Source of the DNA: Nitrosospira lacus
Lineage (GTDB): Bacteria > Pseudomonadota > Gammaproteobacteria > Burkholderiales > Nitrosomonadaceae
Length of the DNA: 64,000 nt
Reading direction: 5' to 3'
NCBI RefSeq assembly: GCF_000355765.4
Contig: NZ_CP021106.3
Span: forward strand, 2,637,137 to 2,701,136
The notes below the pieces were generated by a model that saw only the letters and a list, made by a program, of their open reading frames with translations, had not been told where the DNA came from and made no database searches. Every line of letters starts with the position of its first letter. Within the stretch, counting starts at the first letter, position 1. Positions 1 through 64,000 of this stretch are shown here, piece by piece. A program made the translations under genes and the position numbers.

Positions 1-654
1 CCCGGCATGGATGGCTTCCAGGTGCTCGAAGGCTTGAAGGCAATAGAACCCGAGGGCTACCTTCCGGTACTCGTAATTACCGCCCAGCCAGGACATAAGC
101 TGCAGGCGCTGCAGGCGGGCGCCAAAGACTTTGTCAGCAAGCCGTTTGATCTGGTCGAAGTCCAGACACGCATCCACAATATGCTGGAAGTACGCTTGTT
201 GTATAAGGAACTCGAGAATTACAACAAGCAGCTGGAACAGACCGTGGCCGAACGAACCGCGGAATTGCGCGAGAGCGAGGCGCGCTTTCGCCGCCTGACA
301 GAACTGGCCTCCGACTGGTATTGGGAGCAGGATGAGAACGGGCGTTTCACCAAGGTGTATGGTCCGGCCCTCGAAATGCTTGGCATTACCGTCGATGCCT
401 TACTGGGTGATGAATATAAAGGAAGCAACAAGGAGGCCCGCTGGGATGAGGCTGACTATGCGGTATTCAAGGCAAATATCGCGGCACGGCGCCCCTTCCT
501 TGATTTTGTCTATAGCCGTGTCAGATCCGATGGCTCACGACAATATCTGATGGTCAGCGGCGAACCGATGTTCGATTCATCCGGCCGCTTCACCGGCTAT
601 CGTGGAATCGGCAAGGATGTCACTGAAAGCATGCATGACAAGCAAAATTCTTAG
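1..654 (+). CDS. Response regulator receiver-PAS protein, 5' end outside the window
   Basis: The frame is open from base 1, so only the C-terminal part of the protein is visible. The first residues (PGMDGF) are the segment just after the phospho-acceptor aspartate of a receiver domain; VITA and the K-P-F tripeptide (SKPFDL) complete its second half. A coiled-coil linker (about residues 65-95 of the visible part) leads into a PAS domain (FRRLTELASDWYWEQDENG to GIGKDVTE). No kinase, GGDEF or EAL domain follows before the stop. The protein therefore looks like a receiver-PAS single-chain signalling or adaptor protein. It ends tail-to-tail with truB, two bases apart. The output function cannot be told from the visible part. 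Confidence 0.85.
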   Translation, partial: PGMDGFQVLEGLKAIEPEGYLPVLVITAQPGHKLQALQAGAKDFVSKPFDLVEVQTRIHNMLEVRLLYKELENYNKQLEQTVAERTAELRESEARFRRLTELASDWYWEQDENGRFTKVYGPALEMLGITVDALLGDEYKGSNKEARWDEADYAVFKANIAARRPFLDFVYSRVRSDGSRQYLMVSGEPMFDSSGRFTGYRGIGKDVTESMHDKQNS

Positions 655-656
655 AC

Positions 657-1616
657 TCATTCCATACAATCTATAAGCCTTCTCGGTGCTATTTCACCCT
701 GAACCGTAACCTCTCCCACGCCGAGAAAGCGCTTTTCCTGATCGTACAACCGAATTTTTGTTCCTTCCGGCGAATCGCCCATGAAACAGGCTTTCACCAC
801 TTGCCCCTGCCGCAACGATGTCACGCCCGCGCCATCCAGCGTAGCAGCGGGGAAATTATGTAAAAGGCTGTCTATCGAGTGCAGACAGGCGTCGCGTTGC
901 GCCAGCGGCATTGCTTCAAGCGCATCCAGCGTATAGGCCTGCGACAGACCAAATCCGCCTATAACGCTGCGGCGCAAAACCGTAAGATAGGCCCCTCCGC
1001 ATCCCAACGCCTTGCCAATGTCTTCGGCCAGAGTACGGACGTAAGTACCTGTGCTGCACTTGACCACGATATCCATTTTCGTGTCCGCCAATACCTTCAA
1101 CTGCAAATCATAAATGACGACTTCACGCGCTTGCCGCTCGATCTCCACACCGGCTCTCGCATAGGCATACAAGGGCTTACCCCGGTGCTTCAAGGCACTG
1201 TACATCGGCGGCACCTGCATAATCGGGCCGACAAAGCTTCGTAATATAGTCTCGGCCTGCAACAGCGTCGGTTTCATATCTCGAGATAGCGCATCGCATG
1301 CTGAAATTTCACCCTCTGCATCGCCGGTCGTACTGATATAGCCTAATTCCAACGTGGCTTCATACGTCTTGTCCGCACCCAGCAGCGCCGACGAAAACTT
1401 AGTAGCCTCACCGAAGCAGATCGGCAACAATCCCGTGGCCAGGGGATCGAGCGTACCGGTATGACCAGCCTTGGCTGCCGTAAAAATACGTTTGGCGATT
1501 TGCAGCGCCTGATTGGAGGAGATGCGGGAAGGTTTATCAAGCAGCAGAACGCCGCTGATTTTACGTTTGATGCGCTTGAATTGCCCAGCCTTCGGGTTTA
1601 ATGGCTGTGGGTTCAA
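657..1616 (-). CDS. truB: tRNA pseudouridine(55) synthase TruB
   Basis: TruB isomerises U55 to pseudouridine in the T-loop of tRNAs in the cytoplasm. The signature GHTGTLDPLATGLL is present; the Asp in TLDP (about residue 57) is the catalytic aspartate. The conserved N-terminal GVLLLDKPS and the thumb/C-terminal PUA-like region (GEIAPRRLI) are also visible. About 319 residues, normal for the family. The frame has no ATG in the right place: the proposed start is TTG at 1616, 39 bases after the rbfA stop, and the exact start is uncertain by a few codons. It is the last gene of the rimP-nusA-infB-rbfA-truB operon. Confidence 0.95.
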   Translation of the reverse strand: MNPQPLNPKAGQFKRIKRKISGVLLLDKPSRISSNQALQIAKRIFTAAKAGHTGTLDPLATGLLPICFGEATKFSSALLGADKTYEATLELGYISTTGDAEGEISACDALSRDMKPTLLQAETILRSFVGPIMQVPPMYSALKHRGKPLYAYARAGVEIERQAREVVIYDLQLKVLADTKMDIVVKCSTGTYVRTLAEDIGKALGCGGAYLTVLRRSVIGGFGLSQAYTLDALEAMPLAQRDACLHSIDSLLHNFPAATLDGAGVTSLRQGQVVKACFMGDSPEGTKIRLYDQEKRFLGVGEVTVQGEIAPRRLIDCME

Positions 1617-1655
1617 TATGCGATATAGGCGCCGAGGAATGCCGTCATGCGCGAA

Positions 1656-2036
1656 TTATGGTCTATCCGTCTCTTTTTTCGGACCTTCCTGAGCCACCGC
1701 CTCATCTATAAGATGGGACAATTGCATTCCACGTTCGATCGACTCATCATAGATAAAATGGAGTTGCGGTATTACCCGCAGCTTCAATCGATGCGACAGA
1801 TGGCTGCGCAGAAATCCCGCTGCGTGTTCCAGCCCATTACTGGTGAGAAACTTATCATTTTCGCTGCGCAGCGTGGTATAGAAAACCTTGGCATGAGCAT
1901 AATCGTGACTTACCTCTACGCCCGTCAAGGTAATCATGCCTATACGCGGATCCTTGAGTTCGTTACGAATCAGGTCGGCCAGCTCACGCTGAATCTGGTC
2001 CGCAATGCGCAGTGTGCGGGAATAATCCTTAGGCAT
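1656..2036 (-). CDS. rbfA: Ribosome-binding factor A
   Basis: RbfA binds the immature 30S subunit near helix 1 of 16S rRNA and supports late 30S maturation. The protein is 126 residues with the KH-like fold signature: RIADQIQRELADLI at the N terminus, DPRIGMITLTGVEVSHDYAHAKVF in the middle and LPQLHFIYDES-like text (VIPQLHFIYDESIERG) near the end. ATG at 2036. It lies 33 bases downstream of infB, the usual bacterial order, and is probably cotranscribed with it. Confidence 0.96.
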   Translation of the reverse strand: MPKDYSRTLRIADQIQRELADLIRNELKDPRIGMITLTGVEVSHDYAHAKVFYTTLRSENDKFLTSNGLEHAAGFLRSHLSHRLKLRVIPQLHFIYDESIERGMQLSHLIDEAVAQEGPKKETDRP

Positions 2037-2069
2037 GGAATACCCACCCGAGCGAGCGCAGTCCTTGCA

Positions 2070-4691
2070 TTACAGGCTGCGCGCGACTTCGACAATTTCG
2101 TAGGTTTCCACCTGGTCGCCTATCTGGATATCGTTAAAGTTTTTAATCGACAGGCCACATTCGAAGCCCGCTCTCACTTCTTTCACATCGTCCTTGAAAC
2201 GCTTCAGGGAATCCAGTTCACCAGTATGAATGACCTCGCCATTGCGTAGCAGCCGCACTAGCGAACCTCTCTTGATGATGCCGTCCAGCACATAACAACC
2301 CGCCACAGCGCCCACTTTGGAAATGCGGAACACCTCGCGGATTTCAACCAGACCCGTGATGTTTTCCTTGCGATCGGGCGCCATCATGCCTGACAGTGCT
2401 GCCTTGATTTCGTCCACCGCCTCGTAAATGATACTGTAGTACCGTACATCCACACCAGTGGAGCTGATAAGCTTGCGCGCGACCGTATCCGCGCGGCTGT
2501 TGAAGCCAATGACAACAGCCTTCGAAGCCAGCGCCAGATTGATATCGGATTCAGTAATCGCTCCTACGGCACTGTGAATGATGTTTACCCTGACCTCATC
2601 GGTCGAAAGTTTCTGCAGGGCGTGAGTCAATGCCTCATAGGAACCCTGCACGTCGGCCTTGATGATGAGCGCGAGAACTTTAACCTCGCCTTTCTGATCG
2701 AATACGTTCTCCAGTTTGGCAGCCTGCTGTCTGGCAAGCTTTACATCGCGAAACTTGCCTTGGCGGAACAATGCTATTTCCCGCGCTTTGCGCTCGTCGG
2801 TCAATGCCACAACCACCTCCCCGGCCACGGGGACTTCGGACAATCCCTGAATCTCCACCGGGATAGAAGGCCCAGCCTGCTCCACCGGCTTGCCGTTTTC
2901 GTCAAGCATCGCCCGCACCCGGCCAAATACCGCACCCGCCAACAGTATATCGCCGCGCTTCAAAGTTCCGGATTGCACCAATATCGTCGCCACCGGGCCG
3001 CGCCCTTTATCCAGACGCGATTCGATGACAATCCCTCTGGCAGGCGCATCCTTTGCCGCATGGAGCTCCAGCACTTCAGCCTGCAGCAACACGCTTTCTA
3101 GGAGCGCGTCGATACCCTGGCCGGTCTTGGCTGAAAGCTCGACGAACATGGTGTCGCCACCCCAGTCTTCCGGAACCACTTCCTGCGTCACCAGTTCCTG
3201 CCTGATGCGCTCGGGATTGGCTTCCGGTTTATCTATCTTGGTTATGGCCACCACGATTGGCACCTTGGCTGCCTTGGCGTGATGAATTGCCTCGATTGTC
3301 TGGGGCATCACGCCGTCATCCGCCGCCACGACCAATACAACGAGATCGGTGACCTTGGCGCCGCGCGCGCGCATGGCCGTAAAAGCCTCATGACCGGGCG
3401 TATCGAGAAAAGTGACCATGCCTCTTTCGGTTTCCACGTGATAGGCACCGATATGCTGAGTGATGCCGCCTGCTTCCCCGCTTGCCACGCGAGTACGGCG
3501 GATATAATCCAACAGCGAAGTCTTGCCATGATCGACATGCCCCATTACCGTGACCACCGGCGCACGCGGCTCTGTTTTGAGTTCGGTGGCGGGTAACTCG
3601 GTATCCGCCAGAAACGCTTCCGGGCTGTCCAGTGCCGCATACTTGGCAATGTGACCCAGTTCTTCCACGACGATCATGGCGGTTTCCTGATCCAGCATCT
3701 GATTGATGGTAACCATATTTCCCATTTTCATCAGAGTCTTGATGACCTCAGCGGCCTTGATTGACATTTTTTGAGCCAGAGCCCCGACGGAAATTGTCTC
3801 GGGTACCATCACCTCATGCACAACGGGCTCTGTCGGCGCGGAAAAACTATGGGCAGCCGCCTCTTCGGTGGAAGTTTTACTGTGCTTATCCCTTCGCGTG
3901 CGCCACCCCTTGCCGCCGGATAAATCACCGCGTGTCTTGAGTCCGCGCTTCTCAACTCTCTCGTCTTTCCAGACGACTTGCTTGGTCTGTTTCTTTTTCT
4001 TTTCAGCCTTGGCTGCCTTGTCTTCAGGCTTGACCACCGGTTTATGCAGGGTACCTTCTGTTGGCGCCTGCTGCGGAGCCTTTCCTTCAGCCGGGACCCC
4101 GGATGGAGCGGCGGCGGCCGGAGTGGCTGCGGGAGTCTCCGCAGGGGCGGCCGCAGGTGCCGCAACTGGCTCAGGTTCCTTTGTATCAGTCACCGCAGCC
4201 TTCTGGCGTTGTTTCTTTTCTCTGAGCTCAGCAGTCTGTCGTGCGATCAATTCGGCTTGTTTTCTTGCTTCCTCCTGACGCAGCGCCTGTTGTGCGGCAT
4301 CGATCACCGGCATGGAAACCGGTGTGGGTGCGGGTAGAACGGATAATGGGACAGGCTCCGCCGGCTTGCCCCCCGCTGTCGCCCTGTCGCTCAAATCACC
4401 TTTCACAACTACGCGCTTCTTGCGAACTTCCACTTGAATGCTACGCGCTTTGCCGGTGCTATCCGATTTCTTGATTTCGGAAGTCTGCCGGCGAGGCAGG
4501 CTAATCTTGCCTTTCTCCTCCCTAGCACCATGAATTTTGCGCAGATAGTCGAGAAGCTGGCTTTTATCCTGCTCGCTCAGACTATCCGCGGTCATATGCT
4601 TGCTGACGCCAGCAGCCTGAAGCTGCTCCAGCAGCACGGCTGGAAGCACGCCCAGTTCGCTAGCGAATTGTTCTACACTCATTTGAGACAT
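2070..4691 (-). CDS. infB: Translation initiation factor IF-2
   Basis: IF-2 is the GTPase that places initiator tRNA on the 30S subunit and promotes subunit joining. 873 residues. An N-terminal IF2-N module (about 1-55) is followed by a long Ala/Pro/Lys/Glu-rich linker (about 110-290), a second IF2-N module, then the G domain with GHVDHGKT (384-391), DTPGHEAF and TKIDKP, and domains II to IV (ending EVVEVARSL region). An AAAGG ribosome-binding site precedes ATG 4691. It lies 18 bases after nusA. The low-complexity linker varies freely in this family and is not a sign of damage. Confidence 0.98.
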
Positions 4692-4709
4692 TGATAACCT
4701 TTAATAACG

Positions 4710-6200
4710 CTATACTTTATCCGGCGAAGCGGCGAACCATGGCGCGCGCGCCGCCATGATCAACTGCTTGGCACGTTCGGCATCCATCTCGACCATCTCC
4801 ACCAGGTCATCCACGGCCAGATCGGCGAGATCTTCCTGTGTATTCACGCCTTTAGCCGCCAGTTTACGCGCGGTCTGACTGTCCATGCCCGCCAGTGAAA
4901 GCAGATCTTCCGCTATATGCTCGACTTTTTCCTCGCTGACGATAGCCTCGGTCAAAAGAGCATTACGGGCCCGAGTACGAAGCTCATTGACGGTTTGCTC
5001 GTCAAATGACTCGATTTCCAGCATTTCGCTGATCGGCACGTAGGCCACTTCTTCGAGAGTGGTGAAACCTTCCTGCACCAGGATATCCGCCACCTCCTCA
5101 TCCACATCAAGCTTTTCCATGAAAAGTCGGCGAATAACGGAAAATTCCTCTTCATTTTTCGCCTGTGACTCCTCCATCGTCATGATGTTGAGCTCCCATC
5201 CGGTCAACTCGGATGCCAGCCGGACATTCTGGCCGCCGCGGCCAATAGCCTGGGCGAGATTGTCCTCATCCACCACGATGTCCATACTATGTTTTTCCTC
5301 ATCCACCAGGATGCTACTGATTTCCGCCGGTGCCAGCGCGTTGATCACGAACGTGGCCGGATCCTCCGACCACAGAATGATATCCACCCGCTCCCCTGCC
5401 AGCTCGCCGGTAACAGCCTGCACTCTGGAACCGCGCATACCGACACAGGTACCGATCGGATCAACGCGTTGATCATTGGACTTTACCGCAATCTTGGCGC
5501 GCGAGCCCGGGTCTCTCGCCGCGACTTTTATCTCCAGCAGTCCTTCCTCAATCTCGGGCACTTCCAGTTCGAACAGCTTTATCAGAAATTCGGGTGCAAT
5601 CCTTGATAACACCAACTGCGGCCCCCGGGCCGTACGATCAATCTTGTACAAATAAGCGCGCACACGATCACCAACCCGCAAGTTTTCCTTAGGAATCATC
5701 TGGTCGCGTGGCAATGCCGCCTCAACCCTGCCGGATTCGATGATTGCATTGCCGCGTTCCATGCGCTTGATGGTACCGGTAACCATGTACTCTTTACGCT
5801 CGAGAAAATCATTCAGAATCTGCTCGCGCTCGGCATCGCGTATTTTCTGAAATATGACCTGCTTGGCCGCCTGGGCACCGATACGCCCAAATTCCACGGG
5901 CTCCAGCACTTCCTCAACGAACTCTTCCAGCTTGATCTCCGGATCGCGCTGCAACGCCTCATTCAGCGCAATCTGACGTGCCGGATCCTCGACGCTCCCG
6001 TCGGCCGCCACCTGCCAGCGGCGCCACGACTGGTAATCGCCTGTCTGTTGGTCTATCGATACACGCACATCGGCATCTTCCTGAAAACGCTTTTTTGTAG
6101 CAGACGCCAACGCCAATTCGAGTGCGGCAAAAACGATGTCCTTTTCGACATTTTTTTCGCGCGCCAGCGCATCTACCAGCAGTAAAACCTCGCGGCTCAT
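4710..6200 (-). CDS. nusA: Transcription termination/antitermination factor NusA
   Basis: NusA binds RNA polymerase and RNA and modulates pausing, termination and rRNA antitermination. 496 residues: N-terminal polymerase-binding domain ([20 protein letters not shown]), S1 domain ([16 protein letters not shown]), KH1 and KH2 ([12 protein letters not shown] and [13 protein letters not shown]) and two C-terminal acidic repeats of the proteobacterial type. The frame can be extended to a TTG at 6215, but ATG 6200 has a near-perfect TGGAGGTAAC ribosome-binding site directly upstream and gives the family N terminus, so 6200 is preferred. It is preceded by rimP at a 28-base gap. Confidence 0.98.
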
Positions 6201-6228
6201 GTTACCTCCAGCCAAATTCTCGGGAAAA

Positions 6229-6657
6229 TCACAATTTTGGTATCAGACGGGCTTTTTCAAGATTATTCAACTCAAGATCCAGCATTTTCCCATCTACTTC
6301 CAGTTTTAATACACCGTCGTTCACTTCACGCAGAATCCCGACAAAATTCCTTTGACCCTGTAACGCCACACGCAGCTTTAATTTGGCCGACTCTCCCGCA
6401 AAACGGATAAAATCGGCCGCTTTCTTCAGCGGCCTGTCCAACCCGGGTGATGATATCTCCAGCCGGTCGTAGTCAATATTTTCAACTGCAAGCAACCGGC
6501 TCAAATGATTACTGACGGCAACACAGTCATCCACACCCACACCGTCGGACTTGTCGATAAACACCCGTATCAGCTTACCGCGCGCCGACCGTTCGACGTC
6601 GACCAGCTCATAACCCAGCCCCGTCAAAGTTGATTCGAGCAATTCATGCAGATCCAT
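6229..6657 (-). CDS. rimP: Ribosome maturation factor RimP
   Basis: RimP assists maturation of the 30S subunit. 142 residues, with the family signature [25 protein letters not shown] and the segment [18 protein letters not shown], which is the most conserved motif of the family. ATG at 6657. First gene of the rimP-nusA-infB-rbfA-truB operon. Its leader carries an intrinsic-terminator-like hairpin (6683-6706, listed separately), which suggests regulated read-through into the operon. Confidence 0.96.
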
Positions 6658-6682
6658 CAGCCTCTATAGTCCCCGCACAAAC

Positions 6683-6706
6683 AAAAAATGGGCTGAAAGA
6701 GCCCAT
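6683..6706 (-). terminator. Terminator-like hairpin in the rimP leader (possible attenuator)
   Basis: On the minus strand the arms ATGGGCT (6706-6700) and AGCCCAT (6694-6688) form a perfect 7-bp stem with a 5-base loop, followed at once by a run of Ts (6688-6683). It sits only about 25 bases ahead of the rimP start codon, and the upstream neighbour is divergent, so it cannot be the terminator of a preceding minus-strand gene. On the plus strand the T run is less direct. NusA is encoded in this operon, which makes an attenuation role plausible but unproven. Confidence 0.6.
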
Positions 6707-6878
6707 AAATATTTTTTCATTTTAGCAAAAATTTAGAATTAATGAAATAGACGCTCGTCAATTACATACCTGATCTGGGGGCAAACTTCATTAAATCAAT
6801 ATGAGTGATACAATTTCACTAAATATAGCCTCTACCGTATACCTCTTTTCCAGAAAAAAACTTACCGGAGCATCTCTC

Positions 6879-8846
6879 ATGGCTACGATTAAATCCATCT
6901 TGCATGAAACCCGTGTATTCCCGCCGGACGCGGCATTTGTGAACCAGGCTAACCTGCCAGGCATGGAGACTTACCGTGCGCTTTGCGACGAAGCAGAGAA
7001 AGACCTTGAAGCCTTCTGGGGCAGGTTGGCGCGTGAGCATATCACGTGGCATAAGCCCTTCAGCAGGGTTCTGGATGAAAGCAATCATCCTTTCTTCAAA
7101 TGGTTCGATGACGGTGAATTGAATGTGTCCTTCAACTGCCTCGACCTCCACCTTGCCTCTCAGCCGGATAAAGTCGCCATTATATTTGAAGCGGATGACG
7201 GCAAGATTACATTGTCCACGTACCGCGATCTTCACGGCCGTGTGTGCCGGCTTGCCAATGGACTCAAGTCACTGGGTATCGGCAAAGGCGATCGTGTCAT
7301 TATCTACATGCCCATGAGCATTGAAGCCGTGGCGGCAATGCAAGCCTGCGCCCGCATTGGCGCGACACATTCGGTGGTCTTTGGCGGCTTCTCCGCCAAG
7401 AGCCTGCACGAACGGATTATCGATGCGGGTGCAGTGGCCGTCATTACCGCCGACGAACAACACCGTGGCGGCAAGATCAACCATCTGAAAACCGCGGTGG
7501 ATGACGCGATAGCGCTGGGTGGAACCGATTCGGTGAAATCCGTAGTGGTTTACAAACGCGGCAGCGGAGATGTGCAATGGCACGTTGCGCGCGACGTCTG
7601 GTGGCACGACCTCATCAGCGGCAAGAGCGAGGTCTGCGAGCCCGAATGGATTGAGGCCGAGCATCCGCTATTCACTCTCTACACCTCTGGCTCCACCGGC
7701 AAGCCCAAGGGCGTACAGCATTCTTCCGCAGGCTATCTGCTGGGTGCAATCCTCAGCATGAAATGGGTTTTCGACTATAAACCTACCGATGTTTTCTGGT
7801 GTACCGCCGATGTGGGTTGGGTCACCGGGCACAGCTATGTTACATACGGTCCATTGGCGGTAGGCGCGACCCAGGTCGTGTTCGAAGGCGTTCCCACGTA
7901 CCCCGACGCGGGTCGCTTCTGGAAAATAATCCAGGACCATAAAGTGACCACCTTTTATACTGCACCCACCGCCATTCGCTCATTGATAAAAAATGGGCCG
8001 GACTTACCGGGGAAATACGACCTTTCCTCGTTGCGTCTGCTCGGTTCGGTCGGTGAGCCGATCAATCCCGAGGCATGGATGTGGTACTACACTGTCGTCG
8101 GACAGTCCCGCTGCCCGGTAGTGGATACGTGGTGGCAAACCGAAACAGGCAGCCACATGATTGCCCCGGTGCCCGGCGCGGTGCCTCTCAAACCCGGTTC
8201 CTGCACGTTGCCGCTACCCGGCATCCTGGCGGCCATTGTGGATGAAGCAGGGCATGATATCGAGAACGGCAAGGGGGGTTTTCTTGTCATTAAACGGCCA
8301 TTTCCGTCTCAGGCACGGACCTTGTGGGGGGATCCGGAACGCTTCCGGAACACCTACTTTCCCAAAGAACTGGGCGGCAGATACTATCTGGCCGGCGATT
8401 CCGCCAATCGCGATCTGGACGGCTATTTCTGGATCATGGGGCGCATTGACGATGTGCTGAATGTCTCTGGCCATCGTTTGGGCACAATGGAAATCGAATC
8501 CGCGCTGGTGGCCAGTCCTCTGGTCGCGGAAGCGGCGGTGGTGGGCAAACCTGACGAAATCAGGGGTGAAGCCATCGTGGCATTTGTGGTGCTGAAAGGC
8601 ACACGTCCCCAAGGAGAGACCGCGCATGACACTGCTATTGAACTGCGCAACTGGGTATCCCAGGAAATCGGGCCCATCGCACGGCCCGAGGAAATCCGCT
8701 TCGGCGACAATCTGCCGAAAACCCGTTCCGGCAAAATCATGCGCCGCCTGCTGCGTACCCTAGCGAACGGAGAGGAGATAACCCAGGACGTTTCCACGCT
8801 GGAAAACCCGGCAATACTTGAGCAATTGAAACATCCGATAGCGTAA
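6879..8846 (+). CDS. acs: Acetyl-CoA synthetase
   Basis: Acs activates acetate to acetyl-CoA through acetyl-AMP. 655 residues, the usual length. Visible motifs are the P-loop-like [24 protein letters not shown], the acetate-pocket region PEAWMWYY with the Trp typical of acetate-specific enzymes, the adenylate motif DTWWQTETG, the hinge region [13 protein letters not shown] and the C-terminal [11 protein letters not shown] with the catalytic lysine that is the usual acetylation target. The frame opens at 6801, but ATG 6879 has GGAG eight bases upstream and matches the family N terminus. A propionate-specific enzyme is less likely because of the Trp. The downstream metallo-hydrolase follows after 24 bases. 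Confidence 0.95.
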
Positions 8847-8870
8847 TTTGCGCATCACACTTCATTTCCT

Positions 8871-9869
8871 ATGAATAACAATTTGTCTTATGGGGCGGAG
8901 GCGCTTAGCACACCCTCCGTCTCGCCCCGCATCACTGATTACGGCAATGGCGTCAGCGCTATCGATGCGGACTATCTCCGTCCCGGACTCGCCGCGATTC
9001 ACCTGGTCGTCGAAGATGGCAGAGCGGCGCTGGTGGATACGGGAACCTCATCTTCCGTTGCCAGCGTGATGGAAGCCTTACGAAAAAAAAATCTCGCTCC
9101 TGAGGATGTGGCCTATGTGTTCGTTACCCACATACATCTCGACCATGCCGGCGGCGCGGGAGAATTCATGCGCTGTTTTCCCCATGCAAAACTGGTGGTA
9201 CACCCGCGCGGTGCCCGGCATATGGCCGATCCCGCCCGGCTCGTTGCGAGTGCGATGACGGTTTACGGTGAAGCGGAATTCAAACGCATGTATGGAGTCA
9301 TCCGCCCGGTGGATGCAAACCGCATCATCGAGGCGCCGGATGGCTTCACCCTGGATTTCAACGGGAGACCATTACTGTTCCTGGATACGCCAGGCCATGC
9401 GCGCCATCACTACTGCATCTTCGATAAAAAAAACCAGTCATTTTTTACCGGCGACACATTTGGCCTTTCCTACCGCGAATTTGACGTGAATGGGATGGAA
9501 TTCGTGTTTCCCACCACCACGCCGGTACAGTTCGACCCCGTGGCAGCCCATGCCTCGCTGGATCGCATCATGAGTTACGATCCAGCCCACGCCTTCCTGA
9601 CCCACTTCGGCCGCATCGGCCACTTGCCGCGCCACGCCGGGGAGATGCACGATCTGATCGACGCCCATGTGACGATTGCCAGGAAGCTGCGCAACGTCCC
9701 CGACAGGCATGCGGCGCTGGTGGAAGAACTTGGAACGCTATTGCTACAGCGGATTACCGCGCATGGCTGCAAACTGCCGCAGGAAGAAATTCGTGACCTG
9801 TTGAGCCTGGATGTCCGGCTTAACGCCCAAGGACTGGAGCACTGGCTGGATTATACGGGGGGCAACTAA
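8871..9869 (+). CDS. MBL-fold metallo-hydrolase
   Basis: A 332-residue member of the metallo-beta-lactamase superfamily. The zinc motif HxHxDH is seen at residues 87-92 (THIHLDHAGG); further ligands are offered by TPGHARHH, FTGDTFG and LTHFGR. The N-terminal strands (LAAIHLVVEDGRAALVDTGTS) are typical of the fold. It follows acs by 24 bases with no obvious own ribosome-binding site, so it may be cotranscribed and translationally linked with acs. The substrate cannot be named; thioester or lactone hydrolysis is possible given the neighbour, but this is only context. Confidence 0.85.
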   Translation: MNNNLSYGAEALSTPSVSPRITDYGNGVSAIDADYLRPGLAAIHLVVEDGRAALVDTGTSSSVASVMEALRKKNLAPEDVAYVFVTHIHLDHAGGAGEFMRCFPHAKLVVHPRGARHMADPARLVASAMTVYGEAEFKRMYGVIRPVDANRIIEAPDGFTLDFNGRPLLFLDTPGHARHHYCIFDKKNQSFFTGDTFGLSYREFDVNGMEFVFPTTTPVQFDPVAAHASLDRIMSYDPAHAFLTHFGRIGHLPRHAGEMHDLIDAHVTIARKLRNVPDRHAALVEELGTLLLQRITAHGCKLPQEEIRDLLSLDVRLNAQGLEHWLDYTGGN

Positions 9870-10403
9870 CTAGTGGTGTGCTTCGCAATTGATTGAACCT
9901 AAAAACGCGTCTTTCCGCGTCATGCGTCGTTACAAATCATCGCGATAGATTCAACTATCGCTGAGGTTTGCGCCTAGCCTGACACAAAACTCCATCACTT
10001 TTATTAGTCCGATCAATTTACTGCAACGCCCCTATCCGCTTCCTTCAATATCCCAACAATCGGGCTTTCCGTAAATCGCGATTTCTTCCTGAGAACCTCT
10101 CCAAGCAAAATCCTGCCAGAGAATTCTACTTCTTGCTTGTCTCTCAACAGGGGGAGCTTACGAATTTATTCAACTAAATTGCCGGATACTACTGACAATA
10201 CCTGTAAGAACTTACAGTATCCAGCACGCGGTTTTTATGGTCTTATCTATTTGCAATGGGACTTATCCGTGGGAATCATGCACGCGCATCCAATCCAGGA
10301 GCTACTTCCAAAGCAAGGTTAACCGGGAAGGCTGAGTCAGGAGTAAAGCAGGCACTCTCACGCATCAATCCGCGCTGTTATCTTGCTATAAAGATTATAA
10401 AAA
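9870..10403 (+). other. Intergenic region without a convincing gene
   Basis: 534 bases between the MBL-fold gene and the hybrid kinase. It contains a candidate diverged repeat element (9887-10018) with a perfect 7-bp stem-loop GCGATAG/CTATCGC at 9942-9961. A 61-codon frame at 10137-10322 has no recognisable similarity and no good ribosome-binding site. The AT-rich TATAAAGATTATAAAA just before 10404 could belong to a promoter for the kinase operon, but no matching -35 box is clear. Confidence 0.5.
9887..10018. repeat. Candidate diverged intergenic repeat element, copy 1
   Basis: The stretch is bounded by a short inverted repeat AATTGAT (9887-9893) / ATCAATT (10012-10018) and holds a 7-bp stem-loop at 9942-9961. 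Short words such as GCGTCA, GTCGTT-CA, GCGCCT and a TGACAC/GTGTC-AAA block recur in the same order in the reverse complement of 16982-17078. This is suggestive of one intergenic repeat family, but similarity was judged by eye only and the copies differ a lot. Confidence 0.25.
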
Positions 10404-12644
10404 ATGAGAAAGCACAATAGCCGGGCTTATCCTGATTTCAAGAAACTGTTCGAGTCGGCACCCGATCTATATCTTGTCTTGTCTCCTGATCTCAAAATTG
10501 TTGCCGCCAGCGACGCCTACTTGCATGCGACCATGATCAAACGCGAGGAGGTGCTGGGCCATCCCATGCTGGAGATATTTCCGGATAACCCCGGCGAGCC
10601 GAACGCAACTGGCAGTAAAAACCTCAGAACCTCGCTGGAACGCGTGGTGTCGAGCAAAGTCGTCGACGCCATGGCGCTGCAGAAGTACGACGTGCAACGC
10701 CCCGGGGGCGATGGCGACTTTGAGGAACGATACTGGAGCCCCATGAATTCTCCGGTTATCGGGTCTGATGGAGAATTGCAGTATATTATTCACCGCGCTG
10801 AAGACGTCACCAATTATGCTCGGCTTAAGCAGCGTGGCGACAAGCAAAACGAGATGACCGAGGCTTTGCGTTCGCAGGCTCAAAAAATGGAACTGGAGAT
10901 ATTTCAGCGGGCGCAGCAGATTCAGGACACAAACCGTAAGCTGGAAGACACCAACCGGGCACTTTCGCGAGCGCGAGAGGAAGCCGATTCCGCCAACCGC
11001 GCAAAAAGTACGTTTCTCGCCACCATGAGCCACGAGATCAGAACCCCCATGAACGGCGTTCTCGGCATGCTCGAACTTCTTTCGCTCACCAAGCTCGATG
11101 CCGAGCAGTACACCATGCTTGAAGTTGTGCGCGAATCGGGCAAAACGCTGCAAAGAATTATTGATGACATTCTGGATTTCTCCAAGATTGAAGCCGGCAA
11201 GCTCGAAGTCGTACCGGAAGTTGTATCGATTGCGGAGGTCATTAACAGCGTGATCAATCTTTACCGTGGAAATGCGAGCAGCAAGGGCTTGTTGCTCAAA
11301 ATAGCCATTGACCCGAAAATCAGCCCTGCCGTGTTGGTGGACGGATTGCGTCTGCGCCAGATCCTTAGCAACCTTGTCAGCAATGGAATCAAGTTTACTT
11401 CTGACGGCGGCATAGACATTTCCGCAAATCTTGTCAGGCGATCCGGGCGTCATATTGTGGTCCGCTTCGAAGTGAGAGACACCGGTATCGGCATTCCGTC
11501 GGCAATGCAGGATCAGCTTTTTCATCCTTTCAGTCAGGCTGAAAGCATGACCGTTCATAAATTCGGAGGCACGGGCCTTGGTCTTACTATTTCCCGGCGG
11601 CTTGCAGAGATGATGGGGGGTTCCATTGAAATGGAGAGTGAACCGGGCAAAGGCACCACGATAATTCTCACGTTGTCACTTCCCATCGCGGATCCGAAAG
11701 ATCTTTCTCATTTTAACCGGGATGACGGGAAAAAATGGAAAAGCAAAAAAAAACGCACAATACTTGGACGCCGTATAGCACCCACCGTCAAGCAATCCGA
11801 AGCTGAAAAGACGCTGGTACTGGTGGTGGATGACCATCCTACCAACCGCAAGCTTCTGATGCGGCAGGTCAATATATTGGGCTACGCCTGCGAGATTGCA
11901 GAAAATGGCTTGCAGGCATGGGACAAGTTGCAGCACGCACGATTTGCGTTGGTATTGACCGATTGCAACATGCCCGATATGGATGGCTATGAATTGACGC
12001 GAAAAATTCGCGAAATGGAAAGCCGCAATTGCGCTAAACCTATTCCGATCATCGCCTGCACGGCCAATGCTCTGGGAGGCGAAGCAGAAAGATGCTTTGC
12101 TGCCGGTATGGATGATTATCTTGCCAAGCCGGTTGAGCTGTATGAATTGGTCGACAAGCTTGACAGATGGCTTCCCATCCCCGCTGCAGGAAGCGCATCA
12201 TCCGAGGAATTGCCGTATGGGAATACGAAGTGGCACTCCAGCACGATATCGGTCAATGCGGCCATTCCTATTGACCGATCAGCACTTGCCGGCATCTCGG
12301 GGGGTGATGAAATAATCGAACGGGATATCCTGATCGACTTTCGTCGCGTCAATGACGAAGATGCAATCATGCTCAGGAACGCCGTGATCAAAGGCGATAA
12401 TCCCCAGATTATCCGTGCCTCGCATCGCATCAAAGGCGCGAGCACGATGATCGGAGCTATCAATCTCGCCGCGGTTTGTGATCGTATCGAGAGCGCCAGC
12501 CGCTCCGACGATCAGGCGGCGATCCACGCGAGCATGAGCGATTTTAGCTACGAGTTGAACCAGTTAAATACCTATCTGGATACATTTGACGCTTTGTATG
12601 CGAAGTCGCGAGAAAAATCCAAAAAAAGCCGCAGGTTAAAATGA
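10404..12644 (+). CDS. Hybrid sensor histidine kinase (PAS-HisKA-HATPase-REC-Hpt)
   Basis: 746 residues with no membrane segment, so a cytoplasmic sensor. Domains: PAS (about 10-135), coiled coil (145-200), HisKA with the phospho-accepting His210 in [11 protein letters not shown], ATPase domain with DTGIGIP and [14 protein letters not shown] (to about 425), receiver domain with phospho-acceptor Asp520 in [13 protein letters not shown] and the conserved Lys of YLAKP, and a C-terminal histidine phosphotransfer domain with His674 in [10 protein letters not shown]. All residues for a four-step phosphorelay are present. Its stop overlaps the start of the downstream REC-EAL protein (ATGA at 12641-12644), which is the obvious relay target. 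The signal sensed by the PAS domain is unknown. Confidence 0.93.
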
Positions 12645-13846
12645 CCATGCCGATAGCGAATTTGCGCTTCCTCGTCGTGGACGATCACGAATTCCAGCGT
12701 GCGATGTTAAAACGAATGCTCCAATCTCTCGGCGCACAGCATATATACGAGGCAGCCGATGGTATTGAAGCGCTCGACATTCTGCGCCGTGAAGATCGGT
12801 GCTTCGATATTATTCTCAGCGATCTTGAGATGCCGGAGATGGATGGCATGGAATTCATCAGGCATTTGGGAGAGCTCACAACTGGCGTTTCAGTCATCCT
12901 CATCAGTGCCTTGGAGCCGTCTCTTATAGCTTCGGTCGAGACCATGACACAAGCATATGGCATCAATCTCCTCGGTGCCATGGAAAAACCTATCCTGATG
13001 CCGCAACTTGAAGCACTGATCAGTCTCCACAAGCCCTGTCAAACAAAACAGAAACAGTCATGTGTTGCGCAGGAGTTCACGCTGAAGGAGATTATCGACG
13101 GACTGAGAAGCAATGAATTTGAAGCTTTTTTTCAGCCCAAGTGCGAATTGGCTACAGGGCATATAACCGGAGCCGAGGCGCTTGCACGCTGGCGTCATCC
13201 GGAAAAAGGCATTATTCCGCCGGCCGCATTCATCAAACCAATGGAAGACAATGGACTCATTGATGACCTCACGTGGATCATGCTCAGAAAAGCTGTGGCG
13301 TTTCGCCCCATGTGGGGGGATATAAGCCGGAAAGCAGGAACATTGTCTGTTAATCTGTCCACCCAATCGCTAGGCGAAGTCGACATGGCCGGCCGGATCA
13401 TAGAGATTGTGCACACCGAAAAACTTGAGCCCGAGCAAATAATTCTGGAGGTGACGGAGTCAGCAGCCGCGACCGATGTCGGCAAGGTGCTGGAAAATCT
13501 CTCGCGCCTGCGCATGAGGGGCTTTGGCTTATCCATCGACGATTACGGTACCGGTTATTCGTCAATGCAGCAGCTTATGAGAATTGCATTCACCGAACTC
13601 AAAATCGATCGTTCCTTTGTCGCGGATGCAATAAAACATGAATCCGCGAGAGTCATTCTTGAATCAAGTCTTAATATGGCAAGAAAACTCAAAATGAAAA
13701 CGGTTGCTGAGGGCGTTGAAACCCAACCGGACTGGGATTTGCTCTGTGAGCTCGGCTGCGAGTGCGCCCAAGGATATTTTATCGCGAAACCGATGGAAGC
13801 CGATGCTTTTGCGGATTGGATTCAGGATTGGGAACGGGCTGTATGA
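12641..13846 (+). CDS. Response regulator with EAL c-di-GMP phosphodiesterase domain
   Basis: 401 residues: an N-terminal receiver domain with Asp61 ([12 protein letters not shown]) and a C-terminal EAL domain starting near 150. The catalytic signature is intact: EALARWRHP (E179-L181), EVTESAA, the DDYGTGYSS loop, [13 protein letters not shown] and QGYF. An active phosphodiesterase that degrades c-di-GMP to pGpG is therefore expected. The start ATG overlaps the stop of the upstream hybrid kinase by four bases, so the two are translationally coupled and probably form a phosphorelay controlling c-di-GMP level. Confidence 0.93.
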
Positions 13847-14181
13847 TCTTAAGCTTACCGGCGCTTCCGATGGGATTAAATAGCGATCAGCCCGCTCGAT
13901 TTGCCCGCTCTTTTCGTTTGTATCTCTATCAAGCTTGGAAATCCGTGCGTAACAGCTCGTTCGAGCGCGGATTTCCGATTCCGTGCCTTGTCATAGCCAA
14001 CCCCGCTCCCTCGTCATGCCGCCAGATTACAACGCAGGAGCGCGGTCATCAAGAAAACCGCTGAAGTTTGCGACAGCTTGGATAAGATTAAATAATTCGG
14101 TGGGAGCACATGGTTCTTAACAATTTCAGTCGGCCCGGTCTTACTGCTCTACTTGACAAAATAATGAGATAACTCCGTCAG
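13847..14181. other. Intergenic region with a nested stem-loop
   Basis: 335 bases between convergent genes. No convincing gene. An inverted repeat GGAAATCCG (13937-13945) / CGGATTTCC (13968-13976) encloses a second small hairpin GCTCG-TT-CGAGC (13955-13966). There is no T run next to it, so it is not a classical terminator. A 100-codon frame crossing 13762-14064 overlaps the EAL gene and looks spurious. Confidence 0.45.
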
Positions 14182-14991
14182 TTATTTGTCCCGCTCCATC
14201 TGCCTCACTCTCTCAAAGAAGCATACCGCCGCCGCTGCGGCTGCGTTCAACGATTCGGTTCGGCCCCGCATGGGAATGCTGATTTGCTCGCCGCTTGCCT
14301 GCAGCACCGCATCCGACAGCCCCACACCCTCATTGCCGAACACGAACGCGATCGAGCCGGTCAATCGGGTCTGGTAAAGACTTATTTTCGCGCACAGCGT
14401 GGTAGCAATGACCTTGCCGCTGAACGCTCGCGCTACTTCCACCAGATCGGATCGTTCATGAACACGCAGCAGAAAATGTGCGCCCATGGCGGCACGCAGC
14501 GTCTTGGGCGACCAGGCATCCGCGCAACCATCAGAAAGATAGACGTCGCTTGCACCCGCGGCGGCGGCGGAACGCAGGATGGAGCCCAGATTTCCGGGGT
14601 CCTGTATGGCTTCGAGCAGCACACAAAAAAGGGCGTCCCTTTCACCCCCATCCTGAGCTGCAGGCTTGATTGCGGCCGGAGGAATGCATATCAGCGCCAT
14701 AATACCGATGGGCGTTTTTACCGGAGAAGCCTCGCGGAACAGTGCGTCGCTCAGCACAACCATGTCTGTGCCCGCTTTCTGCTCCGCCAGCAAACGCTTT
14801 ATCTCCGTGTTCTCGCAACCCGACACGCTCACGATAAGGGTTTTTGGCGAACCTGACGCCAGAAAGTAGGCGCTGATCAGATGAATGCCGTCAAGCAGCG
14901 TCAATCTGGTTGCTCTACGTTGCCGGGCGGAATCTTCCAGCTTGATGAGTTGCCTGAAGAACGGATTATCGCGAGAGGTAATGACTTTCAT
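14182..14991 (-). CDS. TrmH/SpoU-family RNA 2'-O-methyltransferase
   Basis: 269 residues. A short N-terminal substrate-binding domain (SRDNPFFRQLIKLEDSARQRR) is followed by a SPOUT methyltransferase domain with its three motifs: LLEAIQDPGNLGSILRSA (motif 1 with the Asn and catalytic Arg), VFGNEGVGLS (motif 2) and SIPMRGRTESLNAAAAAAV (motif 3). Such enzymes transfer a methyl group from S-adenosylmethionine to a ribose in rRNA or tRNA. The target nucleotide cannot be fixed from sequence alone; a 23S rRNA target is typical of this subgroup. No strong ribosome-binding site is seen before ATG 14991. Confidence 0.9.
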   Translation of the reverse strand: MKVITSRDNPFFRQLIKLEDSARQRRATRLTLLDGIHLISAYFLASGSPKTLIVSVSGCENTEIKRLLAEQKAGTDMVVLSDALFREASPVKTPIGIMALICIPPAAIKPAAQDGGERDALFCVLLEAIQDPGNLGSILRSAAAAGASDVYLSDGCADAWSPKTLRAAMGAHFLLRVHERSDLVEVARAFSGKVIATTLCAKISLYQTRLTGSIAFVFGNEGVGLSDAVLQASGEQISIPMRGRTESLNAAAAAAVCFFERVRQMERDK

Positions 14992-15029
14992 CGAATTTCA
15001 TTGACGAGCCGATACGAAGTACTTTCCGA

Positions 15030-15632
15030 CTAGGCCACATCTGCGCCTGTCCCCTGCCCAAATGATTCCATCGGAATCGCCTGGTATTTGACCTCCAGGA
15101 TTTCCAGCTCTTCCGTTCCGCCCGGCGCGCGCAATGTCACTACGTCCCCTTCCTGCGCCTTGATCAGGGCTCGTGCCATGGGCGAAATCCAGCTGATGTA
15201 GCCTCGGGATGTATCAATCTCGTCAACGCCCACGATTGAAACCGTTTTTTCCTCGCCTTTCTGATTGGCGAAGGTGATCGTGGCACCGAAGAAAATTCTG
15301 TCTGTATCGTCCCTCGGCGCGGCAGGGTCCACGACTTCGGCCATATCGAGCCGCTTGGTGAGAAAGCGAATGCGCCGGTCGATTTCACGCAGCCGCTTCT
15401 TGCCGTAGATATAATCGCCGTTTTCCGAACGGTCGCCATTCCCAGCGGCCCACGATACCATAGCCGTCACCTGGGGACGCTCCTTGTTCATCAACCAGAG
15501 AAACTCATTCATCAGCCGCGCATAGCCGCCCGGCGTGATGTAGTTTCTACTTCCGGTGGGAATAGGATTGACAGCTTCTTCTTCGCCAACATCCTCGATC
15601 GGCTCGGTTTCCTTGGTAAATGCCTTATTCAT
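15030..15632 (-). CDS. greB: Transcription elongation factor GreB
   Basis: GreB enters the secondary channel of RNA polymerase and stimulates cleavage of backtracked RNA. 200 residues with the N-terminal coiled coil carrying the acidic tip (GNGDRSENGDY) and the C-terminal FKBP-like domain (GYISWISPMARALIKAQEGD). The sequence PGGYARLMNEF and the extended N terminus are GreB-like rather than GreA-like. The frame reaches a TTG at 15653, but ATG 15632 with GAAGG upstream is the better start. It is divergent from the nnrS-family gene at 15688. Confidence 0.93.
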   Translation of the reverse strand: MNKAFTKETEPIEDVGEEEAVNPIPTGSRNYITPGGYARLMNEFLWLMNKERPQVTAMVSWAAGNGDRSENGDYIYGKKRLREIDRRIRFLTKRLDMAEVVDPAAPRDDTDRIFFGATITFANQKGEEKTVSIVGVDEIDTSRGYISWISPMARALIKAQEGDVVTLRAPGGTEELEILEVKYQAIPMESFGQGTGADVA

Positions 15633-15687
15633 GTGCCGAACACCTTCTCTCAAGTAGAATGGACCTGATCCAGCTACCGGTTATTAT

Positions 15688-16929
15688 ATGAATAATCCCG
15701 CCTCTCATTGGCACCATCTCTCCGCAGCGCCCCATCGCGGTATGTTCCTGGCCGGCACGCTGCAGGGAGTGCTGACGCTATTATGGTGGGTAGTCGAGCT
15801 CGCCGGACGCTACGGCGTCGCCGGCACCGCATCAGCATGGAGCATTGCTCCGACTTGGGCGCATGCTTTTCTGATGATTTATGGTTTTTTCTCGTTCTTT
15901 ATCCTGGGCTTCCTGTTCACTACTTTCCCCAATTGGATGAATGGAGAAAAAATTCAGCCACGGCACTTTTCCGCTTCCAGCCTGCTGATGGCAGGTGGCA
16001 TTGTGCTTTTTTATCTTGGTTTGGAGGCTGGTGAACTGATTGCAGCCGCAGGCGTTGCGACGCTGCTGACGGGATTCAGTATAGCGATTTATGCGCTGCT
16101 GCGCGTTCTATTCGGAGTAAAGAATCAGGACAGGCGCCACTCAATTGCCGCCAGTCTGGCGCTGATAGGCGGTTGGTTGGGCATAGCCGCTTGTCTGCTG
16201 TGGTTATTGACAGAAAACAGGGCATTGCTGGATTTTTCCCGCAGCGCCGGGATCTGGTTTTTCCTGCTGCCAATTGTCATGACCGTCAGCCACCGCATGA
16301 TTCCATTTTTCTCCAGCCGGGTACTTGAAGATTATGTGCTGATCAGACCCTACTGGATACTCTGGCTGATGCTTGCCTGTTCAGCGGGCCACGGCATATT
16401 GCAGTTATGGGAAGCGGCATTCTCCTACCTGTGGCTATTTGATCTGCCGCTGGCCGCAAGCGCCTTGTATTTATCTTTTACCTGGGGATTATTACGCAGT
16501 TTCCGTGTCCATCTCCTGGCGGTGCTGCATATCGCATTTGCCTGGCTGGGGCTGTCGATGCTGCTGTATGGTATGCAGAGCCTGGTGTTTCTGGCTAGCG
16601 ACGGGACATTATTGATATTCGGCCTTGCACCCTTGCATGCACTTGCAATCGGGTATTTCGCCAGCATGGTGCTGGGGATGGCTTCACGCGTCACGCTTGG
16701 ACATTCGGGACGGCCGCTTGTGCTGGATAAACTTGGTTGGCTGCTATTTCTGGGATTTCAGGCCGCTGTTTTATTCAGGATACTTCCGGATATCCTGCCC
16801 GCCGCCAGCGGTATGGCCCCTGGCTTGTACATGCTGGCAGGATTGACCTGGCTAATCTGTTTCACGCTCTGGGCGGTCCGCTATGCACCGCTTTACTGGC
16901 GACCTCGAGTTGACGGCAAGCCCGGCTAG
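15688..16929 (+). CDS. nnrS: NnrS-family haem-copper membrane protein
   Basis: 413 residues, almost entirely hydrophobic, about twelve membrane segments. The N-terminal APHRGMFLAGTLQGVLTLLWW and the FLFTTFPNWM segment are family hallmarks; several conserved histidines (for example in SHRMIPFF and LHALAIGYF) could bind haem. NnrS proteins protect cells against nitric oxide and nitrosative stress in denitrifiers and nitrifiers. That fits an organism handling reactive nitrogen, but no nor or nir gene is nearby to strengthen it. Divergent from greB. Confidence 0.9.
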   Translation: MNNPASHWHHLSAAPHRGMFLAGTLQGVLTLLWWVVELAGRYGVAGTASAWSIAPTWAHAFLMIYGFFSFFILGFLFTTFPNWMNGEKIQPRHFSASSLLMAGGIVLFYLGLEAGELIAAAGVATLLTGFSIAIYALLRVLFGVKNQDRRHSIAASLALIGGWLGIAACLLWLLTENRALLDFSRSAGIWFFLLPIVMTVSHRMIPFFSSRVLEDYVLIRPYWILWLMLACSAGHGILQLWEAAFSYLWLFDLPLAASALYLSFTWGLLRSFRVHLLAVLHIAFAWLGLSMLLYGMQSLVFLASDGTLLIFGLAPLHALAIGYFASMVLGMASRVTLGHSGRPLVLDKLGWLLFLGFQAAVLFRILPDILPAASGMAPGLYMLAGLTWLICFTLWAVRYAPLYWRPRVDGKPG

Positions 16930-16981
16930 TTACGCCAAAAGTCGTTTAGATTCAGATCAACAATGGCAAGAGCGAAATGTT

Positions 16982-17078
16982 AAAAATGACTAGATTTGAC
17001 ACCAGACAAGACGCAAGGAGGCGCATAGTATTCCTGTGCAACGACAAGCAACGCGCGTGACGCAATCCAGTCATTTTT
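16982..17078. repeat. 97-bp element with perfect 10-bp terminal inverted repeats (MITE-like), candidate repeat copy 2
   Basis: AAAAATGACT (16982-16991) and AGTCATTTTT (17069-17078) are perfect inverted copies enclosing 77 bases rich in GACGCAA words. The right end contains the stop codon of glk (TCA on the plus strand at 17071-17073), so the element abuts or supplies the gene's end. It lies between convergent nnrS and glk and could also fold into a long-loop bidirectional terminator, since both ends run into T or A tracts. The reverse complement shares ordered short words with 9887-10018. Confidence 0.4.
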
Positions 17079-18078
17079 TTAGCAGCATGTGCTGCGCCTC
17101 GCGTGTGGCGCCCAGTAACCCGGCGTTTGGGTTCATGACAACACGCACAGGGATCTCACTCATCAGCTCGGAGAAACGCCCCTTGGCGCAAAATGCCTTC
17201 ATGAAACCGCCTTCCTTCAATTTGTCGATGATTTTGGGTGCAATGCCGCCCGCTACGTACACGCCTCCGCGGCTCAGCGTTGACAGCGCCAGATTCCCGG
17301 CATAAGCACCGTATATTTCAACAAATAAATCCATCGCCATTACTGCAAGGGGATGCTTATGATTGAATGCGAGATCTGCCACCCGCGCCGCGCAGTCACC
17401 CCCTAGACTGGCTTGCACCGGGTCCGGGGCATCGTTCGGATGATGAAAATTGAGAAACTCGAAAATATTGGTCAATCCCGGTCCGGATAGTAGTCGCTCA
17501 ACCGATACATGGCCAAACTTCTTCCGTAAATATTGGAGCAAGTGATCTTGCAATTCATCTGCAGGAGCAAAATCCACATGCCCTGCCTCGCTGGGCAACG
17601 GTATATAACGGTCGCCTTGCCAAATCAGCCATGCCACGCCCATGCCGGTGCCCGCACCGAGCACAACACCCATCTCCTTGTCGTAAGACACCCCCGCCTG
17701 CAACGCCACGAAATCGCTTGCAGATAAAATCTCGATGCTCAACGCCACGGCTTTAAAATCATTGATGAGCTTGACGGCGGGAATGGAGAATTCTCTTGCG
17801 ATAGCCGCGCTATCCATCACCCACGGCAAATTGGTAAGACTCGCCCTCTGCTTCGTGATCGGCCCTGCCACCGCAAAACAGGCAGATGCCGGATTGCCAC
17901 CCACTCCGGCCATCGCGGCACCATCCAGAAAATCCCTGAGCATATCGGAAAAATCCGGATAGTCACGGCTGGGATAGCGGCGTTCGTAGCACAACTGCAT
18001 ATCGCCATCAGTCGCCTCCGCCGCTCGCAGCAAAACCTTTGTGCCGCCAATATCGGCGCTGATGAAGTATTCGCTCAT
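17071..18078 (-). CDS. glk: Glucokinase
   Basis: Glk phosphorylates free glucose with ATP to glucose 6-phosphate. 335 residues. N-terminal phosphate motif ADIGGTKVLLR, sugar-binding segment LINDFKAVA, second phosphate motif GAGTGMGVAWL, the SEAGHVDFAP stretch and the C-terminal YVAGGIAPKI are all present. ATG 18078 overlaps the mtfA stop codon (ATGA), so it is preferred over an upstream in-frame GTG at 18090. The stop lies inside the right end of a 97-bp inverted-repeat element. Translational coupling to mtfA is notable because MtfA controls glucose uptake in enterobacteria. Confidence 0.94.
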   Translation of the reverse strand: MSEYFISADIGGTKVLLRAAEATDGDMQLCYERRYPSRDYPDFSDMLRDFLDGAAMAGVGGNPASACFAVAGPITKQRASLTNLPWVMDSAAIAREFSIPAVKLINDFKAVALSIEILSASDFVALQAGVSYDKEMGVVLGAGTGMGVAWLIWQGDRYIPLPSEAGHVDFAPADELQDHLLQYLRKKFGHVSVERLLSGPGLTNIFEFLNFHHPNDAPDPVQASLGGDCAARVADLAFNHKHPLAVMAMDLFVEIYGAYAGNLALSTLSRGGVYVAGGIAPKIIDKLKEGGFMKAFCAKGRFSELMSEIPVRVVMNPNAGLLGATREAQHMLLKK

Positions 18079-18896
18079 GATTCGATCCACCGTTGTGCTG
18101 GATCCTGGCGGTAAAACAATGCCAGCTGCTCATACACCGCTGAAAAATGTATTTTCACTACCAGCGGCATCTCAAAAAATGCTTCACTCATGACAGCAAA
18201 GAACTCCGCAGGGCTCTCGGCTGCGTAGGGATCGATATAAGAGCCTAGACCAGGATCGATGTCATGTTCGATATGAGAATCGATAATCATTGCTTCCACC
18301 GCATCCACCTCCACGCAGAAATCCGCATAGGCTTTGCTGAATACTTCACTCCACGCTTGCTGGCTCATGCCGGCATGCAACGGAGGCGATCCGTTGGCGT
18401 CACCGTTCAGCATATCGAGCTTGTGAGCGAATTCGTGTATGACCACATTGTAGCCGACACCCGCCCCCACCGCGGCGGCATCTTCCCAGGAAAGAATCAC
18501 CGGTCCGCCGAGCCAGGATTCACCCGATACCGGCTCGCTCGCGTGATGCACCACCCCGGCCTCATCGGCATATTCGTAGTCACGAATGAATTCACCGGGA
18601 TAAACAATAATTTCGACCCAACCGTCGTAATAGTCCAGGTCGAGATTCAGAATCAGAATACAGGCCTGGGCCGCTATCACCACATGCATCTCCTCGGTGA
18701 CAATCAGTCCATGCGCCCCGCTTATTTGCTTGGCATGAAGAAACAGCGTGACGCATTCACGCAGGCGCTTCAGCTCGATCGGGCTCAGGCCCCGTAGAAA
18801 CCCGAGTTGCGCCAGCGTTTTTTTCCAGAGATCGTCGGGGATGGATTCGTTTTCAAGAATGCGGTGTCGATACCAGTCTTTAAAATTCCAGGACAT
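18075..18896 (-). CDS. mtfA: MtfA-family zinc peptidase
   Basis: 273 residues with the zinc-binding HEFAH motif at 154-158 followed by KLDMLNGDANG, the diagnostic MtfA signature, and a downstream Glu in SPAEFFAVMSEAFF. In E. coli MtfA is a zinc peptidase that binds and inactivates the glucose repressor Mlc, thereby raising PTS expression. Whether an Mlc homologue exists here cannot be seen. The gene directly precedes glk with a four-base overlap, which supports a shared role in sugar metabolism. Confidence 0.93.
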   Translation of the reverse strand: MSWNFKDWYRHRILENESIPDDLWKKTLAQLGFLRGLSPIELKRLRECVTLFLHAKQISGAHGLIVTEEMHVVIAAQACILILNLDLDYYDGWVEIIVYPGEFIRDYEYADEAGVVHHASEPVSGESWLGGPVILSWEDAAAVGAGVGYNVVIHEFAHKLDMLNGDANGSPPLHAGMSQQAWSEVFSKAYADFCVEVDAVEAMIIDSHIEHDIDPGLGSYIDPYAAESPAEFFAVMSEAFFEMPLVVKIHFSAVYEQLALFYRQDPAQRWIES

Positions 18897-18959
18897 TAAA
18901 GAACCTTTGATTCAGTCCCCAAATGACTGGCAAGGGGCGCGACGTCAGGGTTCCTAAAA

Positions 18960-20087
18960 TCAGTCCTCACCGGATTCCAGTGCATGTTTGCTTTCCAATT
19001 CCGGAACATCCACGTCGACCGCGTCTATTCGTGCAAAACGCTGACTGATCTTGCGGCTGGAAATATGCACCTCCTCCACATCCTGGTTGGCTTGGCGGAT
19101 ATGATCGGCGAGCTTCTTCATGCGTTCATCAAAACGCACAAAATCCTTACCGAGCCGGGAAAGCTCGTGCTTGATGATATGCACCTGCTCACGGGTTTCC
19201 ATGTCCTTCAGCACCGCGCGCGCAGTATTCAATACCGCCATCAGCGTTGTCGGCGAAACTATCCACACCTGCTTCTGCATGGCGTAATCCACTACATCGG
19301 AATGATACGCATGGATCTCGGCGAAAATCGCCTCGGCCGGGACAAACATCACCGCGCCGTCACAAGTTTCCGGCGGCAGGATGTATTTGCCGGCGATATC
19401 ATCCACATGTTTTTTTACGTCGACCTTGAATTGCTTTTGCGCTGCTGCCCGGCTGGCTTCATCCACATCGCGGTCGAACATGCGATGAAAGTTTTCCAGG
19501 GGAAATTTTGAATCCACCGCAACCATACCTGTGGGCGGGGGCAATCGCAAGACGCAATCCACGCGACTGCCATTGGAAAGCGTGTACTGCATGGTGTACG
19601 CAGCCACGGGTAAAATATTGCGCACCAGTGCTTCCAATTGCACCTCGCCGAATGCACCGCGCGAGCGTTTGTCGCCCAGCAGTTCCTGCAAACTCACCAT
19701 GTTCGTGGTGAGACTGTCTATTTTTTTCTGCGCCTCATCGATGGTTGCAAGCCGCGTCATGACGCTGGTAAAAGTTTCGTTGGTTTTCTTGAATCCTTCG
19801 TCAAGGCGCTCGGTGACACGTCCACTGATGTGGTCCAATCGCGCTTCCACCGTTCCACGCAACTGCTCGGAAGTTTTAACAAGCGCTTCGGATAGCCGGT
19901 CACCCTGATTCGCAAGTCCTTCATGCAAGTCCTTGAGCATGTCGCGGTGCTTGTCCTCCATCATCCTCGCTTGTTGCCCCAGCAGGTCACGCACCATGGA
20001 CGAAAGCATGCCCAGCCTGATCACCAGAAAAGCCATGGTTACCAGCAGGATGGCGGCGGCGGTAATAATCAGCAGGGTTTCAGGCAT
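18960..20087 (-). CDS. rmuC: DNA recombination protein RmuC
   Basis: RmuC limits recombination between inverted repeats and has a nuclease-like core. 375 residues from ATG 20087: an N-terminal membrane segment (LLIITAAAILLVTMAFLVIRLG), a long coiled coil (about 30-135), and the conserved RmuC domain with KRSRGAFGEVQLEALV, DSKFPLENF and the tail ending in a further coiled coil. The frame is open to 20213, but the extra 42 residues look non-coding and the membrane segment is typical of the true start. No strong ribosome-binding site is visible. Upstream lies mtfA's operon partner in the same direction, 63 bases from mtfA. Confidence 0.92.
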   Translation of the reverse strand: MPETLLIITAAAILLVTMAFLVIRLGMLSSMVRDLLGQQARMMEDKHRDMLKDLHEGLANQGDRLSEALVKTSEQLRGTVEARLDHISGRVTERLDEGFKKTNETFTSVMTRLATIDEAQKKIDSLTTNMVSLQELLGDKRSRGAFGEVQLEALVRNILPVAAYTMQYTLSNGSRVDCVLRLPPPTGMVAVDSKFPLENFHRMFDRDVDEASRAAAQKQFKVDVKKHVDDIAGKYILPPETCDGAVMFVPAEAIFAEIHAYHSDVVDYAMQKQVWIVSPTTLMAVLNTARAVLKDMETREQVHIIKHELSRLGKDFVRFDERMKKLADHIRQANQDVEEVHISSRKISQRFARIDAVDVDVPELESKHALESGED

Positions 20088-20209
20088 TATGTTGTAAAGT
20101 ATACTGGAGAAACTTGATTCGCAAGCAGCTTGTCGGACTTCCTGCCTTTCTGTGTTTTTCAGCCCTGTCAAATCCGGCTGGCAGCAGGAAAGCCGCTGCC
20201 ATACACCCA

Positions 20210-20638
20210 TCACCGAGGTGGAAACCCCGTTAGGGGATTATATCGCTCGCTTTCCATCTGATGCCTCTGCCATTTACTCTGCTGGTGTCTCGCGCGACCC
20301 TGATCACCGGACTGCTGGGCCTGTTCATTTTTTTGTTCAAGCCGCTCTTTCCGGGCTTTTCTCCCGACCCTGCGCCTCTCGTCCGTAGCCTTCTGCTGTT
20401 TTATCTTGTCCGTAGCGTTCTGTTGCTCCCATGGCTTCACCTCCCATGGCTTCGGTTCCTGGCCTTGCTGCCTACTCTCCAGTCCCAATCCTGGTTGACT
20501 ATTTTTCTGCGCTTGCTGCCTCGCCGGATTCGTTCCGGGTTCTCGCTGTGTCGAAAAAGCATCTTGATATGCCATGGCGGCGGGTTGCCAGCCCAGTGCG
20601 GCAAGGGTGGCGAATGCTGTCCAGAAGATTCTTCTCAT
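20210..20638 (-). CDS. Small secreted Gln/Arg/Lys-rich protein of unknown function
   Basis: 142 residues. The start ATG 20638 has AAAGGAG five bases upstream. A signal peptide is clear (RRIFWTAFATLAALGWQPAAMAYQ, cleavage after MAY or AMA). The mature part is very polar and rich in Gln, Arg and Lys, with two near-repeats KPWEVKPWEQQ and long predicted helices (about 85-130). No family was recognised. It is probably periplasmic; the basic, low-complexity character suggests binding to an acidic polymer or intrinsic disorder, which is a guess. Confidence 0.7.
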   Translation of the reverse strand: MRRIFWTAFATLAALGWQPAAMAYQDAFSTQREPGTNPARQQAQKNSQPGLGLESRQQGQEPKPWEVKPWEQQNATDKIKQQKATDERRRVGRKARKERLEQKNEQAQQSGDQGRARHQQSKWQRHQMESERYNPLTGFPPR

Positions 20639-20725
20639 GTGTACTCCTTTGCGAATAGTGTCTAGCTTGCGTTCCCGATAAATCGACACAGCCAAGGGTT
20701 ATCGATTAATTACGTTTTGCTACAT

Positions 20726-21271
20726 TTACTTATCGACAGAGCTCGTTGGTGCTTGGAGAGGATAACTGATCTTCAAGCCATCCGCACGCGCCCATGGTGT
20801 CAATATATGAGGTTTCCGTGCCCCGGCATTGATGATGTCTTCCACCCGTATACCGCGCAGGACAAGCGCATCGCCGATCAATGAACGGTGACAGCGCCAC
20901 GGAACCGCTTCAGCGCACATCAGCGCGCAGCGCTCATGCGCCACGAATTCCATGACATCCTGCACATTCGTGGCGAATTCCGGGCTTTGCATGTAATCGG
21001 CATAGCCGCGAAAAGACGCATTACGCCAGCCTCCATTGATCGAATCCTTCCGGGGGCGGCGCAACCCGCCGAGCCCCGCCAGGTGCGTATATTTGATGCC
21101 GGAGGCTCGCAGAATGTCCGGGAGCGTTTCCTTATTGAATTGGGGATTCTGCCGGGAACGCGGCATGGTGCGCACATCAAGGACATGTGTAACTTCATTT
21201 GCTTTCAACAGATTGATAAATCCATCCAGTGACCGTGTTGAATGCCCGATGGTACATATTAAATCAGCCAC
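20726..21271 (-). CDS. DUF488-family protein
   Basis: 181 residues starting at GTG 21271. The family signature is visible: TIGHSTRSLDGFINLL at the N terminus, DVRTMPRSRQNPQFN, then YTHLAGLGGLRRP and a late CAEAVPWRCHRSLI with conserved Cys and His. The biochemical role of DUF488 is not established. It lies 66 bases downstream of the TPR protein on the same strand, so it may share its transcript. Confidence 0.85.
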   Translation of the reverse strand: MADLICTIGHSTRSLDGFINLLKANEVTHVLDVRTMPRSRQNPQFNKETLPDILRASGIKYTHLAGLGGLRRPRKDSINGGWRNASFRGYADYMQSPEFATNVQDVMEFVAHERCALMCAEAVPWRCHRSLIGDALVLRGIRVEDIINAGARKPHILTPWARADGLKISYPLQAPTSSVDK

Positions 21272-21337
21272 CGGATGTTTATCCCCCCTTACGCTTGGCC
21301 CACTGGCGAAAATTGCAAAGGAACCCTGGCGCTATTG

Positions 21338-23080
21338 CTATTGCGCTGATCCGGCCGGGGGCGCCGCAATGCAGCCGAACCGCGATGCGTTGAGTGCCAC
21401 ATCGGCACGTGCCCACACCTTTTTGAAGCGTGCCTCGATCAATGCCGCCTGGCCGTCCTTTTTTTGTGCGCGCAACGTCTGCAACAACCCGTAAAGCGCC
21501 CAACCGTTGTTACGATTCTTGCGCAAATCTTCCCAATACACTGTCTCCGCTTCGGCTGTGCGCCCCGCTTCCAGCAGAATGGCGCCCAGCACCAGCCGTG
21601 GGGGAGACTGCCATTCCGACGGCTCCGTGTAAACCAGCGCATCCTCAAGACGAACCGCCCGGTCAAGGTGCGCAATGGCGGAAGCGAACTGTCCCCGGGC
21701 GGCCTCGATCTCGCCAGCAAGCACCTCGGGACCAATACTCAATACGTCGCGTGCGGTATTCAACGACATAAGCGGCCAATCCAGCGACCCATTCTTCATG
21801 ATCCCTCGCAGCGCTTCCAGCTCTTGCTCGGCTTGCGGCAACTGCCTGGTTGCCGCAAACGCCAGGCCGCGCACATAATGCCAGCCCCCCTTAAGAAAAG
21901 CATTGGTAGCCGGCGGCGCCGGTTCCTGAAGAATCTCGTTCCACTTCCCGAATTTCGCGTATGCCCAATACGGTGTGACACGGAATGTTCCCGTTCCCGG
22001 CACCGCATCCAGCGCCGCATCATCTATCGTGCTTGCCAGCTTTCGCGCCGATTCGATCGCAAGTCGGCTTTGCCCATCCATCGTGGCGGCAAACCACAGA
22101 AAGTGAATGTTATGGGGAGTGTACATGATAGGGTACATTCCCTGCACATGACTATGCGACAGATACTCCTCGTCGGCCGCGATGGCAAGCTGGTTACTCT
22201 TTATTGCATCGGCATAGCGGCCCACGCGCTGATAGATATGCGACGGCATGTGTACCGCATGTCCGGCCGCCGGCATCAGCGTAAGAAGAGTATCGGCCGC
22301 CTTCTCTGCCCGCTCGGGCGTACTCGTCGGCTCGACGAGGTGAATATACATATGCACCGCGCCCGGATGCTTCGGATTGCGCCGCAGCACCTCTTCGGTC
22401 AGTGCGACAATTTCAGCAGTACCCTTGAGCGGATACCCATCCCGCATCCAGTAACCCCAGGAGTTGAGATCCATCATCGCCTCGACATAGAGCATCGCGA
22501 TGTCGAGATCATCCGGAAAATGCATATGAACTTCCCGCATCGCGTCCGCATAAGCCTGGTTGTTCGCCTTGCGCTGCTCGGAGCTGCCGGTATACCGTTT
22601 CTCCAGCGCACCGATGAGCGCCCGCTCGCGCGGAGATGCCTTCGCCATGAGCGAGGCGGCTTTCCGCGCGAGTTCCAGAGCCGTCGCTTCGTCCTTAGGC
22701 TCCATCATTGCGTTGATATTGGGCCCAAGCACAAGCGCCTGGCCCCAGTATGCCATCGCAAGCGAGGGATCGAGCCGCGCTGCTTCCCGGAACGCGCGGC
22801 CCGCCTCGGCATGGTTAAATGCGTAGGAAAGGTTCAGGCCCTGGTTAACGAATTGCTGGGCTGACTTGTTCCGTGTGCTGACCGGGAATGCATGCGACCC
22901 AAGGTTCAACAGCCTGGGTGTAGCCTGATCATTCTGGACAACTCGCGCGTGATGTCCATGGCCAGTCCCGGATACTGTGGATGGCGAGGCACCGTCACCC
23001 GTGTGAGCGAAGGTACCGGTAACACTGCTGGCCGTCACCGCCAGCCCCCACATCATGAAATGAAGTGCGCGCAATTGCAT
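21338..23080 (-). CDS. Secreted TPR-repeat protein
   Basis: 580 residues from ATG 23080, which has a strong AGGAGGAAATAACC ribosome-binding site; the longer open frame to 23245 would run through the end of the upstream gene. A signal peptide (RALHFMMWGLAVTASSVTGTFAH) is followed by a His/Ser-rich stretch (HGHHARV) and a long array of helical TPR-like repeats (for example EAGRAFREAARLDPSLAMAYWGQAL and AYWAYAKFGKWNEIL). TPR arrays mediate protein-protein contacts. The function is otherwise unknown; the mature protein should be periplasmic or exported. Upstream partner is the EI24 membrane protein, 23 bases away. Confidence 0.85.
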   Translation of the reverse strand: MQLRALHFMMWGLAVTASSVTGTFAHTGDGASPSTVSGTGHGHHARVVQNDQATPRLLNLGSHAFPVSTRNKSAQQFVNQGLNLSYAFNHAEAGRAFREAARLDPSLAMAYWGQALVLGPNINAMMEPKDEATALELARKAASLMAKASPRERALIGALEKRYTGSSEQRKANNQAYADAMREVHMHFPDDLDIAMLYVEAMMDLNSWGYWMRDGYPLKGTAEIVALTEEVLRRNPKHPGAVHMYIHLVEPTSTPERAEKAADTLLTLMPAAGHAVHMPSHIYQRVGRYADAIKSNQLAIAADEEYLSHSHVQGMYPIMYTPHNIHFLWFAATMDGQSRLAIESARKLASTIDDAALDAVPGTGTFRVTPYWAYAKFGKWNEILQEPAPPATNAFLKGGWHYVRGLAFAATRQLPQAEQELEALRGIMKNGSLDWPLMSLNTARDVLSIGPEVLAGEIEAARGQFASAIAHLDRAVRLEDALVYTEPSEWQSPPRLVLGAILLEAGRTAEAETVYWEDLRKNRNNGWALYGLLQTLRAQKKDGQAALIEARFKKVWARADVALNASRFGCIAAPPAGSAQ

Positions 23081-23103
23081 GGTTATTTCCTCCTGATTCT
23101 TGA

Positions 23104-23829
23104 TTATCCTGAATCCGGCCGGTGGCGCAGCTCCGCGAGGCGCGCCAGACCGAAATGAATGAAAGCCAGGGCCGCCAGCACCGGCGCGAACAGATTGAAA
23201 AACGGTATAAATTGTACCAAACCGGTCAGCAGTCCCAGGCCCCAAAGCGACGGGCGATAGGTTAAAAATATCGCGCGCATCTCTTCGCGGCGCGCGTGCT
23301 CTGCAAGTGCATCATAACGGAACAGGCGCTGGTTCAGATACGCCGCGGCAATAAATGGGACAACCACTCCCGCGCCGACCATCCACAATGGAATGGTGAC
23401 AAGCCATATGGCGATAAACATGCCGATGGCGAGCAGGGCATTGAGCAGACTGCCTGCAATGCCGCCGCTGCTCTCGTGTTCGAGTTGCGGGTAGTCGCGA
23501 TCCGCCACTAGGTGAACCAGCGCTGGCATGGCGAACAAGGCAGTAATCACCAGCGCCGTAATAAAAACCAGCGGCACAAATAGAATCAGATGCGCCACGC
23601 CCTGTATTCCATATGCAATCCATCGCGGCTCCACGCCTTCCAGCCAGGTTTGAATGCCGATCGCCGTGAGGCCACTGGCGATCCATCCCGAGAAGGTGCT
23701 CCAGAAAACCACGCCCAAAATCAACCACAGCAGAGCAGCCGCCAGGATTGGCCAGATGACAATCCACAAGACTTGAAACCGGAACAAATCGCGAAAAGCG
23801 TGCGAAAGCGCATCGAATACGGGGATCAT
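23104..23829 (-). CDS. EI24/CysZ-like membrane protein
   Basis: 241 residues with about four to five hydrophobic segments (for example LWIVIWPILAAALLWLILGVVFW and AHLILFVPLVFITALVITALFAM). The motif RDYPQLEHESSGG between membrane segments and the C-terminal LTGLVQFIPFFNLFAPVLAALAF are typical of the EI24 domain, which includes the sulfate permease CysZ. The sequence is more like uncharacterised EI24 proteins than genuine CysZ, and no cys gene is adjacent, so transport of sulfate is only a possibility. Confidence 0.85.
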   Translation of the reverse strand: MIPVFDALSHAFRDLFRFQVLWIVIWPILAAALLWLILGVVFWSTFSGWIASGLTAIGIQTWLEGVEPRWIAYGIQGVAHLILFVPLVFITALVITALFAMPALVHLVADRDYPQLEHESSGGIAGSLLNALLAIGMFIAIWLVTIPLWMVGAGVVVPFIAAAYLNQRLFRYDALAEHARREEMRAIFLTYRPSLWGLGLLTGLVQFIPFFNLFAPVLAALAFIHFGLARLAELRHRPDSG

Positions 23830-23856
23830 GGATAGTTCTCCTTCGCGGAGCTGGAC

Positions 23857-24375
23857 TCATTGAATTCCACTCTCGCATCGCGGGTCCGCCGCGTAGGCAA
23901 ATGCGTTGTACCAAGTGGTCCGCTCCCAGATTTCCTTGCACACCTCGGCGCAGACTTCGCGCTCGAACCCGCACATCCCGCCTAGCTTGAAGCGCGCCGT
24001 ATAGGCACCTGCGCCTTCCCCGCCTTTCAGTTCGATAACAATGCGTGCATTTTTTTCAAAGATGCGCAGTCGATAAGTATTGGTGAGATCCTGATAGAAC
24101 TTCCTGGGAATAACGAATTCCCTCCCGTCGATGGAAACAACAAAAACCCCGGTGACAAACCGTGGAATCCCGCCATCCATGCCCCACATGCCCGCGTCGA
24201 CTTCGGGGCACTCACCACTCTTGCATGAACGCTCCCGGAACGAAACGGCAACTCTCTTGCCGGAAGGCGTCACGGATATCTTCTCGTACGCAAACGGAAC
24301 TGCTTCCGTTTGCGCGAGTGCACCCAGGGACACGAAGGACAATGCAGCAGCAAAGATTTTCAAGAACCTTAACAT
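23857..24375 (-). CDS. Small secreted protein of unknown function
   Basis: 172 residues with a clear signal peptide (RFLKIFAAALSFVSLGALAQ). The mature part has cysteines that could form disulfides (CKSGEC, CGFEREVCAEVC) and alternates beta-like strands (YRLRIFEKNARIVIEL). No family was recognised. It lies 27 bases upstream of the EI24 gene on the same strand and may be cotranscribed with it. Confidence 0.65.
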   Translation of the reverse strand: MLRFLKIFAAALSFVSLGALAQTEAVPFAYEKISVTPSGKRVAVSFRERSCKSGECPEVDAGMWGMDGGIPRFVTGVFVVSIDGREFVIPRKFYQDLTNTYRLRIFEKNARIVIELKGGEGAGAYTARFKLGGMCGFEREVCAEVCKEIWERTTWYNAFAYAADPRCESGIQ

Positions 24376-24391
24376 TGTTCAGACGATGCAG

Positions 24392-24784
24392 CTATGCTAT
24401 CTCGATGAATATCTTTTCGGTCTCGGATGCGGTCTTCAATTTAGTGAAAAGCTGTTCAAAAGCCAGCCTGCTTTGGCCGATAAAACCCGTATCTTTCGTC
24501 TGGCCCACCAGTATACATCCCTCCGTATCCGCAGCTGTATTTCCGGGATGTATCCGTACCCCTTCAAAGTTAGGCACATTCAAAAAAAGTGGGAGCGGGC
24601 GTCCGAATCGCTGGGAATAGTTAATTATGACTTCATAGCGTCCCGCAGGGATGGCTGTCTTCCCCTTGATCTTGACCGGCCGGACTTTATCTTCCAGGGT
24701 ATAGCATTCAAACTGATTATCCACGTATAGCTTGCCAATCGTGCTATTTTCGGAAAAATCCGTCCTCTCCACCCTCAGCTCCAT
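24392..24784 (-). CDS. DUF5675-family protein
   Basis: 130 residues from ATG 24784, eight bases after GGAG; an ATG two codons earlier is too close to that site. The sequence CYTLEDKVRP, KTAIPAGRYEV, FGRPLPLFLNVPNFEGVRIHPGNTAADTEGCILVG matches the DUF5675 pattern, a fold with resemblance to L,D-transpeptidase-like HxGN-SxGC motifs (here RIHPGN and TEGCILVG). Members are common in phages and integrated elements; no other phage gene is nearby. Catalytic activity is not established. Confidence 0.75.
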   Translation of the reverse strand: MELRVERTDFSENSTIGKLYVDNQFECYTLEDKVRPVKIKGKTAIPAGRYEVIINYSQRFGRPLPLFLNVPNFEGVRIHPGNTAADTEGCILVGQTKDTGFIGQSRLAFEQLFTKLKTASETEKIFIEIA

Positions 24785-25180
24785 TTTCATTTCTCCTTTT
24801 TTATATGGCGGAAATGACATCATCCCATTTCCTCCTCCGCGCTTTCTCTCTTTTTTTTAAAATAGTATATATACGAATTATTTTCACTATTTCCGCGAGA
24901 CTATATCGGATCAATGACATGACCCTAAATCCGGCAGTTCAACGCTCATTTATTATATGAGTGCCAAATTTTTTTGCTACTTGATCCACATTTTCTGAGG
25001 CAAATCCGCTACAGAAGCGGATTCAGGATGACAGGAGTTGAGCGGATATGCCGTCGTCAGCCACCTTGGGAAGGATGTTAAAAAAAAGCGACAGGATGAG
25101 CAGGCGTGGGGTTATTCTCGCCTGGAATTTTGCAAGGATGGCAGGGTCGGTGAACTTCCGGTTCAGGAAGGCAACAACAC
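24785..25180. other. AT-rich intergenic region with a stem-loop
   Basis: About 400 bases between cysS and the DUF5675 gene, both on the minus strand. A perfect 8-bp stem AATCCGCT/AGCGGATT (25003-25023, loop five bases) stands alone without a T run. A pentuple of Ts near 25080 on the minus strand follows an imperfect stem CAGGCG/CGCCTG and might end cysS transcripts, but this is weak. The stretch 24850-24960 is strongly AT-rich and may hold the promoter for the DUF5675 gene. Confidence 0.4.
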
Positions 25181-26563
25181 TTACCCCCGCCGCCAGGTGG
25201 TGCCCTGAGATCCATCCTCCAGGATAATGCCGGCATCCAGCAACTCCTTGCGGATACGGTCAGACTCGCCATAATCCTTATTGCTACGGGCGATGAGGCG
25301 TTGTTGAATCATTTGTTCAATGTGTTCCTGGCTAACTACGAAATCTCCCATGGTCACGGCATCCTGGAAATATTGCTGTGAATCCTGTTGCAGCAGTCCC
25401 AGGACGCCACCCAGGGCCCTCATCAATGCTACATCCATGGGTGATCCGGTTTTATTGATTTCGTTGGCAAGATCAAACAGCACAGCGATGGCATCGGGGG
25501 TATTGAAGTCATCGTTCATGGCTTCCCTGAAACGCCGTGCCGGAGCCTCGTTCCAATCTATCGCCTCGCCGGACACGCTTGCCCGGCTTCCTTTCAGCGC
25601 CGTGTAAAGCCGGTCGAGCGCACGCTTGGCATCCTCCAGATGCTGGTCGGAATAGTTCAGGGCGCTGCGATAATGCGCACGTAGAATAAAAAATCGCACC
25701 ACTTCCGGCTGGTAGCAATTGAGAATTTCGCGCACGGTAAAAAAATTGCCGAGCGACTTGGACATCTTCTCGTCATTGACGCGCACGAAGCCGTTGTGCA
25801 TCCAGTAGTTGACAAAAGGATGGTCATGCGCACCCTCGCTTTGCGCTATCTCGTTTTCATGATGGGGAAACTGCAAGTCCTGGCCGCCGCCGTGAATGTC
25901 GAAATGCTCACCCAGATAATGCTCGCTCATCGCCGAGCATTCGATATGCCAACCGGGACGCCCCGTGCCCCAGGGCGAATCCCACTGCGGCTCACCGGGC
26001 TTGGCAGCTTTCCACAGCACAAAATCCAGCGGATCTTTCTTGTGCGGATCAACGATCACGCGTTCCCCTGCGCGCAAATCGTCAAGCGATTTTCCGGATA
26101 GTTTTCCATAACCCGGGAATCGGTGTACGGCGTAATACACATCCCCATTGGCTGCGGCATAGGCAAGATTCTTATCCACCAGGGTACGGATCATGGCCAC
26201 CATTCTTTCCACATGCCTCGTAGCCCGCGGCTCGCAAGTGGGTGGCAGGACACCGAGCACAGCGGCATCCTCTTCCATCGCCTGAATGAAGCGGCTGGTC
26301 AGAGTTTCGATGGATTCGTTGTTTTCCAGCGCACGTTTGATGATTTTGTCGTCAACATCGGTAATGTTACGCACATAAGTAACATTGAGACCGGTCGCCC
26401 GCAGCCAGCGCACCACCATATCGAATACCACCATCATGCGTGCGTGGCCGAGATGGCAATAATCGTAAACTGTCATGCCGCAGACATATATTTTAACGTT
26501 CCCGGGCGTCAGCGGAACGAAATCCTGTTTTTCTCTTGCAAGCGAATTATGGATCTTGAGCAT
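25181..26563 (-). CDS. cysS: Cysteinyl-tRNA synthetase
   Basis: CysS charges tRNA-Cys with cysteine. 460 residues, the family length, from ATG 26563; the longer frame to 26650 adds a non-conserved stretch. The class I signatures are present: HIGH as HLGH in [11 protein letters not shown] and KMSKS in [12 protein letters not shown]. Zinc-ligand candidates are the Cys of VCGMTVYD, Cys in HIECSAM and the [10 protein letters not shown] segment. Divergent from the TPR-NTF2 gene. Confidence 0.97.
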
Positions 26564-26671
26564 CTGGCGAGATTGTGAAATGGACAGGCTTCTTGGTAGA
26601 ATCGCCAAGCCTCTTGGCAGAAGCCAGAATATTCTGGGCTGGCTCAACAAAAACCGGAGCAGTATAGCACA

Positions 26672-27697
26672 ATGAAAACGCTAAATTTTCGCCAGACAAA
26701 TGCGTTCATGGCAGCCTGCGCCGCTGCCTTGCTGCTTGCAACTGCTGCCACCTTTGCCGATGAAGGCCAAGAAGTTGCCAAACTTTATAAGCAGGGCAAT
26801 CTGGCCAAGGCGCTGGAACAAGCGGAGGCTTATCTTGCCACCAAGCCTGGAGACGCCCAAATGCGCTTCCAGAAGGGACTGATTCTTACCGAGCAAAACA
26901 GGATTGCGGAGGCCACTAAGGTATTTGCTTCACTATCGGAAGATTACCCGGATCTGCCCGAGCCGCACAATAATCTTGCCGTGCTTTATGCCAGCCAGGG
27001 TCAGTATGATAAGGCCAAGAATGCGCTGGAAGCGGCGATACGCACGCACCCCAGCTATTCCACCGCGCACGAAAATCTGGGTGATATCTACGCCAGGATG
27101 GCCAGCCAGGCATACGGCAAAGCTTTACAGTTGGACAAGAGTAATACAGCCGCGCAGACCAAGCTCGCGATGATCAAAAACCTGGCTACAATGAGCAGGG
27201 GCATTCAACCCGCTTCCTTATCAGCAAGCAAATCATCAGACACAGGTCCAGAAAAAATCGTGGAGAAAGCCCGGGATAAAATGCCGGCGAAACCCGCTGA
27301 AAAATTGGTGCCGGGAACCCCCTCCCTTGCTGAAAAACCGGCGGCTCCCGATAGCGGCTCCAAGGAGATCCTTAAAGCCATAAACGCCTGGGCCAAGGCA
27401 TGGTCCGACAAGGATGCCACCACGTACCTTGCATTTTATGCAGGTGATTTCCATACTCCTCCCGGCACCTCGCGCCCGGCATGGGAAAAAAGTCGCCGGG
27501 AGCGCATCGGCAAGCCAAAGTCTATCCACGTCGAAATTACCCATCCCAAAGTCAGCTTTATCGATGAGGCGCATGCCAGGGTGAGTTTCAAGCAGTCGTA
27601 TCACTCGGATGCGATCAAGAGCACCACCACCAAAACCCTTGAAATGGTCAAGACAGGAGAAGAATGGCTGATACAGCAGGAGCAGGTAGGACGATGA
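26672..27697 (+). CDS. Secreted TPR protein with C-terminal NTF2-like domain
   Basis: 341 residues: a signal peptide ([20 protein letters not shown]), four TPR-like repeats (about 30-165, for example [28 protein letters not shown]), a Lys/Pro-rich linker (about 180-235) and a C-terminal NTF2/SnoaL-like domain (about 240-341, [21 protein letters not shown]). The last domain resembles the C-terminal domain of the next gene's product. The stop overlaps the start of that L,D-transpeptidase gene by four bases. A shared role in cell-wall remodelling is inferred from this pairing. Confidence 0.85.
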
Positions 27698-28944
27698 AAT
27701 CGCCCATGCGCCTGATGTTCCCGAAGCAGGGTTGCGCAATGGCGAAAGCCACGATAACCACAGCCACGCTGGCGGCATACTGCCTTGTAATCCCAGGAGT
27801 ACTGGCAAGTGAAAGCTCAATCCTGACGGAGCTGTCCATGGCCGGACCGGAAGCTGCGCTCGTCAAAAGCCTGCAGGAAATCGCTGAGAGCCGCGTGGAC
27901 TCGGCTCTCAGCGGAATCGAGCAGTTACTCAAGACCAACCCCAACTTCCGGCTAGCGCAATTGATCAAGGGGGACCTGCTGCTGGCTCGGGTCCGACCCA
28001 TTAATGATATGGGCAATACCGGGGGGACACCCCAGCAGGATATTGCCGATCTGCGCGAAGAGGCGCGAGCAAGAATGCAGCGTCATCGGGAATCGGTCCC
28101 GCACAATGCGATACCGAAATATCTGCTGCAAATGCCGCCGGAACAAAAATACGCAATCATTGCCGATACTCGCAAATCCCGGCTTTATATATACCAGAAT
28201 ATCCGTGGCGAGGCCCGCTATCTTGCCGATTATTACATCAGCAGCGGCAAGAATGGATCGCAAAAATTGAAAGAAGGCGACAAGAAAACGCCTGTGGGCG
28301 TATATTTCATCACCGCCAACCTGCCGCGCGAGAAACTTACGGACTTCTACGGCAGCGGCGCATTCCCGATCAATTATCCCAACGAGTGGGATAAGCGTCA
28401 TGGGCGCGATGGCTACGGCATATGGCTGCATGGGACGCCCTCGAATACATACAGCCGCCCGCCTCGTGCCAGCGATGGGTGCGTGGTACTCTCCAATCAG
28501 GACCTGAATGCGGTGAGCGCGACCCTGCAGGTCGGCATAACTCCCGTCATCATCAGCGACGAAATGGAGTGGGTAAAAACCGATGACACAACCATGCTCC
28601 GCAACAAAATCACACAGCAATTGGAAAGCTGGCGGCGCGATTGGGAAAGTGGGAATACCGATGCCTATATCAGGCATTACGGACGTGATTTCTCCAGCGG
28701 CAACCAGGGCCTAGCTGAATGGGTACAGCACAAACGCCAGGTGAATGCGGCTAAAAGCTGGATCAAGGTAGGCATCAGCAATGTCGGCATGTTTCTTTAT
28801 CCCGGCAGGGACGACTTGGTGGTGGTTAATTTCGACCAGGAATATTCCAGCAACAACCTGTCCAATAAAATGAAAAAACGCCAATACTGGATGAAGGAAA
28901 ATAAGAAAGGCCCATGGAAAATTATCTATGAAAGCGCGGCATAG
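27694..28944 (+). CDS. L,D-transpeptidase (YkuD) with C-terminal NTF2-like domain
   Basis: 416 residues from ATG 27694, which overlaps the upstream stop (ATGA) and has AGGTAGGACG before it. A signal peptide (ATITTATLAAYCLVIPGVLA) leads to a helical region, then the YkuD catalytic domain (about 140-300) with YAIIADTRKSRLYIYQ, the HGTPSN histidine and the catalytic cysteine in RASDGCVVLSN. The C-terminal 110 residues (SWRRDWESGNTDAYIRHYGRDF) form an NTF2-like domain, the arrangement also known from Helicobacter Csd6, an L,D-carboxypeptidase. It acts on peptidoglycan peptides in the periplasm: cross-linking, lipoprotein attachment or trimming cannot be told apart. Confidence 0.9.
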   Translation: MKSPMRLMFPKQGCAMAKATITTATLAAYCLVIPGVLASESSILTELSMAGPEAALVKSLQEIAESRVDSALSGIEQLLKTNPNFRLAQLIKGDLLLARVRPINDMGNTGGTPQQDIADLREEARARMQRHRESVPHNAIPKYLLQMPPEQKYAIIADTRKSRLYIYQNIRGEARYLADYYISSGKNGSQKLKEGDKKTPVGVYFITANLPREKLTDFYGSGAFPINYPNEWDKRHGRDGYGIWLHGTPSNTYSRPPRASDGCVVLSNQDLNAVSATLQVGITPVIISDEMEWVKTDDTTMLRNKITQQLESWRRDWESGNTDAYIRHYGRDFSSGNQGLAEWVQHKRQVNAAKSWIKVGISNVGMFLYPGRDDLVVVNFDQEYSSNNLSNKMKKRQYWMKENKKGPWKIIYESAA

Positions 28945-28994
28945 TTTCTGGTGTTATCATAAAAATGATCGATAAATTTTTTTACGGAAAGCCC

Positions 28995-29603
28995 ATGCAT
29001 ATCATCAAGCTTCTCTCGGTTTTCTCGCTTCTTTTCAGCGCAATTACAATTGCCTACGCCGCCAATCCCCAGGTTGAAATAAAGACCAATTCTGGCACTA
29101 TAGTGCTGGAACTCTATCCGGATAAGGCACCGAAGACAGTATCAAATTTTTTGAATTACGTGAAGGACGGCTACTATGCAGGCACCGTATTTCACCGGGT
29201 CATCCCCGGATTCATGATTCAGGGTGGCGGATTCGACAAGACCCTTAAACAAAAGCCCACAAGACAACCCATTGAAAATGAAGCGGCTAATGGTCTCAGG
29301 AATGAGATCGGGACCGTTGCCATGGCCCGCACGCCGGACCCGCATTCAGCATCGGCGCAATTTTTTATCAACGTTGCCAATAACGCTTTTCTCAACCATA
29401 CCGCGCCTACGCCGCAAGGTTATGGCTATACCGTATTTGGAAAAGTCATAAAGGGAATGGAGGTCGTCAACAGGATCGCCGACGCTCCCACCGGTCCTGC
29501 GGGACCTTTCCCGAGCGATGTGCCTAAGGCAACCGTGGTCATCGAAGAAGTCAGACTCATCGCGGCGGGACCCTCTGCCGCAGCCAGCACTCCCACCAAA
29601 TAA
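28995..29603 (+). CDS. ppiA: Periplasmic peptidyl-prolyl cis-trans isomerase, cyclophilin type
   Basis: 202 residues from ATG 28995, preceded by GGAAAG; an earlier ATG at 28965 would lengthen the signal peptide. Signal peptide LLSVFSLLFSAITIAYA, then a complete cyclophilin domain: [15 protein letters not shown] (active-site Arg), [20 protein letters not shown] and the C-terminal YTVFGKVIKGMEVVN. A short Ala/Ser/Pro tail ends the protein. It assists folding of exported proteins. The cytoplasmic paralogue follows nine bases downstream, pointing to local duplication. Confidence 0.95.
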   Translation: MHIIKLLSVFSLLFSAITIAYAANPQVEIKTNSGTIVLELYPDKAPKTVSNFLNYVKDGYYAGTVFHRVIPGFMIQGGGFDKTLKQKPTRQPIENEAANGLRNEIGTVAMARTPDPHSASAQFFINVANNAFLNHTAPTPQGYGYTVFGKVIKGMEVVNRIADAPTGPAGPFPSDVPKATVVIEEVRLIAAGPSAAASTPTK

Positions 29604-29612
29604 AGGACAAAC

Positions 29613-30107
29613 ATGATCAAACTGCATACCAGTCACGGCATCATTACACTTGAACTCGACAGCGAGAAAGCGCCGTTGACTGTTCAGAATTTCATCAACT
29701 ATGTAAATAGCGGACATTATGACAATACGATATTCCATCGTGTGATTGATGGCTTCATGATCCAGGGGGGCGGCTTTGAGCCCGGCATGAAGCAAAAGCA
29801 GACTCGTGCGCCGATTCAGAATGAGGCCGCCAATGGACTCAAGAACGAAAAATATACGATCGCCATGGCACGCACCTCCGACGTGCACTCTGCTTCCGCT
29901 CAATTCTTTATCAATGTCGCCGATAACAATTTTCTCAATTACACTTCATCAACCTCTCAGGGTTTTGGCTATTGTGTATTCGGCAAGGTCACGGAAGGCA
30001 AGGATGTGGTGGACCAGATCAAGAAAGTAAGAACAGGCGATCGAAGCGGACATCAGAACGTGCCACTGGAAGATGTGGTGGTGCAGAAAGCGGAAGTAGT
30101 CCAATAG
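29613..30107 (+). CDS. ppiB: Cytoplasmic peptidyl-prolyl cis-trans isomerase, cyclophilin type
   Basis: 164 residues, no signal peptide, AAAGGAC ribosome-binding site before ATG 29613. The cyclophilin core is complete: [45 protein letters not shown] and [14 protein letters not shown]. Very similar to the preceding secreted cyclophilin, so the two are probably duplicates specialised for cytoplasm and periplasm. Confidence 0.96.
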
Positions 30108-30129
30108 CCAGATCGTTGGGAAAGCGCCC

Positions 30130-30807
30130 TTGAACAAAAATTTTCTCTCGCTCTGCCTTGCCACAGCGCTATGCATGTCCACTATGCTGCACGCCCTGCC
30201 CTTTGCGGATACCGTGGTCAGCTTCGTCGGAGGCAATGGTTTCGGGATTGACGATGGAATCGTCGATGGAGAGGGTATCGATGATCTGCGGGCGGTAACG
30301 GCCGCGATAAGAGCATTGGACGGGACAATAGTTGCCTTGGGTGGCGCCACGGGGGCTCCAGGTACCATCACCATGCATTTCAGTAGTGGCGAGGTGCTTG
30401 ACGGAACCGGTCCGGATCTCCGGTTTTTTGATACTTTCAGCTTCCTGGACGGATTCAGCCTGGACATCAGCGCTGATGGATCCAGCTTCACGCACGCATT
30501 TTCCCTTGCCGGAGATCTGCTGAATTTTTCATGCTCCCTCGCATTCCCGTGCGTTACGAATGTGGACATATCCAGTACGGGACTCAGCGCGATCAGCTAT
30601 CTCAGGATAACCGCCGCAGGCAACAGCGGACAAGGTTTCCCCGAAGCCTATACGCTTGATGCCGTGGAAGCGCTTAATTTTCGTTCCTCCATCGCCGTTT
30701 CCGAACCTGGGATACTTGCGCTGTTTGCCCTGGCTGCCGCCGCACTCATGGTCATACACCGCCGGAAAATATTGAAGAATCCTTTCCCAGGTTCTGAATA
30801 CATATGA
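30130..30807 (+). CDS. PEP-CTERM-like secreted protein with non-canonical sorting tag
   Basis: 225 residues starting at TTG 30130. Signal peptide (FLSLCLATALCMSTMLHA), a beta-rich mature part with many Asp and Gly (GIDDGIVDGEGIDDLRAV) and two cysteines, then a C-terminal tag SEPGILALFALAAAALMVIHRRK: a Glu-Pro pair, a hydrophobic stretch and an arginine/lysine cluster. This is the layout of PEP-CTERM exosortase substrates, although the usual Pro-Glu-Pro is Ser-Glu-Pro here. No exosortase gene lies in the window. The biological role is unknown; an extracellular matrix role is typical of the class. Confidence 0.7.
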   Translation: MNKNFLSLCLATALCMSTMLHALPFADTVVSFVGGNGFGIDDGIVDGEGIDDLRAVTAAIRALDGTIVALGGATGAPGTITMHFSSGEVLDGTGPDLRFFDTFSFLDGFSLDISADGSSFTHAFSLAGDLLNFSCSLAFPCVTNVDISSTGLSAISYLRITAAGNSGQGFPEAYTLDAVEALNFRSSIAVSEPGILALFALAAAALMVIHRRKILKNPFPGSEYI

Positions 30808-30832
30808 TAGATATTCTTTATTGGGAGAAATC

Positions 30833-31648
30833 ATGTCCATTTTTCGACTTCTTGCAGCTATATCGATCAGTCTGTGGTTAGCAGCGCTCAGCGGTTGCGC
30901 AACCACCACCGCGGGGGGCGCGGTGGGCGCGAACCGCTCTCAATTCATGCTTATTTCATCGGAACAATTGGAGCAAACAGCAGCGCAGGGTTACACCAAG
31001 ATGAAAGCGGACGCGATAGAAAAAGGTGCGCTGAACCAGGATAGCAAACTGCTGCAACGAGTACAGGCCATTGCCCGCAAGATCGAGCCACACACCGGCG
31101 TGTTCCGCCGGGATGCCCCCGGCTGGAAGTGGGAAGTCAATATAATTGATAGCAATGAGCTCAATGCCTTCTGCATGCCCGGCGGCAAGATCATGTTTTA
31201 TTCCGGGTTGATTAATCGCCTGAGACTGACTGATGAGGAGATTGCGGTCGTAATGGGGCATGAAATCGCCCATGCCTTGCGCGAGCACTCGCGTGAGCAG
31301 GTCTCCCAGGCGATCGCCGCACAGGCTGCGATGGGTGTTGGGTCGGCGGTGCTTGGCCTTAGCCAGAATGCAGCTCAGCTTGCCAACATTGGTTACGAAG
31401 CGCTGATAGCCACCCATTTTAGCCGTACCGACGAGGCAGAGGCCGATCGTATTGGTCTGGAACTGACCGCCCGTGCGGGCTATAACCCACGTGCCGGAAT
31501 AAGTTTGTGGCAAAAGATGATGAGCGCCAATAGCGGCTCGCGGCCCCCCGAATTTCTGAGCAGCCATCCAGCGGACTCGACCCGGGTTCAGCAGATCAAA
31601 TCACTGATGCCAATCGTTATGCCGCTCTATCAGGCTGCCCGCCACTGA
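30833..31648 (+). CDS. M48-family metalloprotease lipoprotein
   Basis: 271 residues from ATG 30833, preceded by GGGAGAAATC; a TTG twelve bases upstream is in frame but unneeded. A lipobox LSGC gives Cys22 as the lipidation site. The M48 zinc motif HEIAH (143-147, in VVMGHEIAHALREHS) and the third ligand Glu in DEAEADRIG are intact, and the C-terminal FLSSHPADSTRVQQI is typical of the BepA/LoiP-like group. It probably sits in the outer or inner membrane facing the periplasm and degrades misassembled envelope proteins. Confidence 0.93.
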   Translation: MSIFRLLAAISISLWLAALSGCATTTAGGAVGANRSQFMLISSEQLEQTAAQGYTKMKADAIEKGALNQDSKLLQRVQAIARKIEPHTGVFRRDAPGWKWEVNIIDSNELNAFCMPGGKIMFYSGLINRLRLTDEEIAVVMGHEIAHALREHSREQVSQAIAAQAAMGVGSAVLGLSQNAAQLANIGYEALIATHFSRTDEAEADRIGLELTARAGYNPRAGISLWQKMMSANSGSRPPEFLSSHPADSTRVQQIKSLMPIVMPLYQAARH

Positions 31649-31846
31649 AGTTGAGCGCTATGGCGGCGGTTGTATGTAAAAATTCCGTAATCGTCTTTAG
31701 TTATCGCCTTTAATTCTTGCGGTATGAATTTGAGTTTACAAGTAACCGACCCGATCAAGCTAAATCGGACACATAGTCTCTCGGGTTCAGGCACTGCCGC
31801 TGGCGTCAAGATTATATTAATAGTATTTTGCAACCAATCACGTTGC

Positions 31847-33250
31847 CTATAACCCGGAAGGATAAGTTTCATCCATTTCGCCCGGTCTTTTATGGGCGAA
31901 CGATGGCAATGGCCTCACGGCTTCTGTTTCATCAATATGAATCATGAAATCAAATTGCCGTGGCAGGGATGTATGGAAATAGTGGCTCATGCGCTCTGTT
32001 TCAGGCCGATAAATGACGCCGATGGCACGCTGCAATCTCTCGTCTGCCAGCATGTAGGCGGCTTCGCTTTTTCCCCGTAAATCGAACAAGAATCGCCGCT
32101 TTTCGAGACGCGAGAAAATTTCTTCATAACTGCCGGGCAGCGGCTCCCGGATCGTCTTTGTTTCCGCCGGTCCGTCCCAGTCTGAAGCCGCCGTCACCGT
32201 ACCACGGCTGGTCGAGAATCCAACACGAAGCCCCCCGTTCCCGTATTTTTCACTGACTAATTGGCCGATATTGATTTCGCCGCGACGCCCCATATCGGTT
32301 GCCGCCGCGTTGCCCACATGAGAATTATGTGCCCAGACCACGATTCGTGCTTCCCGCCCTTGCTGCATACCCAGATGGGCGGCAAGTTTTTCCAGCGTTT
32401 CGAACATGTGGCGATCCCGCAGGTTCCATGTGTTGGGTCGTCCCCTGAACATGGCACGATAGTATTCCTCGGCATTTTTTACCAGTTCGGCATTCTGTCG
32501 TGCCGAAAAATACTCATTTCCGGCAAAGGCACCTTCTCGCTCGATATAGGACCGTGCCTTCTGTTGCAATTGGATGAGCTGGATAATGACTTCCCGCTCG
32601 CAGGAATCCCATCGTCCCGATGCAATGGCATAACCATATGCTTGTGGATCATTGATGAACTGGCCAAAACAGGCATAACGCGCGCGCGCAGCTGCAGCTT
32701 CCTTCGGGTCGATTTTGTCCAGATAGGCAAGAACCGCCTGCATCGAGGTCGTCATGCTATACAAATCAAGACCATAGAAACCAATTGGTTGCGTCCGGCC
32801 TATCCGATCCTGGTAACCCCCACTTGCTCCATTATAATCGTGCAGCCATTCGACAAATGCCTGAACCTCGGCATTACGCCACATCCAGGTAGGGAACCGC
32901 TCAAAGCCCGATAAAGCCGAGTCTGCTTCCATATCCCCCAACTGCTGCGGTTGACCCGATACATAACGATGAACCCTGTAAGCGTCCGGCCAGTCAGCTT
33001 CAACGGCAATAGCATTAAAGCCTTCTTCTTGGATGAGGCGCCGGGTAATCTCAGCGCGAATCCGGTAAAACTCCATCGTGCCATGAGTGGCTTCACCGAT
33101 CAGGACGAATATTTTTCTTTTTGTATTGCCTGAAGCATCCCCCCGGACCGCCTGTATTATCGCATCATAGTCATTCTCGAAACCCGGCAGGGGCTGAGCC
33201 TGTGTTTCCAGCGCGTCAGCCAGTTTATGATCAAAATCGAGGCCAGGCAT
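31847..33250 (-). CDS. Erythromycin-esterase-family protein
   Basis: 467 residues. The family motifs are present: VLIGEATHGTMEFYRIRAEI (Glu and His of the putative catalytic site), AVEADWPDAYRVHRYV and later VWAHNSHVGNAA. Despite the name, most relatives do not confer macrolide resistance; the natural substrate is unknown. It is the last gene of a minus-strand set with an alpha/beta hydrolase and a phosphoribosyltransferase, a grouping often seen together, but the phosphoribosyltransferase here is a remnant. Confidence 0.92.
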   Translation of the reverse strand: MPGLDFDHKLADALETQAQPLPGFENDYDAIIQAVRGDASGNTKRKIFVLIGEATHGTMEFYRIRAEITRRLIQEEGFNAIAVEADWPDAYRVHRYVSGQPQQLGDMEADSALSGFERFPTWMWRNAEVQAFVEWLHDYNGASGGYQDRIGRTQPIGFYGLDLYSMTTSMQAVLAYLDKIDPKEAAAARARYACFGQFINDPQAYGYAIASGRWDSCEREVIIQLIQLQQKARSYIEREGAFAGNEYFSARQNAELVKNAEEYYRAMFRGRPNTWNLRDRHMFETLEKLAAHLGMQQGREARIVVWAHNSHVGNAAATDMGRRGEINIGQLVSEKYGNGGLRVGFSTSRGTVTAASDWDGPAETKTIREPLPGSYEEIFSRLEKRRFLFDLRGKSEAAYMLADERLQRAIGVIYRPETERMSHYFHTSLPRQFDFMIHIDETEAVRPLPSFAHKRPGEMDETYPSGL

Positions 33251-33298
33251 ACTATGCGCCCTCCTTCATTCTGGGGAATAGCCAGTTTCATCGAATAA

Positions 33299-33562
33299 TC
33301 ACGATATAGGAGGCCGCCCGGCGTTTGTAGTGACTTGATTTAGAAGCGCCAGCACATCCTCATCCGGTGTCCGGGAAAAATCGTCGGATCATTTTCCGCT
33401 CCGCGCCAGCTCTTCCTGTCCCGGCACACCAAGCTTGCGGATCAACCATAGATCCATCGGCACAATAAGAATATTGCTTCTGCCGGCATGGCCGGAGAGC
33501 GCATTCGTAAGTTGCTTCCCCGCTTCTGGTCTGTTTGAAAAGCGATGAAAGACAGCCGTCAT
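33299..33562 (-). pseudogene. Decayed phosphoribosyltransferase gene
   Basis: Three conserved blocks of the family remain in one frame on the minus strand: an N-terminal FHRFSNRPEAGKQLTNAL from ATG 33562, then DLWLIRKLGVPGQEELA, and after an in-frame TGA (33391-33389) the C-terminal DDFSRTPDEDVLALLNQ (33385-33335). The PRGGVPVA-type segment between blocks one and two (about 20 residues) and the whole PRPP-binding core between blocks two and three (about 130 residues, including the VDDGLATG-type motif) are missing. The remnant sits between the alpha/beta hydrolase and the erythromycin-esterase gene, its usual neighbours. An intact family member would be near 210-230 residues. Confidence 0.8.
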
Positions 33563-33578
33563 CCGGTTGATCTCTCGG

Positions 33579-34250
33579 CTATTCCAAGTGATCGCGAAAC
33601 CATTGGGCCGCCAGAAGCGCAGCGGCTTCAAGCGTGCCGGATTCTTCAAACAAATGCGTTGCGTTCGGCACGACTTCCAGTTTTGATTGGGCATTGAGCT
33701 GCGCCAGTGCCCATTTATTGAGATCCAGAACCTGGGGATCGTTTTCTCCGACGATAAGCAGTACGGGCGCCATAACCTCCCGCAGATAATCCCCAGCCAG
33801 ATCCGGTCTGCCGCCACGTGAGACGACCGCCATGATATTTTCCGGACGCCGGGCTGCGGCAATCAACGCGGCGCCAGCTCCTGTACTGGCACCGAACCAT
33901 CCAATTTTAAAATGGCACGTCTGAGCTTGACTTTGCAACCAAGCCGCGATATCAACCAATCTGCCCGCCAGCATTGGAATATCGAAACGCAGATGCCGCG
34001 TCCGCAAATCAATGACCTCTTCTTCTTCCGTAAGCAGATCAGCAAGGAGTGTTGCAAATCCATACCTATTCAGTGTTTCCGCGACATAACGGTTTCGTGT
34101 ACTGTGCCGGCTGCTGCCGCTCCCATGCGCAAATGCAATAATGGCTTTCGCACCCGCTGGTATAGCCAGATCCGCACTCAACAGCACACCACCCGCCGGT
34201 ATACGTAGCGCTGTGGTCTCGGGAGTATCGTGTAGCGGACGGATGGGCAT
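33579..34250 (-). CDS. Alpha/beta hydrolase, dienelactone-hydrolase-like
   Basis: 223 residues from ATG 34250; an upstream in-frame extension to 34307 is not conserved-looking. Catalytic-triad candidates are the Ser of GASTGAG, the Asp of GENDPQ and the His of ATHLF. The N-terminal HGSGSSRHSTRN provides the oxyanion region typical of this subgroup, which usually neighbours or is fused to a phosphoribosyltransferase. The substrate is unknown. It lies 16 bases upstream of the decayed phosphoribosyltransferase on the same strand. Confidence 0.9.
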   Translation of the reverse strand: MPIRPLHDTPETTALRIPAGGVLLSADLAIPAGAKAIIAFAHGSGSSRHSTRNRYVAETLNRYGFATLLADLLTEEEEVIDLRTRHLRFDIPMLAGRLVDIAAWLQSQAQTCHFKIGWFGASTGAGAALIAAARRPENIMAVVSRGGRPDLAGDYLREVMAPVLLIVGENDPQVLDLNKWALAQLNAQSKLEVVPNATHLFEESGTLEAAALLAAQWFRDHLE

Positions 34251-34563
34251 AGGATTTTTACACTCCCAGTTTGATGAGCCAGACAAAGTAATCACAGCCC
34301 CTATCAATTAACGACGTTTTACTAATTACACTACTACAATAGCATAACTGTGAGGGAGTTCCCGGGGGATTTCCGTGCGATTCCGAACATAGCCGGATGT
34401 TTCTTAACACGGGACCAACGTTGGAACCGGCTGGATATTCCGGCCACAAAATAAGATTGAGTCTGCTTTATCAGGTAAAAATTACGGAAATTGTCACCGC
34501 CTCGTACTATGATGAAAACGGGGAACGGATCCTTCTTCAATTCTTTATAGGAGCAGGTAAAAA
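34251..34563. other. Divergent intergenic region
   Basis: About 310 bases between the divergent hydrolase and LodA-like genes. Promoters for both should lie here, but no clear -35/-10 pair was found. The only solid element is the ribosome-binding site AGGAG at about 34549-34553 for the LodA-like gene. Two AT-rich patches (34310-34345 and 34450-34500) are present. No gene is supported. Confidence 0.4.
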
Positions 34564-36129
34564 ATGAAAACGATTTACCGGATTTACCCGGCGATAGGAA
34601 TCGCGCGGATAGGGAATAGCGAGACCGGCTATTTTCTGGGTCCCGAATCTCCAGGTATTGTTCCGGAGGGACCCTATCGTGACAGTTCATCATCCGGAAA
34701 AATAAAACCGCAGGGTGTCCGGTTCCGAATCTATAAATTCACTCGGGATGAGTTTGGCAAGGAAATGCTAAACAACGAAGTTGTGCTGGATAAGAAGACA
34801 AAAATCATGTGGAGCGTTCATCTTGTCAACCGCAAAGCGGCGGGTGGAAACTTTCCCCCAGGGGGTTCGTCTTCTTCCCCGCGAAACACCGGCTATGACC
34901 GCGCCGGATTAGTCGTGGATGCTTCGTTACAATTAATATCCGGAAAAAACAAAACCGCTATATCGTTGAATGGAGAAATCAATTTTATACGAAACGGTAA
35001 CATCGAAGGCAGCGAAAAGATTGCGCTTGGGCGGCTCCTGACCGATGAAAAAGGGCGACTCATTGTTGTTGGCGGTCCCGGTAAATCAGGCTCTCCCACC
35101 GGCCGGGGCTTGGATAGTTTCGCCAACAACGATGGGTGGTATGACGGCGTTTCCGATGGTCCGGTGAGCGCTGTGGTGGAAATCGACGGTGAACCACCTA
35201 TCACGGCGGAAGGGGGTGCGTGGGTTGTTGTCGCTCCTCCGTCGTATGCCCCAGGGATCGAAAATGTAACCACATGGTACGATCAGGCTCTAAATGTCGC
35301 CGTAAAGAATTTCTCTCCGCATCTCGTAAAAGATGTGCCGTCATTTACGCGCGATATCTATCCCATATTGAAGCGGACAGTGCTGCTACACTGGGTGGTC
35401 GAACAGGAAAACCGTCATCATGGCAGCGCGGGAAATTTCTTGAATCCTGCACGGCTAAACAAACTCATAGACAAGACCGAAAGTGGAAAATCCGCACGTG
35501 AAGCGGTTTTTAAGTGGCTGATGAAACCCAATACCCATGTTGACCCCAATACCCCACCGCCACAACTACCTCCGGCCATGCCGAAAGTGAATAGCGGCCT
35601 GGATCCCGATAACCCCGAGCGCGGCGAATATACCGCACTGACGGAGCATCAGTATGCAATGATGGAAAAATGGTCGCAGGGTAAATTCCACGCCGACTGG
35701 ACCGCCGAGCCTGCAGCCGTTCCATTCGATGAATTGCCGCTGGAACAGAAGCCCGATGCCTTGACACGGGCATCATTGGAAGGGTGTATTGGCGCGCCCT
35801 TTTTCCCCGGTATAGAAGTAACGTATGTGATCGCGCAGGCCGCAACCTACGAAGCACCGTTTCGAATCAAGCATACCCTCCCCCCTGGTTTTCTGACTGA
35901 GCGCATGGCATTGCCATGGCAGGCTGATTTTCTGGCGTGCGGTGAGCTATGGTGGCCCGCTCAGCGCCCCGTCGATGTCGTCACCGCATCGGGGCAGATT
36001 CAGTCATTCTCGCGAGGCATACAAGACTATGGGGATATGGTCCGGTGGTGGACGGAGCTTGGCTTTATTGTAAAGAAAGGCGAAAAATTTGTTGAGGACG
36101 AACGTAATCCCATCGATGGCCAGTCTTAA
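34564..36129 (+). CDS. LodA/GoxA-like oxidase with putative CTQ cofactor
   Basis: 521 residues. The N-terminal YRIYPAIGIARIGNS and the central WVVVAPPSYAPGIENVTTWYDQ are signatures of the family of L-lysine epsilon-oxidase LodA and glycine oxidase GoxA, which use a cysteine tryptophylquinone made from a Cys and a Trp of the chain. The candidates are Cys408 in ASLEGCIGAPFFPGIE and Trp463 or Trp464 in ACGELWWPAQRP. No signal peptide is seen. LodB, the flavoprotein usually adjacent and needed for cofactor formation, is not next to it or elsewhere in the window. The protein is shorter than LodA itself (about 700 residues). Substrate is unknown. Confidence 0.82.
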   Translation: MKTIYRIYPAIGIARIGNSETGYFLGPESPGIVPEGPYRDSSSSGKIKPQGVRFRIYKFTRDEFGKEMLNNEVVLDKKTKIMWSVHLVNRKAAGGNFPPGGSSSSPRNTGYDRAGLVVDASLQLISGKNKTAISLNGEINFIRNGNIEGSEKIALGRLLTDEKGRLIVVGGPGKSGSPTGRGLDSFANNDGWYDGVSDGPVSAVVEIDGEPPITAEGGAWVVVAPPSYAPGIENVTTWYDQALNVAVKNFSPHLVKDVPSFTRDIYPILKRTVLLHWVVEQENRHHGSAGNFLNPARLNKLIDKTESGKSAREAVFKWLMKPNTHVDPNTPPPQLPPAMPKVNSGLDPDNPERGEYTALTEHQYAMMEKWSQGKFHADWTAEPAAVPFDELPLEQKPDALTRASLEGCIGAPFFPGIEVTYVIAQAATYEAPFRIKHTLPPGFLTERMALPWQADFLACGELWWPAQRPVDVVTASGQIQSFSRGIQDYGDMVRWWTELGFIVKKGEKFVEDERNPIDGQS

Positions 36130-36143
36130 ACCAAATGTAAAGA

Positions 36144-37517
36144 TCACCCTTGAGGCTGTTTGAAAATGGCGGGGTCAAGCTGATATCTTTGGAGAAGCTT
36201 ATAGAATTCGGTGCGATTACGTTTGGCAAGACGCGCGGCCTGGGTCACATTGCCACCTGTGATTTTCAGCACGCGCACCAGATAATCTCTCTCGAAGCTC
36301 TTGCGCGCATCCTCGAAAGAAACGAGTTGCTCCTCCTCCTTGTGCATGGCATCGTATACCAGCACCGGTGAAATCAGCGGGGCGGTACTCAAGACGACGC
36401 ACTGCTCCACAACATTCATGAGTTGCCTCACGTTTCCGGGCCATGAAGCGGCTACCATCATTTCCATTGCCTCGGGTGAGAATCCATTGATATTCTTGTC
36501 GTATTTGACAGAAAATATACCCAGGAAATGATTCGCCAGCAAAGGAATGTCTTCCCGCCGTTGCGATAAGACCGGAATGGTTAACGCCACGACATCCAGT
36601 CTGTAATAGAGGTCTTCCCGAAAACTGCCGTTAGCGATTTCAGCCTTGAGATCACGATGAGTAGCGGAAATGATACGAACATCCACAGGGATTGTCTGCA
36701 TGGATCCGACCGGTCGCACTTGCCTTTCCTGGAGAACGCGCAATAATTTGACTTGAAGCAAAAGCGGCATGTCTCCGATCTCATCCAGGAACAACGTCCC
36801 TCTTTCCGCCAGCTGCAATAAACCCTTGTGATCCCTGACAGCGCCCGTGAACGCTCCCTTGACGTGTCCGAACAACTCGGATTCCAGCAATTGTTCCGGA
36901 ATCGCTGCACAATTTATAGCCACAAACGGATGATGACGACGCTTGGATGCTTCGTGTATGGCGTGAGCAAACAATTCCTTGCCAACTCCGCTCTCGCCAT
37001 AAATCAGCACACTTGCGTCCCCTTCCGCTACCAGTCCCGCCTTGGTGAGAAGATCCTCCATTACCGCACTTTGCGTAATAATGGCTTTGGACCACGATGC
37101 TTGTGACGTCTCATTCTGTCCCGCGGCACCGGGGACAAGCCTGAGAGCTTGACTAATGTTGGCCAGCAGTGTCTTGCTGTCAAAAGGTTTGGCAAGATAG
37201 CCGAATACACCCCGCTGAACAGCCGCCACCGCATCGGGAATAGTCCCATGCGCGGTCAGAATTATCACTGGCAATGTGGGTAGCGTACGATGAATTTGTT
37301 CGAATAGCGCCATCCCGTCCATGCCACTCATCTTCATATCGCTTATGACGAGTTGGGGGCGTGACACGTCCAGATAATTAAGCGCCGCCTCCGCGCTTTG
37401 CACAGCTTCCGTTTTATAGCCGGCGGCCGTAAGCCGTATCGTGAGTAACTCAAGCAGATCGGTATCATCATCGACAATTAGGATTCGTGGCTTGGAGTCA
37501 GGTATGTTTTTACTCAA
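36144..37517 (-). CDS. glrR: Sigma-54-dependent response regulator, GlrR-like
   Basis: 457 residues with a proposed TTG start at 37517 preceded by AGGATTGCAAAC; the frame runs to 37703 but the extra part is not conserved. Domains: receiver (Asp in LVISDMKMSGMDG), AAA+ domain with Walker A GESGVGKE, the sigma-54 contact loop GAFTGA, Walker B GTLFLDEIGDM, and a C-terminal Fis-type helix-turn-helix (GGNVTQAARLAKRNRTEFYKLL). It should activate sigma-54 promoters when phosphorylated by the GlrK-like kinase at 38262-39773. In enterobacteria this pair controls glmY and rpoE; the local target is not visible. Confidence 0.93.
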   Translation of the reverse strand: MSKNIPDSKPRILIVDDDTDLLELLTIRLTAAGYKTEAVQSAEAALNYLDVSRPQLVISDMKMSGMDGMALFEQIHRTLPTLPVIILTAHGTIPDAVAAVQRGVFGYLAKPFDSKTLLANISQALRLVPGAAGQNETSQASWSKAIITQSAVMEDLLTKAGLVAEGDASVLIYGESGVGKELFAHAIHEASKRRHHPFVAINCAAIPEQLLESELFGHVKGAFTGAVRDHKGLLQLAERGTLFLDEIGDMPLLLQVKLLRVLQERQVRPVGSMQTIPVDVRIISATHRDLKAEIANGSFREDLYYRLDVVALTIPVLSQRREDIPLLANHFLGIFSVKYDKNINGFSPEAMEMMVAASWPGNVRQLMNVVEQCVVLSTAPLISPVLVYDAMHKEEEQLVSFEDARKSFERDYLVRVLKITGGNVTQAARLAKRNRTEFYKLLQRYQLDPAIFKQPQG

Positions 37518-37731
37518 GTTTGCAATCCTAAATCCGCGGTTGAATGGGGCGAAGTGTGTAATTTTGGGGATATGGGGTAAAGTGCGCCCGCGCAGGCGGG
37601 CCAGCACCCTCCGCTGCCCTGCTGTGCGGGAAACCGCAAATCCCCAGCGAAACTCAAGCAGCGTGAGAAGTCTTTGTGGATCATGGTACCAAACATGACA
37701 CATGAGCGATCAACTGTAGGATTCAAGATTG

Positions 37732-38265
37732 TTACGGTTCCCTGAGAATAAGATTTTTTTCCATGCTTTTAATGGCTTCAATCTGGTTTTGTAATGTTTC
37801 CACGCGTTTTTGCTCTTCCTTCAATTTTAATGCCAGCTCATCCACGCTATTATTTAGCCGTTGCTGTTCCGTTAGCAGTGACGCAAGCAGGTTTCTGAAA
37901 CTCTGCAAACCCGTTGCCGGCTTCACATCGCGTGGCCATTCATTTAGCAGATAAAGCGCCGAGGTGGTGTCGCGGAAAGGAGTGTTGGGCAACATAAGAA
38001 GCAATATCAGTCTGGCCCGATTTGCATCACTTTTGTTTTGTACGAAATTCTGTTTTACCCTGTCGTATACGCGAGCAAGTTCCGCCGGTGGCTGCTTACG
38101 CAAAGTATCATAATATTGCATCAGATCTTCCATCTGACCGGTGACGATCAAGTCGAACGGCAGCGGCCCTGCAGGTTGCCGATTTCCAGGAACTGTGGAA
38201 CAGGCGGCTAGCAACGCCAATACAGCCACCGGCAGAATCCAGAGTTTTCTGCGTGCGCTACTCAT
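37732..38265 (-). CDS. qseG: QseG-like outer-membrane lipoprotein
   Basis: 177 residues with a lipobox LLAAC (Cys22) and a C-terminal coiled coil (EQQRLNNSVDELALKLKEEQKRVETLQNQIEAI). It overlaps the stop of the kinase gene by four bases and precedes the regulator, exactly the glrK-qseG-glrR order of other proteobacteria, where the lipoprotein tunes kinase activity. Sequence similarity to QseG is weak by eye, so the name rests mostly on context. Confidence 0.75.
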   Translation of the reverse strand: MSSARRKLWILPVAVLALLAACSTVPGNRQPAGPLPFDLIVTGQMEDLMQYYDTLRKQPPAELARVYDRVKQNFVQNKSDANRARLILLLMLPNTPFRDTTSALYLLNEWPRDVKPATGLQSFRNLLASLLTEQQRLNNSVDELALKLKEEQKRVETLQNQIEAIKSMEKNLILREP

Positions 38266-39773
38266 AAGGTTCCTTCCACATCACGAATCGGCAGGGTAAG
38301 ACGAAAATGAGCACCATTGACGCCCTGCTCCTGCTGCACAAGCTCTATAGTGCCACCATGCGCAAGAGCGTATTCACGCGCGATGGATAACCCCAATCCG
38401 GTTCCCTTTATGTGACTGTCAAGTACCTGTCGCCCCTGATAAAAAGGCTCGAATACCTTTTCACGATCCGCCTCATCAACACCGGCGCCGGCATCCAGAA
38501 TATCGAATTGCACCGTCTCGTCTACTTTGCTTGTCCAGATTCTTATACGTCCCCCAGGGGGGGAGAACTTGACGGCATTCGATAGCAAATTATCCACAAT
38601 AACCTTAATTTTTTGTTTATCGCACTCAATTATCAACTCCGGGCAGGAAACCTCGATTTTCAAGCCTTTGCTCATGATAATAAGATTCTGGTCTTGTAGC
38701 ACCGCATCGAGAATTTTTGTCAGATTCGCCTCTCGTTTTACCAGGGCCGCTTTCTCGGTCTGAAGCGCGCTGTAACTCAGCAAATCTTCAATGCGCCGTT
38801 GTAATTGTATGCTGTTGCTGTACAGGATATTTGCGATACGCTGTTGCTCTTCGGTCAGTTCCCCGGCCACGCCTTCCGCAAGCAGGTCGGCACCTTCGCG
38901 CATGGCAGTAAGCGGTGTCTTGAGTTCATGAGATACGTGCTGCAGAAACCGCGTCTTCTGTTCCTCCAGTTTGAGCAACCGGCGGCGCAACCAGTCCAGG
39001 CGTTCGCCGAGATACCTTAAATCCTGAGGACCATCCACCCGTATGGCTTTAAATAGCGCACCTTCCCCCATGGTACGAATCGCCTCGTCAATTTGGCGTA
39101 TTGGATGCGCAATCCGCAGGGAAAAGATAAATGCGAGGAGAATCGCAAATGGAATTAACGCCAGCAACTGCCATCCGACGGTAAAGCGGGCATCCCCTGC
39201 CATATCCTGCATTTCGCCCACTTCGCGTTCAATCAACGCGTAACCGACTGCTGAAAATGTTCGCGCTGAATCCCGGAGGGGCACAAATTTGCCAATCAGA
39301 TCGCGGAGCTCTTCCGGCGACTGCGCCATGGCTGACACGTTCCCGAAAATCGATACCTCCAACAGCTGCATCTGCTCCAGCAATTGTTTCTGTTCAGTAT
39401 GCAGGGAAAGCTCAAAAAGATTCGTTGCCGTGCTCTCGAATTTCTTGTGTGCCCTGAAATAATTCTCGAGCAGGGATGTGTCGCCAAGGATGTGTGTCTG
39501 CCGTACAGCACGTTCCATGGCTGCAATTTCATCCGCCAGGACCCGGCTGCCGTGCGCAATTTGCGCCGCCTGATATACAGCCCTGCGGCTTTGATCCGCC
39601 AGCCGGTCGATGGAGAATGCACTGTTGACGAGTGCGGTGATAAGCGGCAAGCCCACCAGGGCAAACCCGAACAAAATCAATTTCAGGAAAGATTTGGGCT
39701 TACGCCGCAACCGTGACAAGGAAGCGGCGCCGGTGCCGCTCTCTTGCCTTACGGTATCCCCGTGAACAACCAT
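38262..39773 (-). CDS. glrK: Membrane sensor histidine kinase, GlrK-like
   Basis: 503 residues: membrane segment one (about 30-50), a helical periplasmic domain (about 55-198), membrane segment two (about 200-219), HAMP, HisKA with His282 in VSHELKTPLTAM and the ATPase domain (NLLSNAVKFSPPGG, DAGAGVDEADRE, GTGLGLSIAREY). AAAGGATATAA precedes ATG 39773. It is translationally coupled to the QseG-like gene by ATGA. The signal is unknown; envelope stress is sensed by enterobacterial relatives. Confidence 0.93.
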   Translation of the reverse strand: MVVHGDTVRQESGTGAASLSRLRRKPKSFLKLILFGFALVGLPLITALVNSAFSIDRLADQSRRAVYQAAQIAHGSRVLADEIAAMERAVRQTHILGDTSLLENYFRAHKKFESTATNLFELSLHTEQKQLLEQMQLLEVSIFGNVSAMAQSPEELRDLIGKFVPLRDSARTFSAVGYALIEREVGEMQDMAGDARFTVGWQLLALIPFAILLAFIFSLRIAHPIRQIDEAIRTMGEGALFKAIRVDGPQDLRYLGERLDWLRRRLLKLEEQKTRFLQHVSHELKTPLTAMREGADLLAEGVAGELTEEQQRIANILYSNSIQLQRRIEDLLSYSALQTEKAALVKREANLTKILDAVLQDQNLIIMSKGLKIEVSCPELIIECDKQKIKVIVDNLLSNAVKFSPPGGRIRIWTSKVDETVQFDILDAGAGVDEADREKVFEPFYQGRQVLDSHIKGTGLGLSIAREYALAHGGTIELVQQEQGVNGAHFRLTLPIRDVEGTL

Positions 39774-39942
39774 TTATATCCTTTGACTGGAAAACCCGCC
39801 AGGGGTCGACATCCGGATTGATATCCAGATTACTTTTTTCTGATCCGCAGATTATGCTGGTAATTCAGAAAAGCTGAATAGTCTTATTGGTCGCAATCCC
39901 TCTTGTCACCCCACCCCCTCGGATTTAGAAGCTTGTAATGCC

Positions 39943-40317
39943 CTAAGGGCTTGACGCAATATAAGGCTTGCAATAATGCTTGGAAGGAAATTCCTTATTC
40001 CGGCGCGAATTCACAATAACATCGCCACCATTCTTTACACACTCCCTCATTGCGTTATTCAGACTTGCATAATGCTCATTTGGCTCTGTATTCTTTGAAA
40101 CAGGAGACACTTTCTCCCGAATCTTGAGGCACGCCGCGGCTTCGTTGGGAGCAGAAGAAATATTTTTCGTGGGGGGTAATGCGCATAACTTGCACGGATT
40201 ACCCGGACACAGGCATCCGCTACATTCCGCTTGCACCACGGTAGCAAATACCCCCAGCAGCGATGCAAGTATGAGTGGAATAATCAGCCGCAACATATCA
40301 ATTGATTTCATATTCAT
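39943..40317 (-). CDS. Small cysteine-rich secreted protein of unknown function
   Basis: 124 residues with a signal peptide (MLRLIIPLILASLLGVFATVVQA, cleavage near residue 30). The mature N terminus carries five closely spaced cysteines (32, 35, 37, 42, 45 in ECSGCLCPGNPCKLC), then three more (63, 93, 116). The start could also be the in-frame ATG two codons later. No family was recognised. Metal binding or a disulfide knot are possible readings of the cysteine pattern. Confidence 0.6.
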   Translation of the reverse strand: MNMKSIDMLRLIIPLILASLLGVFATVVQAECSGCLCPGNPCKLCALPPTKNISSAPNEAAACLKIREKVSPVSKNTEPNEHYASLNNAMRECVKNGGDVIVNSRRNKEFPSKHYCKPYIASSP

Positions 40318-40417
40318 ATCATTTCGTCTTTCATATCAAGACCACCATAGACCCACCGCTCCGGCTCATACGGCTTGTGGGGCGCGGCTTCATTCTCTCG
40401 AGTCTCCGAGTAATTCG

Positions 40418-40771
40418 TTACAATAACTTCCTCACATTCTCCGGTGGCCGGCACAACACTGCTTCGTCACCACGCACGACAATCGGCCTCTGAATCAGGT
40501 CCGGGTTGTCCACCATAATCTTAATTAATTCGTCATCGGTTAACCGCTGTTCAGCCAGCTTCAAGCTCCGCGCCAGAGGTTCGTCGCTACGCAGTACATC
40601 ACGTACCGGCACACCCAGTTTCTCGATCAGTTCACGCAATCCCGCGATGGTTAGAGGTATCTCGTAGTAATTGACTGCATCGAACTCTTGCCCGCTATCC
40701 TTTAGAAGCGCAAGCGTGGCACGGCACTTACTACAGGTGGGTTTGTGATAAACGGTAATCTTGTTACTCAT
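40418..40771 (-). CDS. arsC: ArsC-family reductase
   Basis: 117 residues from ATG 40771, eight bases after GGAG. Thioredoxin-fold ArsC domain with the N-terminal active-site Cys13 in KPTCSKCR, here in a CxxC arrangement, and the conserved NPDLIQRPIVV block. Glutaredoxin-dependent arsenate reduction is the family activity; the CxxC and the lack of an ars operon nearby leave open a YfgD-like role instead. Confidence 0.88.
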   Translation of the reverse strand: MSNKITVYHKPTCSKCRATLALLKDSGQEFDAVNYYEIPLTIAGLRELIEKLGVPVRDVLRSDEPLARSLKLAEQRLTDDELIKIMVDNPDLIQRPIVVRGDEAVLCRPPENVRKLL

Positions 40772-41112
40772 GCAATTTTCTCCTGTCTCAATCACCAGCC
40801 TTGCCAGGCTCGATCCGCATTACTGCGAGCTGGAAACTGCTTGTAAAATCCACATTTCGTCGAATCAATATTAAAACGGCGGCCTGACGCGTATGGCCGG
40901 CCACCGTTTCATATAGCCGCCACTTTAGCAAATATATACGGATTCGTGACTAAACTCTCCCACGATAATCAAAAAATCGCCAGTGCGACCTGGCGCATGC
41001 ATAAATCGTTAATGAGAAAAAAATTATACTGTAGGATTTCGGAAGATATCCTTCCACCCCTTGAGCAGTTTTACCCGCTTTCATCCTGCCTCTGCCTTGC
41101 GCGCTGCGCTGC
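40772..41112. other. Intergenic region carrying a terminator
   Basis: About 340 bases between arsC and the CPA2 antiporter, both on the minus strand. The strong hairpin at 40873-40906 (listed separately) fits as the end of the antiporter transcript. A 66-codon plus-strand frame at 40946-41146 runs into the antiporter gene and is not supported. Confidence 0.5.
40873..40906 (-). terminator. Rho-independent terminator of the CPA2 antiporter gene
   Basis: On the minus strand CGGTGGCC (40906-40899) pairs with GGCCGCCG (40884-40877) in an 8-bp stem with one G-T pair and a 14-base loop, followed by TTTTAATATT. It lies about 200 bases after the antiporter stop and ahead of arsC. A short T run on the plus strand makes it weakly bidirectional. 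Confidence 0.65.
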
Positions 41113-42816
41113 TCACACCCTTTTGCCGAATTTTTTTAGTACATGATGCGTCATGCTGAGTGCAAGCTCATGTTCACCCAGAAGCACCGTGCCTCCGCTT
41201 TCTTTTCGGAGCAGCGCCGCTTCTTCTTCATTATGTGTACGCACGATAATCTCAATCGGCGGATTAAGCATACGAGCGATTTCTATCATCCGGCGTGCGC
41301 GCAGCGCATCGGGGACTGCAATCACCAGCATTTTGGCCCGCGCAATATGCGCTTGTATAAGCACAGCGGGTTCAGCCGCATCCCCCGCTACGGCATGGAT
41401 TCCACGCTTGCGCAACCCCTCTACCATCTCACGGTTTTGATCCGCCACAACAAGCGCCAGCCCCTGCTCGGCCAGTGCTTCGCCAATGTGCCGGCCGACC
41501 CGGCCATAACCCACAAGCACCACGTGGTTGGTCACGTGGCTAGAGGCAACCGACATTGGCAGTTCAGCCAGGGGGTCGTCAGAGCGTTCCAGGATGCGGG
41601 CAAGCTTGGATCGGGAGCGTATCCATTCCTGCGCCGGTTCGATCACCTGAAATACCAGGGGGTTTAATGTGATCGAGATAAAAGCCCCCGCGAGTATAAG
41701 ACTCTGGGCTTCGACCGGCAGGAGCCCGAGTGAAACACCGAGCGCCGCAAGGATAAATGAGAATTCCCCAATCTGGGCAAGACTGGCCGACACGGTTAAT
41801 GCCGTATTGAGCGGATAGCGAAAAGCAAGAACCAGAAGGAAAGCTGCCAGTGATTTGCCGATAATAATAATCCCGAGTGTGGCAACAACGCGGAGTGGTT
41901 GATCGATGAGAACGTTGGGATCGAACAGCATTCCGACAGAGACAAAAAACAGTACCGAGAAAGCATCTCTGAGCGGCAGGGATTCCTGAGCGGCCCGATG
42001 ACTCAAATCGGACTCCCTCATTACCATCCCGGCGAAAAAAGCGCCGAGTGCAAAGGAGACACCGAAGAGCATTGCGGAACCGTAGGCAATACCTATTGCC
42101 ACCGCAATCACGCTCAGAATAAAGAGCTCGGTCGAGTTGGTGCTCGCGACATGCCAAAGTAACCAAGGAAAAACCCGTTTCCCGACAATAAGCATTAGCG
42201 CGATGAAGACCGCCACCTTGCCAAAGGTGAGCAGGAGCGTTATTAGCAGATCCTGGCTGGGCCCGTCCGCTGGGCTGCCGGCAGAGGTCCCAAGCCATCC
42301 GGCGAGCGGCGGCAAAAGAACGAGAACCATAACCATTGCCAGATCCTCGACCACCAGCCAGCCCACCGCAATCGATCCATTGACGGATTTGAGTACACCG
42401 CGCTGCTCCAGCGCCCGAAGCAATACGACTGTACTCGCGGTTGATAGCGCCACACCAAACACGATCGCCGCACCCAAGTCCCAACCCCAGGCAACAGCGA
42501 CCGTCGCGCCAAGAGCGGTTGCCACTCCAATTTGCACCAGGGCGCCAGGCAGCGCAATCCGCCGGACAGCCAGCAGATCGTCCAAGGAGAAGTGTAGTCC
42601 CACTCCGAACATCAACAGAATGACCCCGATTTCCGCCAGTTGGCCCGAAAGCTCCATGTCGGCCACGAAGCCGGGTGTATTGGAACCCAGGATGACACCT
42701 GCAACCAGATAGCCAACCAATACCGGCAATTTCAAGCGGTGGGCAATAAGCCCCATAAGCAAAGCAAGACCGAAACTGACGGCAATCGTGGTGATCAGGG
42801 TAACACTATGGGGCAT
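41113..42816 (-). CDS. CPA2-family potassium/proton antiporter with TrkA-N domain
   Basis: 567 residues: twelve or so membrane segments of the Na+/H+ exchanger domain (about 1-385, with the helix containing MELSGQLAEIGVILLMFGVGLHFSLDDL) and a cytoplasmic Rossmann domain (VLVGYGRVGRHIGEAL, about 415-530) that binds NAD(H) and gates transport. It resembles YbaL/KefB-type antiporters. It exports K+ or Na+ against protons across the inner membrane. Ligand binding by glutathione adducts, as for KefB, cannot be confirmed from sequence. Confidence 0.92.
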   Translation of the reverse strand: MPHSVTLITTIAVSFGLALLMGLIAHRLKLPVLVGYLVAGVILGSNTPGFVADMELSGQLAEIGVILLMFGVGLHFSLDDLLAVRRIALPGALVQIGVATALGATVAVAWGWDLGAAIVFGVALSTASTVVLLRALEQRGVLKSVNGSIAVGWLVVEDLAMVMVLVLLPPLAGWLGTSAGSPADGPSQDLLITLLLTFGKVAVFIALMLIVGKRVFPWLLWHVASTNSTELFILSVIAVAIGIAYGSAMLFGVSFALGAFFAGMVMRESDLSHRAAQESLPLRDAFSVLFFVSVGMLFDPNVLIDQPLRVVATLGIIIIGKSLAAFLLVLAFRYPLNTALTVSASLAQIGEFSFILAALGVSLGLLPVEAQSLILAGAFISITLNPLVFQVIEPAQEWIRSRSKLARILERSDDPLAELPMSVASSHVTNHVVLVGYGRVGRHIGEALAEQGLALVVADQNREMVEGLRKRGIHAVAGDAAEPAVLIQAHIARAKMLVIAVPDALRARRMIEIARMLNPPIEIIVRTHNEEEAALLRKESGGTVLLGEHELALSMTHHVLKKFGKRV

Positions 42817-43057
42817 GTGTTTTGCCGTTTAGACAAGTGGGGTACAGCGCTGATGGGTTTATGGATTGTGGCGCGGCACTCCAGGATGGCAAGAGAACGC
42901 AAATTTATTTTCGGATTCCCGTCCGCTCAATATGAAAAATAGATCATTCAGGAAATATTATTAATGATGAAAAACATCTTTGTGGAGATCATAGCCAACT
43001 TAAAACATGAGTGAATCAATTGCCGGATTTCGCTCCGGATTTTATGAAGCATTCGGG

Positions 43058-44011
43058 TTAATCCAATAGGACAGGGATATTTCTCTCCTCGGCGTGCTCA
43101 GCCTCTCTGCGATATGTGCGGAAGCGCCAGCCAAACAATCCCAAGCCGGCAAGCATCATCGCCCAGGTCTCCATTTCGGGTACGGACGAAACCTGCCAGC
43201 CGATGTCTCTCATGGCAGCATAATCAAGCTCGGTAAAATATTTGCGTTGCCCGGCGGCGATAGAAGGATCCATCGCAGCTTCCTGGGCAAGATAGCGGAG
43301 TCCGTTTGCCCAGTGACTGTCACCCGCCAGGGGGGGATTGTAACCAAGCAAGGCGTGAACGGTGCGGCCGGTAAAAGAACCATCCGAAATCAGGTTATCA
43401 AAAGAATCGGCACCGCCAAAACCGAGTACATGCGCCAACTCATGCACTGCCACCGAATAAAGGTCAAAGCCGGAAAAGGATTCGGCAGTGGTGATATCGG
43501 AATCAACATACCAGTTGGAGGCACTATTAAAGGAGATCGCCCCGCCCCATGGTCCGAAATCGGTCTTAATCGGTGCAAGAGCCCCCATCTGGCCTCTACT
43601 GAGCGCGTTGTCAATGAAATCGGCGGAACCATTGCTGACGAATCCTCCTCGACCGCCTACCGCCAGCGTGCTGCCCAAATTATGGGCACCGGCAAAAACC
43701 ACGATCTGATTCGCGGCAACGCTGAAATTGGAGATACCAGTCTTGTTACCGTTATCCGGCTGAAAGAAACTTACATCAAAACTATTCGATCCAGATGGCG
43801 TGATCGCGGTCAGCGCAGTCGGTCCGCTCTCCTGAAAGCGGCTCTCGAATGTAGAAGCTGCGGCATTCAATAAATTCTGACGTGAACTGTTAGCGCCTGT
43901 AAAAAAACCCAAACTGTCGTATCGATAGTCGAAATGGATATCGATATTAGCCAAAGCAGCCTGACTTGCGGCGAGCAATATGCCGGAAAATACCGAATAT
44001 GCGAATTTCAT
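43058..44011 (-). CDS. PEP-CTERM metalloprotease with variant sorting tag
   Basis: 317 residues, AGGAGCCAGTCAAG before ATG 44011. Signal peptide (SVFSGILLAASQAALA), a mature domain with the zinc motif HELAHVLGFG, which fits a metzincin-like HExxHxxG, and a C-terminal tag VPEMETWAMMLAGLGLFGWRFR followed by basic residues. The tag is a PEP-CTERM sequence in which the second proline is replaced by Met. After the tag there are about 18 extra residues, which is unusual for the class. Exported and probably processed by an exosortase encoded elsewhere. Confidence 0.85.
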   Translation of the reverse strand: MKFAYSVFSGILLAASQAALANIDIHFDYRYDSLGFFTGANSSRQNLLNAAASTFESRFQESGPTALTAITPSGSNSFDVSFFQPDNGNKTGISNFSVAANQIVVFAGAHNLGSTLAVGGRGGFVSNGSADFIDNALSRGQMGALAPIKTDFGPWGGAISFNSASNWYVDSDITTAESFSGFDLYSVAVHELAHVLGFGGADSFDNLISDGSFTGRTVHALLGYNPPLAGDSHWANGLRYLAQEAAMDPSIAAGQRKYFTELDYAAMRDIGWQVSSVPEMETWAMMLAGLGLFGWRFRTYRREAEHAEERNIPVLLD

Positions 44012-44040
44012 CTTGACTGGCTCCTGGCGGTTTTAACTAT

Positions 44041-45159
44041 TTAATCGGCATGCTCCAGCGCTTGCAACGGATCAACATGGCTCAAGCCAAATTCTTTTGC
44101 AACCGCGGGATAAGTGACCGAACCCCGATGCGTGTTAAGCCCGTATTGTAGCGCCAGATTCTTTCTTACCGCATCCAATCCTTCATCAGCCAGACGCAAT
44201 GTATAAAAAGCCGTTTGCGCATTCAGCGCAAAGGTACTGGTGCGCGGGACCGCGCTCGGCATGTTGGCGACACAGTAATGCACCACTCCGTCAAGTTCAT
44301 AGGTCGGATTGCTGTGCGTGGTCGGCCGGGTGGTTTCGACGCACCCCCCTTGATCAACCGCAACGTCGACGATCACAGAACCTTTTCGCATATTCGGCAA
44401 CATCCCGGCTGTAATCAACCAGGGCGCACGTCCGCCAGGAATCAAAACGGCACCGATCACCAGATCGGCGTTGTAGATCACCTCTTCAATATTATACTCA
44501 TCACTGATGCGCGTCTGTAGTTGCCCATGATAAATGTCATCCAGGTATTTGAGGCGATCATGATTGATATCCAGCACGGTGACCTGGGCACCGGACCCAA
44601 CAGCGACGCGCGCGGCATTCGTACCGACAATGCCCGCTCCCAGAATCGCGACATTGGCTGAAGCTACGCCGGGCACACCGCCCATCAATACGCCACGGCC
44701 ACCGTACGTCTTTTGCAGATACGTTGCCCCGATTTGAGTGGCCATACGTCCCGCCACTTCACTCATGGGCGTCAACAGCGGCAATTGACCTCCTTCGGTT
44801 TGAACCGTTTCGTAGGCGATACCTGTAACGCCATGCTCCAGCAACGCGATGGTAAGCGGCTCATCCGAAGCCAGATGAAGATAGGTAAAAAGGATCATGT
44901 CTCGATGCAGATAAGAATATTCCGCCGCAGTCGGCTCCTTGACCTTAACTACCATCTGCGCCGCCCAGGCGTCTTCAGCACGAGATACGATCATGGCCCC
45001 GGCTGACTGGTATTCCGCATCTGAAAGGAAGCTCCCCTCTCCTGCCCCGCTCTGTACCAGCACCCGGTGTCCATGTCGCGTCAAGGCTTTGACTGTACTG
45101 GGTGTCATTCCAACCCGATTTTCGTGATCCTTGGTTTCCTTGGGCAATCCGATCAGCAT
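44041..45159 (-). CDS. ald: Alanine dehydrogenase
   Basis: Ald interconverts L-alanine and pyruvate plus ammonium with NAD(H). 372 residues: N-terminal MLIGLPKETKDHENRVGMTP (substrate-binding Arg and Lys), LLTPMSEVAGRMATQ, and the NAD fold GAGIVGTNAARVAVGSGAQVTVLD, then VDVAVDQGGCVETTRPTTH. A CAGGAACAAAACC stretch precedes ATG 45159. In an ammonium-handling organism it may assimilate ammonium, an inference only. It is separated from pntB by about 550 non-coding bases. Confidence 0.96.
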   Translation of the reverse strand: MLIGLPKETKDHENRVGMTPSTVKALTRHGHRVLVQSGAGEGSFLSDAEYQSAGAMIVSRAEDAWAAQMVVKVKEPTAAEYSYLHRDMILFTYLHLASDEPLTIALLEHGVTGIAYETVQTEGGQLPLLTPMSEVAGRMATQIGATYLQKTYGGRGVLMGGVPGVASANVAILGAGIVGTNAARVAVGSGAQVTVLDINHDRLKYLDDIYHGQLQTRISDEYNIEEVIYNADLVIGAVLIPGGRAPWLITAGMLPNMRKGSVIVDVAVDQGGCVETTRPTTHSNPTYELDGVVHYCVANMPSAVPRTSTFALNAQTAFYTLRLADEGLDAVRKNLALQYGLNTHRGSVTYPAVAKEFGLSHVDPLQALEHAD

Positions 45160-45711
45160 GGTTTTGTTCCTGACTGAATAAAATTGAAACTATTCTTCCG
45201 CAAAAGGCTAACCTGGTTCGAAGAATCTTGCAGATAAGCCCACCTCCGCAGATAACTTCATGCACTCCATACAATGATGGGCACTCCTGCGCTATTGATT
45301 TGGTGACTCGATAGCCCCGCTTCCTTTGCGCCAAGTATACAACCCGATCCTGGGATCGCTGAAAAAAAGTATTCTATTTGAGAATTTCTGGCTGCTGGAA
45401 GGCTCGCGCAGATCCGAACCGGCAGGTCAATGTGCGGCTGCCCTGATTTCAGGGCTATATAAACTTCACAGGCACTGTTGGTAATCGAATGTGAATATAG
45501 AGAGCGCGCTTCTGGCAATGAAGGATACACTGAAGCCCCGCATGGCTGATGCGGGGCACTCTGCAACGCGGCCCTCGCGGTCACGCGCGGGATGTGCCCC
45601 ATGCATCGAGCCAACAGATAAAGCGGATAAATTGATCAGTACTTCATGAAAGCAATACGCGCCCGGATCGCGACTGCACCTGAACGTATCACAGTGAAGC
45701 GAGTATGTACG
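45160..45711. other. Intergenic region with two strong stem-loops
   Basis: 552 bases between ald and pntB. A 6-bp stem GCCCTG/CAGGGC (45440-45455, loop ATTT) and a 9-bp stem GCCCCGCAT/ATGCGGGGC (45535-45557) stand about 80 bases apart. The second may end pnt transcripts (listed separately). A 118-codon minus-strand frame at 45258-45614 shows no recognisable family and is probably chance. Confidence 0.45.
45535..45557 (-). terminator. Candidate terminator of the pnt operon
   Basis: The 9-bp perfect stem GCCCCGCAT (45535-45543) / ATGCGGGGC (45549-45557) has a 5-base loop and lies about 155 bases past the pntB stop. On the minus strand it is followed by TTCAGTGTATCCTT, only a weak T run, so termination efficiency is doubtful. 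Confidence 0.4.
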
Positions 45712-47094
45712 TTACAACGCCTTGACCATATCTTCAACAACCTTCTTGGCATCGCCGAACACCATCATGGTCTTGTCCATGTAGAACAGGTCATTGTCGA
45801 GGCCGGCATATCCCGCCGCCATGCTGCGCTTGACCACCATCACGGTGCGCGCCTTGTGAGCATCCAGAATGGGCATGCCGTAAATCGGGCTCCCCGGAAC
45901 ATTCGCCGCGGGATTTACCACATCGTTTGCGCCCAGCACCAGCACCACGTCGGTGTTGGAGAAATCGCTGTTGATCTCATCCATCTCCAGAACTTGCTCA
46001 TAGGGTATTTCCGCTTCCGCCAACAGTACGTTCATGTGCCCCGGCATGCGTCCCGCGACTGGATGTATCGCAAAACGCACGTTGACACCTTTCTCGTGCA
46101 GTTTCTCGGCCAGTTCCTTGACTGAATGCTGGGCCCGCGCCACTGCCAGACCATAACCGGGCACGATGATAACGCTGTCGGCGTTACCCATCAAGAATGC
46201 GGCATCGTCGGCACTACCGCTGCGATGGGTTTTCTGTGTCCCGTCGCTCGCCGCAGCCACTGCCCCACCCTCACTGCCAAAGCCACCAAGTATGACGGAA
46301 AGAAATGGCCGGTTCATGGCCTTGCACATGATATAAGACAGAATTGCCCCGGAACTTCCCACCAGCGATCCGGCAATGATAAGCATGGGATTGCCGAGCG
46401 AAAACCCGATTCCCGCCGCAGCCCAGCCGGAATATGAATTAAGCATGGAGATCACTACCGGCATATCCGCGCCACCGATAGGGACGATAATGAGAAAACC
46501 GAGCACAAAGGCGATCGCGGTCATGGTGGCAAAGGCTGTCCAGTTGGTAGTCTCGCTAAAGAAGAACCACAAGCCAAAACCTACCATCACGATTGCCAGA
46601 ATAAGGTTGACCATATGCTGGCCACCAAATGTAATGGGTGCGCCGCTCATGCGGCCGGACAGCTTCAAGAATGCGATGACCGAGCCCGACCAGGTCATGG
46701 CACCGATAAAGGTGCCGAGGAACAACTCCAGTTTACTGCCCATGGGCAATACCGCAGGCAGGCCGAATGAAGCCGGGTTATTGACTGCGGCGATAGCGAT
46801 AAACACCGCCGCCAGACCTACCAGCGAATGCATGAAGGCAACCAGTTCCGGCATTGCCGTCATCTGCACACGCCGTGCAACAACCGCGCCGATGGTACCT
46901 CCCAGCGCGATACATGCGAGTATCAGCGCCCAGTTCTTGGTAATCGTAAGCGTGGTGATAACGGCGATTGCCATCCCCACCATGCCGAACAGATTACCGC
47001 GACGGGCGGTTAGCGGCGAGCTCAGGCCTTTTAGCGCCAGAATAAAAAAAACCGATGCGATCAGATACGCGAATGCGACCGAATTTGCGGACAT
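45712..47094 (-). CDS. pntB: NAD(P) transhydrogenase subunit beta
   Basis: PntB carries most of the membrane helices and the NADP(H)-binding domain III of the proton-translocating transhydrogenase. 460 residues: nine or so membrane segments (1-260) and domain III with VPGYGLAVARAQHSV and VLVLGANDVVNPAANVPGSPIYGMP, the NADP-binding signature. It follows the small membrane subunit by three bases. Confidence 0.97.
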   Translation of the reverse strand: MSANSVAFAYLIASVFFILALKGLSSPLTARRGNLFGMVGMAIAVITTLTITKNWALILACIALGGTIGAVVARRVQMTAMPELVAFMHSLVGLAAVFIAIAAVNNPASFGLPAVLPMGSKLELFLGTFIGAMTWSGSVIAFLKLSGRMSGAPITFGGQHMVNLILAIVMVGFGLWFFFSETTNWTAFATMTAIAFVLGFLIIVPIGGADMPVVISMLNSYSGWAAAGIGFSLGNPMLIIAGSLVGSSGAILSYIMCKAMNRPFLSVILGGFGSEGGAVAAASDGTQKTHRSGSADDAAFLMGNADSVIIVPGYGLAVARAQHSVKELAEKLHEKGVNVRFAIHPVAGRMPGHMNVLLAEAEIPYEQVLEMDEINSDFSNTDVVLVLGANDVVNPAANVPGSPIYGMPILDAHKARTVMVVKRSMAAGYAGLDNDLFYMDKTMMVFGDAKKVVEDMVKAL

Positions 47095-47097
47095 TTA

Positions 47098-47403
47098 CTA
47101 GCTTCCTTTTTTATCTTTTTTTCTGAACATTTCCAGCATCCGCTGGGTAACAAGAAATCCGCCAAATACATTGATCGCGGCCAGCGTCACCGCCACGGCT
47201 CCCAGCCATACGCCCCAATCGGTTTCCATAGGACCGGCAGCCAGCATTGCACCGACTAAAATAATGCCGGAAATCGCATTGGTTACTGACATCAGCGGCG
47301 TATGCAGCGCCGGGGTCACGTTCCACACCACGTGGTAACCTACAAATACCGCCAGCACGAATACGGTCAGGTTAATGATGGTTGGGTCAACTTCGCCGAT
47401 CAT
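47098..47403 (-). CDS. pntAB: NAD(P) transhydrogenase small membrane subunit
   Basis: 101 residues with three to four membrane helices; [28 protein letters not shown] is the conserved segment of the membrane part of the alpha subunit. In this organism the alpha subunit is split into two genes, as in Rhodospirillum. It lies between pntA and pntB, 103 bases after the first. Confidence 0.95.
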
Positions 47404-47506
47404 GTTTACTCCTTCAATCCGTTAACTATTAATTCCGGGTCTTGAACAGCAGGGAAGGCGGAAGTGCAAAGCCGGACAGGCATCATTCCTTTCCGCCCAC
47501 GACTTT

Positions 47507-48634
47507 TCAGGTTTTACCAGTTACTTCCCCATCGGCACAGACCAGCGTTCCGGAGATGACTTCATCCTCACGGTTCACCTTGAATTCGCCATTCTTCGCA
47601 TCCAGCATCAGGTTAAGAAAATTCATCAGGTTACGTGCATACAAGGCGCTGGAATCCGCAGCCACCAGTCCGGGCAGATTGGCGATACCGACGAGATGTA
47701 CGCCGTGCCTCACCACGATTTTGTCCAATTCCGACAGGGGACAGTTACCACCCGCTTCCACCGCCATATCAACGATCACCGATCCAGGTTTCATGGCACG
47801 GACGGTTTCTTCCTTGATCAAAACGGGCGCTGGGCGCCCGGGAATCAGCGCCGTCGTAATAATGATATCGGCTGCCGCCGCGCGCTGATGCACCAGTTCA
47901 CCCTGACGGCGCTTATAATCATCCGACATTTCACGAGCGTACCCGCCGGCCGTTTCCGCTTGCGCTTTCTCTTCCTCGCTCAGCGGAACCTCGACGAATT
48001 TGGCTCCGAGACTCTCTACCTGTTCTTTTGCCACCGGCCGCACATCGAACGCTTCGATCACCGCCCCCAGCCGCTTGGCAGTGGCGATAGCCTGCAAGCC
48101 TGCCACCCCGGCACCCAGAACCAGTACCCGGGCCGCCTTTACCGTACCCGCCGCGGTCATCAGCATGGGGAAAAATTTCTGATAGACATTGGCCGCCATC
48201 AGTACCGCTTTGTAGCCGGCAATATTGGCCTGCGACGATAGCACGTCCATGCTTTGGGCACGGGAAATACGCGGCAGTTTCTCCATGGCGAATGCGGTCA
48301 GGCCGTGGCGGGCGAGTGCTTCAATACCTTCCGCCTGGTGCGGAGAAAGCAACCCCAGCAACACGGCATCCTTGCGCATCATCGACAGTTCGCCGGGTTC
48401 CGGCCCGCGCACCTTCAGCACGATTTGCGATTGCCCATAAAGCTCCGCCGCGCCGGCTACAATGGTTGCCCCGGCAGCCTGGTACTCCTCATCGGGTATG
48501 CTCGCGCCGGCTCCCGCACCGGACTGTACCAGAACAACATGAAAGCCTTTGGCGGTAAATTTCTTCACCGTTTCCGGCGTGGCCGCAACACGGGTTTCAC
48601 CCCCGCGGATCTCCGCCGGTATGCCTATGTGCAT
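47507..48634 (-). CDS. pntA: NAD(P) transhydrogenase subunit alpha, soluble part
   Basis: 375 residues corresponding to the NAD(H)-binding domain I. The N-terminal IGIPAEIRGGETRVAATPETV and the nucleotide-binding GAGVAGLQAIATAKRLGAVIEAFDVR are visible, as is the RQGELVHQRAAAADIIITTALIPGRPAPVLI segment. AAGGGAGATTATCA precedes ATG 48634. First gene of pntA-pntAB-pntB. The enzyme uses the proton gradient to make NADPH, important for an autotroph's biosynthesis. Confidence 0.96.
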   Translation of the reverse strand: MHIGIPAEIRGGETRVAATPETVKKFTAKGFHVVLVQSGAGAGASIPDEEYQAAGATIVAGAAELYGQSQIVLKVRGPEPGELSMMRKDAVLLGLLSPHQAEGIEALARHGLTAFAMEKLPRISRAQSMDVLSSQANIAGYKAVLMAANVYQKFFPMLMTAAGTVKAARVLVLGAGVAGLQAIATAKRLGAVIEAFDVRPVAKEQVESLGAKFVEVPLSEEEKAQAETAGGYAREMSDDYKRRQGELVHQRAAAADIIITTALIPGRPAPVLIKEETVRAMKPGSVIVDMAVEAGGNCPLSELDKIVVRHGVHLVGIANLPGLVAADSSALYARNLMNFLNLMLDAKNGEFKVNREDEVISGTLVCADGEVTGKT

Positions 48635-48806
48635 TGATAATCTCCCTTATTTTTGGACATTTTCTATTTTTTTCCAGAAAACTTGCGAAAATTGGCCAAT
48701 ATCACGGCCTATTAATCGCAAAAACCGGATTATAAAGGAACCTGGGCGCGATGAATTATCCGGATTAACGAAAATAGCTCATTCCTGACAGAGATTCCCG
48801 GTAATT

Positions 48807-51800
48807 TCAAGTCCCCGCCTGGCTCGCTTCCTTTAAGCAATGGCTGATCCACCGGGTGGTAAGCTTCTCCTGGACGCTGTTCTGGCGTAAACGCGATGCC
48901 AGTCCGCCGAAATCAACCTGGTCAAGCGGCTGATCCTGATTGAAGCATGAGAATACGTAGGTAATTTCGCCTGTCTCCGGATCTTTGTGCGGTTGCAGAC
49001 ACTGAGCACAGATTTCTTTCATCATGCACTGCATCGGTGAATTGATCGAGCCGATCGCATAGTGATCCGTCTTCAAATAAGGCCGAAGCTTATTATGCCG
49101 CGCGGCACCTACCGCCGCCATCATCCGGTCGGAGCCAATAGCGATGATACGATCAGCATCCGACAACAGAATTTTCTGAGGACCCAGCGCACCGCTACCA
49201 TACGCAGCCATCGCGTCCACGATATTACCAACGTAACTAAAATCGTCCGGCCGGGAGGGCGTGAAACCCGGTGCTTCATCGCAACACCATATCACGATGT
49301 CCGCCGCCGCCTCGATTTCCGCCACCTTATAGCGATCGATCAGTTTCTTGTAACCGGCAAAATATAAAATTTTGGATCCCGCGGCGCGAGCCGCGGCACC
49401 AATGGAAAACAATACCGCGTTACCCAGTCCGCCCCCCACCAGCACAACGGTTTCCTCCGGCAGGATCTCCGTGGGAGTGCCGGTGGGACCCATCAGCACT
49501 ACCGGATCGCCAGGATTGAGTTTGGCGCACAAATCCGCCGACCCGCCCATTTCCAGGGCAATCAGCGATACCAGTCCGTGCGGAACATCAACCGAGGCTC
49601 CCGTCAGGGCGATTCCTTCCATCGCCAATTTCGTATCGCCCACCGTGGTGGCGAGTGTGGCAAAATTCTGGAAGCGATAGAATTGACCAGGGTGAAAACG
49701 CTCCACCGCCATCGGCGCATGCACCACCACTTCAATAATATTGGGGGTCAACCGCTCGACCTTATGCACGGTAGCGCGTAATCGCCTATTCATTTCAGCA
49801 AAAAACAGGCTGGTGGGCTTTGTTGATGCCGGCGCGACGCGTCCGAGCATCCGGCTAACCACCGGATAACCCTGTTTTGCGCTGGACATGGCCTTCACCA
49901 CATTGCCCGAATAAGATGGATGCAGATCGCCAAAAAAGCTGATGAAACGCCCGTCGTCGCAACGGCTCAGCAATACCATCGAAGTGTCCGGCTTGGGGTT
50001 TCCCCGGGGGGGGCTCACTGGGTCGCCGTTTTCATCGCAGGCCGCGAAGTAACGCCCGTTCAGTTTGAAATTCTTTTCGTCTTCTCTGGCAAGTACCGTG
50101 TTTGGTTGAGTTCCCGCCGCAACCAAGACGGCGCTGGCGGGTAATTCAGCTTGTCCGGTTTCTTGCCATGAACCTGTTTCATCCAGGACCTGCACCGAGA
50201 ATTTCACAGATCTCGCATGTTCCCACTTGTCGGCTTCCACTCGTACAGGCGTGAGGCCTTCAGCAAACCAGATGCCCTCCTCCAGCGCCTTTTCGACTTC
50301 CTCGTGATTGAGTGTGTAGGATGGGCTGTCGATGAGCCGTTTCCGGTAAGCGATGGTGGCGCCACCCCATGATTGAAGCAATTCCAGTACACGCGGCGCC
50401 CGTTCCTCCTTTTCCGCCGTCTTGCGCTCCGCGCGTATGGCGCGGGCGTGACTGAGAAACTCCTCGGCTATTTCCCGCTCTTCCTCATCCCATGCGCCGC
50501 GAATCGCCGCTTCACCCTGTACGGCTGTAAGAATCTCATAACGGCGAAGAAATTTTTCCACTTGTACGGGGTAATAAGCAAGCGCTTCGGTTGCCGTGTC
50601 GATGGCGGTCAGGCCTCCGCCGATCACCACCACGGGCAGGCGTAACTGCATGTTGGCAACGGAATTGGTCTGCGCCGCACCGGATAACTGCAGCGCCATC
50701 AGAAAATCGGATGCGGCGCGAACACCCCGTGCCAGCCCATTGGGCATATCGAGCACAGTGGGACGCCCGGCCCCCGCAGCCAGCGCCACATGATCGAATC
50801 CCATGGCCAAGGCGTCATCGGCGGTAAGCGTTCCACCGAAGCGGACGCCGCCAAAAAGTGCAAACTCTTCCCGCCGCTCCAGAAGCAAGCGGATCAACTT
50901 CAGAAAATTTTTGTTCCAGCGTACGGTAATTCCATATTCGGCAACACCGCCAAAACCTCCCGGCATGCGCTCATCCAGATTTTCTTCGAGCTCGCCGGCA
51001 TCACGAATGGCATTGAATGAAACATGCTCACCCTGACTGTTCACACCTGAAAGTTCTGGATCCAAAGGCTCTATCTTGAGACCGTCAATGCCAACCACGG
51101 TATGGCCATCGTTCATCAGATGATGTGCCAGGGTATATCCAGCGGGTCCCATGCCCACTACCAGCACCTTCCGGCCGGTTGGTGCCTTCGGAACCGGCCG
51201 CCGCAGGTTGAGTGCATTCCATCGGGTAAGCAGACTATAAATTTCGAAGCCCCAGGGCAATTCAAGTACATCCTTGAGTGTACGCGTCTCCGCCTGCGGG
51301 ATATCGACCGGTTCCTGTTTCTGGTAAATGCAGGACTTCATGCAATCATTGCATATGCGGTGGCCGGTACCCGCGCACATGGGATTGTCCACTACGATCA
51401 TCCCCAGACCGCTGATGGCAAGCCCTTGAGTCTTTAATTTGTGGAACTCGGAAATGCGTTCCTCCAGCGGACATCCGGCGAGGAGTACACCCAACTGGCT
51501 TTTTTTGAATGATGGCGTTTCTCCCGGCGCCTTCGGCTTCTCCTTTAATCCTTTCGAGCACGAATCCTTGCCCTGCTCATGACACCAAATGCAGTAATTC
51601 GCCTCATCCAGGGCACCCACCAGATCGGTGCCGACATCAGTGAGCGCAAAACCCTCCCGGCGCCGTATATGATGAAGGCGATGAACGGTATAGCCGGCGG
51701 TGGTGTCGGCATCCGTTAATAAGAGATGCAGATAATCAAGCTTGGCGGGGGCCTTGAACAATATTCCCCCCTGATTACGTTCCCGTCCCGCCGCTGTTTT

Positions 51801-52358
51801 CAGCGCCCACGCCGCATAGAGCAAAGCATCCCCGAGCCGTTCTTCATTCGTGTTTTCATCCAACAGCCATTCTGTGACTTGGGTTGCAAAAACCAGTTCC
51901 GAAAAGGGCTTCCCGAATTCGGCGGCCAGTTTTTCCTCCAATGCGATGCCATCCACTGCGACCGCTTCCGCCTCGCTCACCTTGTTCATCGCCCGGCGCT
52001 GTACGAATTGTCTTTTGCAGGCATAAAGTGGAGCCAGCTGATGATGGCGAGCGGCAAGCGCACTGACTTCTTTCTCTATGCCGAACAGCCTGGCAATGAA
52101 ATCCTCCATCCACGGTGCTACCTCGATCAGCAGGGCTGCTTCCTCTTTGCGATCCAGGCTATCGGGATTGGCGCGAGCAAGATCCAGGCGGACACGCAGC
52201 CCGGCCTCCCCTTCATGCAGAAAATCGAGAAATGCCTGATCCAGTCTTACCAGACCATCGCGGCGATACAGATCAGCAAAAACCATGTCGAATCCCAATG
52301 CGGGGAAAGCAGCTGTTGCCGGTTCAAGGTGAAGCGCCGATTGTAAGCTTGTTGTCAT
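48807..52358 (-). CDS. Fused GltD/NfnB-like and PyrK/NfnA-like flavoprotein oxidoreductase
   Basis: 1183 residues from ATG 52358. A helical N-terminal part (1-245) has no recognised family. It is followed by a ferredoxin-like segment with cysteines 256, 259, 267, 296, 328, 336, 339 and 343, able to hold two 4Fe-4S clusters, then a two-Rossmann FAD/NAD(P) module (VVGMGPAGYTLAHHL near 400, VVVIGGGLTAIDTATEAL, later AAGTQPNT). The last third (about 840 on) is a flavin reductase-like domain (ERFHPGQFYRF, VVLVGGGLGNAV) ending in CMMKEICAQCLQ and a further Cys, the cluster pattern of PyrK. The layout is that of NfnB plus NfnA in one chain. Electron transfer between NADH, NADPH and a ferredoxin-type partner is a reasonable expectation but unproven. 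Upstream of pntA on the same strand. Confidence 0.85.
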   Translation of the reverse strand: MTTSLQSALHLEPATAAFPALGFDMVFADLYRRDGLVRLDQAFLDFLHEGEAGLRVRLDLARANPDSLDRKEEAALLIEVAPWMEDFIARLFGIEKEVSALAARHHQLAPLYACKRQFVQRRAMNKVSEAEAVAVDGIALEEKLAAEFGKPFSELVFATQVTEWLLDENTNEERLGDALLYAAWALKTAAGRERNQGGILFKAPAKLDYLHLLLTDADTTAGYTVHRLHHIRRREGFALTDVGTDLVGALDEANYCIWCHEQGKDSCSKGLKEKPKAPGETPSFKKSQLGVLLAGCPLEERISEFHKLKTQGLAISGLGMIVVDNPMCAGTGHRICNDCMKSCIYQKQEPVDIPQAETRTLKDVLELPWGFEIYSLLTRWNALNLRRPVPKAPTGRKVLVVGMGPAGYTLAHHLMNDGHTVVGIDGLKIEPLDPELSGVNSQGEHVSFNAIRDAGELEENLDERMPGGFGGVAEYGITVRWNKNFLKLIRLLLERREEFALFGGVRFGGTLTADDALAMGFDHVALAAGAGRPTVLDMPNGLARGVRAASDFLMALQLSGAAQTNSVANMQLRLPVVVIGGGLTAIDTATEALAYYPVQVEKFLRRYEILTAVQGEAAIRGAWDEEEREIAEEFLSHARAIRAERKTAEKEERAPRVLELLQSWGGATIAYRKRLIDSPSYTLNHEEVEKALEEGIWFAEGLTPVRVEADKWEHARSVKFSVQVLDETGSWQETGQAELPASAVLVAAGTQPNTVLAREDEKNFKLNGRYFAACDENGDPVSPPRGNPKPDTSMVLLSRCDDGRFISFFGDLHPSYSGNVVKAMSSAKQGYPVVSRMLGRVAPASTKPTSLFFAEMNRRLRATVHKVERLTPNIIEVVVHAPMAVERFHPGQFYRFQNFATLATTVGDTKLAMEGIALTGASVDVPHGLVSLIALEMGGSADLCAKLNPGDPVVLMGPTGTPTEILPEETVVLVGGGLGNAVLFSIGAAARAAGSKILYFAGYKKLIDRYKVAEIEAAADIVIWCCDEAPGFTPSRPDDFSYVGNIVDAMAAYGSGALGPQKILLSDADRIIAIGSDRMMAAVGAARHNKLRPYLKTDHYAIGSINSPMQCMMKEICAQCLQPHKDPETGEITYVFSCFNQDQPLDQVDFGGLASRLRQNSVQEKLTTRWISHCLKEASQAGT

Positions 52359-52483
52359 AATAAGGTCATTGATAGAATGAAAATGAATCAAAAAAGAGGC
52401 GGCAAACGTAATCGCTATTTTTTATTAGAGCGCGTCCGTGATTAAAGTTTTATATCCCTATTCAATTTATGTTTTTCACCGCT

Positions 52484-52509
52484 AAAAAATACAAAAGCGG
52501 CAACGCCGC
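52484..52509 (-). terminator. Rho-independent terminator after cysN
   Basis: On the minus strand GCGGC (52509-52505) and GCCGC (52501-52497) form a short GC stem with a three-base loop, followed by TTTTGTATTTTTT down to 52484. It lies about 95 bases after the cysN stop and ahead of the large flavoprotein gene, so it probably ends the sulfate assimilation transcript. Confidence 0.6.
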
Positions 52510-52602
52510 CCCCTTCGCGCTGTCCGCCTTAATCGTCCTGTAGCTTCACAACCTGAACAGCCTTATGCCGGAATCCTCGGCGGTTGACCTAAAACGATCA
52601 AA

Positions 52603-53895
52603 CTAATCCAAATTCCTTGCCGGGCAGATCATGCCTGCGGCAACGGTGTTGTTACTTACCTCGTCAATAACAATAAAGCTGCCGGTGGCATGGTTGCGCT
52701 GATACTGATCACATACCAGGGGCTGGTGCATTTTCAGCGCAACCCGCCCGATATCATTCATTTTCAAGGTTTCCACCACCTCATGATTAAGCGTATTGAT
52801 ATCCACGCGATAGTCTATACGTGTCACCAGCGCCTTTACGACACGTGTCGTGTGCTTGACGAGATATTTTCGCCGCGGGTCGAGGCTTTGCTCTGACAGC
52901 CAACACAGCATTGCCTCAAATTCCTTTGTCACCCAAGGAATGTCTCCCCCGGTTTTTACCAGCATATCGCCACGGGAAATATCCAGATGGTCTTCAATGG
53001 TCAATGTTACCGACTGGGGTGCGACCGCGTGATTGATAGTACCATCATAAGTCACGATTTCCTTGATATGCGAAGTCAGCCCGGAAGGAAGCACCTTCAC
53101 CGCATCACCGACGCTGATGGATCCCGACTCGACCCGCCCCATGTATCCCCGGAAATCGTGCATTTCCTCGGTTTGCGGACGGCACACCAACTGCACCGGA
53201 AACCGGAAATCCTCGAGATTGATGTCATGGTCGATGGGAACGTTCTCCAGCAAATCCATCAACGCCATGCCCTTGTACCAGCCAAGTTTTTCTCCGCGCT
53301 CCACCACCATATCCCCATTCAGGGCGGACATCGGAATGTACGCAATATTATTCAGCCTGAGCCCGCCGGCAAACGCGGCGAAATCCTCGCAGATCTGCTC
53401 AAACACCTCACGGGAGTAGCCCACCAGATCCATTTTGTTGACTGCCACCACCAGATGAGGGATCCCCACCAGACTGGCCAGATACGCATGTCGGCGCGAC
53501 TGGGTGAGCACCCCTTTGCGTGCGTCAATCAGGATAATAGCCAGATTGGCAGTGGAAGCCCCTGTCACCATGTTACGGGTATATTGCTCGTGACCGGGGG
53601 TGTCGGCGATAATAAACTTGCGTTTAGGCGTTGCAAAGTAACGATAGGCCACGTCGATGGTAATACCTTGCTCACGCTCCGCTTGCAAACCATCGGTGAG
53701 CAGCGACAGATCGACACCTTCCATGCCGCGCCTGCGAGTCGTATGAGTAATGGCGCTCAATTGATCTTCAAAGATGGATTTCGAATCATGCAGCAAGCGC
53801 CCGATCAACGTGCTCTTCCCGTCGTCCACACTGCCGGCGGTAATGAAACGTAACAACTCGGCGTGATCAAACGAAATATTTTCAACTGCTGACAT
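52603..53895 (-). CDS. cysN: Sulfate adenylyltransferase subunit 1 (GTPase)
   Basis: CysN is the GTPase subunit of ATP sulfurylase, which activates sulfate to APS. 430 residues with the EF-Tu-like motifs GSVDDGKSTLIGRLL (G1), DTPGHEQYTRNM (G3) and VNKMDLVGYS (G4), then two beta-barrel domains. No C-terminal APS kinase (CysC) is fused. It is separated from cysD by 160 bases, longer than usual for a cysDN pair. Confidence 0.96.
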   Translation of the reverse strand: MSAVENISFDHAELLRFITAGSVDDGKSTLIGRLLHDSKSIFEDQLSAITHTTRRRGMEGVDLSLLTDGLQAEREQGITIDVAYRYFATPKRKFIIADTPGHEQYTRNMVTGASTANLAIILIDARKGVLTQSRRHAYLASLVGIPHLVVAVNKMDLVGYSREVFEQICEDFAAFAGGLRLNNIAYIPMSALNGDMVVERGEKLGWYKGMALMDLLENVPIDHDINLEDFRFPVQLVCRPQTEEMHDFRGYMGRVESGSISVGDAVKVLPSGLTSHIKEIVTYDGTINHAVAPQSVTLTIEDHLDISRGDMLVKTGGDIPWVTKEFEAMLCWLSEQSLDPRRKYLVKHTTRVVKALVTRIDYRVDINTLNHEVVETLKMNDIGRVALKMHQPLVCDQYQRNHATGSFIVIDEVSNNTVAAGMICPARNLD

Positions 53896-54055
53896 TTACA
53901 GCCCTTCTGGAAATTTTTTCACCTGGAATTTCCCGGTCCTTCCGTATCTCGGTGAACGCTTATTAAATTCAAAATCCGGTAACCCGGACACGATAAGGGC
54001 ATGAGAAAGCAATGCACCGTTATCGCCTGATCCGACTCTATTTATGGGGGCTACT

Positions 54056-55051
54056 TCAGAAATACCCTTCTTTTTTTCGCAACTCCATGGATGCATCCGA
54101 AGTCTGGTCATCCATGCGGGTCGCGCCGCGTTCGGTGATCCGGGTGGTCGCGGTTTCGGCTATGATTTCACTTATGCTGCTTGCCGTGGACTCCACCGGA
54201 CAGGTGCAACTCATATCTCCCACTGTACGAAAGCGCACCATGATATTTTCCGTTTTTTCGCCCTCCTGAGGCTGCACCAGGTGGGAAACCGGCAAAAGAC
54301 CACTCCCGCGTCTGATTACATCACGCTTGTGGGCGAAGTAAATATGCGGTACTTCCAGTTCCTCGCGGGCAATGTATTCCCAGACATCAAGCTCGGTCCA
54401 GTTGCTGATTGGAAACACACGGATATTTTCTCCCGGATGCACACGGGTATTGTAGATATCCCACAGTTCGGGACGCTGGCTCTTCGGATCCCATTGACCG
54501 AATTCGTCGCGGAAGGAAAATATACGTTCCTTGGCCCGCGCTTTCTCCTCGTCACGGCGCGCGCCACCGATGCAGGCATCAAAACGAAATTCGGCGATGG
54601 CATCCAGCAGTGTTACCGACTGAAACGCATTACGACTCTGATTTTCAGACCGAAGCACTACTCTCCCCTGGCGGATGGAATCCTCCATACTGCGCACAAT
54701 CAACCGCTCACCCAGTTGCTGGGCTCGGCGGTCGCGGAATTCAATCACTTCCGGGAAATTATGGCCGGTGTCGATATGCAGCAGTGGAAATGGAAAACGT
54801 CCCGGGCGAAAGGCTTTTTCCGCCAACCGCAACAACACGATGGAATCCTTCCCGCCGGAAAACAATAATGCCGGATTGGTGCATTCGGCCGCCACTTCCC
54901 TCAGGATATGGATAGCTTCACTTTCCAACGCATCCAGATGGCCCAACTGTCTCGCAATACGTCGTTTGGATGCTGCCGGTTCACTTTTCATCACAGAACC
55001 CGGAACGGGAGTAATAAATCCTTGCACGTTGTTTCTCAATAGGGTATCCAT
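54056..55051 (-). CDS. cysD: Sulfate adenylyltransferase subunit 2
   Basis: CysD is the catalytic ATP-pyrophosphatase subunit of ATP sulfurylase. 331 residues. The PP-loop LLFSGGKDSIVLL and the conserved RDEEKARAKERIFSFRDEFGQWDPKSQRPELW region and the C-terminal DQTSDASMELRKKEGYF are present, all typical. It lies 16 bases after cysH and is slightly longer at the N terminus than E. coli CysD. Confidence 0.97.
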   Translation of the reverse strand: MDTLLRNNVQGFITPVPGSVMKSEPAASKRRIARQLGHLDALESEAIHILREVAAECTNPALLFSGGKDSIVLLRLAEKAFRPGRFPFPLLHIDTGHNFPEVIEFRDRRAQQLGERLIVRSMEDSIRQGRVVLRSENQSRNAFQSVTLLDAIAEFRFDACIGGARRDEEKARAKERIFSFRDEFGQWDPKSQRPELWDIYNTRVHPGENIRVFPISNWTELDVWEYIAREELEVPHIYFAHKRDVIRRGSGLLPVSHLVQPQEGEKTENIMVRFRTVGDMSCTCPVESTASSISEIIAETATTRITERGATRMDDQTSDASMELRKKEGYF

Positions 55052-55067
55052 CGTTCAGTCCTGATAG

Positions 55068-55856
55068 TTACGAACCACGAGGCTTTGTCAGCGCCTGGTC
55101 ATGCTCTTTCTTTTCGTCCCGAGCTTGACCCGGAACAACCATATCCGCTGCCAAACGGGTAGCCACAGCCTTACGGCGCTTGTCCGGATGCAAACCGCAC
55201 TCCTTGATTTCGGGATTTTCCCACCACCAGCGTCCGGCACGGACATCTTCGCCGGGAGTAATGGCACGCGTACAGGGAGCGCAACCGATACTTGTGTAAC
55301 CCTTGTCGTGCAACGCGTTATAGGGAACATCGAATTGCTTGAGATAAGCCCACACGTCGGATAGATTCCAATCCAGCAGCGGACTGATCTTTTGCAAACC
55401 ATTGTCAGCATCAAATTCCGATTCAGCCAGACCCTTTCTGGTCGGCGCCTGATCACGGCGCAGACCGGTGATCCACGCGCGCTTTCCACGCAAGGCACGT
55501 TTCAGTGGTTCCACTTTACGAATATGACAACATGTTTTGCGCAACTCCACGCTGTCATAGAACGCATTGGGACCATTCTGCGCAACGTATGCTTCCACGG
55601 CGGCAGGCTCGGGAAAATATACGGGAACACGAATGCCATAGCGCTCCGCCACTTCTCTCATCAGGCTATAGGTTTCTTCCGGCAGGCGGCCGGTATCCAG
55701 TGTAAACATTTCAATGCCGGGATAATACCGGGCGATGATATCCGTCAGCACCATATCCTCGGCACCGAAACTGTTGGCGAAAACGGCCGGAGCATAGTCT
55801 GTCTGCACCTTATCCAGCAGTATGCGCACGTCGGCAATCTTTTGATCCAGGCTCAT
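55068..55856 (-). CDS. cysH: Adenylyl-sulfate (APS) reductase
   Basis: CysH reduces activated sulfate to sulfite. 262 residues. Beside the PP-loop-like core (AVFANSFGAEDMVL), the four cluster cysteines KTCCHIRK and SIGCAPCTR and the catalytic Cys in KECGLH are all present. The CC and CxxC pairs bind a 4Fe-4S cluster and mark the APS-using type rather than the PAPS-using type, which agrees with the absence of cysC next to cysN. Confidence 0.96.
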   Translation of the reverse strand: MSLDQKIADVRILLDKVQTDYAPAVFANSFGAEDMVLTDIIARYYPGIEMFTLDTGRLPEETYSLMREVAERYGIRVPVYFPEPAAVEAYVAQNGPNAFYDSVELRKTCCHIRKVEPLKRALRGKRAWITGLRRDQAPTRKGLAESEFDADNGLQKISPLLDWNLSDVWAYLKQFDVPYNALHDKGYTSIGCAPCTRAITPGEDVRAGRWWWENPEIKECGLHPDKRRKAVATRLAADMVVPGQARDEKKEHDQALTKPRGS

Positions 55857-55888
55857 GGCATCGATTCAATAACGGACATCAAGACTTG

Positions 55889-57985
55889 CTATAACGTGAC
55901 CGATGACTGTGTCTGCTGGAGCGGCAATGGCTTGGCCGAAGCTTTTAGCGGCAGCGCGCCAGTCAGGTCAAGCTGATGATCGAAACCAAGGCAGAATTCC
56001 GCAGTCTCCATCGTCCACGCATCCAAGTCGGAAAACCATTCGGTCAGTCGAATATCACTCAATTCCTCGACCGGGCTCGCGAAATCCTCCGCGAATTTAG
56101 CCAATTGCCTGGATAAACGCGGCTTGGTAGGCAATACGCGACGCAGCTCCTCCGCCTGCTTGACCAGATCATCGTACTTCTGGCCACTGAGCAGCTCCGT
56201 CACACCCTGGCCGATCAACCGGGCGATCTCCTCCGCACATTTGACTGAATCTTCGAATTTTCGCTGGAACTTCAGCGCATCCCGGTAGTTCCGCTCATGG
56301 GCCGCTTCAAAAAAACTTGAACCGATTTTTACCTGACTGACTCCCGCACACTCGCCACCACCCAGTTGCAACACCTTGAAATCGCCATCCTTGCCATGAT
56401 CGCGCAAGACAGATTCCAACTCCTCCGGCTTGACTTCGCCTAGATCCGCGAGCAGATCGGCGAAATAAGCCTTGCCTACACGCCTGGTCCAGGAGAAGAA
56501 TGTTTCATTCGCCTCGCGATTGGATGCATAAGCCGATTTCACACGTTCCACCGCCGTCTCCACACGTGCCGAGGGAATCGACGGGCCTTTGATCGCCAGC
56601 GCTCCGCGCGCCATGCCATTGCCGCCAAAATACATCTGATAATGTGGCACAAGCTTGCCGTGCATGCGCTTGCCTTCCCCATAAATGCCAATGTCGCCGG
56701 TCTCGGGCTGTGCACAGCCGTTATGACACCCTGAAACACGAATTTTCAGATCATGCTTGCCACCGCTCAGTTTAGGCCCGACGATCGTGCTTGAAGTTAT
56801 TCCCAGACGGCAAGTGGAAGTACCGGGACAAGCCACCACATCATCACCCGCCCGGGGTTCCCCCAGACCCAACGCAGCCAGGGCAGCTCGCAGCGGTTCG
56901 ATTTTGGTTTCCGGCACATTCGGCAGAAACATGTTCTGATCCTGCGTTGCACGAATTTCATGCAACCCGTAAGTCTCGGCAATACAGGCAAGACCGCGCA
57001 GCTGCACCACACTTAGATTACCCATCGGCACACTGATCGGAAATACGTGATAGCCAGGCTGCTTTTGTGCGAACACATGACGCGGTGCACCAATACCGGG
57101 GACTTCGCTGTCGGCGCCACCGCTCCATTCGCCCTTGGGGTAATCCTGGGTCGCCAGTGCCGTTTTAGTACGGGCCAATTCTTCGCGATACTTTTCGATA
57201 AAGCCTTCGGGACCGAATTTGTCGACCAGAAACTTGATCCGCGCCTTGGCGCGCTTGATACGATCGGAATAGCGGTTGTGCAATGAAATAACAGCCTCCA
57301 TCACAAGCAGCAAATCCTTTTCTTCGACGAACTCTTCAACGACGATAGCCTCGTGCGGTTTGTGTCCGAGGCCCCCTCCGGCCAGAACCTTGAAACCGAA
57401 ACGGTCGCCATTGCGCACCGCCACGATTCCCATATCGTGCATCATGCCCTGGGCGCAATCGGATTCACAGGCCGAGAAGCTGATCTTGAACTTGCGCGGC
57501 ATTTGCTGGGTCAGCGGATTGCGCAAAAAATGCTGAACCGCCCCGTCGAGATGCTTTGTGACGTCGACATGCTGACGAGGACACACCCCGGACAGCGGAC
57601 AGGCGGTGACGTTACGTATTGTATTGCCGCAGGCCTCGCGCGTCGTCAATCCAGCTGTGGCCAGGTAACGAAGCACCGCGGGCGTATCCTCGAGCGGTAC
57701 GTAATGCATCTGGATATCCTGACGCGTGGTGATATGGACAACATCATGATGCGCATATTTTTCCAGCATATCGGCGATCACGCTCAATTGCGGTCCGTTT
57801 ACGCGCCCTCCGGGAAGCTTGATGCGCACCATATTGACGCCTTCCTGCCGCTGCCCGTAAATCCCCATTTGCAGACGGGCGGCGGTAAAACGATCGGCAT
57901 CCATGCGCAGGCCCTGATAATCCTGCAGTGCCTGATCAAACGAATTTATTTCCTCGTCGTTGGCAAGGTAATTCAAGTGACTCAT
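55889..57985 (-). CDS. cysI: Sulfite/nitrite reductase hemoprotein (CysI-type) with two cluster motifs
   Basis: 698 residues from ATG 57985 (GGAG upstream; the frame to 58084 is longer than needed). Two tandem sulfite-reductase halves are followed by a C-terminal extension (about 560-698). The second half carries the siroheme/4Fe-4S motif CPGTSTC (386-392) and CHNGC (420-424). The first half also has a complete CPLSGVC (129-135) and CESDC (173-177), which is not expected of the classical single-cluster enzyme. It reduces sulfite to sulfide for cysteine synthesis; a nitrite-reducing activity is possible. First gene of the cysI-cysH-cysD-cysN series, divergent from the cysB-type regulator. Confidence 0.92.
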   Translation of the reverse strand: MSHLNYLANDEEINSFDQALQDYQGLRMDADRFTAARLQMGIYGQRQEGVNMVRIKLPGGRVNGPQLSVIADMLEKYAHHDVVHITTRQDIQMHYVPLEDTPAVLRYLATAGLTTREACGNTIRNVTACPLSGVCPRQHVDVTKHLDGAVQHFLRNPLTQQMPRKFKISFSACESDCAQGMMHDMGIVAVRNGDRFGFKVLAGGGLGHKPHEAIVVEEFVEEKDLLLVMEAVISLHNRYSDRIKRAKARIKFLVDKFGPEGFIEKYREELARTKTALATQDYPKGEWSGGADSEVPGIGAPRHVFAQKQPGYHVFPISVPMGNLSVVQLRGLACIAETYGLHEIRATQDQNMFLPNVPETKIEPLRAALAALGLGEPRAGDDVVACPGTSTCRLGITSSTIVGPKLSGGKHDLKIRVSGCHNGCAQPETGDIGIYGEGKRMHGKLVPHYQMYFGGNGMARGALAIKGPSIPSARVETAVERVKSAYASNREANETFFSWTRRVGKAYFADLLADLGEVKPEELESVLRDHGKDGDFKVLQLGGGECAGVSQVKIGSSFFEAAHERNYRDALKFQRKFEDSVKCAEEIARLIGQGVTELLSGQKYDDLVKQAEELRRVLPTKPRLSRQLAKFAEDFASPVEELSDIRLTEWFSDLDAWTMETAEFCLGFDHQLDLTGALPLKASAKPLPLQQTQSSVTL

Positions 57986-58297
57986 TCTGAAATCTCCACA
58001 ATTTATGGTCGCGTCATTTTGACGCCGGCGGCAAGAGATCGCCGTAACTATTGACATAGCGGGTCGGGCATTGACCCCATCCACTCCGGGACCGGTCTGC
58101 CGCGGGCCGGATAGAATTCATCATTCCTGCCTAAATATAACCCGGCTCTATAACGTCCGCTCGCACCTTTCCCGCCGTATACCGCGCGTATAACCAGATA
58201 TGTTGCCTCGGAAACAGCATAATAGCAACGGGTATATATATCACGAAAGAATATTATGTTAGATTATTATAACCTAACATTATTTAGAGTAAAAATC
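57986..58297. other. Divergent regulatory region between cysI and the CysB-family regulator
   Basis: 312 bases. It should hold promoters for both genes. A 25-bp imperfect palindrome at 58256-58280 lies 17 bases ahead of the regulator start (listed separately). Promoter boxes for the cysI side were not convincingly found. The region 58085-58200 is GC-moderate and has no gene. Confidence 0.45.
58256..58280. promoter_or_regulatory. Palindromic operator candidate upstream of the CysB-family gene
   Basis: Arms ATGTTAG (58256-58262) and CTAACAT (58274-58280) with inner TTAT/ATAA pairs and one mismatch make an AT-rich 25-bp palindrome. LysR-type regulators usually bind such sites near their own promoter, and its position next to the start suggests autorepression. 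Binding is not proven. Confidence 0.5.
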
Positions 58298-59224
58298 ATG
58301 AAATTGCAGCAATTGCGCTATTTATGCGAAGTTGCCAATCAGGGCCTGAATTTGTCCAAGGCTGCGGAAATACTGCACACTTCGCAGCCAGGAATCAGCA
58401 AACAGATACGTCTCCTGGAAAACGAGCTTGAAGTGGATATCTTCGTACGCAACGGCAAGCGTGTGGTCAGAGTCACGCCACCGGGACAGGCCATCCTGGA
58501 AATAGCCGAAAGAATGCTGAAAGACGCAAAAAATCTGAAACAGATCGGCCAGGAATTCGCTAATGAAGCCACCGGCTCTCTCACTATCGCCACAACCCAT
58601 ACCCAGGCGCGATATGCGCTTCCCGCTGCCATCAAGCATTTTACCGCATGTTACCCAAAGGTAAAATTAATTTTGCGCCAAGGCAACCCGACCCAGATAT
58701 CGGAACTGGTTACCTCGGGAGAGGCGGACATTGCGATCGCCACCGAAGCGATCGCATCGTTTGAGGAACTGGTAATGCTGCCATGCTACCAATGGAATCG
58801 TTGCGTCATCGTCACGCCGAGACACCCGCTGCTTAAGCTTGAGAAATTGACGCTGGAGGCTATCGCCCAGTATCCGATCATCACTTACGATTTTGCTTTT
58901 ACCGGCCGATCGAAGATCAATCAGGCGTTCGATGCAAAAGGTCTGACTCCCAACGTGGTGCTTACCGCCATTGACGCGGATGTCATCAAGACGTATGTGG
59001 AATTGGGACTAGGTGTCGGCATCCTGGCCCAGATGGCATTTGAACCAAAGCGTGACAAGCATCTCAGATCCATCGACGCAAGCCATTTGTTCGAGTCCAG
59101 CACCACTCGCATCGGCATCAGCCGCAATAGTTACTTGCGAGGCTATGTTTATGATTTTATAGAAACCTTTGCTCCCCACCTTGACCATGCGACAATTATC
59201 GCCGCGATGAAGCAGCATTCATGA
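58298..59224 (+). CDS. cysB: CysB-family LysR-type transcriptional regulator
   Basis: 308 residues from ATG 58298. N-terminal winged helix-turn-helix (KLQQLRYLCEVANQGLNLSKAAEILHTSQPGISKQI) with the CysB-specific wording, then the effector domain (SLTIATTHTQARYALPAAIKHF and YVELGLGVGILAQMAFEP). CysB senses O-acetylserine or sulfate limitation and activates cys genes. It is divergent from cysI-cysH-cysD-cysN, its expected regulon. A Cbl-like role in sulfonate use is the alternative. Confidence 0.92.
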   Translation: MKLQQLRYLCEVANQGLNLSKAAEILHTSQPGISKQIRLLENELEVDIFVRNGKRVVRVTPPGQAILEIAERMLKDAKNLKQIGQEFANEATGSLTIATTHTQARYALPAAIKHFTACYPKVKLILRQGNPTQISELVTSGEADIAIATEAIASFEELVMLPCYQWNRCVIVTPRHPLLKLEKLTLEAIAQYPIITYDFAFTGRSKINQAFDAKGLTPNVVLTAIDADVIKTYVELGLGVGILAQMAFEPKRDKHLRSIDASHLFESSTTRIGISRNSYLRGYVYDFIETFAPHLDHATIIAAMKQHS

Positions 59225-59291
59225 ATGCGACGGTTCCCCAAGGGACCTGCTCTTCGGGTATCTCGCATACAACATGGAGAACTTGGGACGG

Positions 59292-59297
59292 TATAAT
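59292..59297 (+). promoter_or_regulatory. Possible -10 box for mutL
   Basis: A perfect TATAAT lies 27 bases ahead of ATG 59325. The -35 region at 17 bases spacing (ACAACA) is poor. Its position inside the upstream extension of the open frame supports the downstream start for mutL. Confidence 0.3.
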
Positions 59298-59324
59298 GCA
59301 CTTCATCCTGATTCCATTTCCGCC

Positions 59325-61151
59325 ATGAACGCGATCAAGCTTCTTCCCGATCTGCTTATCAGCCAGATCTCGGCCGGCGAGGTGATAGGGCGGCCAGCCT
59401 CGGCACTCAAGGAGCTGCTGGAGAATAGCGTGGATGCCGCAGCCACGGAAATAACGGTGCAGCTTTTCCAGGGGGGAATCAAACTAATCCGTGTCGCGGA
59501 CAACGGGACCGGAATCTCCCGGGATGATCTGCCGCTTGCGCTTGCCCGCCATGCGACCAGCAAGATCAACACATTGGAAGATCTGCAGAAAATAGCGAGC
59601 CTGGGCTTTCGTGGCGAAGCATTGGCAAGTATCGCGGCTGTTTCGCGCTTGACATTGACAAGCCGTGGGAGAGAGGAGAAACACGCCTGGCAGATACAAA
59701 CAAAAGACCGTCATCTGTCACCGCCCGAACCCGCGGCTCTTGCCTCGGGCACCACGGTGGAAATACATGACCTTTATTTCAACATACCGGCACGGCGCAA
59801 ATTCCTGAAGACCGAGGCTACTGAATACGCTCATTGTGACGAAATATTCAAGTGGATTGCCTTGTCGCGCGCTGACATCGGCTTTACGCTGCAACACAAT
59901 GGAACCCTGCGCAGGCATCTGCGCCCGGCGGATCCACGGCTTCGCATTGCGGCGATACTGGGAGATGAATTCGCCCAAGCCTCGGTATTCGTCGACGAAC
60001 GAGCAGCGGACTTGCGGCTGTGGGGTGCATCAGCGTTGCCCAACTACTCACGATCATCGCGCAATAACCAGTATTTTTTTGTCAATGGCCGTTTCGTACG
60101 CGACAAACTGATTGCTCATGCGTTACGCGAAGCCTATCGCGATATCCTCCATCCGGATCGGCATCCGGCTTTTGCGCTATTCCTGGAAATGAACGCCGAT
60201 GGCGTGGATGTGAATGTGCATCCCACTAAAACCGAGGTTAAATTCCACGATTCGCGTGCACTGCACCAATTCATTTTTCATACAATCAACAAAGCGCTGG
60301 CATCGCCGCAATTGGCATCCGTAGCCTCTGTATCCCCCGCCCGGGACCAGGAGCCGAGGTACGGAAGCCGGGCGGTCGTTGCCCCATTTTCCACCTACGC
60401 ACAGCAGCGCATCATGCCGCTTGCGCCGCAGATAATGCCGGATGCGGCATCCGCGCTGCCAGGGATGGCGGCCCAATCACAAGCGTTCTATCAAACCCTG
60501 TTCGACACCGGCACGGGATCATCAATTGATTCGATGGCAACTGCGATCGCTGACAAAAAACAGGAGGTCCCGCCCTTGGGATTTGCCTTGGGACAACTAC
60601 TCGGCATTTATATTCTGTCGCAGAATGACCGCGGCTTATTGATCGTGGACATGCACGCGGCGCACGAGCGGATATTATATGAAAAACTCAAGTTGGCGCT
60701 CGACAACCACAGCCTCTCGATGCAGCCTTTGCTTATCCCCGTGACATTTCAGGCGGATAGCCTGGATATCGCGACAGTTGAGGAAAACAGTGCTGTCCTG
60801 TGCGAGCTCGGGTTTGAAATCTCGGTGTTTTCCCCCACTATGCTGGTGGTACGGGCTGTACCAGCCACTCTCAAGGACGCCGACGTGATAAAACTCGCGC
60901 ACGATGTAATAAGCGAGATCCGGGAATTTGGTGCCAGCCAGGCATTGACCGGCAGACGTAACGAACTTCTCTCCACCATGGCCTGCCATGGCGCGGTTCG
61001 CGCTAATCGTATGCTGACCATTCCGGAAATGAATGCGCTGTTACGTGAAATGGAAGCGACCGCACGCTCCGGCCAATGCAATCACGGCCGGCCAACGTGG
61101 TTTGAGATCAGTCTTGCCGATCTCGATAAAATGTTCATGCGAGGCAGATGA
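59325..61151 (+). CDS. mutL: DNA mismatch repair protein MutL, endonuclease type
   Basis: MutL couples mismatch recognition by MutS to strand removal. 608 residues from ATG 59325; the frame opens at 59274 but the family N terminus (IKLLPDLLISQISAGEV) fits the later start. GHKL ATPase motifs ELLENSVDA, VADNGTGIS and FRGEALASI are intact. The C-terminal domain has DMHAAHERILYE, a DQHA(X)2E(X)4E motif with Met for Gln, plus ACHGAVRANR and CNHGRPTW, so an intrinsic metal-dependent nicking activity is expected, in line with the lack of MutH in this lineage. The stop overlaps the next gene by four bases. Confidence 0.95.
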   Translation: MNAIKLLPDLLISQISAGEVIGRPASALKELLENSVDAAATEITVQLFQGGIKLIRVADNGTGISRDDLPLALARHATSKINTLEDLQKIASLGFRGEALASIAAVSRLTLTSRGREEKHAWQIQTKDRHLSPPEPAALASGTTVEIHDLYFNIPARRKFLKTEATEYAHCDEIFKWIALSRADIGFTLQHNGTLRRHLRPADPRLRIAAILGDEFAQASVFVDERAADLRLWGASALPNYSRSSRNNQYFFVNGRFVRDKLIAHALREAYRDILHPDRHPAFALFLEMNADGVDVNVHPTKTEVKFHDSRALHQFIFHTINKALASPQLASVASVSPARDQEPRYGSRAVVAPFSTYAQQRIMPLAPQIMPDAASALPGMAAQSQAFYQTLFDTGTGSSIDSMATAIADKKQEVPPLGFALGQLLGIYILSQNDRGLLIVDMHAAHERILYEKLKLALDNHSLSMQPLLIPVTFQADSLDIATVEENSAVLCELGFEISVFSPTMLVVRAVPATLKDADVIKLAHDVISEIREFGASQALTGRRNELLSTMACHGAVRANRMLTIPEMNALLREMEATARSGQCNHGRPTWFEISLADLDKMFMRGR

Positions 61152-62290
61152 AAACCGGGCTCCTGGGAGGTCTTTCGCCAAGAATTTTCCTACGCGATTA
61201 CTGGCAGAAAAAACCCCTGCTTGTCCGTAACGCCCTGCCTGGCTTTCAGGGATTGCTGGCTCCCGGCGATCTCATTGACCTCTCCTGCCGGGATGATACG
61301 CAATCACGGCTGATCACACAGAGGAACGGCAAGTGGCAAGTCGGGCACGGTCCTTTTGCACGCCGGTCTTTTTCGCGTCTTCCGAAGAAAAAATGGACAC
61401 TGCTGGTACAGGATGTCAATCACTTCCTTCCCGCAGCCCGCGAATTACTGCTTAAATTCAATTTTATCCCCCACTCTCGCCTGGATGACCTCATGGTCAG
61501 CTATGCACCCAGCGGGGGCGGGGTCGGCCCTCATTTTGACTCATATGATGTTTTCTTACTGCAGGGGATGGGGCGCAGGATCTGGCAGATATCCGCCCAG
61601 CGGGACAAGGGATTGGTTGAGGATGCGCCGCTAAAAATCCTGCGTGATTTCAGAAGGGAACAAGAGTGGATACTGGAATCAGGCGATATGCTGTATCTAC
61701 CGCCCGGCTACGCGCACAATGGGGTGGCAAAAGACGATTGCATGACCTATTCAATCGGCTTTCGCGCACCGGCTCACCAGGAGCTTGTCACTCAGTTCCT
61801 CATTTACCTGCAGGATCATGCCGCGATCAAGGGCATGTATAGTGATCCCGATCTCACCTTGCAGCCGCATCCGGGACGCATTGGTTCGGCCATGGTGGAT
61901 CAAGCCGGCACGGCACTCGATAAAATCAAATGGAATCGCATGGATGTAGAGCTCTTTATCGGGACCTATCTCACTGAGCCCAAACCCTACGTTTTCTTTA
62001 TGCCGCCATCGGATCCCCTGACGGAGAAAAAATTTGTTCATGAGATCAGAGAAAATGGATTACAACTGGATCTAAAAAGTCGTATGCTGTACAGAAAGAA
62101 AACCATCTTTCTGAACGGGGATGCATATACAGCCGGTGCCACTACGCGGCGATCATTGGAAAACCTCGCTGATCGCCTCATATTGCCGACGGCGAAGCAT
62201 TTTAACGACGAGGCTCTTGCATTGTGCTACCAATGGTATCTCTATGGTTATATTGAAATAGCAGGCCGACCAGCCGGGATTGGTACATAA
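61148..62290 (+). CDS. roxA: Cupin-type ribosomal protein hydroxylase, RoxA-like
   Basis: 380 residues of the JmjC/cupin-4 family. The iron ligands are HFD in GVGPHFDSYD and the later His in GYAHNGVAK; DMLYLPPGYAHNG is the typical strand. A helical dimerisation region and a C-terminal winged-helix-like part (about 240-380) complete it. In E. coli RoxA (YcfD) hydroxylates an arginine of ribosomal protein L16 with 2-oxoglutarate and oxygen. ATG 61148 overlaps the mutL stop (ATGA). Confidence 0.92.
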   Translation: MKTGLLGGLSPRIFLRDYWQKKPLLVRNALPGFQGLLAPGDLIDLSCRDDTQSRLITQRNGKWQVGHGPFARRSFSRLPKKKWTLLVQDVNHFLPAARELLLKFNFIPHSRLDDLMVSYAPSGGGVGPHFDSYDVFLLQGMGRRIWQISAQRDKGLVEDAPLKILRDFRREQEWILESGDMLYLPPGYAHNGVAKDDCMTYSIGFRAPAHQELVTQFLIYLQDHAAIKGMYSDPDLTLQPHPGRIGSAMVDQAGTALDKIKWNRMDVELFIGTYLTEPKPYVFFMPPSDPLTEKKFVHEIRENGLQLDLKSRMLYRKKTIFLNGDAYTAGATTRRSLENLADRLILPTAKHFNDEALALCYQWYLYGYIEIAGRPAGIGT

Positions 62291-62529
62291 TTTTGTCATG
62301 GATTGGTGTTCACTCAGGCGGTTTGCAATTCAGCCGGCAAATGGGCTGCGTCGCAGCCCGTGAGGTAAAAAAATGATCAGCTACTGTTTTAATGATTCAC
62401 TGAAAGCCTTGCCCCTTGGCCTTTACCACTATCACCTATGGCTCTGGGATGGACCATAAAAACTGGACAACATATCTTAATTCTGCTATTAAGATAGTGG
62501 TCTTTTCAGATTTGAATGGCCGAAATATT

Positions 62530-62558
62530 TTGATGATCTACCCGTGACTCGTTATAAA
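62530..62558 (+). promoter_or_regulatory. Sigma-70-like promoter for the first small lipoprotein
   Basis: TTGATG (62530-62535) and TATAAA (62553-62558) are separated by 17 bases, 22 bases ahead of the ATG at 62581; the short leader carries AAAGGAG. A GTTATA word around the -10 box recurs upstream of the other array members. Confidence 0.55.
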
Positions 62559-62580
62559 CCATATAAAGGAGATTAAAAAA

Positions 62581-62802
62581 ATGAAGTACTCGCTCCTCGC
62601 TGCCGCCCTGGTACTGGTACTAACCGGATGTGACCAACTGAGACAGAAAGAACCCGGAGAAGGGAAGCCGGGACAATATCCCCCGAGCCTCTGGGAGAAA
62701 CGTGAAGGTCAGGTAAGTGATGCGGACATTGAAGCGGCCCAAAAGGCCGAGGCCGAAGCCGCCGCAGCGGCAGAGGCAAAGAAAAACGAACCCCCCAAAT
62801 AA
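62581..62802 (+). CDS. Small lipoprotein of a tandem family, member 1
   Basis: 73 residues, AAAGGAGATTAAAAAA ribosome-binding site. Lipoprotein signal MKYSLLAAALVLVLTGC with lipidated Cys17, then a short charged tail ending in an Ala/Glu/Lys-rich helix (EAAQKAEAEAAAAAEAKK). The signal is closely related to those of the next three genes. Function unknown; a very small envelope lipoprotein with a disordered or helical tail. Confidence 0.75.
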   Translation: MKYSLLAAALVLVLTGCDQLRQKEPGEGKPGQYPPSLWEKREGQVSDADIEAAQKAEAEAAAAAEAKKNEPPK

Positions 62803-62843
62803 TGGGCATTATATATATAAATAAGAATAAGCCCGCATTAAGA

Positions 62844-62870
62844 AAAGCCGTCCTTCGGGGCGGCTTTTTT
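62844..62870 (+). terminator. Rho-independent terminator after lipoprotein 1
   Basis: AAAAGCCG and CGGCTTTT flank TCC-TTCG-GGG, giving a long GC-rich stem with a UUCG tetraloop and a six-T tail at 62865-62870. A classical, strong intrinsic terminator about 45 bases past the stop codon. Confidence 0.9.
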
Positions 62871-62923
62871 CTTGTGGAAGACCGATTCCAGGAACAGGTA
62901 ACGCATGAGCCTGCGGTTTCGGT

Positions 62924-62952
62924 TTGAATGACCACAAAGCTTTTGTTATACT
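62924..62952 (+). promoter_or_regulatory. Sigma-70-like promoter for small lipoprotein 2
   Basis: TTGAAT (62924-62929) and TATACT (62947-62952) are 17 bases apart, with an extended -10 TG at 62944-62945. It is 36 bases ahead of the ATG at 62989 and follows the terminator of member 1, so the gene is a separate transcription unit. Confidence 0.6.
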
Positions 62953-62988
62953 GTGATTCCCTGTAATGAACTATAGGATAACTGAATA

Positions 62989-63192
62989 ATGAAATACTCG
63001 TTTCTCGCTGTCGTCCTGGCGGCGTTAACATTAACTGCTTGTGATGGAAAAAAACACCCCATGGACAAGCCTCCGCCTTCCGCCTCGATCGAACGTGAAT
63101 CAGCACCGAATTTTGACGAACTTGATAAACCTGCGACTGATGCGGCCAGCGGCACTGATGCCAATGTTAACAAGCAAGCACCCAGTAAATAA
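62989..63192 (+). CDS. Small lipoprotein of a tandem family, member 2
   Basis: 67 residues. Lipoprotein signal MKYSFLAVVLAALTLTAC with Cys18, then a short Pro/Ser/Asp-rich mature part (MDKPPPSASIERESAPNFDEL) likely to be disordered. The ribosome-binding site is weak (ATAGGATAACTGAATA). Related to members 1, 3 and 4 by signal peptide and size. Function unknown. Confidence 0.72.
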   Translation: MKYSFLAVVLAALTLTACDGKKHPMDKPPPSASIERESAPNFDELDKPATDAASGTDANVNKQAPSK

Positions 63193-63205
63193 TGAAAAAC
63201 GGAAA

Positions 63206-63228
63206 GCTATTCCTTAGAATGGCCTTTA
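63206..63228 (+). terminator. Weak terminator after lipoprotein 2
   Basis: GCTATTC (63206-63212) pairs with GAATGGC (63217-63223), including one G-T pair, with loop CTTA and a short CTTTATT tail. Less GC-rich than the other terminators of the array. Confidence 0.45.
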
Positions 63229-63301
63229 TTGCTCGAAATAAGACTAAATAAGCGGATGCGGTAACCAATTGCTTCAAATTTGAGTGGTCCGGGGTATTTT
63301 T

Positions 63302-63330
63302 TTTAGTCCTGCGTATTTTTGTTATATACT
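63302..63330 (+). promoter_or_regulatory. Promoter-like sequence for small lipoprotein 3
   Basis: TATACT at 63325-63330 within GTTATATACT resembles the -10 box of member 2. The -35 candidate TTTAGT (63302-63307) at 17 bases is weak. A T run at 63297-63304 precedes it. Confidence 0.4.
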
Positions 63331-63376
63331 ATGGTTCGTCACAATCTATTTAATATTTTACTTAAGGAAGCCAGAT

Positions 63377-63664
63377 ATGAAACTTTCACTCCTCGCCGCT
63401 GCTTTGGTGGCTCTGACATTGACAGCATGTGATAGGCCCAAACAGGCATTGCCCGAGAATTCAACCACCTATGGAACCAGAACGGAAGAAGGCACGACGA
63501 TGGATCAAGAACGTGCTGCTGCCGGCACTCCAAAAGAAGAAAAAGCTGCTGCGGCAGAGGGTGAAGATGAATATGCGGGACAGGCTGTTCTCCCGGGACA
63601 CGCGCTTGATGGCAACGGCAACCCCATAAAGGAAGGCCAAAGCGCCATTCCGGCCGGCCACTAA
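63377..63664 (+). CDS. Small lipoprotein of a tandem family, member 3
   Basis: 95 residues from ATG 63377 with AAGGAAG upstream; the open frame reaches back to 63284 but that part spans the promoter. Lipoprotein signal MKLSLLAAALVALTLTAC (Cys18), then DRPKQALPENSTT and an acidic, Ala/Gly-rich tail (EEKAAAAEGEDEYAGQ, GHALDGNGNPIKEGQ). KQALPE recurs as NQALPE in member 4. Function unknown. Confidence 0.75.
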   Translation: MKLSLLAAALVALTLTACDRPKQALPENSTTYGTRTEEGTTMDQERAAAGTPKEEKAAAAEGEDEYAGQAVLPGHALDGNGNPIKEGQSAIPAGH

Positions 63665-63680
63665 AGCAGTAGGTAAATGC

Positions 63681-63708
63681 AAAAGCCACCCTTAGTGGTG
63701 GCTTTTTT
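63681..63708 (+). terminator. Rho-independent terminator after lipoprotein 3
   Basis: AGCCACC (63684-63690) pairs with GGTGGCT (63697-63703) across a six-base loop, with As before and a TTTTTT tail after. About 17 bases past the stop codon. Confidence 0.88.
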
Positions 63709-63819
63709 ATTGTACATGAACGACTCGCGTGATAAATCGTGAATCACTTCTTTTGATTCCGGCAATCCAGTCCCCTCATTTACGCATCCAGCTTGCCTCG
63801 AAAAATCAGGCAGCGTCGT

Positions 63820-63825
63820 TATACT
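63820..63825 (+). promoter_or_regulatory. Possible -10 box for small lipoprotein 4
   Basis: TATACT inside CGTTATACTAAT matches the -10 words of members 2 and 3 and lies 31 bases ahead of the ATG at 63857. The best -35 candidate TTGCCT (63793-63798) is 21 bases away, too far, so the call is weak. Confidence 0.35.
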
Positions 63826-63856
63826 AATTTTTCCAACTCTTCAGAGGAAATAAATA

Positions 63857-64000
63857 ATGAGACTTACCTTTCTGGCTGCCACCCTGGTAGCATTGACAAT
63901 GACTGCCTGTGGCAAACCGAATCAGGCGCTTCCTGAGCAGGAAAAGGCAAACTTCGAAAAAATCACTTCTCAACCCGCCACGCCAGCTTCCACCACGGCT
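63857..64000 (+). CDS. Small lipoprotein of a tandem family, member 4 (3' end outside the window)
   Basis: 48 codons are visible and the frame is open to the window edge. GAGGAAATAAATA precedes the ATG. Lipoprotein signal MRLTFLAATLVALTMTAC (Cys18) followed by GKPNQALPEQEKANFEKI. Closest in wording to member 3 (QALPE after the lipobox). The tail and any further members lie beyond the window. Confidence 0.75.
   Translation, partial: MRLTFLAATLVALTMTACGKPNQALPEQEKANFEKITSQPATPASTTA

Follow-up and report, generated by a model that had tools for sequence, protein, structure and literature searches.

The window analysed here, a 64,000-nucleotide stretch of the Nitrosospira lacus genome (NZ_CP021106.3, positions 2,637,137 to 2,701,136), carries a long flavoprotein gene between cys genes and transhydrogenase genes. 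These features, numbered from the first letter of the window, are the following:

45712..47094, minus strand: pntB (PF02233, 640 bits)
47098..47403, minus strand: pntAB, 4TM part of the transhydrogenase alpha subunit (PF12769)
47507..48634, minus strand: pntAA, transhydrogenase alpha subunit part 1 (Pfam, NCBIfam)
48807..52358, minus strand: complete gene of a PRK06567-like fused NfnB-NfnA-type flavoprotein, 1183 aa (reading frame, NCBIfam NF005128, 80 relatives)
48810..49796, minus strand: NfnA/PyrK-like FAD and NAD(P) module, residues 855-1183 (hhalign, hmmsearch)
48945..49028, minus strand: C-terminal cluster motif C1111-x5-C1117-x2-C1120-x17-C1138 (each Cys 93/93; profile alignment)
49830..51179, minus strand: FAD/NADPH double Rossmann module, residues ~394-843 (Pfam PF07992; VIA Z 24.8 to PfNfnL and 25.1 to GltD)
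51288..51593, minus strand: two predicted [4Fe-4S] sites, C256, C259, C267, C296, C336, C339, C343 and E357 (93/93 conservation; alignment to PfNfnL and to Nfn/PRK12779-type profiles)
51759..52307, minus strand: N-terminal helical domain, residues ~18-200 (AlphaFold model; no known fold or family matched)
52493..52513, minus strand: terminator-like hairpin between cysN and the flavoprotein gene (such sites are no more frequent here than by chance, with 6 observed against 6.8 expected)
52603..53895, minus strand: cysN, upstream, 244 bases from the flavoprotein gene (TIGR02034, over cut-off)
54056..55051, minus strand: cysD (TIGR02039, over cut-off)
55068..55856, minus strand: cysH, APS/PAPS reductase (TIGR02055, over cut-off)
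55889..58084, minus strand: cysI-like sulfite/nitrite reductase hemoprotein (PF01077, PF03460)

The flavoprotein gene is an intact reading frame that runs on the minus strand from an ATG at 52358 to a stop codon at 48807-48809, with no internal stop. This bears out the single chain of 1183 residues described in the original prediction, which stated no strand. The chain opens with a helical N-terminal domain and continues into a GltD/NfnB-like half and then an NfnA/PyrK-like half. Identities of 64-89% in the best segment of the 80 best relatives mark the gene as real and conserved, as opposed to a chance reading frame. The top model by far is NCBIfam PRK06567 (NF005128, 1031 positions), with 782 bits for a curated cut-off of 1072; the best of three matching stretches aligns residues 21-730 with model positions 3-692 and includes the N-terminal domain. 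None of the 398 genomes of the phylum that we searched has a match above this cut-off, which may therefore suit a narrower clade. The scores against the GltD model TIGR01317 (50.9 bits, cut-off 447.7) and the PRK12779 model NF009415 (77.9 bits, cut-off 1519) are also below the cut-offs. NF005128 is called ‘putative bifunctional glutamate synthase subunit beta/2-polyprenylphenol hydroxylase’, a name that is an annotation with no tested function behind it. We identified PRK06567-like relatives in 16 of the 398 sampled genomes and found no published study of the family in the literature searched, whose coverage mostly excludes subscription journals. The family is conserved across many proteobacteria and apparently so far unstudied.

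Conservation was counted in an alignment of 93 sequences: the N. lacus protein, 78 of the 80 loci, and 14 of the 16 matches from the phylum. It leaves out L026 and L052 (without a full reading frame), L087 (cut), and L091 (the N. lacus genome again), and one aligned sequence, L081, is without its N-terminal part. The 20 best GltD/Nfn-type matches (L104-L123) served as controls, with partly failed motif reading for L109 and L113. Structure prediction used 64 rows, and 45 rows for the N-terminal domain alone, all taken from the window and its related loci.

The original prediction had counted eight cysteines in a GltD-type ferredoxin segment. All eight are present within residues 256-343 (256, 259, 267, 296, 328, 336, 339, and 343), and seven of them are invariant, as is Glu357 (each 93/93); the exception is C328, a cysteine in just 37 of the 93 sequences. 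Since Glu357 aligns with E126 of Pyrococcus furiosus NfnL (numbering counted from the alignment), the eighth [4Fe-4S] ligand is most likely this glutamate and not C328. The sequence thus has the ligand set expected for the two [4Fe-4S] clusters of Nfn, seven cysteines and one glutamate, with a spacing that differs from the published motif. In NfnL, an E126C swap is reported to uncouple the two branches without abolishing activity (PMC9503767).

The predicted fold and the PF07992 match both agree with the FAD/NAD(P) double Rossmann module proposed for the next segment. Its superposition on PfNfnL covers 442 residues (2.7 A), but the fold comparison cannot separate Nfn from GltD because their Z-scores are tied (24.8 and 25.1, with DPD at ~20). 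In hhalign, the NfnB half matches the fused Nfn and PRK12779-type profiles with a probability of 99.8% (E 6.5e-29), and the profile alignment places a family-specific insert inside the module at ~603-663. G402, G404, G407, R480, and R672 are each found in 93/93 sequences; Y671, equally invariant, lies with R672 in the NADPH phosphate-binding motif. R480 is probably the arginine at the flavin N5, although this depends on the alignment: it pairs with PfNfnL R201 in one, is one column off in the profile alignment, and is unpaired in the MAFFT alignment. The loop adjoining it has pLDDT <50; model confidence is low in the flavin loop 470-476. GltD/AegA-like controls with a visible motif carry a lysine at the N5 position. 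The position of PfNfnL R333 is taken by N684 or Y681, depending on the alignment, and both are invariant (93/93), whereas the fused Nfn controls L104 and L105 have an arginine there. Arg333 of PfNfnL is reported to be conserved solely in bifurcating enzymes (PMC12921514).

The C-terminal half matches the NfnA halves of Nfn/PRK12779-type proteins (hhalign probability 99.3%, E 1.4e-20), finds 4ylf_A (1.7e-16) and 5jca_S (1.2e-14) in hmmsearch, and has a predicted fold close to PfNfnS (TM 0.85 of target). This supports the PyrK-like reductase module of the original prediction, and its four terminal cysteines are there, each in 93/93 sequences, except that the last spacing is x17 instead of x16. 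The first of them, C1111, occupies the position of the aspartate ligand of the Nfn [2Fe-2S] cluster. The Nfn motif with this aspartate is DGTGMCGxC (PMC6405883), and controls L104 and L105 carry DGTGMCGSC. In Nfn, 14-15 A separate this cluster from the FAD of the NfnB half (PMC6405883). The cluster loop 1107-1116 is of low confidence in the predicted model. PMC6405883 places ERxPxT at the FAD of NfnA; in the family this reads EGxAxT (E914 92/93, G915 91/93, A917 92/93, T919 91/93). FAD binding by this half is thus likely but not certain because the motif loses its arginine and proline and keeps E914 and T919. Both profile comparisons, and the matches of the predicted fold to PfNfnL and PfNfnS, agree with the original idea of an NfnB plus NfnA cofactor layout in one chain.

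The N-terminal 250 residues are predicted to be mostly helical up to ~194. The AlphaFold model of residues 1-250 has mean pLDDT of at least 90 in the blocks covering 21-200 and a pTM of 0.63. These residues have no Pfam match at E 1, and the domain has no fold match among known structures (Foldseek best E 3.2; VIA best Z 3.6 among 91 chains) or resemblance to the N-terminal region of the PRK12779 type (hhalign probability 0.3%). The failed fold search is an absence of match and not proof of a new fold. A search with the whole model hardly probes this domain. The description of a 245-residue helical N terminus of no recognised family therefore applies to the domain but not to the protein because PRK06567 spans the N-terminal 250 residues.

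From the predicted fold, the candidate ligands, their conservation, and the gene order, we infer the bound cofactors, substrates, direction of electron flow, physiological role, and absence of bifurcation discussed below. Our preferred reading, to which we give a probability of about 0.5, is that the protein is a non-bifurcating or differently tuned NADPH-dependent ferredoxin reductase with an Nfn-like layout and a second pyridine-nucleotide site. NADPH would reduce the FAD bound by the GltD/NfnB half, from which the two predicted [4Fe-4S] clusters would carry electrons on to an acceptor such as a soluble ferredoxin. In the C-terminal half, a [2Fe-2S] cluster with four cysteines and another FAD would link this path to the second NAD(P)(H) site. 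The enzyme would thereby supply low-potential electrons and, in Nitrosomonadaceae, the neighbouring PntAB could provide the NADPH. We favour this reading because every aligned member has other residues in place of the aspartate ligand and of the arginine associated with bifurcation.

These replacements also speak against the electron-bifurcating Nfn of the original prediction. Ligand swaps tune potentials and alone do not disprove bifurcation, and a fused Nfn acting in an aerobe as a true bifurcating or confurcating NADH/NADPH/ferredoxin transhydrogenase could be tuned by other residues. The two halves with their conserved candidate ligands, including E357 and probably the N5-type R480, are consistent with it, as are the NfnB-NfnA fusions of Pattern C, which PMC6405883 describes as fused Nfn homologs in Proteobacteria. 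However, in a quick tree, which is subject to long branches and was used for family separation only, a very long branch parts the PRK06567-like family from Nfn, PRK12779-type, and GltD together, with the 19 PRK06567-like rows on one side (SH-aLRT 100). The family is thus outside the sampled Nfn/PRK12779-type group, whose own support is only 68. Furthermore, the second NAD site varies: its glycines are altered in L097 and lost in L086, the single full-length aligned member of a shorter type, which fits NF005128 almost end to end, misses part of the C-terminal NAD(P) domain, and keeps all four cluster cysteines. We therefore regard a bifurcating enzyme as unlikely. It is quite unlikely that the family, distinguished by an N-terminal domain of its own, forms a third deep branch within the GltD/NfnB superfamily and passes electrons from NADPH to ferredoxin and a second acceptor in aerobic proteobacteria by bifurcation-type chemistry, with an all-cysteine [2Fe-2S] cluster and no R333.

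GltD serves GltB, and the N-terminal part of dihydropyrimidine dehydrogenase serves its pyrimidine site. By analogy, the flavoprotein could be the redox subunit of a larger unknown enzyme whose partner or substrate is bound by the N-terminal domain. GltD (Z 25.1) and DPD (~20) do fit the NfnB half about as Nfn does, and the N-terminal domain, conserved among family members, matches nothing known. The N. lacus genome also encodes, elsewhere, one protein with a glutamate synthase domain (PF01645, 517-aa frame, 288 bits) and lacks a full GltD; the GltD-type match is partial, with a 168-aa frame covering positions 10-112 of 485. This had suggested that the flavoprotein replaces GltD. Yet a search that took in 299 genomes, and may not span all 16 family-positive ones, found frames of 480-539 aa with strong similarity to GltD in five of the latter (G008, G063, G114, G139, and G291). 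Their TIGR01316 E-values are 1e-100 or lower, with scores below the cut-off, so the protein is not a simple GltD substitute. We dropped the glutamate synthase function of the database name for this reason. The ten neighbouring genes scanned with Pfam and NCBIfam include no GltB large subunit. Outside Nitrosomonadales, recurrent neighbours include folD, dihydroorotate dehydrogenase, a class III aminotransferase, and transporters, and no shared pathway is seen among the ten clusters (of 60) named by Pfam. A role as redox subunit is therefore decidedly doubtful.

As predicted, the flavoprotein gene precedes the transhydrogenase genes: it ends 172 bases before pntAA, on the same strand, followed by pntAB and pntB. 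Promoter and terminator scans of the region gave results at or below chance. Among the best 80 loci, pntAA is downstream in 25, all Nitrosomonadaceae-like or Nitrotoga-like, and is not adjacent in six Nitrosomonas loci with 10 kb of downstream sequence; the adjacency is possibly one inherited block. The link to pntAB is therefore real as gene order in part of the family, whereas co-occurrence is uninformative because pntB is present in 348 of the 398 genomes (of the 16 with the family, 14 carry it, with G236 and G355 as the exceptions), and we dropped it as evidence of a functional link. Least probable is that, in Nitrosomonadaceae, the protein mainly reduces ferredoxin for the assimilatory sulfite reductase encoded upstream, with NADPH from PntAB: cysI-H-D-N, the flavoprotein gene, and pntAB form a single same-strand row, 26 of the 80 loci carry cysN on their upstream side, and the N. 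lacus genome has no match to the CysJ-type FAD_binding_1 domain (PF00667), but 49 of the 80 loci have neither cysN nor pntAA in their flanks (some are on short contigs), four Nitrotoga-type loci have pntAA and no flanking cys genes, at least four Nitrosomonas-type loci have ~2 kb between the gene and cysN, and the wider distribution of the family is left unexplained.

To our knowledge, the supply of low-potential electrons to ferredoxin in aerobic autotrophs, such as ammonia oxidisers, is poorly known. N. lacus has no CysJ-type reductase domain, and its genome encodes two small ferredoxin reading frames (82 and 107 aa); both observations speak for our preferred reading. The genome also encodes one FNR-type protein, which could reduce ferredoxin instead of the flavoprotein and speaks against that reading. 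The flavoprotein, encoded by one conserved gene, has five predicted redox cofactors, and the natural replacement of two residues thought to set bifurcation in Nfn makes it a ready natural experiment on their role.

Among known systems, the PRK06567 model has the N-terminal domain in common with the flavoprotein, which scores below its cut-off. GltD shares the fold of the NfnB half and the cysteine and glutamate ligands; it differs by lacking an NfnA half, and the GltD/AegA-like controls have a serine at the R333 position (10/10) and, where visible, a lysine at N5. NfnAB/NfnSL (P. furiosus 5JCA, Thermotoga maritima 4YLF) shares both halves, the two [4Fe-4S] sites with a glutamate ligand, the NADPH motif, the PyrK-like half with FAD and cluster motifs, and probably, depending on the alignment, the N5 arginine. 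The flavoprotein differs from it in being one chain with an extra N-terminal domain and inserts in the cluster and NADPH regions, and in having a cysteine for the aspartate ligand, no R333, and EGxAxT for ERxPxT. The PRK12779-type proteins (L106 tested and above the PRK12779 cut-off; L107-L113 by similarity), whose architecture makes them the likely Pattern C described by Liang et al. 2019, are also single chains in the order N-terminal extension, NfnB, NfnA, with an extension of ~200 residues. This extension is not detectably homologous to our N-terminal domain, and these proteins have VDATGMCG with the aspartate (3/3 aligned) and MPVR with the R333-type arginine (6/8 with the motif found). 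Finally, AadN of Rhodopseudomonas palustris is, according to PMC9973337, also a fused Nfn-like protein of a proteobacterium proposed to supply reduced ferredoxin, but it is a Pattern B fusion, at least 51% identical to both PfNfnI subunits, and acts in anaerobic aromatic degradation.

The flavoprotein P0001, a fusion of NfnB- and NfnA-like halves, is encoded in a genome of one contig (3,261,088 bases), within a series transcribed from one strand in the order cysI-like, cysH, cysD, cysN, flavoprotein gene, pntAA, pntAB, and pntB. It is separated from cysN by 244 bases and from pntAA by 172 bases. Past pntB, the window has a PEP-CTERM metalloprotease-like gene adjoining an alanine dehydrogenase gene (43058-44011 and 44041-45159). 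Two features are used below:

52358 to 48807, minus strand, complete flavoprotein gene (P0001, 1183 aa)
59274-61151, MutL-type gene beyond the cys block in the window

By far the best NCBIfam model for P0001 is PRK06567 (NF005128), at 782 bits and thus under its cut-off of 1072; Pfam gave Pyr_redox_2 alone (E 0.001). A genome scan with the protein confirmed at least 586 relatives, the nearest among the matches listed being that of Nitrosospira briensis Nsp8 (89%), which makes a Nitrosospira-type ammonia oxidiser the most likely source of the genome. The family is widespread yet patchy, because matches at E 1e-100 occur in 16 of 398 genomes drawn from the phylum, under nine family labels (its own included), and in none of the 14 control genomes.

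The AlphaFold2 model of P0001 (64 sequences) has a mean pLDDT of 86.2 and a pTM of 0.88, with low confidence at residues 1-17, 470-476, 1107-1109, and 1112-1116. The original prediction likened the chain to Nfn, and by predicted fold both halves do match. The C-terminal part superposes on PfNfnS, the small Nfn subunit of P. furiosus (TM 0.85 of target, 3.6 Å), and residues ~201-843 on its partner PfNfnL (5jfc_L; Z 24.8, 2.7 Å across 442 residues), but the latter region fits GltD equally well (2vdc_G; Z 25.1, 3.4 Å across 428 residues). In hhalign, both halves matched sets made up of two fused Nfn plus PRK12779-type proteins, six of the latter for the NfnB half (99.8%, E 6.5e-29) and three for the NfnA half (99.3%, E 1.4e-20).

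Residue conservation was counted over 93 aligned family sequences. The predicted [4Fe-4S] sites of the NfnB half (C256, C259, C267, C296, C336, C339, C343, and E357) are each kept in 93/93; of the eight cysteines first proposed, these seven hold, whereas C328 is Cys in just 37/93. E357 pairs, by position along the alignment, with PfNfnL E126, described in PMC9503767 as the site-differentiated cluster ligand. R480 (93/93) is paired by HMMER with PfNfnL R201, which contacts N5 of the bifurcating flavin according to PMC12921514; hhalign places it one column off and MAFFT leaves it unpaired. In those GltD/AegA-like controls whose motif is visible, this position is Lys instead. PMC12921514 also gives PfNfnL R333 as conserved in bifurcating enzymes only. 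At its position the family has N684 or Y681 (both 93/93), in contrast with Arg in both fused Nfn controls and in every PRK12779-type protein whose motif could be located (six of eight), and with Ser in the GltD/AegA-like controls (10/10).

The NfnA half of Nfn carries the motifs ERxPxT and DGTGMCGxC, as stated in PMC6405883. In the P0001 family the first reads EGxAxT, and the Asp of the second is replaced by C1111, giving four Cys. This four-Cys cluster arrangement is that of PyrK, not of Nfn. The NAD-site glycines are altered in one family member (L097) and absent in another (L086), with the four cluster cysteines kept in both. L086, from genome G343, is shorter (1023 aa); the glycine-rich NAD site it lacks is the stretch matching P0001 residues ~974-1020.

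These residues speak for a first FAD that would oxidise NADPH and for two [4Fe-4S] clusters that would carry the electrons on to a ferredoxin. Everything past the predicted fold, the ligands, and the gene order we infer, and on that footing it is plausible that P0001 acts as a ferredoxin reductase, given the residues, the two small ferredoxin ORFs of the N. lacus genome (82 aa in L129, 107 aa in L127), and the failure to find a CysJ-type FAD_binding_1 domain in it. The genome also has one FNR-type domain protein. The Nfn mechanism, bifurcation, appears less likely for P0001 because two hallmarks are replaced. A link to the upstream sulfite reductase is possible in this lineage; the window encodes a CysI-like hemoprotein at 55889-58084 (731 aa, GTG start). 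Elsewhere in the genome, L100:1465-1941 (G000:C1 ~2097895-2098197) encodes just the N-terminal part of a GltD-type protein, a 168-aa frame that covers positions 10-112 of TIGR01317 and has the look of a relic. Nothing in the genome scored above the GltD cut-off.

Gene neighbourhoods were compared in the best 80 of the at least 586 relatives (best-segment identity 64-89%). The proposed tie to pntAB stands as adjacency in part of the set: pntAA lies 3' of the flavoprotein gene in 25 of the 80, a side on which 71 loci have over 1.5 kb of sequence. Co-occurrence does not bear on it, since pntB is present in 348 of the 398 genomes and in 14 of the 16 carrying the flavoprotein gene. The 25 loci have Nitrosomonadaceae or Nitrotoga titles, or are broader-titled MAGs resembling those in sequence and neighbours. 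A flanking cysN occurs in 26 loci; 20 have both cysN and pntAA, and 49, some of them short contigs, have neither. Four loci with pntAA have ~2 kb between cysN and the flavoprotein gene. In six Nitrosomonas loci (L017, L018, L020, L021, L022, L033), pntAA was not found in the 10 kb downstream. Two Nitrosomonas-type loci (L031, L052) have a response regulator/EAL domain gene, named from the L020 copy, directly 5' of the flavoprotein gene. Several Nitrosomonas loci have a cysI just ~30% identical to that of the window, and 12 loci have a DUF934 gene together with the cys genes (its name taken from the L015 copy). The product of 59274-61151, recognised from its sequence, we take to be MutL; in three of four Nitrotoga-type loci this gene lies on the side of the flavoprotein gene opposite pntAA. 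Both arrangements could be accounted for by one ancestral block of mutL, flavoprotein gene, and pntAB, in which Nitrosomonadaceae have the cys genes interposed.

Modelled alone, the N-terminal domain is helical (pLDDT block means of at least 90 over residues 21-200; pTM 0.63). It had no match in Foldseek at E 0.001 (best E 3.2) or in Pfam at E 1, and its best VIA-align Z was 3.6 among 91 chains. PRK12779-type proteins share the module order of P0001, but their N-terminal extension is not detectably related to this domain (probability 0.3%).

A quick maximum-likelihood tree was built for the NfnB half (37 rows, midpoint drawn as root, long-branch warning). In it, a branch with SH-aLRT 100 has all 19 family rows on one side and the Nfn, PRK12779-type, and GltD/AegA proteins on the other; the root splits its length into 5.26 and 2.65 changes per column. 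Because the family is set apart in this way, we do not class P0001 as Nfn, though it is built like Nfn. Fused Nfn homologs with the NfnB-NfnA module order are the uncharacterised Pattern C of PMC6405883. One fused Nfn of the PRK12775 type (L104, G191; 994 aa, over the NCBIfam cut-off), with a ferritin domain according to the model name, comes from a genome in the phylum of P0001. The family itself was already known as the annotation model PRK06567; as far as the literature searched shows, its separate branch, its own N-terminal domain, and its fixed, different set of redox-tuning residues are new.
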